From Clostridia bacterium (lineage in GTDB: Bacteria; Bacillota; Clostridia; Oscillospirales; Acutalibacteraceae), in the NCBI GenBank assembly GCA_017473925.1, contig JAFUIY010000121.1, positions 1 through 32,571 on the forward strand: a stretch of DNA of 32,571 nt, in the 5' to 3' direction. Position 1 is the first letter of the stretch. Each line of letters begins with the position of its first letter. The notes under the pieces are model-generated. The model did not search any database and was not told where the DNA came from. It saw nothing but the letters and a program-made list of their open reading frames with translations. Of this stretch, positions 1-32,571 are shown in pieces. A program made the position numbers and the translations under genes.

Positions 1-210
1 CTTGGAATCGGCTTTGTTCCCGAAATGTTCGTGGAAAACGATAACGAAAAAGAACGTATTATTCGGCTCGGTCTTAAAGAAAAGATTCCGAACGGCTCGA
101 TATGCCTTGTGACAAAAAAGGATCGCAGTCCAAGCATAGCTACCAAGAAACTTGTCGATATGCTTTGTGGCGTTAAAGCAAGTTCACAGTTAAGTAAACC
201 GAAAGTGTAG
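1..210 (+). CDS. LysR-type regulator, C-terminal fragment
   Basis: The reading frame is open from the first base and ends at TAG 208-210, giving about 69 residues of a protein that starts outside the window. It opens with LGIGFVPE, followed by a basic/acidic stretch and a helix ending in DML. This resembles the last strand and helix of the effector-binding domain of LysR-type transcriptional regulators, where a 'GIGxxP' turn is common. The DNA-binding N-terminus is not visible, so the regulated gene cannot be named. The last dozen residues (after DML) are polar and look like an unstructured tail or a slightly altered end. The ATG at position 25 is internal and not the real start. The family call is inferred from pattern only. 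Confidence 0.6.
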   Translation, partial: LGIGFVPEMFVENDNEKERIIRLGLKEKIPNGSICLVTKKDRSPSIATKKLVDMLCGVKASSQLSKPKV

Positions 211-317
211 CAACAACACCGCTATATCAAACGCTCAGCACCATAAAAATTGATACCAACGAAAAAAACGTGGTTATGATTGCCAATGAAATCAAGCAGT
301 TTGATAATGTCAAATAA
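195..317 (+). pseudogene. possible remnant of a coding region
   Basis: In frame 3, just past the LysR tail, about 40 codons are open and end at TAA near 317. The translation contains STIKIDTNEKNVVMIANEIK, which has the composition of a real protein C-terminus (alternating strand, then an amphipathic helix). There is no start codon or ribosome-binding site of its own at the beginning. It may be the end of a deleted gene fused next to the LysR gene by a past rearrangement. No family is recognised. The remaining 318-457 stretch is AT-rich with no supported feature. Confidence 0.25.
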
Positions 318-457
318 GAGTTTGTCGAACTGAAAATTTTTTTGAAAAATAATAAAAAATTGCTAATTTTAACTCTTTTTTCTAAAAACAAAGTCGCATT
401 ATCATTTTTCAGAGAGCACTGATGACAAAGGGGAGCAAAAAAACTCATACCTTATGT

Positions 458-826
458 TTAAATTAACTTTCGAGTAACTATTTCTGTTACTCTTTCACAG
501 ATATTGTTTACACGGCACACCCATTCCATCTGATTTTCTTCTTTCAGTTGCTCGGTTAAGTCTTCTGTTGTTTTCATCTGTTTAACAAGAGAATCAAACA
601 TTTGCTGTGCCTGAATATCAATATCCGAGAGATGTTGCCACGGTTTGCCTTCAGCAATAAGGGTTGTAAAAAGAACTTTATTGTTTTTCAATAGATAATC
701 CTTATGCAACAGTCCCCATTTTCCGAGCCTTATTTTTATTTCTTCGGGTGGCAAGCTGAGGTTAGGAATGTTGAAATCTCCAACCAGTCTGTATGTACCG
801 CCGTTTTGTTCAAAGGATGATTTCAT
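458..826 (-). CDS. tnpV: TnpV family transposon-encoded protein
   Basis: This 122-residue protein matches the TnpV family, small proteins carried by mobilizable and conjugative transposons of Clostridia such as Tn4451. Recognisable features are the N-terminal FEQNGGTYRLVGDFNIPNL segment, a central block with DIDIQAQ, and a C-terminal helix with TEQLKEENQMEW. Its biochemical role is not established. The start at 826 is chosen because AGGAGG lies 8 bases upstream; an in-frame ATG 11 codons earlier has no good ribosome-binding site. It sits 13 bp downstream of the damaged small ORF at 840-992, which commonly accompanies tnpV, so the two were probably one operon. No transposase, recombinase or relaxase is nearby, so this looks like a leftover of a larger element. 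Confidence 0.8.
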   Translation of the reverse strand: MKSSFEQNGGTYRLVGDFNIPNLSLPPEEIKIRLGKWGLLHKDYLLKNNKVLFTTLIAEGKPWQHLSDIDIQAQQMFDSLVKQMKTTEDLTEQLKEENQMEWVCRVNNICERVTEIVTRKLI

Positions 827-839
827 AATTCTTACCTCC

Positions 840-992
840 TTATTTTTCACTCTTATCAATGATTTTCAGCAACAGCTCATCTACATCCTCTGTGGGTAAA
901 TCCTCTGCCAAAAGCATATTGCGAAACTCGTTCATTCCGTTAATTAACAGGTTACACTCAAAGTCCGTGAGCTTCAGTTTCTTGTCTTTTTG
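840..992 (-). pseudogene. small TnpV-partner ORF, start lost or frameshifted
   Basis: The minus strand reads KKLKLTDFECNLLINGMNEF, then about 25 more residues including LPTEDVDELLLK, and stops at TAA 842-840. I recognise this as the 50-60-residue ORF that often precedes tnpV in clostridial transposons. In this frame a TGA lies right upstream (993-995) and no start codon precedes the conserved part. Removing one A from the A-run near 987-991 would join it to CTG-ACA-AAA and give a natural-looking N-terminus. It therefore appears inactivated by a +1 slip and a changed start codon. Alternatively the junction with the hairpin array removed the true start. An internal ATG could give a shorter product. 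Confidence 0.55.
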
Positions 993-1007
993 TCAGATGT
1001 CCACTCT

Positions 1008-1175
1008 CACGGCGGAGCCGTGCATATCATCAATTCCGCAGGAATTGTATATCATCAGAACTTTAGTTCTGTATATTATCATTGCGGAAGCAATACAGCC
1101 TGACGGCTGATGATATGCACACTTCGTGTGATGATATATGCCTTCGGCGATGATATACCATTGCTTTCGCAATGG
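1008..1175. repeat. array of eight short hairpins with alternating spacers
   Basis: Eight perfect short stem-loops follow each other: 1008-1022, 1031-1047, 1056-1071, 1081-1094, 1096-1109, 1118-1130, 1140-1148 and 1158-1175. Stems are 3-7 bp and loops 2-4 nt. All stem sequences differ. They are separated by near-constant 8-9-nt spacers. These read CATATCAT, TATATCAT and TATATTATC in the left half, and ATGATATG, ATGATATAT and GATGATATA in the right half. Left and right spacers are reverse complements, so the block can fold as one long stem whose rungs are the spacers, with a hairpin bulging on each side at each level. It lies between the broken tnpV partner ORF and a perfect terminator hairpin. 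I see no ORF in it. Confidence 0.75.
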
Positions 1176-1178
1176 ATA

Positions 1179-1212
1179 AAAAAATCCGTACACAATCGTG
1201 TACGGATTTTTT
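1179..1212. terminator. perfect 15-bp terminator hairpin next to the ssrA 3'-end copy
   Basis: The stem is A6-T-CCGTACAC paired with GTGTACGG-A-T6, with loop AATC. Because it has an A-run on one side and a T-run on the other, it could terminate transcription in either direction. It abuts the partial duplicate of the ssrA 3' end starting at 1212. The true ssrA end has the same layout, with its own terminator directly adjacent. Confidence 0.75.
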
Positions 1213-1234
1213 GGTGGAGATGGCGGTATCCGAA
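1212..1234 (-). repeat. partial copy of the ssrA 3' end (candidate att site)
   Basis: TGGTGGAGATGGCGGTAT at 1212-1229 is identical to the ssrA 3' end at 1386-1403. The match continues as CCGAA against TCGAA, giving 22 of 23 identical. This covers the CCA end, the 3' acceptor strand and part of the T arm. Integrases of many mobile elements use tmRNA and tRNA 3' ends as attachment sites and leave such a direct repeat. The copy is followed by a hairpin at 1230-1249 (stem CCGAAGGC, loop TGAC). About 80 bp later there is an inverted 15-nt copy of the T arm at 1313-1327. Confidence 0.6.
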
Positions 1235-1327
1235 GGCTGACGCCTTCGGCTGAGTTCGATTTATATGTCCCTCGTGTCTCCGCCTACGGCGAACCGACAC
1301 GAGATGGACTATGCGGTTTCGAATACC
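1230..1327. repeat. small element with inverted ssrA-like ends
   Basis: Between the direct ssrA 3'-end copy and the real ssrA terminator lies a roughly 100-bp block. It ends in GCGGTTTCGAATACC (1313-1327), the exact reverse complement of the ssrA T arm at 1399-1413. Its left edge GGTATCCGAA (1225-1234) is an inverted match to the right edge with one mismatch. Inside is an 8-bp stem, CTCGTGTC (1271-1278) with GACACGAG (1296-1303), around an inner CGCC/GGCG pair. No ORF is supported. It may be a decayed insertion or an integration scar. Confidence 0.4.
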
Positions 1328-1352
1328 TTTAAAAGAAAAATTATTCAGGCAT

Positions 1353-1384
1353 AAAAATAACACCTCTGATGAGGTGTTATTTTT
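1353..1384 (-). terminator. ssrA intrinsic terminator
   Basis: A 14-bp perfect stem (AAAAATAACACCTC paired with GAGGTGTTATTTTT, loop TGAT) sits immediately 3' of the encoded CCA of ssrA on the minus strand, ending in a U-run. The stem is symmetric enough to work in both directions. This is the expected end of the pre-tmRNA transcript. Confidence 0.85.
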
Positions 1385-1385
1385 A

Positions 1386-1737
1386 TGGTGGAGATGGCGG
1401 TATTCGAAACCGCGTCCGAAAATTCATTCTCTCAGCTTTCTACGAGCGTAGCCGACAAACTAAATCTCTCCCTTTACACGCCTGTCGGCAGGCTTATATC
1501 GGGACAGCTCCGTTATGCATGACGGGTTACGGAGACGCTTGCCCGTTCACGTTCACTGCTGATCGACGCCTTATCCTGAGCCGCAGTGCTCTCAGGTAAG
1601 ACGGCAGCTATTAAGCAGCTGCTAAAACAGTTTTATTATTGTCGTTTATTTTTAATAAACTTGCGATTTTTAAAGCGGTACCGCACCTCTGCTCGCTTAC
1701 CAGGATTCAAAATCCCCGTCGAAATCCTTTCATCCCC
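1386..1737 (-). ncRNA. ssrA: transfer-messenger RNA (tmRNA)
   Basis: On the minus strand the RNA starts GGGGATGAAAGGATTTCGAC and ends in an encoded CCA. The 5' GGGGAUG pairs with the 3' CAUCUCC to form the acceptor stem, and the T arm carries GGTTTCGAATACC. Length is 352 nt, normal for a one-piece bacterial tmRNA. The tag ORF ends in NDNNKTVLAAA followed by tandem TAA-TAG. The frame is open back to a GCA codon, which would give ASLLKINDNNKTVLAAA. However, that GCA may be part of pseudoknot 1, so the resume codon could be one of the following codons. tmRNA with SmpB rescues stalled ribosomes and tags the nascent chain for proteolysis. The smpB gene is about 730 bp upstream. Confidence 0.95.
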
Positions 1738-1743
1738 CTGTAT

Positions 1744-1776
1744 CAATTAACAATGTACAATTTACAATGTACAATG
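1744..1776. repeat. dispersed CAATGTACAATTTACAATG repeat (copy 1, solo)
   Basis: The repeat consists of short tandem units CAATGTA/CAATTTA. It lies between the 3' end of the XRE gene and the 5' end of ssrA, so it would be in the leader of the tmRNA precursor. Related copies occur at 2961-2993, 3031-3062, 4783-4815 and 5200-5231. This copy has no obvious inverted partner. Confidence 0.7.
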
Positions 1777-1780
1777 AAAA

Positions 1781-2329
1781 TTAACTTATTTCTATTATAA
1801 CATTTGTGTCGTCTTCTGCAACGATGTTAAGAATCTCACCTGAAATTCCGTTATCAACAAGGCTGAGTATCTGCTCCATCTGGTCACCCGTAAGTGCATC
1901 TGAGCCGATTATTCCTGAAATTCCGTTGCCGATTCTTGCAATCTTTTTGACAAGTAATAAAGGCAATGAAATGTTTACAGGTTTTTTTGACGGATGAAGC
2001 ACCTGAACTCTGAGCTTCAGTCTGCTTACATCTGCAGGAGCCTTGATTTCAGTTGTTTCTTCACTCGTTTTGTTCTCGGGTGCCTTGCCGGTGAGAAGCT
2101 CATCCGTTGTAATTCCCAGAATGGATGCTATCTGAGGAATCAGCATTATGTCGGGGCAGGAAATGTCATTTTCCCATTTCGACACCGCCTGAGCGGAAAC
2201 GCCGAGCATATCGGAAAACTCTTCCTGCGTATAGCCTTTTTCCTTTCTGAGTCCGGCTATTCTTGCACCTAATGTGGATGTTGCTTCCTCGTTTTTGTTC
2301 TCGTCTGATTTTTTTGTAAATAAGGTCAT
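1781..2329 (-). CDS. XRE-family regulator with C-terminal extension domain
   Basis: This is a 182-residue cytoplasmic DNA-binding protein. Residues about 20-75 form an XRE/Cro-type helix-turn-helix (LGARIAGLRKEKGYTQEEFS, then the recognition part with VSAQAVSKWEND and the PDIMLIPQIASILGITTDELL block). After a Glu/Lys/Thr-rich linker comes a second domain from about residue 100 (KLRVQVLHPSKKPVNISLPL, later GISGEILNIVAEDDTNVIIEIS). That pattern resembles the small C-terminal domains of SHOCT/YvlB-like proteins, a tentative similarity. AAGGAG lies 9 bases before the ATG. Two identical 14-bp dyad-containing repeats upstream (2421-2434, 2454-2467) are plausible operators. The targets are unknown; autoregulation is likely for this family. 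Confidence 0.8.
   Translation of the reverse strand: MTLFTKKSDENKNEEATSTLGARIAGLRKEKGYTQEEFSDMLGVSAQAVSKWENDISCPDIMLIPQIASILGITTDELLTGKAPENKTSEETTEIKAPADVSRLKLRVQVLHPSKKPVNISLPLLLVKKIARIGNGISGIIGSDALTGDQMEQILSLVDNGISGEILNIVAEDDTNVIIEIS
1794..1821 (-). promoter_or_regulatory. candidate ssrA promoter
   Basis: Reading the minus strand, TTGCAG (1816-1821) and a perfect TATAAT (1794-1799) are separated by 16 bp. The predicted start is near 1787, about 50 nt before the mature tmRNA 5' end. That would leave a short leader containing the dispersed repeat for RNase P to remove. The promoter would lie inside the 3' end of the XRE gene. Confidence 0.45.
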
Positions 2330-2420
2330 TTGTCATTTCTCCTTTGCATTTCTTGTCTTCATTTTAGCCGTAAGACACGGTTGAATGAAGCGATTAAAGG
2401 TTGAAATGATAAGAATTTAA

Positions 2421-2467
2421 TAAACCAACGGTTGATTTTTATTCTTTCAGAACTAAACCAACGGTTG
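2421..2467. promoter_or_regulatory. paired TAAACCAACGGTTG direct repeats, candidate operator
   Basis: TAAACCAACGGTTG occurs at 2421-2434 and again at 2454-2467, exactly 33 bp apart (about three helical turns). Each contains the interrupted palindrome AACC-AAC-GGTT. Further half-site-like GGTTGAA sequences lie near 2380 and 2399. The block is between the smpB stop codon and the XRE gene start, where an autoregulatory operator would sit. Confidence 0.5.
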
Positions 2468-2932
2468 TTACTGATTTCTTAAGGACATATTGCGTTCAAT
2501 TTCTCTGTTTGCGCTCTTTTTTGCAGCGTCCTCACGCTTGTCGTAAAGTTTTTTACCCTTACAAAGACCGATAAGAACCTTTGCTCTGCCCTTTTTGAAG
2601 TAGACCTGCAGGGGTATTATCGCATAACCCTGCTGTTTTGTCAAGCCGAAAAGCTTCAGGATTTCTTTCTTGTGCATGAGCAGTTTTTTCGGTCTCAGGG
2701 GGTCACGGTTGAAGATATTACCGTGGTCGTAGGGTGAAATGTGCATTCCGTTGACGAAGATTTCGCCTTTGATTATATTGCACCATGAATCCTTGAGATT
2801 GATTTTACCCTGTCTGACGGATTTTACTTCCGTGCCGAAAAGCTCAAGTCCTGCTTCATAAGTTTCCTCAACAAAATAGTCGTGATAGGCTTTTTTGTTC
2901 TGGGCAACAGTTCTGTTTTCATTTTTTTCCAC
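2468..2932 (-). CDS. smpB: SsrA-binding protein SmpB
   Basis: A 154-residue protein of normal SmpB length. It binds tmRNA and delivers it to ribosomes stalled on non-stop mRNAs. The family hallmarks are present: AQNKKAYHDYFVEETYEAGL, the GTEVKSVRQGKINLKDSWC block, HISPYDHGN, the KKLLMHKKEI helix and the basic C-terminal tail (KREDAAKKSANREIERNM) that inserts into the mRNA channel. The start is GTG at 2932-2930, supported by GGAGG 8 bases upstream. It lies in the same orientation as ssrA, separated only by the XRE gene. The upstream region contains the gene-less inverted-repeat element 2961-3062. Confidence 0.97.
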   Translation of the reverse strand: MEKNENRTVAQNKKAYHDYFVEETYEAGLELFGTEVKSVRQGKINLKDSWCNIIKGEIFVNGMHISPYDHGNIFNRDPLRPKKLLMHKKEILKLFGLTKQQGYAIIPLQVYFKKGRAKVLIGLCKGKKLYDKREDAAKKSANREIERNMSLRNQ

Positions 2933-2960
2933 AATAACACCTCCGTAAATCAGAATTTAT

Positions 2961-3062
2961 CAATAAACAATTTACAATTTACAATGTACAATGATTTACA
3001 AAAAACCGCCTGTATCGCTACATCTGCACGATTGTAAATTGTACATTGTACATTGTTAATTG
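2961..3062. repeat. about 100-bp gene-less element with inverted CAATGTACAAT-type ends
   Basis: The left end 2961-2993 (AAACAATTTACAATTTAC, then CAATGTACAATG) and the right end 3031-3062 (ATTGTAAATTGTACATTG and on) are imperfect inverted repeats of about 32 bp. They surround a 37-bp centre. The same ends flank the four-helix-bundle gene at 4783-5231 in the same relative orientation. This looks like a miniature inverted-repeat element inserted between argS and smpB. It also covers the region where the smpB promoter should be. No ORF is seen. Confidence 0.65.
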
Positions 3063-3079
3063 GTTCGACAAATTACTGT

Positions 3080-4768
3080 TTACATTGCTTCGGGAGCTGA
3101 GAGCTTCATCATAGTCAGCACGTTATATAATACATCTTTGACGCATTTGCAAAGGAATAATCTTGCCTGCTGAAGATTTTTGTCTTCGATGTCGCAGCGG
3201 CATGCATTATAGAACTTATGGAAAAGTGTTGACAGCTCAAGAGCATATCTTGTGATTCTTGAGGGGTCAAGTGCCTTTGCTGCACTTTCGATTTCACCTG
3301 TAAGTGAAGAAATGTGTCTGATAAGCTCTTTTTCTTCGGGTGCTGTAAGAAGCTGTGCATTTTCTTCTGTGCAACCGTTGAATTCAACACCCTTTTCGCT
3401 CATTTTCCTGAAGATACTGCAGATTCGTGCATGAGCATACTGACAGTAGTAAACGGGATTTGAGCTTGACTCTTCAATTGCAAGGTCGAGGTCGAAGTCG
3501 CAATGTGTGTTAGCTTCTCTCATATTGAAGAAGAATCTTGCAGCATCAATGGGTACCTCGTCAAGAAGAGTGACAAGTGTGATTGCCTTGCCTGAACGCT
3601 TTGAAAGCTTGACAGTTTCGCCGTTTCTTACAAGACGAACCATCTGCATAAGTACAACTTCGATTCTTGAGGGGTCTACGCCGAGAGCCTGGATTGCACC
3701 CTTGAGTCTGGGCACATAGCCGTGGTGATCGGCACCGAGGATGTCAATTGCTCTGTCGAAGCCTCTTGTTACAAGCTTATTATAATGGTATGCAATATCG
3801 GGAACGATATATGTGTAGAAACCGTTTGAACGGCGGAGAACAAAGTCCTTGTCACAGCCGAACTGCTCAGCCTTGAACCAGAGTGCGCCGTCAAGCTCAT
3901 ATGTGTAGCCCTTCTCTGTGAGCATATCCACAACCTTCTTTGCTTCGCCTGAGTTGTGGAGAGTGCTTTCTCTGAACCATGTGTCGTACTTGATTTTGTA
4001 CTTGAGAAGGTCTCTTTCAAGGCCCTGAATATTAAGGGGAAGTGCATACTCAACGAGAGCATTTCTTCTCTCTTCTTCCGTAGCATTTATATATTTATCA
4101 CCATAAATTTCAGCAAAATTCTTTGCATGGTCGATGATGTCCTGACCATGGTATGCATCCTCGGGCATTTCCATGGGGTCACCGAAGTGCTGTTTGTAAC
4201 GGACATCAAGTGACAGACCGAATTTCTCAATCTGATTGCCGCCGTCGTTTACATAGAATTCTCTTTCTGAGTGATAGCCTGCCCATGAGAGAATCTCAGC
4301 AAGGCAGTCACCCATTGCACCGCCACGGGCATTACCGATATGCATGGGACCAGTGGGGTTTGCGGAAACAAACTCAACAAGAGCAGACTTGCCCTTGCCG
4401 TAGTCAGAATGACCGTACATCTCACCCTTGTTCTCAACATCAAAAAGGATGTCTGCATAGTAAGCGGAGCCCAGAGTGAAATTGATGAAGCCTGCACCTG
4501 CGGCTTCGATTTTATTGAAATATGTGCCTTCAAGCTCTGCATTTTCACAGAGTGCTGCAGCAATTTTCATGGGAGCAGTTCTGAATACTCTTGCAGAAAC
4601 CATTGCGGCATTTGTTGAGTAGTCACCGTGTGTTCTGTCAGCAGGGACTTCAACCTTGAAATCGGGCACTTCTCCCTCGGGAAGCTGACCGTTTTCAATT
4701 GCCTTTGCAAGGGCTTTCTTTATGATTTCGTAAATCTGATTTTCGGCCTTTTTAACGATATAGCTCAT
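3080..4768 (-). CDS. argS: arginyl-tRNA synthetase
   Basis: A 562-residue class I aminoacyl-tRNA synthetase that charges tRNA-Arg in the cytoplasm. Visible features are an N-terminal additional domain with HGDYSTNAA around residue 50 and the HIGH signature in ANPTGPMHIGNARGG near residue 140. The KMSKS-equivalent is KLSKRSGKAITL near residue 385, and the C-terminal DALR-type anticodon-binding domain contains YCQYAHARICSIFRK and ends in VLTMMKLSAPEAM. GAAAGGAAA upstream of ATG supports the start. It lies downstream of ddl and the DUF1934 gene on the same strand. A four-helix-bundle gene flanked by inverted repeats separates it from DUF1934, which is often adjacent to argS in Firmicutes. I find no clear terminator after its stop; the inverted-repeat element begins 18 bp later. 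Confidence 0.98.
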   Translation of the reverse strand: MSYIVKKAENQIYEIIKKALAKAIENGQLPEGEVPDFKVEVPADRTHGDYSTNAAMVSARVFRTAPMKIAAALCENAELEGTYFNKIEAAGAGFINFTLGSAYYADILFDVENKGEMYGHSDYGKGKSALVEFVSANPTGPMHIGNARGGAMGDCLAEILSWAGYHSEREFYVNDGGNQIEKFGLSLDVRYKQHFGDPMEMPEDAYHGQDIIDHAKNFAEIYGDKYINATEEERRNALVEYALPLNIQGLERDLLKYKIKYDTWFRESTLHNSGEAKKVVDMLTEKGYTYELDGALWFKAEQFGCDKDFVLRRSNGFYTYIVPDIAYHYNKLVTRGFDRAIDILGADHHGYVPRLKGAIQALGVDPSRIEVVLMQMVRLVRNGETVKLSKRSGKAITLVTLLDEVPIDAARFFFNMREANTHCDFDLDLAIEESSSNPVYYCQYAHARICSIFRKMSEKGVEFNGCTEENAQLLTAPEEKELIRHISSLTGEIESAAKALDPSRITRYALELSTLFHKFYNACRCDIEDKNLQQARLFLCKCVKDVLYNVLTMMKLSAPEAM

Positions 4769-4782
4769 TGATTATTTCCTTT

Positions 4783-4815
4783 CAATGTACAATTTACAAT
4801 GTACAATTTACAATT
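4783..4815. repeat. dispersed CAATGTACAATTTACAATG repeat (copy 4), left end of cassette
   Basis: CAATGTACAATTTACAATG and more of the same units, ending at the stop codon of the four-helix-bundle gene (it overlaps the TAA by 2 bp) and 14 bp before the argS start. It is an inverted partner of copy 5 at 5200-5231. Confidence 0.7.
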
Positions 4816-5167
4816 ATTTTTCAGTTTTACTGGTTTTTACAATTGCCGTCAGCAATTTGGCAATTTCATTACAGTCCTTATAGATGCTGTTAAACTCTGC
4901 ATCCGTAATATAATCGGTTTCGTGCAGAAGTTCTAACCAATATTCCGTTTCACAAGCCTCTTTTAATGCGGTATTCATTTTATAGATAAAATCAGCATTG
5001 CTAAAACTGATTATTGCTTCTCTTATGTTGGCACCGATGCTTGTTCCGGAACGGACAAGTTGTTTTGAAAGATAGTATTCACATTTATCATTTCGCAAAT
5101 ATTTATACAATCGGATTATCCTGATAGCAAATAACCTGCTTTTATCTGCAACAATATTGTTCTTCAT
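4814..5167 (-). CDS. four-helix bundle protein, 23S rRNA intervening-sequence (S23) family
   Basis: A 117-residue, all-helical cytoplasmic protein. The family signature is clear: the SRLFAIRIIRLYKYL helix, the QLVRSGTSIGANIREAIISF motif, the KMNTALKEACETEYWLELL helix, and a last helix with EIAKLLTAIVKT. The family includes proteins encoded in intervening sequences of 23S rRNA and is related to Avd of diversity-generating retroelements; most members have no assigned role. The gene is inserted between DUF1934 and argS and is bounded by inverted copies of a dispersed repeat (4783-4815 and 5200-5231). The gene plus ends spans about 450 bp, like a compact mobile cassette. No strong ribosome-binding site is seen before the ATG (ATGAAAGGCTTT is the best candidate). 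Confidence 0.85.
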   Translation of the reverse strand: MKNNIVADKSRLFAIRIIRLYKYLRNDKCEYYLSKQLVRSGTSIGANIREAIISFSNADFIYKMNTALKEACETEYWLELLHETDYITDAEFNSIYKDCNEIAKLLTAIVKTSKTEK

Positions 5168-5199
5168 AATCCATAAAGCCTTTCATGGAATAACTAATC

Positions 5200-5231
5200 A
5201 TTGTACATTGTAAATTGTACATTGTACATTT
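5200..5231. repeat. dispersed repeat (copy 5), right end of cassette
   Basis: CATTGTACATTGTAAATTG and more, the reverse complement of copy 4. It sits 3 bp after the stop codon of the DUF1934 gene and 32 bp before the four-helix-bundle start, in the minus-strand reading direction. Confidence 0.7.
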
Positions 5232-5234
5232 TTA

Positions 5235-5645
5235 TTATTCCAGTGTTATAATTAACTCGTTTTCACTCGCGATACCGCCGTAAAAGTCGATGGTGTATCT
5301 GAGCTCGAGTGTGCCTTTTCCGTCTGTGATATCCGATGCAACCTTCTGTGCCGCAATGCCTATGAGCATTGAGCCGAAGGGTGACTGATACTGACAGGAG
5401 TGGCGTTTGCCCATTTCGATTGTCATTTCTGTGTTGTATGAGCCCGTACGGAGCATTGAAGCGCATGTGCCCTTTACATCAATTGTCGTGTGACAGCCCT
5501 TGAGCTCATCGTACTGTTCATCGTATTCGATTTTATATCCGTCAATGTATGATTCCCATGTGCCTCGGGTGGTCATTTCGTAAGACTCTTTACTGCCGTC
5601 AACGGTGTGGGTATCTTTTATTGTCAGAAGAATGTCCTTTTTCAT
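5235..5645 (-). CDS. DUF1934 / YwiB family protein
   Basis: A 136-residue protein of a conserved Firmicutes family with a beta-barrel-type fold and no settled function. The family pattern is visible: a start with KDILLTIKDTHTVDGSKESY, a TTRGTWESYIDGYKIEYDEQ block, the T-T-I-D-V-K-G strand, the M-L-R-T-G-S-Y-N-T-E-M turn, the HSCQYQSPFGSMLIGI motif, and a final strand ending in SENELIITLE. Its start lies only 2 bp after the ddl stop codon, so the two genes are almost certainly co-transcribed and possibly translationally coupled. In Bacillus-type genomes ywiB is near argS, and the same association is seen here apart from the intervening four-helix-bundle cassette. Confidence 0.88.
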   Translation of the reverse strand: MKKDILLTIKDTHTVDGSKESYEMTTRGTWESYIDGYKIEYDEQYDELKGCHTTIDVKGTCASMLRTGSYNTEMTIEMGKRHSCQYQSPFGSMLIGIAAQKVASDITDGKGTLELRYTIDFYGGIASENELIITLE

Positions 5646-5647
5646 TT

Positions 5648-6703
5648 TTATCTTTCCAATGCTAAATTAATAAGTCTGTCAACAAGCTCACCGTAAGGAA
5701 TGCCGTATGCACCGAAAAGCTTTGCATACATGCTGATTGATGTGAAGCCGGGGAGTGTGTTGATTTCGTTGAGAAGCACTGCACCGTCTGTGTGTCTTAC
5801 AAAGAAGTCAACTCTTGAAAGACCTGTACAGCCGAGAGCCTTATATGCTCTGATTGCCTGAGTTCTGATTTCCTCGCTCTTTTCTTCGCTGAGTTCGGCA
5901 GGGATACAGAGCTTTGATGCAGCGTCAATGTATTTTGCTTCGTAATCATAGAATTCGTTTGCGGGAAGAATTTCGCCGATAACAGATGCAACGGGCTTTT
6001 CGTTGCCGAGAACAGCACATTCGACCTCCCTGCCGTCAATGTTTTCTTCGGCAACGACCTTGTCGTCTTCGGCAAAAGCAATTTCCATTGCCTTATAAAT
6101 GTCTTCCTTTGTCTTTGCCTTTGAAATGCCCACTGATGAGCCTGCATTTGCGGGCTTGATGAATACGGGCAGACCAAGGTAATTTATACAGTCATCTGCA
6201 AACTTCTCTTTATTTTCTGCATAATCCCACTTTGTGACAGCAAGCCACTTTGCCTGAGCAATCTGAGCATAGTCTGCAGTCATGTTTGTGACGGCTTTGT
6301 CCATGCACATTGCACTTGCGATAGTGTTACAGCCTACATAGGGGAGACCTGCAAGGTCAAGGAGCCCCTGAACGGTACCGTCTTCACCGTTTTTGCCGTG
6401 AAGTACGGGGAAGACAGCATCAATTACGATTTTCTCGACACCGTTTTCTCTGAAAACATTGATGCATTTCTCGCCGAAGTCTGTTGAAACTGCAGCAGAT
6501 GTGCATCTGCCTGTAAGCCATCTGTTGTCGGGAATAAGATTTATGTCATCCTCATAAAGGAACCATTTTCCCTCTTTTGTGATACCCATGAGAACGGGAT
6601 TGTATTTATCCTTCGGCATGTTTGTGATAACAGCGAAGGCACTGCGCAGTGAAACCTCATATTCGCTTGATTTTCCGCCGAAAAGTACAAGTATATTTTT
6701 CAT
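5648..6703 (-). CDS. ddl: D-alanine--D-alanine ligase
   Basis: A 351-residue ATP-grasp enzyme that joins two D-Ala for peptidoglycan precursor synthesis in the cytoplasm. It has the N-terminal LFGGKSSEYEVSLRSA motif with the catalytic Glu (E14), VFPVLHGKNGEDGTVQGLLD, and the MDKAVT region. The KPANAGSSVGISKAK loop has the catalytic Ser, and the C-terminal Mg/ATP site is RVDFFVRHTDGAVLLNEINT with LPGFTSISMY. The omega loop has FYDYEAKY with the Tyr typical of D-Ala-D-Ala enzymes. The Van-type D-lactate sequence is absent, so vancomycin resistance is not implied. AGGAG precedes the ATG. A TTGTAA-N17-TATTAT promoter lies just upstream, so it is the first gene of a unit with DUF1934. Confidence 0.97.
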   Translation of the reverse strand: MKNILVLFGGKSSEYEVSLRSAFAVITNMPKDKYNPVLMGITKEGKWFLYEDDINLIPDNRWLTGRCTSAAVSTDFGEKCINVFRENGVEKIVIDAVFPVLHGKNGEDGTVQGLLDLAGLPYVGCNTIASAMCMDKAVTNMTADYAQIAQAKWLAVTKWDYAENKEKFADDCINYLGLPVFIKPANAGSSVGISKAKTKEDIYKAMEIAFAEDDKVVAEENIDGREVECAVLGNEKPVASVIGEILPANEFYDYEAKYIDAASKLCIPAELSEEKSEEIRTQAIRAYKALGCTGLSRVDFFVRHTDGAVLLNEINTLPGFTSISMYAKLFGAYGIPYGELVDRLINLALER

Positions 6704-6735
6704 AAATTATCAATCTCCTGAAAAAAGTGATATAT

Positions 6736-6764
6736 ATAATAACATATATTACATGATATTACAA
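6736..6764 (-). promoter_or_regulatory. sigma-A-type promoter for ddl
   Basis: On the minus strand TTGTAA (6759-6764) and TATTAT (6736-6741) are spaced by 17 bp, placing the start about 25 nt before the ddl ATG. It lies directly after the stop codon of the upstream membrane-protein gene, so ddl can be expressed independently of that operon. Confidence 0.6.
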
Positions 6765-6766
6765 GA

Positions 6767-7726
6767 TTATTCTGCAATGAAAAAACAGAAAAGAACCGAA
6801 ACTGTTGCTGCAAAGGGCAGGAACGGGAGTTTCTCCGGCAGCAGGGGAGGAGCCTTTTCCCTGAATGTCAGTGACAGCTGTGCATTGCCGACGGCGTATG
6901 TGATAAGTGAAAAAATTACGGCAACACGGGGTGCTGAGGATATAAGCGGGAAAAAGCAGTTCGCAAAAACAACCGCAACGGGATAAAGAGCAAAGGCAGT
7001 CACCGTTATTGTCTGCGGTATATTTCCCTTCGTTGTGGGGATTGCTCTGATAATAAACAATATACATGCAATAAGAATGAGAATAATTCCCGAAACAAGA
7101 TTTATTATTGCTGACCTGTCTGAGAAAGACTGCAGAGGCATATCTGTTTTTAAAGAAATTTTTCCCGATATGAGAAGAATTACTGCAAGCACGGAAATAT
7201 AAAGATATGCAAAGGGGAGGAATGAAGCTCCGGTTTTATTTTTGTCCTTATCCTTTCTGCTTTCTGCTGTTTTCAGGAGAAGCAGAAGCAGTATCGGTAT
7301 GTAACAGGCAAAGATGAATTCGGTTCCAAGCTTAAAAAGGAGAATTCCCGGAAGAAGCACAGCCATTGAAATCATGTCATCTGCATTTATGCATAAAAAT
7401 GAGAGAATCAGCAGTGCCGCAAGGGAGAAGGTCATTGTGTAGCCGTTCATGCTCAGTGCCGAGTACATGAGAACAGTCACCAGTGTGTCGCATATAAGAA
7501 GAAATGCAGATTTTTCCTTTTCATCGCAACCGTTTTTTCTGACTGAGAAGTAAAGCAGGGCAGGAGTAATGTAAATGAGCAGGTTTGTCGGAAATACCGC
7601 AAACATGTCTTTCAGTGTGTGTGTTATCTTATAACCGCCCGAAACAAAAAAGGGCATTACTGCAAGGCAGATACAGAACACGATTGTGATGCTCTGCAGC
7701 ATATCAGGCTTTCTGATTGTTTTCAT
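6767..7726 (-). CDS. polytopic membrane protein, type A (copy 2)
   Basis: A 319-residue, very hydrophobic protein with about eight or nine predicted membrane segments, starting with SITIVFCICLAVMPFFV. It is a paralogue of the 318-residue protein at 8929-9885. Both begin MKT, share a central 'IxADDMxSxxVLLPGxLxxxLG' versus 'VNINDLTSSLILIPGLFVTRLG' block, and end with a C-terminal segment 'HxIGHIQLDFSF' versus 'YAVGNAQLSLTF' before a proline-rich loop and a last helix. No known family or catalytic motif is recognised. GGAGGGGG before ATG supports the start. It is the last gene of a four-gene operon, 12 bp after the B copy. It might be an exopolysaccharide or lipid-linked sugar handling protein, but nothing in the sequence proves this. 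Confidence 0.7.
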   Translation of the reverse strand: MKTIRKPDMLQSITIVFCICLAVMPFFVSGGYKITHTLKDMFAVFPTNLLIYITPALLYFSVRKNGCDEKEKSAFLLICDTLVTVLMYSALSMNGYTMTFSLAALLILSFLCINADDMISMAVLLPGILLFKLGTEFIFACYIPILLLLLLKTAESRKDKDKNKTGASFLPFAYLYISVLAVILLISGKISLKTDMPLQSFSDRSAIINLVSGIILILIACILFIIRAIPTTKGNIPQTITVTAFALYPVAVVFANCFFPLISSAPRVAVIFSLITYAVGNAQLSLTFREKAPPLLPEKLPFLPFAATVSVLFCFFIAE

Positions 7727-7738
7727 AGCTGCCCCCTC

Positions 7739-8914
7739 CTACAGAATATTCATGAGAATCACACTCATGCATGGTAACAGGAACATCTGAAGATTATCGC
7801 CGAGGTAACTGAGCCCGGCAGCAGTGTCCTTGTCATTTTCCCTTGCCGTTACAAAAAGGAAGAACAGCTGTACAATTACAATGGGGGAGAGGAATCTTGT
7901 GAAGTCGTTTGACATCATGATACTGAGAAGCTGAGGAATAAGTGTCAGCATAAAGAGAATGTACGGCACTTTGCCGACGAATGTGGTGTTGTTCCTTATT
8001 GCTTTTACCCATACGGTAAATACAAGTATGAGTATGGGGATTACTGAAATAATTCCGATAACATTATGTATGCTGAATTCACCGAGACCGAATTTCAGCA
8101 TATAGAATATATTGCTCAGCGGGTTTCTGTCTTCGCCCTCGGATGCAACCTGACGGACATCAATCCATGCGACGGCATCTTCAATATAACCTGAAACATT
8201 TTCAATTGTCGTGTTGCCCTTTTTTGCAAGGTAGCTGAGCATTTCGTCCGCAGTCATGGTCAGTGTTTTTCTTGAGAAAAATACCGTGTAGACTGCAGTT
8301 GCGACACTTACGGGAGCTGCAATGAAGAAAGGGTAAGCCTTTGTGAGCTTGTTTCCGCCCCTTTTTATGCTGTAATAAGCAATTATTGCAAGGCAGGGTG
8401 CCATATATGCAGTCAGGAAGCAGTCGTGAATAAAAATACCCGCAACCATGAGCAAGGGTGTCAGATAAATGAGAAGCCTGTTCTGACAGAAGTATGCAGT
8501 CAGCAGAAGTATGAGCATGCAGAAAATATCAATGAAGCCGAAAGCGTCTCCTGCAAAAATTGTGACTGAAAATGGGAAAAGTACAAAAATGCCCGTCAGC
8601 AGAGTGATGATGTTTTTATGCTTTCTGTCTGCAAGGGTGAGAGTCTTTGCAAGGTAATGAGAAATACCCAGAAAAACGGCAAAGGTTGAAATTCTCAGAA
8701 AAGCAGTCATCCATTCTGCGGTGAAGCTTTCTTTGAATATGCTTAGAATTGCACCCACAAGAAATCTTGAGCAGATACCGATTGAAAAATCGCATAAGAA
8801 CAGTGCGTAAAGCCCTGTTTCGGACATATCAAAATTCTTCACAATGCAGTAAAGCACCGTGATTGCGAAGATTATCAATGTGTTTCTGATTGTGTTTAAA
8901 GTTTTTTCAGACAT
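7739..8914 (-). CDS. polytopic membrane protein, type B (copy 2)
   Basis: A 391-residue protein with about ten membrane segments, paralogous to the 390-residue protein at 9898-11070. Shared blocks in order are CDFSIGICSRFLVGAILS (residues about 40-57), FTAEWMTAFLRISTF, VAGIFIHDCF with MAPCLAIIAYY, then a long loop with VFFSRKTLTMTADEM and KKGNTTIENVSGYIE. The last block is LIPQLLSIMMSNDFTRFLSP. An acidic residue in the first external loop and an ordered extracellular loop recall GT-C-fold glycosyltransferases or polymerases, but this is a weak analogy. The start at 8914 is chosen because AAGGAA precedes this ATG. A start 21 codons earlier would overlap the upstream gene and lacks a ribosome-binding site. 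Confidence 0.7.
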   Translation of the reverse strand: MSEKTLNTIRNTLIIFAITVLYCIVKNFDMSETGLYALFLCDFSIGICSRFLVGAILSIFKESFTAEWMTAFLRISTFAVFLGISHYLAKTLTLADRKHKNIITLLTGIFVLFPFSVTIFAGDAFGFIDIFCMLILLLTAYFCQNRLLIYLTPLLMVAGIFIHDCFLTAYMAPCLAIIAYYSIKRGGNKLTKAYPFFIAAPVSVATAVYTVFFSRKTLTMTADEMLSYLAKKGNTTIENVSGYIEDAVAWIDVRQVASEGEDRNPLSNIFYMLKFGLGEFSIHNVIGIISVIPILILVFTVWVKAIRNNTTFVGKVPYILFMLTLIPQLLSIMMSNDFTRFLSPIVIVQLFFLFVTARENDKDTAAGLSYLGDNLQMFLLPCMSVILMNIL

Positions 8915-8928
8915 TCTGAGTTCCTTTT

Positions 8929-9885
8929 TTAATTTAAACTGAAAATTGCGGCAAAGAAAAGGGCAACAATGAGCCATGAAAATGCTGCAGGCTCTTTTTT
9001 TACAGCAGGTTTATCCGGGAATGAGAAATCAAGCTGTATGTGCCCGATGGTATGAATCAGCACTGCCGATGTGATTACAGATCTGATATTTAATGAGATT
9101 ACGGAGGTGAATAAACCTATAAGATAAAAGAACAAAGGATAAACCGAATAAATGAAAACAGGCAATAATTTCAGAATGCTTCTTTCATTTATCTTTGAGA
9201 GGGCTCTTTTCAGAAAAACAAATGTCAGCAAACACAGCAGGATTATACCTGCAGAAAGGTTGATGTATTCGTATGGGTGGTTATACTCAGGCACATTGGT
9301 GTTGAATTGCATGAGGGGAATACCCTTTATAACAGCAATAACTGCAATGATAAGAATATATAAATATGCAAAGAGTGTCAGTACTGAAATCCTGCTTGTT
9401 TTTTTATTGTTGTCATTCTCCGTGCATATACGGGATATGCAGAATAATAATCCGACAGGGAAATATGTCATCAGCATGTAGCATGCTCCGAGGCGTGTGA
9501 CAAAAAGCCCCGGAATAAGAATAAGGCTTGATGTCAGGTCGTTGATGTTAACAAGAAAAAACAGAATAATTGTGAGTGCAACAGGAAACAACAATGCGGT
9601 GGTGTATCTGTAATTTTGCTCAAAGAAAACAGTAAGCATCATCAGCAACACCGATGTGTATATCAATCCCTTATTTTTAGCTGCTTCGTTTTTTGCTCCG
9701 AAGAACAGTATTGTGATAACGGGGACAAGATATACCACATAATTAAGTGGCGCCGTATCTGTGAGAATTCTGAATGACCCGGAAAAACCGAGATGCATGT
9801 TGGACAGGATGACAGCAAAAGCAAGCAATGGATAACATAATAGACATAAGAGGAGCTCTTTGTTCTGTTTCAATCCGGTTTTCAT
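8929..9885 (-). CDS. polytopic membrane protein, type A' (copy 1)
   Basis: A 318-residue integral membrane protein with eight or nine hydrophobic segments, paralogue of the 319-residue protein at 6767-7726. It lies 12 bp after B' and 14 bp before B in the direction of transcription, with AGGAGAG before the ATG. The aligned features are the N-terminal helix, the NYVVYLVPVITILFFG segment, the NDLTSSLILIPGLFVTRLG block, the FAYLYILIIAVIAVIKG segment, the YINLSAGIILL helix and the C-terminal VLIHTIGHIQLDFSFPDKP region. The family is not recognised. Divergence from its paralogue is considerable, so the duplication is old. Confidence 0.7.
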   Translation of the reverse strand: MKTGLKQNKELLLCLLCYPLLAFAVILSNMHLGFSGSFRILTDTAPLNYVVYLVPVITILFFGAKNEAAKNKGLIYTSVLLMMLTVFFEQNYRYTTALLFPVALTIILFFLVNINDLTSSLILIPGLFVTRLGACYMLMTYFPVGLLFCISRICTENDNNKKTSRISVLTLFAYLYILIIAVIAVIKGIPLMQFNTNVPEYNHPYEYINLSAGIILLCLLTFVFLKRALSKINERSILKLLPVFIYSVYPLFFYLIGLFTSVISLNIRSVITSAVLIHTIGHIQLDFSFPDKPAVKKEPAAFSWLIVALFFAAIFSLN

Positions 9886-9897
9886 AGCATTCTCTCC

Positions 9898-11070
9898 TTA
9901 AAACAGGTTGGCTAACAAAATAATCAGCAGAACAGATGCAAAAAAGCTTTTTTTGCTGAGATTTGTCATAACTTCTGTAAAAGTATTGTCGTGTTGTTTT
10001 GCGCAAATAAAAATGTATGCAATTTGTGTGATTATCATAGGTGCAAAGAATCTTGTAAGATCGCCTGATACAATAGTGCTTAAAATCTGCGGAAGTAATG
10101 TCAGTGCAAAAAGTATATAGGGAAGCTTTTCAAAAAAACCTTGAGATTTTTTTATGCAACAACTCCATATGTATAAGAAAATGCAGATAAAAGGTACTAT
10201 AAATATGATAGTTGGTATTTCTTCTTGTGTCGGTTTGTCAAGCACATATTCAAGAAGACCTTTGAAAAATCCCATCAGGTCTATTTGTGAGGAACCTAAT
10301 ATGTTGGGTGAATCAGGTCTGTACATATAGTATTCAAGATAACCGATAACATCAGATATAGTGCAATTTCCTTTTTTTGTAATATATTCAAACATCTCGT
10401 TATAAGTCATTTTTACGGTGTTTATAGAGAAAAACACACTATAAGCAGACATCATTATGCATGATGCGGAAGACAGAACAAATACGGTTGATGTGATTTT
10501 TTTGTTTTTTTCATTTTTCAGCGCATAGTATGCAATTATTCCCAGACAGGGAGACATGTAGCTGAATATAAAACAATCATGTATCAGAATGCCTGCTGCA
10601 AGAAGAAAAGGAAGTATGAAAGAGATTATCCGTTTATTTCCCGTAAATGCTGTCACAACAAGAAGGGGGAGAAGAAATATGTCCGGAAAAGAAAAGAAGT
10701 CATTGTTGTAGACGGTTATTGAAAATGGCAGTGCGATAAAAACAAAAAAGAAAAGCATCAATATATTTCTCATTTTTTTATCAGCTGAAAAATATGCATT
10801 GCAGAGGAAAACAGCAAAACAGAAAATGATGACAAATGTCGAAATTAATAAGAATTCAGTGACCCATTCTTTTGTAAAGGAGGATTTGAACCAACTCAGA
10901 ATTTCACCTATCAGAAGCTTTGAGCAGAAGCCTATGCTGAAATCTCCGAGATATACGGAATAAACATTATTCAGTGGTGGCCGTGTTCCTGACAGCAAAC
11001 TATATATATAAATGGCAAAAACGAGAATCAATGTCCCGCCTGCAGTATGAAAAAACTTTTTGTTTTGCAT
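9898..11070 (-). CDS. polytopic membrane protein, type B' (copy 1)
   Basis: A 390-residue protein with about ten membrane segments and the first gene of the B'-A'-B-A operon. The conserved blocks shared with the second B copy are GDFSIGFCSKLLIGEILSWF, FTKEWVTEFLLISTF, AAGILIHDCFIFSYMSPCL, MTYNEMFEYITKKGNCTI and LLPQILSTIVSGDLTRFFAP. The loop 'KKGNxTIxxVxGYxE' is the longest non-membrane stretch and is probably the working or binding part. Compared with the second copy this one is richer in AT and uses more AAA and ATA codons. Translation begins at ATG 11070, with GGTGA upstream. A promoter with TTGACT-N17-TATAAT is 35-63 bp upstream. Confidence 0.7.
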   Translation of the reverse strand: MQNKKFFHTAGGTLILVFAIYIYSLLSGTRPPLNNVYSVYLGDFSIGFCSKLLIGEILSWFKSSFTKEWVTEFLLISTFVIIFCFAVFLCNAYFSADKKMRNILMLFFFVFIALPFSITVYNNDFFSFPDIFLLPLLVVTAFTGNKRIISFILPFLLAAGILIHDCFIFSYMSPCLGIIAYYALKNEKNKKITSTVFVLSSASCIMMSAYSVFFSINTVKMTYNEMFEYITKKGNCTISDVIGYLEYYMYRPDSPNILGSSQIDLMGFFKGLLEYVLDKPTQEEIPTIIFIVPFICIFLYIWSCCIKKSQGFFEKLPYILFALTLLPQILSTIVSGDLTRFFAPMIITQIAYIFICAKQHDNTFTEVMTNLSKKSFFASVLLIILLANLF

Positions 11071-11104
11071 TATATCACCATGTCTATAATATTATACAAT
11101 TATA

Positions 11105-11133
11105 ATTATAAATGCTCGGATAATAAAAGTCAA
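11105..11133 (-). promoter_or_regulatory. sigma-A promoter of the membrane-protein operon
   Basis: On the minus strand TTGACT (11128-11133) and TATAAT (11105-11110) are separated by exactly 17 bp. Transcription would start near 11098, about 28 nt before the B' start codon. The -35 box is 11 bp from the hairpin element at 11144-11320. Confidence 0.75.
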
Positions 11134-11143
11134 GACAAACAGT

Positions 11144-11320
11144 AATTTGTCGAGGTGCCCTCGACAAATTAAATTGGCAATTAGCAATTATCAATGCGCA
11201 ATTAAGGAAAAGGCTTCGCCTTTTGAACCATTATAATGGGGTTTAAGGGGCTTGCCCCTTCCACAATTGCGAATTGCGAATTTCCAATTGCGAATTTTTG
11301 TCGGGCACAGCCCGACAAAT
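11144..11320. repeat. inverted-repeat element with nested hairpins in the divergent intergenic region
   Basis: A symmetric, gene-less block of about 177 bp. The outer hairpins are 11144-11170 (stem AATTTGTCGAGG, loop TGC) and 11297-11319 (stem TTTGTCGGGC, loop ACA). Inside are imperfect 36-bp inverted repeats rich in CAATT units (11172-11207 and 11261-11296). Between those are three more short palindromes: 11208-11224 (AAAAGGC/TTC), 11228-11239 (CCATTATAATGG, perfect) and 11245-11260 (AAGGGGC/TT). The design resembles the hairpin array near 1.0-1.2 kb. It separates the two divergent promoters and could act as a bidirectional terminator or insulator. No ORF is seen. Confidence 0.7.
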
Positions 11321-11381
11321 TCTGATTTGTAATTATACAAATAAATTTTTACAACAAGTTCAACAATTTACATTTTTGTGC

Positions 11382-11410
11382 TTGACATTTGCATGTTGAA
11401 TAAATATAAT
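11382..11410 (+). promoter_or_regulatory. consensus sigma-A promoter of the giant adhesin gene
   Basis: Perfect TTGACA (11382-11387), 17-bp spacer, perfect TATAAT (11405-11410). Transcription would start near 11417, giving an untranslated leader of about 190 nt. Together with the strongly biased codon use of the gene this points to high expression. Confidence 0.85.
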
Positions 11411-11416
11411 AAAATA

Positions 11417-11604
11417 TGTATCAGTGTAAATGTCCCAAAATGCATTTTTTTGATGCATAACTCAAGGAAAAACACTTATGACGACGGAAACAGGCGGTTT
11501 TTTCCGTTTCAGCACAAAGCCGGGTCAGGGGCTTTTGAAACATAAAATCCTGTTTTGCTGTTGTCGTTACAAAAACCCCTTAAATTCAAAAGGAGGAAAT
11601 TTTT
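11417..11604 (+). promoter_or_regulatory. long structured 5' leader of the adhesin mRNA
   Basis: The leader can form a closing stem TGACGAC (11479-11485) with GTCGTTA (11563-11569). It encloses a hairpin with GGAAA (11486-11490) and TTTCC (11501-11505), and a second hairpin CAAAGCC (11515-11521) with GGCTTTTG (11530-11537). The junction contains GCACAAAGCCGGGTC, which faintly recalls the c-di-GMP-I (GEMM) core, but the rest of that consensus is not seen. The strong ribosome-binding site AAAGGAGGAAA follows. A riboswitch is possible but unproven; mRNA stabilisation is equally likely. Confidence 0.35.
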
Positions 11605-14600
11605 ATGTTTAACAATGTTAAAGCAAAGAAAAGACTCACTCAGGTCATAATTGCCTTTGTTGTTATCTGTATGTCAGTCACAGGTAGCTTCCTGCTGCTT
11701 GAAGACACTATTGACAGTGCAAATGCGGCAACGGTAGATATGAACGTCGCATCTGCTGCAAACTGGCATTCCGCAGTCAACGGCAGAGGCAGCGGAGACA
11801 TAATCAACATCACTGTCACTGCAGACTTTGATGCAGGTTCCGCACTTACAACAATTCCTGCAGGTGTCACAGTCAACCTCAACATGAACGGTAAGACAAT
11901 TTACCGTGATTTCGAGGGTGAAGGCGACGGCTTCATGACTTATTCATATCCTGCAAGCGATAACTATTTCGGTATTATCCGTAACAGTGGTACTCTTAAT
12001 ATCACAGGTACAGGTACTATCCGTATGAAGCAGCTCGGTTCGTTTACACAGGGTAGTCAGCGTAATGAGGCTATCGGCCGCATGGCAGCTATTGTCAACT
12101 ATGCAAGCGGTACTCTGAATGTTTCAAACGGTATCAATATTCAGGCATATTCTGCTTTCATTACTCCTAAGTCATCATCAGCCACAGAGCGTTTTGCTGA
12201 CGTATTTATGTACAGTATTGCAATCCATAACTCAGGTACAGTCAACTGTGCAGGTAAGCTTCATGCAGGTACATTCACAGCCGGTGTTGCAAACTCCGGT
12301 ACAAGCTCATATCACTATGCTTTTGCATACGGTATTTACGGCGGTACAGTAAATGTAACAGGCGGTACAATCACAGCTGAGGCTCTTTCAGGTGCTCTGG
12401 AGTCAACAGAAACCTGTGCTGAAAAGAACCAGGTTTGTAACTTTGCTGTAGGTGTTTATTCAAACCAGGCAACAGTTAAGGGTGATACAACAATCAATAC
12501 TGCAACAACCAGCTGGATGTCACAGGACTCATTCAATATATGGAAAAGCGGTTGTAATATCTCATGGTCTGTTGGTGTCATGTACTCAACAACAAACTAT
12601 CCTGTTATCGGTGCTTCTGTTGACATTACATCAACGTTCAGAGTTGTCGACGGTGAACAGGTTCATGTTCCCGGCTCTGCAAACGGTTGGGCATATACCG
12701 TACGTGTTACCGATGATCCCGGTGACTACGGACGTCGTGCATACCCCGTTGCAGGTATTCCCGCAAACAACAACGCATCAATGCACGGTGACCAGGATGG
12801 TGAGGTTACTTACGCAACAGGCTTCTTCGGCAGCCAGACTGTTGACTCTTACGGTACAACATACTCAGGCATGGAACAGTATCTCAATGCTCAGTCACAT
12901 TTCTTCATTGCAGAAGATGCTTTCTATGACTACGGCAGAACAACCAATACATCATACCTTACAGACGTAAGAGGTCAGGTTCAGAAGCAGTCAGGTGCAG
13001 GTTCTGTTGAAACAAAGACAGGTTACATCAGAAGCGGTGCTCCCGGTGTAGACGGTACACAGTACCTTATCCTTTACCGTTACTATAAGGACAGCTTCAC
13101 ATCTTCAAACCTCTTCAAGGTTTCTCCTTCATATGATACAACTATCCAGTCAACAAGAGCAACTGTCAAGGCAGGCGGTACTGTAACATACAAGGGCTCT
13201 GTCAACGATGCTTCCGTTGCAATCGCATATAATTCAGGCGGTGCTTCAAAGAACCAGAATTATTATAAGTTCGAAGGCCAGACTGTCGAGCTTGTTCCCA
13301 CAGGCACATTTGCCACAAGAGACCCCTATAAGACAAACGGCTGGACAGCAAACGGTACAGCTCTTACATCAAACGGTGTTTCAACAACATCAGCAAACAC
13401 AGTTGTTATCTACATGAACTATGTTCTGAAGAATCCTACTTCAATCAGAGTTGTTGCAAACGACAAGACTGCAACAATTGACCAGTACACAGAAAGAACA
13501 CAGTTCACAGCAACATATACAGGTGCTTCACTTGTTCCCGGTACAGACTTCAAGCTCGGCATCATTGATATGGGTGTTCATCTTTCAGTTGACACTAATG
13601 ACACATCAGATGACGCTGTTGTAACAAGCGTATATGATATCTCAGGTACAGGCTCAGGCTCAGGTAACAATGCAACAGCTGTTACTTACAAGTACTCTGC
13701 TGACCAGTCAACATGGACCAACGGTCTTCCCAAGGATGTAGGTACATACTGGATTGAAGTAAATGTCAATGCAGATACAACCTATGCTGCAACCGGCACA
13801 TACAACCGTCAGGGTGCAACAGGTTACATCACATGTACAATTTCAAAGGCAAACCTTGAAATCGAAGGCTCAAGCTCAAGAACAGGTACATACGGCAAGA
13901 CATACGGCGAGCTCATTCCCTTCAGTGAATACAAGGCTGTAGGTCTCGGTTCAGACCAGCTTGAAGGCTCATGGTCATTCTCCGTGGTCGGCACAGGTGA
14001 TTATCCCGATGCAGGTCAGGAAACAGTACACCTTGTATGGACTCCCACACCCAACACAAAGACTGCTAACAACTACAATGCTACAAACTTTGCCGTAAGC
14101 CTTGTTGTTGACAAGCGTGCGGTCAATGTAAATGCAGGTGCTTCATTCGTAACATACGGTGACTTTGCACCCACATATACAATTGCATATGAAAACCTTG
14201 CTCCCTGCGATGACGCAAAGAAGGCAACATGGAACGAGGCTTCAGAAATAGAAATCTTCTACAACGGTGCATGGACAACATATACAGCAGGCATCCCTGC
14301 AGGTGAATACACATCAAGAATCAAGGTCTTCGGCGGTGCTGCTGACGAAAACAACGTATTCTCAGTAAACGTTGCAGAAGGCAAGTTCACAGTACAGAAG
14401 AGATCAATCGTTTACAACGCAGTTGCAATCGACAGAGATTATAACGGAACATCAGCAGTTGACGTCAAGCTCAACTATGTAAGCGGAAACTACTCAACAG
14501 ATGTATATGATACTGTTATCAACACAACAGGTACACTTGTTGCAGGTCCTGATGCAGGCGAAGGCAAGGCAGTAAATGTAAACAAGGATTCTGTTACAAT

Positions 14601-17600
14601 CAAGAATTCTTCAAACTATGCTCTCGTTATTGACAACGTTGACAATGTAACAGTCAATATCGGCAAGGCAACTCCCACAGGTGTTGCAGTTGTTGCAGAC
14701 CCCGCAACAATCACATACGACTCAACAAAGACTCTTGCTACAGCAACAGCTCTCCATACAACAGCTACAAACATTGAAGGTAACTGGGCATGGAAGAATG
14801 CTTCAACTGTTCCCACAGTTGACGTTGCTACTTACACAGCAGTCTTCACACCTTCAAACACAGTAAACTACAAGGTTATTGAACAGCAGGTTACACTTAC
14901 TGTAGAACAGAAGGAAGTTGTTGTTTCTGTAAAGAACTTTAACATCTTCTACGGTGATGCAGTTCCCGCAATCACAGGTTCAATCACATACACAGGCTTC
15001 ACAGGTTCAGATACAGTTGACACAATCGGTGCAAGCGGCGGTACAGACACAACCACAACTTACACAAGAGGCAGCGGTATCGGCACATATCCCATCAGTG
15101 TTATCACAACACTTGCATCAACAAACTACAGCTTTAAGTCAGTTGACAGCCAGATCGTAGTTGCTCCCAGGGCTCTTACAGTCAAGGCAAATGACATGTC
15201 TGTAACATACGGTGCAAACACACCCGATTTTGATGATTCAGACATCACAATCACAGGCTTCTACGGCACAGATAACGTAACAAATCTTAACGGTACTCTT
15301 GTTGTTACAACAGATTATGTTCCCGGTTCAGATGTCGGCACATATGACATTGTTGCATCAGGTTACTCAGCTAAGAACTATGCTATCACATACGAAGCAG
15401 GTACTCTTACTGTTGACAAGGCAACTCTTACAGTCAAGGCAAATGACCTTATTGTTACATACGGTGCAGACGCTCCCGCTTATGTTGCAAATAACCTTTA
15501 CACAGTAACAGGCTTCGTTGCAGGCGACACATACGAAACAACAGCAATCACAGGCAACCCTGCATTCACAACAGGTTACTCAAGCGGCAAGAACACAGGT
15601 TCATATCCCGTAAGAGCTACAGTCAGTGCAATGAGTGCAGACAACTACACATTCACAGGTGCTGAAGCAACTCTTACAGTTAACAAGGCAACTCCCGTTG
15701 TAACAATGGTTCCCGGTGCATCAGTTGTCAACTCACACACATTTGCAGAAGCAGAATTTGACGGTACAGAAACTGTTGTCAACCCCAACAAGGGTACAAT
15801 GACAGTCGCAGGTACATTCAAGTTTGCAAACGGCACAACAGTTGCAGTATGGGGCAGCGACGGTAAGTACGATGCAGTCTTCACTCCCGAAGATACTGAC
15901 AACTACACAACAACAACTGTCAAGGTTTACCTTGAAATCCTTGAAAAGGCTATCAGCGGTACACCCGTTATCCAGGGTTCAGCAATGGCAGGCTCAACAC
16001 TTACAGTAAGCCTTGTTTCAATGGATCCCACAGTAGCACAGTATTACACATTCCAGTGGTATGCTGATGATGCAGCTATCGCAGGTGCAAATGCAACAAC
16101 ATACAAGCTTAAGGATTCAGATATCGGTAAGGCTATCCATGTTGTTCTTACAGCTAACACAACATACGGCTTCACAGGTACAGCAAAGTCTGCAAAGACA
16201 TCACTTGTTATCGAGGCTCTTCTTGAAACAACAGCTGCACAGCTTAATGTTGTTCTTCCTTCAGAGGTTGAATATGATGCAATGAGCCACGCAGCAACAG
16301 TTACAATTGCTGACGGTTACAATCCTGCATACTTCGGTGAAATCACAGTCAAGTATAACGGTAACACAGCACGCCCTGTTAATGCAGGTACATACATTGT
16401 TACAGTTGATGTAGGTACTCCCGCTGCTCCCGAAGGCGGATATCCCGCAGATACTTATTACGGTCCCGCAACAGGTATTTCTGTTGGTGAAATCGTAATC
16501 ACAAAGGCTCCCTTCACAGTTGATGTTATTGCTTCAGATAAGGTTTATGACGGTACAACAACAGCTTATGCAACAGTTACAGGTTCAGGTCTTAAGGACG
16601 AAATGGACGATGTAAGAATTGCAGAAGGCAGCAAGTTCGCATTTGCTGATGCAAGAGTAGGAACAGATAAGGAAGTCAAGGTCACAACAATGACTCTTAT
16701 CGGTGCTCAGGCAAACAACTACGAAATCAAGGTTAACCCCGTAACAGCATCTATTACTCCCGCTACACTTTCAGCAAGAGCAACAGGTGTAAACAAGGTT
16801 TATGACGGTTCAGCTATGGTAAGCGTAGTATTCTCAAACATTGAAGGCTATGCTGCAGTTGACTCTTCAGCAACAGTTCAGATCAAGAACGGCTCTGCAG
16901 TAGCAGTTAGTTCAGATGCAGGTACTCAGCTTCTTACAAACATCACAGCATCACTTGAAGGCTCAAGCGCTGCAAACTATGTTCTTAAGATTACAAATGA
17001 GGCATCAGCAACTGTTACAATTTCTCCTGCAACACCCAATGTTGAAGCTCCCGTAATCAGCGGTCTTGTTTACGACTCAGCAAAGACTCTTCAGACAGTT
17101 GACCTTTCAGGCTATACAACAGCAAACGGCTTCTGGCAGTTTGACGATCTCACACTCGTTCCCACTGTATCACAGAAGACATATGCTGCAACATATTATT
17201 CAAGCAACAAGAACTATACAAACCTTAACGCAACAATCACACTTAACATTGATCCCAAGCAGGTTGTTCTTACAGCAGATGATAAGTCAGTACCTTACGG
17301 TACAAAGTCTCCTGTATTCACAATCACTGCATCAGGCTTCACAGGTGATGATACACTTGCTGATATCGGTGGTTCATGTACACCCATCTCAACATATGCA
17401 GCAGGTTCAGATATCGGTTCTTACCCAATCAACCTCAACAATGCTCTGAGTGATGATAACTATATCTTCACAACAGTTCCCGGTACACTTACAGTTGCTC
17501 CCGCAAGACTCAATGTTACAGCTACAGCTGCAAACAAGGTTTACGACGGTTCAACAGCAATCAAGGTAACATTCGCAATTACTTCAGGTAAGTACGGCAA

Positions 17601-18414
17601 CGATGATGTTTCTCTCAGCGCAACACAGGTTACAGGTAATGCTGCAACAGCAAATGCAGGTCCCACAACAGTTTCATATCTTGCCCCCTCACTTATCGGT
17701 GCAAAGGCTGACAACTATGAGCTTTACATTACACCTGCTTCAGGCGTTCTTACAGTTGAGATTGCCAAGGCTGATGTTTCAGGTGTTGTCTTCCCCGTTG
17801 ACGGTCAGGTTGAATTCGGCTACGACCTCAGCTACGCAACATTCGCAAAGAACGGTGTCGGCGACGGTACATTCGCATACGAAAATGCAAGAACTACTGT
17901 TCCCGGTGCACTCGGTCTCTATACAAACTACAAGGTTATCTTCACTCCCACAGATTCAAGAAACTACAACTCACAGGAAGCATTTGTTTCTCTTGAAGTT
18001 GTCAAGTGTGTTCTTGACTATGTAGTAGGTGTTGCAGGTACAGCACAGCAGGGTGAAACTCTTGCAGTTGTATTCACAGGTCTTCCCATTCATGCTCAGG
18101 CTTACATTCAGTACCAGTGGTACAGAGTCGGCGATAATGATGTTGAAGCTATCCCCGATGCAACAAGCCAGAAGTATGTTGCAACTGAAGAAGATGTAGG
18201 ATACACACTTGTTGTTGTAACTTATGTCAACGAAAACGATCCTTATGTATTCTCAGAAACAGCTAACATCGAAACAGTTGACGGCGATATCAACGGTATC
18301 CTCGGTCAGACACTCGATGCAATTGAAGAGCTCTCACTCACATTCTGGCAGAGACTTCTCAACTGGATCAGAAGAATCATTGAGGCTATCACAGGCATGA
18401 CACTTATGATGTAA
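11605..18414 (+). CDS. giant secreted adhesin: beta-helix plus MBG/YDG-type repeat modules
   Basis: A 2269-residue extracellular protein. Residues 1-42 are a signal peptide (basic KAKKRLTQ, hydrophobic core, ANA-A cleavage). Residues about 43-360 look like a right-handed beta-helix (GTLNITGTGTI, GTLNVSNGINI, GGTVNVTGGTI). From about 600 on follow many beta-sandwich modules. Some are of the MBG type (LTVKANDMSVTYGANTP, LTVKANDLIVTYGADAP), some of the YDG type (NKVYDGSAMVSV, DKVYDGTTTAYA). Two are Ig-like modules with the FQWYADD and YQWYRVG strands (about 1450-1530 and 2130-2210). There is no dockerin, LPXTG motif or SLH domain. The end is an amphipathic helix, FWQRLLNWIRRIIEAI, that may anchor it. 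It is Cys-poor. Codon use is extreme (Thr mostly ACA, Lys AAG). It probably mediates surface attachment or matrix formation. Confidence 0.9.
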   Translation: MFNNVKAKKRLTQVIIAFVVICMSVTGSFLLLEDTIDSANAATVDMNVASAANWHSAVNGRGSGDIINITVTADFDAGSALTTIPAGVTVNLNMNGKTIYRDFEGEGDGFMTYSYPASDNYFGIIRNSGTLNITGTGTIRMKQLGSFTQGSQRNEAIGRMAAIVNYASGTLNVSNGINIQAYSAFITPKSSSATERFADVFMYSIAIHNSGTVNCAGKLHAGTFTAGVANSGTSSYHYAFAYGIYGGTVNVTGGTITAEALSGALESTETCAEKNQVCNFAVGVYSNQATVKGDTTINTATTSWMSQDSFNIWKSGCNISWSVGVMYSTTNYPVIGASVDITSTFRVVDGEQVHVPGSANGWAYTVRVTDDPGDYGRRAYPVAGIPANNNASMHGDQDGEVTYATGFFGSQTVDSYGTTYSGMEQYLNAQSHFFIAEDAFYDYGRTTNTSYLTDVRGQVQKQSGAGSVETKTGYIRSGAPGVDGTQYLILYRYYKDSFTSSNLFKVSPSYDTTIQSTRATVKAGGTVTYKGSVNDASVAIAYNSGGASKNQNYYKFEGQTVELVPTGTFATRDPYKTNGWTANGTALTSNGVSTTSANTVVIYMNYVLKNPTSIRVVANDKTATIDQYTERTQFTATYTGASLVPGTDFKLGIIDMGVHLSVDTNDTSDDAVVTSVYDISGTGSGSGNNATAVTYKYSADQSTWTNGLPKDVGTYWIEVNVNADTTYAATGTYNRQGATGYITCTISKANLEIEGSSSRTGTYGKTYGELIPFSEYKAVGLGSDQLEGSWSFSVVGTGDYPDAGQETVHLVWTPTPNTKTANNYNATNFAVSLVVDKRAVNVNAGASFVTYGDFAPTYTIAYENLAPCDDAKKATWNEASEIEIFYNGAWTTYTAGIPAGEYTSRIKVFGGAADENNVFSVNVAEGKFTVQKRSIVYNAVAIDRDYNGTSAVDVKLNYVSGNYSTDVYDTVINTTGTLVAGPDAGEGKAVNVNKDSVTIKNSSNYALVIDNVDNVTVNIGKATPTGVAVVADPATITYDSTKTLATATALHTTATNIEGNWAWKNASTVPTVDVATYTAVFTPSNTVNYKVIEQQVTLTVEQKEVVVSVKNFNIFYGDAVPAITGSITYTGFTGSDTVDTIGASGGTDTTTTYTRGSGIGTYPISVITTLASTNYSFKSVDSQIVVAPRALTVKANDMSVTYGANTPDFDDSDITITGFYGTDNVTNLNGTLVVTTDYVPGSDVGTYDIVASGYSAKNYAITYEAGTLTVDKATLTVKANDLIVTYGADAPAYVANNLYTVTGFVAGDTYETTAITGNPAFTTGYSSGKNTGSYPVRATVSAMSADNYTFTGAEATLTVNKATPVVTMVPGASVVNSHTFAEAEFDGTETVVNPNKGTMTVAGTFKFANGTTVAVWGSDGKYDAVFTPEDTDNYTTTTVKVYLEILEKAISGTPVIQGSAMAGSTLTVSLVSMDPTVAQYYTFQWYADDAAIAGANATTYKLKDSDIGKAIHVVLTANTTYGFTGTAKSAKTSLVIEALLETTAAQLNVVLPSEVEYDAMSHAATVTIADGYNPAYFGEITVKYNGNTARPVNAGTYIVTVDVGTPAAPEGGYPADTYYGPATGISVGEIVITKAPFTVDVIASDKVYDGTTTAYATVTGSGLKDEMDDVRIAEGSKFAFADARVGTDKEVKVTTMTLIGAQANNYEIKVNPVTASITPATLSARATGVNKVYDGSAMVSVVFSNIEGYAAVDSSATVQIKNGSAVAVSSDAGTQLLTNITASLEGSSAANYVLKITNEASATVTISPATPNVEAPVISGLVYDSAKTLQTVDLSGYTTANGFWQFDDLTLVPTVSQKTYAATYYSSNKNYTNLNATITLNIDPKQVVLTADDKSVPYGTKSPVFTITASGFTGDDTLADIGGSCTPISTYAAGSDIGSYPINLNNALSDDNYIFTTVPGTLTVAPARLNVTATAANKVYDGSTAIKVTFAITSGKYGNDDVSLSATQVTGNAATANAGPTTVSYLAPSLIGAKADNYELYITPASGVLTVEIAKADVSGVVFPVDGQVEFGYDLSYATFAKNGVGDGTFAYENARTTVPGALGLYTNYKVIFTPTDSRNYNSQEAFVSLEVVKCVLDYVVGVAGTAQQGETLAVVFTGLPIHAQAYIQYQWYRVGDNDVEAIPDATSQKYVATEEDVGYTLVVVTYVNENDPYVFSETANIETVDGDINGILGQTLDAIEELSLTFWQRLLNWIRRIIEAITGMTLMM

Positions 18415-18430
18415 TCATAAAATAAATTTT

Positions 18431-18458
18431 CCCTCCGAGCAATCGGAGGGATTTTTTT
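18431..18458 (+). terminator. intrinsic terminator of the adhesin gene
   Basis: Stem CCCTCCGA (18431-18438) with TCGGAGGG (18443-18450), loop GCAA, followed by A and seven T. It lies 16 bp after the stop codon. Confidence 0.9.
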
Positions 18459-18482
18459 GATGTCAATACTTTTATTGATATG

Positions 18483-18510
18483 AAAAAGACCTCCCTGAAA
18501 GAGAGGTCTT
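18483..18510 (-). terminator. intrinsic terminator of the chagasin-like gene
   Basis: On the minus strand AAGACCTC (RC of 18503-18510) pairs with GAGGTCTT (RC of 18486-18493) and runs into a short U-tract. It faces the adhesin terminator, so the convergent genes each have their own stop signal. Confidence 0.75.
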
Positions 18511-18517
18511 AAAAATA

Positions 18518-18898
18518 CTATTGAATCTGATAGAGAGCAATTCCTCCTGCGGAATCAACCATGTAAGTGTATACATAAGTAGAAGCAACAGTTCTTTGTG
18601 TTCCGTTGTATTTTACATACTCAAAGGTGATGTTTACCGTACCGCTGTTGACAGCTCTGAATGTAAAATACTGTGTGCCGCCGCCCTTGCCGGTGATGAT
18701 TGATGCTGTATCGGGTGAATAATGGCTTTCATTGAGAAGCATTATCCCTTGCTCATCAAAGGAGTATTCCCATTCATATCCCGATGAGGGGTTTGCATAC
18801 AGCTCAACGGTTGTGGTGTGGATCTGGAAGCCCAGAAGGCTGAAAATCGCAAGCAGAATAGAAACCAGCGCTTTCAGCACCGTAAAAATAATTACCAT
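18518..18898 (-). CDS. secreted chagasin-like cysteine protease inhibitor (MEROPS I42 type)
   Basis: A 126-residue protein with an N-terminal hydrophobic helix (residues 1-24, ending LLGF), which could be a signal peptide or anchor. An immunoglobulin-like domain follows. It shows the I42 inhibitor hallmarks: the NPSSGYEW loop (36-43, equivalent to the NPTTGY loop that enters the protease active site) and GKGGGTQYFTFRAV (70-83, equivalent to GxGG). The third contact loop (RPW in chagasin) is not obvious; EYVKYNG is in that region. Known members inhibit papain-family cysteine proteases. It is the only minus-strand gene in the right half. GGAGGGG precedes the ATG, and its product may protect the neighbouring secreted proteins or block host proteases. 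Confidence 0.8.
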   Translation of the reverse strand: MVIIFTVLKALVSILLAIFSLLGFQIHTTTVELYANPSSGYEWEYSFDEQGIMLLNESHYSPDTASIITGKGGGTQYFTFRAVNSGTVNITFEYVKYNGTQRTVASTYVYTYMVDSAGGIALYQIQ

Positions 18899-19048
18899 TG
18901 TACCCCTCCAATCATGTTAATTATAAAAAATTATAGCAAAAAAACAGCCGTTTGTCAATTTAAATGAGCAAAAAAGTTAAAATGTTGTTAATTTGTAAGC
19001 AATAAATAAATAACAAATCTGTCAAAAATAAATTTATTAAAAATGAGT

Positions 19049-19085
19049 TTGACTCTTTACATTTGGTATGATAATAAGTTATAAT
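19049..19085 (+). promoter_or_regulatory. candidate promoter(s) for the pseudo-phosphatase gene
   Basis: Two overlapping options are seen: TTGACT (19049-19054) with TAATAA (19072-19077) at 17 bp, and TTTACA (19056-19061) with a perfect TATAAT (19080-19085) at 18 bp. Both start transcription shortly before the ribosome-binding site. The 18899-19048 stretch before it is AT-rich with no other feature. Confidence 0.5.
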
Positions 19086-19120
19086 ATACTATGAATATAT
19101 ATATCCGGGAGGAAAATAAA

Positions 19121-22100
19121 ATGAAGCATTATAAAACTCATTTTTATATAAAGCTTATTGCAGCGGTGCTTTCCGTTGCAGTGCTTACGGCTTCATCAAT
19201 CGTGCCTGTCACGGCAGAGGAAACTGACAAGAGTATATCTTTTGCTACACTCAGTGACCTTTTTTATGTTTCAGCTGAAAACAGAGGAGGCTATAACGAA
19301 GCATTCATGCTTGATGCTGCAGCAAACGGCTATCAGTATGAGCAGCTTGACGGTCTTCTTGACTCTGCATTTGATGCAGTGAAGAAGCGTGTCGAGGAGG
19401 AAGGTCTCAAGTATCTTCTTGTCAACGGCGACCTGACATACGGCGGTGAGTACACCAACCATGTTGCCCTTGCAGAGAAGCTTCTTGAGCTTGAAAATGA
19501 AACAGGCGTAAACGTCATTGTCTGTAACGGTGCAGATGATGCAAACGGCGTAAATCCCTCATCCTTTGCAAGCGGAAAACGAGCAAATGTACTTCCTGCA
19601 ACATCGAGCCAGTATAAGACAATCTATTCAGAGCTCGGTTATGACCTTGCTGCAAATACATATACAGCTTATGACCGTAATTCTGCAGGACTTTCATATT
19701 CCGTTGAGCTTGACGGCGGTTACAGACTGCTCGTTATTGATGCTTCATATTACGAATACAGAAACGGACACACAACAGTCAGCGGAAGAATCTCATCAAA
19801 GCTTCTTGACTGGATACAGACTGAGTGTATTATTGCCGAGCATGCCGGACAGACTCTTATCGGTATGTGCTCATGGAGTCTTGCAGGTGAAGATATAACA
19901 GGTTCATCCGATATTATTATCGGTGCAGATGCACTTGCAAATACTCTTGCAGACGGTGGAATGGATTTCATTTTTACTGCAGGTACAGGCAGAAATGACA
20001 TCTCAACAATCATTTCCGACAAGGGAAATGTGCTCTATGATGTGCAGTCTGCAGGTCTTGTTTCATTCCCCAACACATTCCGTGTAACATCCTTTGAGGG
20101 CGAAACAGCTCATTTTGATGTTGTTGATGCTGACGAGGTGACTCCCGTTGTGTCAAGAAAAGGCGTTGAATACGAAAAGCCTTACAGAGAGACATCATCT
20201 CTTAAAATTCAGTACAGTAACTTTGACCTTGCAAAATATTTTTCAGACATAGTCAAGAATTATGTCACAAGCATACTCATTCCCGGTGTAGAACAGAATA
20301 AAACTCTTGAAACCTTTGTTTCTTCGCAGTATGGCGTATCACTGACCGATTATATCAATGAGCTTATCGGCGGCGGAATGAACATAATGGATATTATTGT
20401 CATTTTTGATGCAGGAAACATCATGAATTTGCTTGAGGATGTTTATCAGCAGGCACAGACAAGCCTTCTGCAGGATGAAAATGAGCTTGCAGACCTGTGC
20501 TATAAGAGATTTAAAACAATATTTGAGGCACAGATTTCCGATAAGAAATGCGATGCCTTCATAGATACTTACGGTTTTGGCAGTAAGGAACAGGGCGGTA
20601 CGCTTGCAGACCTTATGCTTTCAATGATAGTTTATTCACAGTGCGGTAATGAGGATTCCTCAGACGACGCATTTATAAATGATGTAATAAAGAATTTTGA
20701 AACGGGCGAGCTTGTACCCTTTGTTGCAGATGTTCTCGCAAAGACACTTATCTGTGACCTTCTTTTTACAGATATTCTTTCTCAGGTGGAGATGAAGCCT
20801 CAGTATCTCATCTTCCTTGATGATACTCCCGAATCAATCGGCTATTATCTTCAGATAGCATTCAAGGCTTATCTTGCACTCAACGGTGAGGATGACAGCA
20901 TAACAGGTGCCGTAAATGCTATTCTCAAAATGGGTGTCCTTGATGAATACGGTGAAAGCATTGACGAGCTTATAGAGTACTTTATTGATTATTACTACTC
21001 CGAGGGTAAGGAAGTCATTCCCGGACAGCAGATTGCAGAGTTGCTCAGAACATATGTCACAGACGTCAACCCCAAAAAACAGGGTGACTACGATGTGGAA
21101 TATGACGGCACTGCTTGTGCTGAGTCATATGCAGACAAGGAGAATTACCGTCTTCCCACAATGATTACCGTCACACCCGGTAACAAGACAACATCGGAAG
21201 CATATGTCACATGGTATACAAAATCAACGGTAACAGGTACCGACATTGAAATTTATGCGGAAAAGGACGCTCCCTTCTACGGTTCCCATTTCATTGGTGT
21301 TGACGGAGTGAATGTTGTCACTGCTACAAACGAAATTGAGCGTACCGTTGTAACACTTGACCTTGGTTTTGTTTCCCTTGGTGAAAAGATTGTTCAGCTC
21401 AGACAGCATACAATGAAAATCACGGGACTTGAACCGGGAAGAACATACTTCCTGCGTATAGGTGACAGCTCAATGGGATGGTGGAGTGAAACAATCACCG
21501 TCACAACAGCTGCAGACAGTGAAACACTTTCATTCATTCATGTTTCAGACACCATGGGCAATACTGAGGAAGATTTCGATATTTTCAGAAATATCCTTGA
21601 CTGTGCTGATTATCTTTATCCCGATAAGGACTTCGTTATTCACACAGGTAATTATGTTGACAACAACAGAGACCTTGACCAGTGGCAGATGATGCTTGAC
21701 GGCGTTTCGGGACAGCTTCTTTCATCATATCTTGTTCCCGTTGCAGGCAGCCACGACAATATTGACACAATAAAGCAGAACTTTGCAATAGGCTCTCTTC
21801 TCGGTGAATCCGAAAAAACAGGCGTTTACTATTCCTTTGACTACAACATTGCACATATCGTTGTTCTTGATTCATCATGTATCAATGAAGACGGCACTCT
21901 GACTGAGGAACAGCTTGAGTGGTTTAAAAACGATATGAAGAAGACTCTTGCAAAGTGGAAAATCGTTGCAATCCATAATCCTGTCTACACAAACGGTGAT
22001 TTCTCTCAGGAAGAAATCTATACCGATTATATGAAGCAGATGACAGGTCTTATGGAGACATACAATATCGATATCGTTCTCAGCGGCAGTGACGGTGTTT

Positions 22101-22618
22101 ATTACAGAACAGACGGCATGACAAAGAATGAAGTAACTGACTATCCCAAGGTTTCATTCCCCCATCAGGCTGACGGCGAAACCTATTACAAGACAATTCC
22201 CAATCCCGTCGGTGTTGTTTATTCCTCACTGGGCTCCTCGGGAAGCATGAGTCAGGACAGACACCGTGTCAACAATGTCGATTTCCCCGAATCAGGCTAC
22301 AACACAAACCCGAAATATCCCATGTTCTCTGCGATTGAGATTTACGGTGATACACTTTATCTCACATCATACACTCTTTCAGGCAACAGGGCTAAGAAGA
22401 TTGACAGCGTTTCAATCAAAAAGGGCAGTGATGCCACGGGTGATGTCAACTATGACGGCAAGGTAACAGCAGCCGATGCAAGACTTGTTCTCAGAGCAAC
22501 AGCACAGCTTGAGCTTCTGACTGCAGACCAGCTCAGCCTTGCAGACCTCAGCGGTGACGGAAAGCTTTCTGCAGCCGATGCAAGACTTATACTCAGGAAA
22601 GCTGCCTCTCTCGACTGA
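19121..22618 (+). CDS. dockerin protein with two degenerate metallophosphoesterase domains (pseudo purple acid phosphatase)
   Basis: A 1165-residue secreted protein; the signal peptide is residues 1-32 (VTA-E). Domain 1 (about 38-345) follows a metallophosphoesterase layout, with DLF (46-48) instead of DxH, VNGDLTYGG, NGADDANG in the place of GNHD, and TAGTGRND in the place of GHxH. A helical middle follows. From about 679 comes an Fn3-like purple-acid-phosphatase N-domain (SEAYVTWYTKS). The second phosphoesterase domain starts near 803, with SDTMG (D810), HTGN (GD changed to GN844), PVAGSHDN (GNHD changed to GSHD, 876-879), IHNP and SGSDGVYYRT (GHDH changed to GSDG, 989-992). Nearly all metal ligands are thus altered. 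Residues 1107-1165 are a type I dockerin with two Ca-binding loops. The start is chosen because GGGAGG precedes this ATG. It probably binds rather than hydrolyses. Confidence 0.85.
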   Translation: MKHYKTHFYIKLIAAVLSVAVLTASSIVPVTAEETDKSISFATLSDLFYVSAENRGGYNEAFMLDAAANGYQYEQLDGLLDSAFDAVKKRVEEEGLKYLLVNGDLTYGGEYTNHVALAEKLLELENETGVNVIVCNGADDANGVNPSSFASGKRANVLPATSSQYKTIYSELGYDLAANTYTAYDRNSAGLSYSVELDGGYRLLVIDASYYEYRNGHTTVSGRISSKLLDWIQTECIIAEHAGQTLIGMCSWSLAGEDITGSSDIIIGADALANTLADGGMDFIFTAGTGRNDISTIISDKGNVLYDVQSAGLVSFPNTFRVTSFEGETAHFDVVDADEVTPVVSRKGVEYEKPYRETSSLKIQYSNFDLAKYFSDIVKNYVTSILIPGVEQNKTLETFVSSQYGVSLTDYINELIGGGMNIMDIIVIFDAGNIMNLLEDVYQQAQTSLLQDENELADLCYKRFKTIFEAQISDKKCDAFIDTYGFGSKEQGGTLADLMLSMIVYSQCGNEDSSDDAFINDVIKNFETGELVPFVADVLAKTLICDLLFTDILSQVEMKPQYLIFLDDTPESIGYYLQIAFKAYLALNGEDDSITGAVNAILKMGVLDEYGESIDELIEYFIDYYYSEGKEVIPGQQIAELLRTYVTDVNPKKQGDYDVEYDGTACAESYADKENYRLPTMITVTPGNKTTSEAYVTWYTKSTVTGTDIEIYAEKDAPFYGSHFIGVDGVNVVTATNEIERTVVTLDLGFVSLGEKIVQLRQHTMKITGLEPGRTYFLRIGDSSMGWWSETITVTTAADSETLSFIHVSDTMGNTEEDFDIFRNILDCADYLYPDKDFVIHTGNYVDNNRDLDQWQMMLDGVSGQLLSSYLVPVAGSHDNIDTIKQNFAIGSLLGESEKTGVYYSFDYNIAHIVVLDSSCINEDGTLTEEQLEWFKNDMKKTLAKWKIVAIHNPVYTNGDFSQEEIYTDYMKQMTGLMETYNIDIVLSGSDGVYYRTDGMTKNEVTDYPKVSFPHQADGETYYKTIPNPVGVVYSSLGSSGSMSQDRHRVNNVDFPESGYNTNPKYPMFSAIEIYGDTLYLTSYTLSGNRAKKIDSVSIKKGSDATGDVNYDGKVTAADARLVLRATAQLELLTADQLSLADLSGDGKLSAADARLILRKAASLD

Positions 22619-22625
22619 TTCCGTA

Positions 22626-22654
22626 TTGACAACGAAAAAATAAAAGCATATAAT
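22626..22654 (+). promoter_or_regulatory. consensus sigma-A promoter of the ceramidase-like gene
   Basis: Perfect TTGACA (22626-22631), 17-bp spacer, perfect TATAAT (22649-22654). The -35 box begins 7 bp after the stop codon of the preceding gene. No terminator separates the two genes. Confidence 0.85.
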
Positions 22655-22684
22655 ATAACTACCAATTAACGGAAGGTGAACAAA

Positions 22685-24286
22685 ATGACAAAAACTCTTA
22701 AAAAAGTTATTTCTGTTGTTCTCTGCGTAATGCTTCTCGGTGCTGTTATGGCTCCCGCAACATATGCGGCTTATGACCCTGAAGTTTCAGTGAATGAAGA
22801 AGTAAGCACATTCAACAAGGTTCTTTACAATGCTCTTGATAAAGTTATCGATACTCTCCTCAAGGGTATCAACAGAATGATTCCCAATCCTCCCTCTTGG
22901 GAGAATAAGGCTGACCATGTGACAGAAAATGTTCTTGCAGGTACAGAGGAATTCCTTGACGCTCCTGCAATCGGTTCATACTGGTCAATGGGTTATGCAA
23001 ATGCATCAATTCTTACAGGCAACGAAATGGACGGCAAGCATTATGTAGGCGGTTCACTTTCACTTGAAGACAAGGTTGTTTCAGAAATCTATGACGACCT
23101 TCTTGCAAGAACAGTTGTTATGAGTGACAACTCAGGCAGAGGCAAGGTTGCTTTTGTTTCAGTTGACGCATACGGTATCTCAAGCACAGATGTCAGAGCT
23201 ATCCGTGCATCACTTGCAGATTTCTGCGAAGCAAACGACATCGTAAGCCTTAACATTTCAGTTCTTCATCAGCACAGTGCAGTTGATACACTCGGTATGA
23301 ACGGCAGCATCCTCAAGGCTCTCGGCAATGCAGGCAAGGCTGACCCCGTCAACGGTATCAACGATGAATACATGGCAAACATGACAGCAAAAATCAGAGA
23401 AACACTTGAAGAGGCTGTTGCAGATATGACAGCAGGTGTTCTTTTCAGAGGCAGTGCTGATTTCTCAGAATTCGTAAACGACAAGCGTGATCCTCAGGTT
23501 CTTGATGCTGAGTTTGACCGTTTCCGTTTTGTTCCCCTTGACGGCAGCAAGGAAATCTGGTTCACAACAAGTGCAATCCACTGTGTAGGTAACGGTGCAG
23601 GCGGTACAGAAATCACTGGTGACTACCCCTACTACATGGAGCAGTACATCAACGAAACATACAATGCAGACTTCATCATGATCCTTACAGCTCAGCAGGG
23701 CACAGGTCAGGATTGGGATGCAGTTGAAGTTCCCGAAGGTGCAACAACTCCCGAAGGTCTCACAATTTACGGTCAGGCTCTTGCAGAGAGATTTGCTTCA
23801 ATCAACAACGAAACAGTCGTTGCTCCTCTTCTCAACATTGCACACAAGGAAACATTCTACACAATCACAAACCAGATTCTTGTTTTCGCAGGCAAGATGG
23901 GTCTTATCACAAACAGCGTTGTTGTTGACGGCAGCAACTATCAGGTTGTTTCAGAAATCGGCTACATGGAGCTCGGCACAGACCTTGCAGTTCTCCTTGT
24001 TCCCGGTGAAATCGCAGCTGAGCTTGTTTACGGCGGATGCCTCGGTGCTGATAAGTCATGGACAGGTACAGAATGGACATATGCTCCCATCGCTGACATG
24101 GTAGGCGACAGAGAGGTTGTTGTATTCGGTATCACAAACGACCAGATCGGCTACATCATTCCCGATAACGATTACATGGCACTCCTTGAGCCTTCAAACA
24201 AGAGCCTCGAGCTTGTTGCAACAGGTAACACAACTGCTTCAACAATGGTTAAGGATTTTGAAGCTCTTATCGGTTCAGTAAAATAA
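22685..24286 (+). CDS. secreted neutral/alkaline ceramidase-like protein
   Basis: A 533-residue exported protein (signal peptide to about residue 25, ATYA-A) without a dockerin. Its architecture resembles the N-terminal catalytic domain of neutral ceramidases, which cut ceramide to sphingosine and fatty acid. It has SMGYANASIL, KVAFVSVDAYGISS and HQHS (H195, H197; THTHS in the family). It also has AIHCVGNG (H299), LLVPGE (E442, family PGE) and GITNDQIGYIIPDNDY (Y490). These keep the probable zinc ligands. The family's serine-nucleophile region (GDVSPN-like) is replaced by TAQQGTGQDWD, so classical activity is doubtful. An extra N-terminal helix, LDKVIDTLLKGINRMI, precedes the domain. GGAAGG precedes ATG 22685. 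An alternative GTG three codons earlier is less likely because it overlaps the ribosome-binding site. Confidence 0.75.
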   Translation: MTKTLKKVISVVLCVMLLGAVMAPATYAAYDPEVSVNEEVSTFNKVLYNALDKVIDTLLKGINRMIPNPPSWENKADHVTENVLAGTEEFLDAPAIGSYWSMGYANASILTGNEMDGKHYVGGSLSLEDKVVSEIYDDLLARTVVMSDNSGRGKVAFVSVDAYGISSTDVRAIRASLADFCEANDIVSLNISVLHQHSAVDTLGMNGSILKALGNAGKADPVNGINDEYMANMTAKIRETLEEAVADMTAGVLFRGSADFSEFVNDKRDPQVLDAEFDRFRFVPLDGSKEIWFTTSAIHCVGNGAGGTEITGDYPYYMEQYINETYNADFIMILTAQQGTGQDWDAVEVPEGATTPEGLTIYGQALAERFASINNETVVAPLLNIAHKETFYTITNQILVFAGKMGLITNSVVVDGSNYQVVSEIGYMELGTDLAVLLVPGEIAAELVYGGCLGADKSWTGTEWTYAPIADMVGDREVVVFGITNDQIGYIIPDNDYMALLEPSNKSLELVATGNTTASTMVKDFEALIGSVK

Positions 24287-24301
24287 TTGAATAGTTTTTA
24301 C

Positions 24302-24334
24302 AGTCTGATATCTTCATGGTGTCAGACTTTTTTT
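24302..24334 (+). terminator. intrinsic terminator
   Basis: Stem AGTCTGA (24302-24308) with TCAGACT (24322-24328), 13-nt loop, followed by a T-run. It ends the ceramidase-like transcript. Confidence 0.8.
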
Positions 24335-24338
24335 GTGG

Positions 24339-24367
24339 TTGAATATATATGCAAAGTGTGCTATAAT
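24339..24367 (+). promoter_or_regulatory. sigma-A promoter of the nucleotidyltransferase gene
   Basis: TTGAAT (24339-24344), 17-bp spacer, perfect TATAAT (24362-24367), 31 bp before the ATG. It begins right after the preceding terminator. Confidence 0.75.
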
Positions 24368-24398
24368 AAAAAAAATATCTTATTAAGAGGGTAATTCT

Positions 24399-25277
24399 AT
24401 GTCAAAAAATGCAACACTTGTAGTTATGGCAGCAGGTATGGGCAGCCGTTTCGGCGGCCTCAAGCAGATGGAACCCATTTCAGCAGACGGCAGAGTGCTT
24501 CTTGACTTCTCTGTTTATGATGCAAAAAAAGCAGGATTCACAAAGATTGTTTTTGTTATAAAGGAAGCTATTGCAGAGGACTTTATCAGTATCGTCGGCA
24601 AGAGAATTGAAAAGATGATTGATGTTGAGTATGTCTATCAGGAGCTTTACAAGCTTCCCGAAGGCTTCACCTGTCCTGAAACAAGAGAAAAGCCCTGGGG
24701 TACAGCCCATGCAATTCTCTGCTGTAAGGATGCAGTGAATGAGCCCTTCGCAGTTGTAAATGCCGATGACTATTACGGCAGAGGTGCTTTTGAGAAGATT
24801 TACAACGAACTTGTAAACAATGACGACGATTACTGTATGGCAGGCTTCCGTCTTAAGAATACACTTACGGAAAACGGCACTGTTGCCCGTGGTGTGTGCG
24901 TTGTAAAGGACGATTGCCTTGAAAGTGTAACGGAGAGAACAAAAATCAATAACGATTGTCAGTTTACGGAGGATGACGGCGCAACATGGACACAGCTCGC
25001 TCCCGACACACTCGTTTCAATGAATCTCTGGGGCTTCAGACCCGACATCTTTGATTATATCGAAAAGGGCTTCAGGGAGTTCCTTGAGGAAAACATCAAC
25101 GAACCCAAGAAAGAGTATTATCTTCCCCTTATCGTGACAGAGCTTATCGAAACCGATACAAAAAAGGTTAAGGTTCTTGCCGCAGAAGATAAGTGGTACG
25201 GCGTTACATATAAGGAAGACAAACCCGGCGTCGTTGCCGCAATCGAGGATATGATTGCAAAGGGTTATTATAACTGA
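24399..25277 (+). CDS. sugar-phosphate nucleotidyltransferase (NTP-transferase fold)
   Basis: A 292-residue cytoplasmic enzyme of the GT-A-like nucleotidyltransferase family. The N-terminal signature VVMAAGMGSRFGGLKQMEPI contains the G-x-G-x-R...K loop that binds the nucleoside triphosphate. NADDYYG near residue 125 supplies the metal-binding Asp, and PWGTAHAIL is the typical base/sugar-binding turn. MNLWGFRPDIFDYIEKGF follows in the second half. Family members activate sugar phosphates (or phosphocholine-type head groups) to NDP- or CDP-forms for surface polymers. The substrate cannot be told from sequence. It is the only non-secreted product in this plus-strand block, flanked by terminators with its own promoter, so it is a separate unit. 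AGAGGG lies upstream of ATG. Confidence 0.85.
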   Translation: MSKNATLVVMAAGMGSRFGGLKQMEPISADGRVLLDFSVYDAKKAGFTKIVFVIKEAIAEDFISIVGKRIEKMIDVEYVYQELYKLPEGFTCPETREKPWGTAHAILCCKDAVNEPFAVVNADDYYGRGAFEKIYNELVNNDDDYCMAGFRLKNTLTENGTVARGVCVVKDDCLESVTERTKINNDCQFTEDDGATWTQLAPDTLVSMNLWGFRPDIFDYIEKGFREFLEENINEPKKEYYLPLIVTELIETDTKKVKVLAAEDKWYGVTYKEDKPGVVAAIEDMIAKGYYN

Positions 25278-25295
25278 CAGTATAAATATTGACCG

Positions 25296-25330
25296 ACGGA
25301 TGTGAGATTTCTTTCTCATATCCGTTTTTT
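25296..25330 (+). terminator. intrinsic terminator
   Basis: A 12-bp stem ACGGATGTGAGA with TCTCATATCCGT (one G-T pair), followed by six T. It lies 18 bp after the nucleotidyltransferase stop. Confidence 0.85.
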
Positions 25331-25456
25331 CACTGCTTACGGAAGGAGTTACAGCTTTCAGGATAATACTCAATGCAAAAAATAATCATAAAAGCATTTT
25401 TTCTATCGAAATTAAATTAATTTTTTTATATATTGATTATAAAAAGAATAATATCA

Positions 25457-25485
25457 TTGACATTCGGGGTTGATTGTGCTACAAT
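25457..25485 (+). promoter_or_regulatory. sigma-A promoter of the first C3H-repeat dockerin gene
   Basis: TTGACA (25457-25462), 17-bp spacer, TACAAT (25480-25485), leaving an AT-rich leader of about 80 nt before the GGAGG ribosome-binding site. The rest of 25331-25573 is AT-rich and empty. Confidence 0.75.
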
Positions 25486-25573
25486 TTCATATACAATATT
25501 TAATTATGCGTTTTTTTACCATAATGAAAAACTATATTTTTTTTGTAAGAAAATTGTTAGGAGGCAATAAAAC

Positions 25574-28500
25574 ATGAAAAAATACATAATTGCATGTATT
25601 CTTGTAGTTTTATGTATGTTCACTGTTGTTTTTACTGCTTATGCGGACACAACTTCAGATGAACAGTCTGCATTCTGCAGCCTTGGTGATGTCAACGGAG
25701 ACAATACCGTTACATCAGTTGATGCCCGACTTGCTCTTCGTGCATCAGCAAAACTGCAGGTTCTTGATGAAGGTCCCTTCAAGCGTGCAGATATCAATGT
25801 TGACGGAAAGGTTACAGCATCTGATGCGAGAACAATCCTCAGAATAGCTGCAAGACTTGAAACCCGTCCTACTCATGAAATAGAGGTCCTTCCCGGAAAA
25901 GCTGCAACATGTGTTGAAGCCGGTATTACAGAAGGTAAAAAATGTACACGCTGCAACGAAATCGTTGTGGCTCAGGAAGTTATTCCCGCAACAGGCCACA
26001 CAGAAGAGGTTCTTCCTGCGGTAGCAGCAACATGTACGGCAGACGGTCTTACAGAAGGTAAGAAGTGTTCTGTATGTGGCGATATTCTCGTTGCACAGGA
26101 GGTTATTCCTGCAGCAGGCCATAAGGAAATCGAAGTTGCTGAAATTCCTGCAACATGTACAAAGGACGGTTATGCTGCAGGTGTAAAATGTGAAACCTGC
26201 GATGCTGATATCAGCGGCCGTGAGGTAATTCCCGCAACAAACCATGAAAATACTGTTGTTACTATCCCCGGCAGAGTAGCTACATGTGAAAACGACGGTA
26301 TCACGGAAGGTAAGTTCTGTTCATACTGCGGTAAGATTCTGCAGGTTCAGACTGTTCTTCCCGCAACAGGTCATAATTACGTAAAGGTTGACGCAGTACC
26401 TGCAACATGTACTCAGTCAGGTATGATGGAATATGAAAAGTGCGAAAACTGTGATAAGATCAAGGGCGGTGTCCTTACAATTATCCAGGCTGCAGGCCAC
26501 AGAGAAGAAATCGTTCCTGCAGTAGCAGCAACATGTACTCAGACAGGTCTCACAGAAGGTAAGAAGTGTTCAGTATGTAATGAAGTTCTTGCTGCACAGA
26601 CAACAGTTGCAGCAACAGGCCATACAGAAGCTGTTCTTCCTGCAGTAGCAGCAACATGTGCTCAGACAGGTCTTACAGAAGGTAAGCAGTGTTCAGTATG
26701 TAATGAAGTTCTCGTTGCACAGGAAGTTATTCCTGCAACAGGCCATACAGAGGTTGTTATTCCCGCAACAGCAGCAACATGTATTGCAACAGGTCTTACA
26801 GAAGGTAAGTACTGTTCAGTATGTGGAGAAACACTTGTTGCACAGGAAGTTGTTCCCGTAGCAGGTCATACAGAAGAGATTATTCCTGCAGTGGAAGCAA
26901 CATGTATTGCAACAGGTCTTACAGAAGGTAAGAAATGTTCAGTGTGTGATGAAATTCTCCTTGAACAGGAAGTTGTCCCCGTAACAGGCCATACAGAAAC
27001 AGTTATTGAGGCAGTAGCTCCCACATGTACAGAAACAGGTCTTACAGAAGGTAAGTACTGTTCAGTATGTAATGCTTCAATCACAGCATCAAGAGTTCTT
27101 CCTGCAACAGGTCATACAGAAGAAACTCTTGCATATGCAGCTCCCACATGTACAGAAACAGGTCTTGAAGAAGGCACAAAGTGTTCAGTATGTGATGAGA
27201 TTCTTGTTGCACAGGATGTTATCCCTGCAACAGGTCATACAGAAGTTATTCTCCCTGCAGCAGCAGAAACATGTACAGAAACAGGTCTTACAGAAGGTAA
27301 GTACTGTTCAGTATGTGATGAAACACTTGTCGCACAGGAAGTTATTCCCGCAGCAGGTCATACAGAGGTTGTTATCCCTGAAGATCCCGCAACATGTACA
27401 GAAACAGGCCTTACAGAAGGTAAGTACTGTTCAGTATGTGAAGAAACACTTGTTGAACAGGAAGTTATTCCTGTAGCAGGCCATACAGAAAAGGTTGTTC
27501 CCGCTGTGGAAGAATCATTCACAGTCAAGGGCTCAACAGAAGGTCTTGTATGTGAAAACTGCGATGCTGTTTTCGTAGCAGCTGAAGAAATCCCCGAAAA
27601 GCTCGTCGTAATGGTTGACGATGCAAATGCATGGGCATCTGAAAACGGTGCAGATGCACTCCTCGGTGCCGAGACAGACGGTACAGACCTTGCTCTTGAA
27701 ATCAAGGTCGATGCAATCTGGGGCGACAGCTCAGTTGCAGATACAGCGTTTGACGGTCTCCTTACAAATATCGGTTCTTATCTTGACGAACACTTCGGCG
27801 ACGAAGCAACAGTCAGAATAGACGGTGAAAATGTATATTCAGAAGGCAAGCTTCACAACACAGCAGTGAAGAACACAATCTTCAATGTCGGTGCAGGCTT
27901 CTTCTATAACATTGCAAACCTTGCAGAAGACGGCGTTTACGGCATATATGATATTGAAGTCACAAGCATTGCAAACGGTGCTCAGCTGACAGAAAATATT
28001 GAATTCAGAGTTATCTTCACAGGCAACAGACTTGACACAATCAAGGACTTTGCAGGTGTTGTGGCAGAACACATTTCAATGACAGTAGTTGACGGTGACA
28101 CAGTTATCGATATTGAAGCACCCGAAAAGCTTATCGAGTCACTCAACGAAACATATTTTGATGAAGCATTCAGTGAAGCAACAATTGAAGATGTACTTGC
28201 AAACATTGCAGAATATGAAACATCAGAAGTATTCGGCAGTCAGGCAACAGCAATGGATAAGCTTGCAAGCACACTCTGCGGATTTGAAGGCGTATTCAAC
28301 AAGATACTCGGCAAGGTAGTATCAGCAACAATCGAAACAGTTGACGGCGATGAAATGGAACTCCTTGAACCCGGTGCACAGTTTGAAGTAAAGGGCGATG
28401 TAAAAGACTTCGGCACGCTTGTGGAAGCATTTGCAGCAATGCTCAATAAGGACGATGTACTCGGACTTGACATGAGCGCATTTGCAGCAGGCAACGATGT

Positions 28501-30700
28501 ATATTCATTCCCCGTAACAGTAAGTATCGACATGGGCAACCTTGGCGGTATGGACAGAGACATCATCACAGAAACAGTTATCTTCAACATTCACATGCCC
28601 GTACATGAGCATGAAATGGCTGAATACGATGTGGCACCCACATATACAAAGCAGGGTCTCACAGGCGGATATTACTGTACAACATGTGATTATGTTGAAA
28701 CTCCCGGAACAACAGTTCCCTCAAAGCTTGAAAAAATGGTAGCAGATGCAAACGGATGGATGGGTGAAAACACCCTCCTCCGCGGTGAAGCATCAGGCGC
28801 AGACCTTACACTTACAATTGATGTTGATGCAATCTGGAACGGTGCATCATTTGAAGACGATGCATTTGACGGCTTCCTTACAGAAATCGGTTCATATATT
28901 GATGAGGAACTCGGCACATCGGTAATCACAATAGACGGTGAAAATGTATATTCAGAAGGCAAGCTTCACAACACAGCAGTGAAGAACACAATCTTCAATG
29001 TCGGTGCAGGCTTCTTCTATAACATTGCAAACCTTGAAGATGACGGTGTATACGGCACATATGCAATTGTTGCAGACGGCGAAGAAATCACATTCAGAGT
29101 TATCTTCACAGGCAACAGACTTGACACAATCAAGGACTTTGCAGGTGTGGTGGCAGAACACATTTCAATGACAGTAGTTGACGGTGACATAGTTATCGAT
29201 ATCGAAGCACCCGAAAAGCTTATCGAGTCACTCAACGAAACATATTCTGAAGACGCATTTATCGAAGCAACAATTGAAGATGTACTTGCAAACATTGCAG
29301 AATATGAAACATCAGAAGTATTCGGCAGCCAGGCAACAGCAATGGATAAGCTTGCAAGCACACTCTGCGGATTTGAAGGCGTATTCAACAAGGTACTCGG
29401 CAAGGTAGTCTCAGCAACAATCGAAACAGTTGACGGCGATGAAATGGAACTCCTTGAACCCGGTGCACAGTTTGAAGTAAAGGGCGATGTAAAAGACTTC
29501 GGCACGCTTGTGGAAGCATTTGCAGCAATGCTCAATAAGGATGATGTACTCGGACTTGACATGAGCGCATTTGCAGCAGGCAACGATGTATATTCATTCC
29601 CCGTAACAGTAAGTATCGACATGGGTAACCTTGGCGGTATGGACAGAGACATCATCACAGAAACAGTCATCTTCAACATTCACATGCCCGTTGCTGAGCC
29701 TGAAGTTCCCGTAGCAGACAAGCTCAGTGCTGTAGCAGACAAAGCAAATGAATGGTCACAGGCAAATCTCGGCGGCTTAGTTGCTGCTGAGGTTGCAGAA
29801 GAAGACCTTGTAATTGATATTGATGTTGATGTAATATGGAATGACAGTGCAATCAATGCAGATGCATTTGACGGTCTCCTTACAAATCTCGGCAAATATC
29901 TTGATGAAGAGCTTGATATTTCATCAGTTTCAATTGACGGTGAAAATGTATATTCAGAAGGCAAGCTTCACAACACAGCAGTGAAGAACACAATCTTCAA
30001 TGTCGGTGCAGGCTTCTTCTATAACATTGCAAACCTTGAAGATGACGGTGTATACGGCACATATACAGTAGTTGCTGACGGTGAAACCTTCGCTCTCACT
30101 GTAAGATTCACAGGTAACAGACTCGGAACAATCAAGGATTTTGCAGCAGTTGCAGCAGAGCATATTTCAATGCAGGTTGTAGACGGTGACACTGTTATTG
30201 ACGTTCAGATGCCTGAAACATACATGAACAATGTATGCGGCGGAATGACTGAGGATGAGGTATACACTCTCTTTGAAGAAGTTACAGTTTCTCAGTTCAT
30301 TTATGAACTCGAAAGACAGGGCGCAGAAGGTACATTCGGCAGCCAGCAGACAGCAATCAACAAGATTTCTTCCATGCTTTGCGGTTATGAAAGCGTTGTA
30401 AATAAGGTTCTTGACAAGGTTGAGTCCATGACTGTTCTTGTTGACGGTATGGAAATTGATGTTCTTGCAGAAAATGCAGTATTTGAACCTAAAAATGGCG
30501 ATGTCAGAGATTTCTCAACACTTATGTCTGCTATAGGTTCAATGCTCAGTGAAGAATTCGGCGATATGACTCTTGATGCATTCCTCGTTGACGGAGTTCT
30601 TGTATTCCCTGTAACTATAACTGTAGATATGGGTAATCTTGATGCAATGGACAATGATCTGATAACAGAAACAATAATTATTTATCTCAATGTCTTTTAA
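25574..30700 (+). CDS. secreted protein: N-terminal dockerin, 14 Cys/His repeats, three copies of an unknown domain
   Basis: A 1708-residue exported protein. Signal peptide residues 1-24 (AYA-D). A type I dockerin follows directly (about 36-96, LGDVNGDNTVTSVDARLALR and DINVDGKVTASDARTILR); dockerins are more often C-terminal. Residues 101-675 are fourteen units of about 41 residues with C-x10-C-x2-C-x14-H spacing (typical TGLTEGKKCSVC and PATGH). The last unit has lost its first Cys and the His. Three copies of an unrecognised domain start at 676, 1051 and 1383. Each has AFDGLLTNxGxYLDE, IDGENVYSEGKLHNTAVKN, FNVGAGFFYNIANL and ends in DMGNLxxMDxDIITETxIxxx. A further degenerate Cys unit sits between copies 1 and 2. 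No cell-wall anchor is seen. GGAGG precedes the ATG. Confidence 0.88.
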   Translation: MKKYIIACILVVLCMFTVVFTAYADTTSDEQSAFCSLGDVNGDNTVTSVDARLALRASAKLQVLDEGPFKRADINVDGKVTASDARTILRIAARLETRPTHEIEVLPGKAATCVEAGITEGKKCTRCNEIVVAQEVIPATGHTEEVLPAVAATCTADGLTEGKKCSVCGDILVAQEVIPAAGHKEIEVAEIPATCTKDGYAAGVKCETCDADISGREVIPATNHENTVVTIPGRVATCENDGITEGKFCSYCGKILQVQTVLPATGHNYVKVDAVPATCTQSGMMEYEKCENCDKIKGGVLTIIQAAGHREEIVPAVAATCTQTGLTEGKKCSVCNEVLAAQTTVAATGHTEAVLPAVAATCAQTGLTEGKQCSVCNEVLVAQEVIPATGHTEVVIPATAATCIATGLTEGKYCSVCGETLVAQEVVPVAGHTEEIIPAVEATCIATGLTEGKKCSVCDEILLEQEVVPVTGHTETVIEAVAPTCTETGLTEGKYCSVCNASITASRVLPATGHTEETLAYAAPTCTETGLEEGTKCSVCDEILVAQDVIPATGHTEVILPAAAETCTETGLTEGKYCSVCDETLVAQEVIPAAGHTEVVIPEDPATCTETGLTEGKYCSVCEETLVEQEVIPVAGHTEKVVPAVEESFTVKGSTEGLVCENCDAVFVAAEEIPEKLVVMVDDANAWASENGADALLGAETDGTDLALEIKVDAIWGDSSVADTAFDGLLTNIGSYLDEHFGDEATVRIDGENVYSEGKLHNTAVKNTIFNVGAGFFYNIANLAEDGVYGIYDIEVTSIANGAQLTENIEFRVIFTGNRLDTIKDFAGVVAEHISMTVVDGDTVIDIEAPEKLIESLNETYFDEAFSEATIEDVLANIAEYETSEVFGSQATAMDKLASTLCGFEGVFNKILGKVVSATIETVDGDEMELLEPGAQFEVKGDVKDFGTLVEAFAAMLNKDDVLGLDMSAFAAGNDVYSFPVTVSIDMGNLGGMDRDIITETVIFNIHMPVHEHEMAEYDVAPTYTKQGLTGGYYCTTCDYVETPGTTVPSKLEKMVADANGWMGENTLLRGEASGADLTLTIDVDAIWNGASFEDDAFDGFLTEIGSYIDEELGTSVITIDGENVYSEGKLHNTAVKNTIFNVGAGFFYNIANLEDDGVYGTYAIVADGEEITFRVIFTGNRLDTIKDFAGVVAEHISMTVVDGDIVIDIEAPEKLIESLNETYSEDAFIEATIEDVLANIAEYETSEVFGSQATAMDKLASTLCGFEGVFNKVLGKVVSATIETVDGDEMELLEPGAQFEVKGDVKDFGTLVEAFAAMLNKDDVLGLDMSAFAAGNDVYSFPVTVSIDMGNLGGMDRDIITETVIFNIHMPVAEPEVPVADKLSAVADKANEWSQANLGGLVAAEVAEEDLVIDIDVDVIWNDSAINADAFDGLLTNLGKYLDEELDISSVSIDGENVYSEGKLHNTAVKNTIFNVGAGFFYNIANLEDDGVYGTYTVVADGETFALTVRFTGNRLGTIKDFAAVAAEHISMQVVDGDTVIDVQMPETYMNNVCGGMTEDEVYTLFEEVTVSQFIYELERQGAEGTFGSQQTAINKISSMLCGYESVVNKVLDKVESMTVLVDGMEIDVLAENAVFEPKNGDVRDFSTLMSAIGSMLSEEFGDMTLDAFLVDGVLVFPVTITVDMGNLDAMDNDLITETIIIYLNVF
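25874..27598 (+). repeat. 14 tandem units of about 123 bp encoding C-x10-C-x2-C-x14-H
   Basis: Within the first dockerin gene, units recur every 123 bp or so (for example TGT at 26534 and 26657). Units 6-13 are closest to each other, while 3-5 and 14 are more divergent, suggesting expansion from the middle. Each unit has three Cys and one His in fixed spacing. Confidence 0.85.
27599..30700 (+). repeat. triplicated about 330-codon domain
   Basis: Three copies start at 27599, 28724 and 29720. A stretch of more than 80 bp (from about 27840, 28950 and 29952) is identical or nearly identical in all three. Copies 1 and 2 are almost identical over most of their length, whereas copy 3 differs outside the conserved stretch. 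This indicates a recent duplication or gene conversion between copies 1 and 2. Confidence 0.85.
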
Positions 30701-30731
30701 TCAGTGCCGATTTTAAACTAACCAATACATT

Positions 30732-30761
30732 AACTGCCGGCAAAGAAGCCGGCAGTTTTTT
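30732..30761 (+). terminator. strong intrinsic terminator or attenuator between the two repeat genes
   Basis: Stem ACTGCCGGC (30733-30741) with GCCGGCAGT (30748-30756), 6-nt loop, then T-run to 30761. Only 23 bp separate it from the next start codon, too little for a promoter. It therefore either ends all transcription or works as an attenuator for the downstream gene. Confidence 0.85.
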
Positions 30762-30784
30762 AGATAAGAAAAAGGAGAGCAACC

Positions 30785-32571
30785 ATGGATAAACTACGAA
30801 AACCACTCTTTCTTTTAGTATTAATAATAATCAGCGTTTTTTCAGTAATCACATCATCAGCACAGACAGAAGATGTGAACAGATGCATAATCGGTGATGT
30901 GAATTCAGACGGAGAAATAACTGCTGCCGATGCAAGAACTGCACTTCGTGCTGCCGCCAGACTTGTTGTTCTGTCAGCAGAAGAAGGCCGCAGAGCTGAT
31001 GTGACTGGTGACGGAGTTATTAATGCATCAGATGCAAGACGGATTCTCAGAATATCAGCACAACTTGATGATTATATAGCGCATGAAATAGTTGTGCTTC
31101 CCGCTGTTATTCCCAACTGTACAGACACAGGTCTTACGGAAGGTAAAAAGTGTTCTGTGTGTAACGAAACTCTTGTTGCACAGGAAGAAATCCCTGCAAC
31201 AGGACATACAGAAGAAATCATTCCTGCTGTTTCAGCTACATGTACAGAAACAGGTCTTACAGAGGGCAAAAAATGCTCAGTATGTAATGAAATCATTGTT
31301 GCACAGGAAACAGTTCCTGCAACAGGACATACAGAAGAAGCAATTCCCGCCGTTACTCCCAATTGTACCGAAATAGGTTTAACAGAAGGCAAGAAGTGTT
31401 CAGGTTGCGATGAAATTCTTGTTGCTCAGGAAGTTGTTCCTGCAAACGGCCATACAGAAGAAGTCCTTCCTTCAGTTGCTCCCAATTGTACAGAAACAGG
31501 TCTTACAGAAGGTAAAAAGTGTTCAGTTTGTGATGAAACTCTTGTTGCACAGGAAGTAGTTCCTGCAAACGGACACACAGAAGAAGTCATTCCGGCAGTT
31601 TCAGCTACGTGTACAGATACAGGTCTGACAGAGGGCAAAAAATGCTCTGTGTGTGATGAAATTCTTGTTTCGCAGGAAACAGTTCCTGCAACAGGACATA
31701 CAGAAGAAATCATTCCTGCTGTTTCAGCTACATGTATTGAAACCGGTTTAACAGAAGGAAAGAAATGCTCAGTCTGTAACGAAACTCTTGTTGCACAGGA
31801 AGCAGTTCCTGCAAACGGACATACAGAAGAAGTCATTCCTGCTGTTTCAGCTACATGTACTGAAACCGGTTTAACAGAAGGTAAGAAGTGTTCAGTCTGT
31901 GATGAAATTCTTGTTGCACAGGAAACAGTTCCTGCAAACGGACACACAGAAGAAGTTATTCCTGCAGTTGCTCCCAACTGTACAGAAACAGGTCTTACAG
32001 AAGGTAAGAAGTGTTCAGTCTGTAACGAAATCATTGTTGCACAGGAAACAGTTCCTGCCACAGGTCATGATCATGTTGCAGTTGTAACAGCGCCCACATG
32101 TACAGAACAGGGCTTTACAACATATACATGCTCATGCGGCGACACATACACTGATAATTATGTAGAAGAAACAGGACACACAGAAGAAGTTATTCCTTCT
32201 GTTGCTTCGAATTGTACAGAAACAGGTCTGACAGAGGGCAAAAAATGCTCAGTATGTAACGAAATCATTGTTGCACAGGAAGTTGTTCCTGCGAACGGAC
32301 ATACAGAAGAAGTCATTCCTTCAGTTGCTCCCAATTGTACAGAAACAGGTCTTACAGAAGGTAAAAAGTGCTCAGTATGTAACGAAATTCTCGTTGCACA
32401 GGAAGAAATCCCTGCAACAGGACATACAGAAGAAGTCATTCCTGCAGTTGCTCCGAATTGTACAGAAACCGGTTTTACAGAAGGCAAGAAGTGTTCAGTC
32501 TGTAATGAAATCCTTGTAGCTCAGGAAGTAGTTCCTGCCACAGGTCATGACCATGTTGCAGTTGTAACAGA
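30785..32571 (+). CDS. secreted dockerin protein with Cys/His repeat array, runs off the window
   Basis: An open frame of 595 codons without a stop before the window ends. Residues 1-26 are a signal peptide (SSA-Q). Next is an N-terminal type I dockerin (about 37-95, GDVNSDGEITAADARTALR and DVTGDGVINASDARRILR). From residue 100, twelve complete units of the C-x10-C-x2-C-x14-H repeat follow and a thirteenth begins. Unit 9 is a variant (DHVAVVTAPTCTEQGF, then CSCGD), and the same DHVAVVT start reappears at the window edge. The array is therefore organised in a higher-order repeat. It is a paralogue of the preceding gene, but with more uniform units. GGAGAG precedes the ATG. The C-terminal part is unknown; by analogy with its neighbour it may carry a different effector domain. 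Confidence 0.88.
   Translation, partial: MDKLRKPLFLLVLIIISVFSVITSSAQTEDVNRCIIGDVNSDGEITAADARTALRAAARLVVLSAEEGRRADVTGDGVINASDARRILRISAQLDDYIAHEIVVLPAVIPNCTDTGLTEGKKCSVCNETLVAQEEIPATGHTEEIIPAVSATCTETGLTEGKKCSVCNEIIVAQETVPATGHTEEAIPAVTPNCTEIGLTEGKKCSGCDEILVAQEVVPANGHTEEVLPSVAPNCTETGLTEGKKCSVCDETLVAQEVVPANGHTEEVIPAVSATCTDTGLTEGKKCSVCDEILVSQETVPATGHTEEIIPAVSATCIETGLTEGKKCSVCNETLVAQEAVPANGHTEEVIPAVSATCTETGLTEGKKCSVCDEILVAQETVPANGHTEEVIPAVAPNCTETGLTEGKKCSVCNEIIVAQETVPATGHDHVAVVTAPTCTEQGFTTYTCSCGDTYTDNYVEETGHTEEVIPSVASNCTETGLTEGKKCSVCNEIIVAQEVVPANGHTEEVIPSVAPNCTETGLTEGKKCSVCNEILVAQEEIPATGHTEEVIPAVAPNCTETGFTEGKKCSVCNEILVAQEVVPATGHDHVAVVT
31082..32571 (+). repeat. tandem 123-bp Cys/His units, continuing beyond the window
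   Basis: Units follow each other without linkers and are more alike than in the preceding gene (SVCNE/SVCDE, VAQE, PATGH/PANGH). Two alternating codings of the same peptide (SATC versus APNC) occur, consistent with unequal crossing-over. Short-read assembly of this region may be unreliable. Confidence 0.85.

Follow-up and report, generated by a model that had tools for sequence, protein, structure and literature searches.

The S23-type gene in the window, the whole stretch of 32,571 nucleotides analysed here, and the inverted arrays of seven-nucleotide repeats (heptads) on either side of it probably form one mobile unit of the type known as rRNA intervening sequences (IVSs), in which the S23 protein would recognise its own heptads and aid the spread of the element. 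Comparison between genomes brought out the unit itself, the matching and the polarity of its two arms, its sense orientation, sites that are free of it and a hairpin common to gene-less copies, and these sequence data give good support to the unit, to its spread and to its polymorphism.

The element occupies 448 bp of the minus strand (4783..5230) in the spacer between the DUF1934 gene upstream (5235..5645; PF09148) and argS downstream (3080..4768; PF03485, PF00750, and PF05746), both on the same strand as the S23 gene. This gene (4814..5167, minus strand) encodes an S23/23S rRNA intervening-sequence protein of 117 aa, a four-helix bundle with the fold of 2RLD and 2GSC, which in profile searches matched PF05635 with 104.5 bits (cut-off 33.8) and TIGR02436 with 111.2 bits (cut-off 24). 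PF05635 was the sole Pfam match of the gene, and the element encodes no Y1 (HUH) transposase. The first-pass annotation had placed the gene between inverted copies of a repeat that touches its stop codon, and both points were borne out: the arms lie at 4783..4814 and 5200..5230 (minus strand), and the 3' one runs into the stop codon (4814-4816). The further description of the gene as exactly bounded is correct for the 3' side, whereas on the 5' side the arm ends 32 nt ahead of the start codon. The annotation had missed that the arms are tandem 7-mers (AATGTAC/AATTTAC). The 5' arm consists of four heptads (AATGTAC, AATGTAC, AATTTAC, and AATGTAC) plus AAT, and the inverted heptads of the 3' arm are approximately its complement, so that the terminal inverted repeats expected of a MITE or an IS are present here in the form of heptad arms.

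A repeat search found an inverted repeat of 36 nt (4783-4818/5189-5224, 86% complementary) and one of 24 nt (4791-4814/5207-5230, 96% complementary), and complementarity is exact over 25 nt between 4783-4807 and 5200-5224. In the minimum free energy (MFE) structure, the 3' side of a terminal RNA stem (4783..4817, minus strand) pairs with 5190-5224 in 32 pairs. The sense RNA of 4776-5236 had an MFE of -117.6 kcal/mol, compared with a shuffle mean of -85 kcal/mol (sd 5.17, z -6.3); since none of 100 shuffles reached the native value, the fold is not due to chance. By gene layout and predicted fold, the S23 reading frame is enclosed by complementary ends and runs in the direction of both neighbours, as in an IVS.

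To see how general this arrangement is, we collected 161 unique S23 ORFs from our own genus and family and from named genomes, and kept 150 after dropping those with less than 200 nt on either side. Arrays with a lag of 7 were found upstream of 92 and downstream of 80 of the 150, and lags of 4-6 and 8-12 at no more than 3. In 80 of the 150, the flanks upstream and downstream of the same ORF were complementary with a score of at least 18, compared with 60 of 3000 mismatched S23 pairs. The 5' array match of one locus (L102) is a run of N. With an arm criterion of our own choosing (lag-7 scores of 12 and 10 on the two sides, inverted score of 16), inverted heptad arms were present at 20 of the 72 S23 genes of our genus and family, a sample selected by Pfam alone, at all seven plasmid S23 genes examined (from 26 plasmid records with a match) and at 8 of 12 S23 genes on viral contigs. 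The repeats are far from equally common next to unrelated genes, which the first-pass annotation had named as evidence against its claim: armed genes made up 57 of 78 S23 genes of named genomes (80 named loci) but 4 of 751 control genes drawn from the same named contigs and from 20 stretches of the family (L063-L162), although the former fraction overstates the family at large because the named loci were picked by similarity to an alignment dominated by heptad-armed S23. Single arrays near controls were not rare (51 upstream and 69 downstream of the 751). A few control ORFs with inverted flanks, in L117, L150, L081, L139, and L008, look by sequence as if they were Y1-like, DUF559-like, SufE-like, NusG-like, and IlvC-like, respectively, an assignment that we presume; other genes as regular cargo of heptad arms were rejected, as only the 4 of 751 clean controls passed the arm test.

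Armed S23 genes came from Bacillota, Bacteroidota, Pseudomonadota, Fibrobacterota, Verrucomicrobiota, and Acidobacteriota, many of them in metagenome-assembled genomes, where binning can err; plasmids of Cyanobacteriota and Spirochaetota bring the number to eight phyla in all. One viral contig (L246) carries three S23 genes, each with heptad arms of its own, and the sequences differ. The expectation that the same ends would flank other S23 genes holds for the architecture (7-nt period, polarity, and about four repeats) but not for the sequence, which differs; ends in the form of one conserved sequence were rejected, as the heptads vary between elements.

Among 92 armed elements, with a median length of 488.5 nt, the 5' arm contained four heptads in 46 and followed the consensus A-R-T-K-N-N-N (A.85; A or G.94; T.85; G or T.89), a motif flattered by a phase chosen for the best ARTK fit. 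The polarity test gave both orientations equal freedom, and the polarity of the arms relative to the gene was 60 v 4, with 28 ties. Arm likeness was 0.73 within one element and 0.08 between elements. Heptad similarity rose with protein identity (Mantel r 0.27, reached in 0 of 2000 permutations, 79 elements), the mean 5-mer cosine of the heptads being 0.01 under 40% identity, 0.10 at 50-60%, 0.17 at 60-70%, and 0.52 at 70-80%. This correlation is explained in part by joint inheritance of arms and gene. The rapid change of the heptads together with their retained complementarity argues that pairing or a common recognition is under selection. It is highly improbable that the arrays arose by polymerase slippage in AT-rich spacers and flank S23 by chance. 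PMC4692102 notes an excess of heptamers among bacterial repeats, for which slippage has been put forward, but the arms match across the gene within an element and not between elements, the polarity is strongly one-sided, and almost no control gene is armed; the slippage reading is strongly disfavoured.

Within 1.5 Mb of sequence, mostly contigs picked for S23, there were 129 inverted heptad pairs with a bimodal spacing. None of the 27 pairs spaced under 200 nt enclosed an S23 gene, whereas of the 77 pairs spaced 320-600 nt 71 contained an S23 HMM match and three more were read as S23; the 25 pairs at other spacings comprised nine with and 16 without S23. In 361 kb picked for arrays, there was no S23 match, nor were the arms of any inverted pair 200-1000 nt apart. 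Gene-less pairs share the polarity of the S23 elements (23 v 1, 4 ties, n=28). A subterminal hairpin, GGAAA(A/G)GGCT..GCC(C/T)TTT, occurred in nine distinct contexts in the sequences examined, eight of them directly behind a heptad array, and was found both in two S23 elements (C117 and L015) and at gene-less or solo arrays (window 11206, G002, G003, and G009). Sharing of this hairpin suggests that the gene-less copies are internal-deletion derivatives of S23 elements.

The window itself holds further heptad arrays, annotated without strand. A repeat search found a solo array at 1741..1777. The argS-smpB spacer contains a gene-less inverted pair (2958..3062) inside an outer inverted repeat (2947-2961/3067-3081), and near-identical copies of this pair occur elsewhere in the genome (13 of 14 compared stretches aligned). 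A second gene-less pair with other heptads (11172..11296, arms at about 11172-11203 and 11265-11296) sits within the same kind of outer repeat and carries the subterminal hairpin GGAAAAGGCTTCGCCTTTT, which is also located behind the 5' arm of the S23 element of contig C117. Over their full extents (2947-3081 and about 11137-11328), the two pairs combine different heptads with an outer inverted repeat of the type AAACAGTAATTTGTC / GACAAATTCTGATTT. These outer repeat motifs are absent at the S23 element of the window. The earlier view of the arms as copies of a dispersed repeat needs amending, in that the multicopy dispersed repeat of this genome is a gene-less composite that carries an additional outer repeat. 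The window also encodes TnpV, a transposon-encoded protein (458-859; PF14198), and large repetitive proteins at 11605-18414 and 25574-32571, the latter with 123-nt repeats.

A profile search found five PF05635 genes in our own genome, three of which have heptad arms, on contigs C120 (that of the window), C75, and C117, with three different heptads (AATGTAC, AATGCAT, and AATTCGC). The remaining two are without arms, and one of them (C37, locus L013) follows a tRNA-Thr gene at a distance of 298 nt. The same genome has 218 matches to the heptad pattern on both strands. Such an excess of arrays over S23 genes would be in keeping with a model that we consider unlikely, in which an unrelated host or IS transposase moves the heptad elements and S23 is merely a common cargo or an accessory that regulates their expression. 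Further in its favour are the lack of a recognised catalytic domain in S23 and the multicopy gene-less family with outer repeats, whose spread may have another cause than S23. It is at odds with S23 being the cargo in at least 74 of the 77 inverted pairs at 320-600 nt and with the absence of the outer repeat motifs from the window S23 element.

The distribution of arrays among 80 genomes of the family bears on the same model. The presence of arrays tracked that of S23, which was matched in 12 of 16 array-bearing and 21 of 64 array-less genomes (p 0.004). No such link was seen in these genomes for RVT_1 (4 of 16 and 16 of 64) or for the Y1 transposase (9 of 16 and 28 of 64), and a reverse transcriptase or Y1 transposase acting in trans was rejected for want of this association. 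That arrays follow S23 and neither of these enzymes speaks against S23 as a passenger, and the four array-bearing genomes without an S23 match speak for it. In one genome, G029 (L189-L191), there were 32 heptad-array matches (AATGCGT/AATTCGT), with the reversed pattern present 23 times, and no PF05635 gene was found; going by sequence, its arrays may have been left behind or may be served from elsewhere.

We then compared the insertion sites between congeners. All five testable S23 insertions, from three genomes, faced an element-free orthologous spacer in at least one congener. The DUF1934 gene was found in nine genomes of the genus, our own included, and S23 lies in the DUF1934-argS spacer of two of these (G000 and G001), so that the gene is not fixed in all relatives, the other outcome that had been named as evidence against a mobile unit. 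The spacer is S23-free in six of the nine (G002, G003, G004, G005, G008, and G010), with another insert in G003 and a solo array in G010; in G009, heptad repeats extend to the contig end, and the contig stops first. A comparison of this gap for empty sites had been suggested, and the short S23-free spacers of G002, G003, G004, G005, and G008 confirmed the claim that the gene interrupts the DUF1934-argS neighbourhood. At the C117 site, the same five genomes have short spacers, G001 and G010 have 80 nt between the anchors, and G009 has an array-bearing insert. The C75 site is empty in G003, G004, G005, G008, and G009, and holds gene-less heptad elements in G002 and G010 and a solo array in G001. 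The site of the G001 element (L015) is empty in G000 and G004, with a gene-less element in G002 and G003, and that of the G010 element (L025) is element-free in G000, G001, G002, G003, and G004. Locus L014 was left out of the comparison, and the flanks of L016 were not syntenic in relatives. The five insertions are thus polymorphic in the genus, and spacers are re-used.

In the spacer orthologous to that of L015, the elements of G002 (L255) and G003 (L256) are nearly alike in the core and the 3' arm and differ in the 5' heptads, which indicates that arms can turn over in place; this difference is not explained by simple inheritance of arms. No target-site duplication was evident by eye at the five sites, at a divergence between congeners that may hide one. 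Among the 45 best S23 pairs listed, there was no near-identical heptad-armed element at two sites; these pairs had common flanks, or the match was confined to the gene.

Orientation was counted for S23 genes whose two neighbours each lay no more than 400 nt away (109 genes, 68 of them armed), using crude longest-ORF gene calls. The armed genes were sense to both neighbours in 57 cases, antisense to both in two and mixed in nine (binomial p for 57 v 2 = 6e-15). Small control genes between codirectional neighbours were in sense in 165 of 200, so the 57 v 2 may in part reflect selection for being expressed. The alternatives are an insertion coupled to transcription and the survival of only those copies that lie in sense and can be read through. 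The heptads resemble promoter hexamers, and for this reason the element may possibly have a promoter of its own.

Sense orientation to both neighbours in 57 of 68 would also suit an ordinary operon gene that is not mobile now, with the heptad hairpin as a selected cis-regulatory or mRNA-processing element and the presence/absence pattern due to losses. Some insertions are common to related species together with their flanks (L118/L129 and L115/L120), and in the tree the S23 of the window is sister to the one that occupies this site in G001 (99/84), so that the insertion here may be of long standing, with losses in closer relatives, instead of a recent gain. We nevertheless regard this explanation as quite unlikely, as the spacers of five insertions in three genomes are each element-free in congeners, gene-less pairs of the same polarity occur elsewhere, and S23 genes are found on plasmids and viral contigs. 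Judged from presence and absence between genomes, S23 elements are apparently mobile. The original proposal of an inverted-repeat element with S23 as its only gene that constitutes a mobile unit is in this way supported by the enrichment of arms and the polymorphic sites, from which movement would follow.

An S23 tree of 169 proteins, built from few columns and with rough supports, contained a group of 52 (99/91) in which two genes were heptad-armed, compared with 90 of the 117 outside it. A tRNA gene on the same strand within 600 nt upstream was present for 26 of the 52 and for none of the 117, the control value being 11 of 471. In these 26, the S23 gene follows the tRNA gene, which can be of many kinds, at a distance of 145-472 nt, for example in L013, L022, L024, L031, L034, L040, L044, L053, L055, L056, L160, L161, and others (gene near 1500 in most). 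Upstream of 19 of the 52 members there are at least four short hairpins, and the gap between tRNA and S23 often holds short hairpins in strings, their linkers of 7-8 nt being first direct and then inverted. A stretch that runs from roughly the end of the tRNA to the S23 stop codon is 81% alike in L031, which follows tRNA-Val, and L056, which follows tRNA-Leu, and the likeness goes no further; by sequence this looks like one element behind two tRNA genes. In L024 (tRNA-Gly) and L152 (no tRNA within 600 nt), the likeness is likewise confined to the part from -264 to the S23 stop. The tRNA-linked S23 genes apparently represent a second architecture that is mobile, too. A separate group of 14 S23 genes (support 99/99) includes nine with a heptad array on one side only; in L018, L019, L029, L048, L049, and L050, this array (ATTATTC or related) is upstream and ends 25-195 nt before the profile start.

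Among known systems, REPIN/RAYT combines a small gene with dispersed inverted short repeats. The S23 element is similar in this respect, but S23 is not a Y1 transposase and Y1 genes do not track heptad arrays. Like MITEs, the gene-less copies are short inverted-repeat elements present in many copies; unlike MITEs, their arms are heptad arrays with sequence turnover, and the proposed autonomous partner is no known transposase. For the reverse transcriptase that would point to Avd, the accessory protein of diversity-generating retroelements (DGRs), no RVT_1 match was found in our own genome (93% complete).

The closest resemblance is to the 23S rRNA IVS of Coxiella. According to PMC4990558, this IVS of 428 nt has an S23 ORF in sense, tandem heptamers (GACAGAT) ahead of the ORF in numbers that vary between strains, and a terminal stem of 28 bp that RNase III cuts. 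By this description, it shares with the window element (448 bp) the sense S23 ORF, stem-forming terminal repeats, heptamers upstream of the ORF and a similar length. IVSs with an S23/IVP ORF are named there also in Leptospira, Brucella, and Xanthomonas, and older ideas quoted in the same paper see the IVS as a transposition remnant or the ORF as needed for mobility. Its Discussion states that, after more than 25 years, the functionality and origin of IVSs are still unclear. The same source finds that S23p is probably not made in Coxiella and gives the RNA greater weight than the protein, an argument against S23 being required in this IVS. Unlike rRNA IVSs, the window element is located in a protein-operon spacer (DUF1934-argS) and not in 23S rRNA, for which reason we did not file it as an rRNA IVS; its kind also differs in that heptads build both arms and in having gene-less copies, element-free sites and a distribution over many phyla. 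With the same anatomy in a protein operon, it reads as an IVS-type element outside rRNA. S23-bearing IVSs are thus a known kind, and the location of such an element outside rRNA would be what is new here.

Intergenic 7-nt repeats like those described here have been reported in PMC4679880 (TAACTGA in Beggiatoaceae, Cyanobacteria, and a few Bacteroidetes) and PMC4692102 (GGGAATC in Xanthomonas and GGGGA(C/T)T in Nostoc), as far as the accessible text of the two papers goes; 'S23' and 'four helix' do not occur in that text. For giant sulfur bacteria, the available part of PMC4679880 suggests that a repeat-binding protein might be the mobile element, and S23 is a candidate for a heptad-binding protein outside these bacteria. 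Among the titles and abstract openings listed for S23, IVSs, heptamers, and Avd, none linked S23 to heptads outside rRNA, preprints and most subscription journals being outside the scope.

Our preferred reading of the element as one IVS-type unit would work as follows. Lying in sense between genes that are likely to be transcribed together, the element would probably be expressed by read-through. The transcript is predicted to fold into a long terminal heptad stem around the S23 reading frame, and from this stem we infer that RNase III presumably excises the element, by analogy with rRNA IVSs. Like its solved relatives, the S23 protein probably assembles five four-helix bundles into a ring, and it most likely recognises its own heptads as RNA or single-stranded DNA. 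By doing so, it would help the spread of the element and of gene-less copies with the same arms, and solo arrays would be remnants. Recognition of heptads by S23, cutting by RNase III and a role of S23 in movement are what we infer from the comparisons.

The questions addressed by these results are the role of the S23/IVP protein, the spread of rRNA IVSs and the origin of heptameric repeats. A wider proposal is tentative and rather doubtful, namely that S23 and heptad hairpins make up a mobility module with no recognised transposase, RT, or HUH enzyme of its own (association with arrays having been assessed for RVT_1 and Y1), which resides in transcription units of at least eight phyla and of which the 23S rRNA IVSs, many unexplained bacterial heptameric repeats and the tRNA-linked branch may all be products. 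The finding provides a testable link between two old puzzles, S23 proteins and seven-letter repeats. If S23 and its arms are one unit, each armed gene adjoins its own predicted target, which would allow simple binding, swapping, and mobility tests, and the gene-less copies would account for one class of the repeats that are scattered through many genomes.
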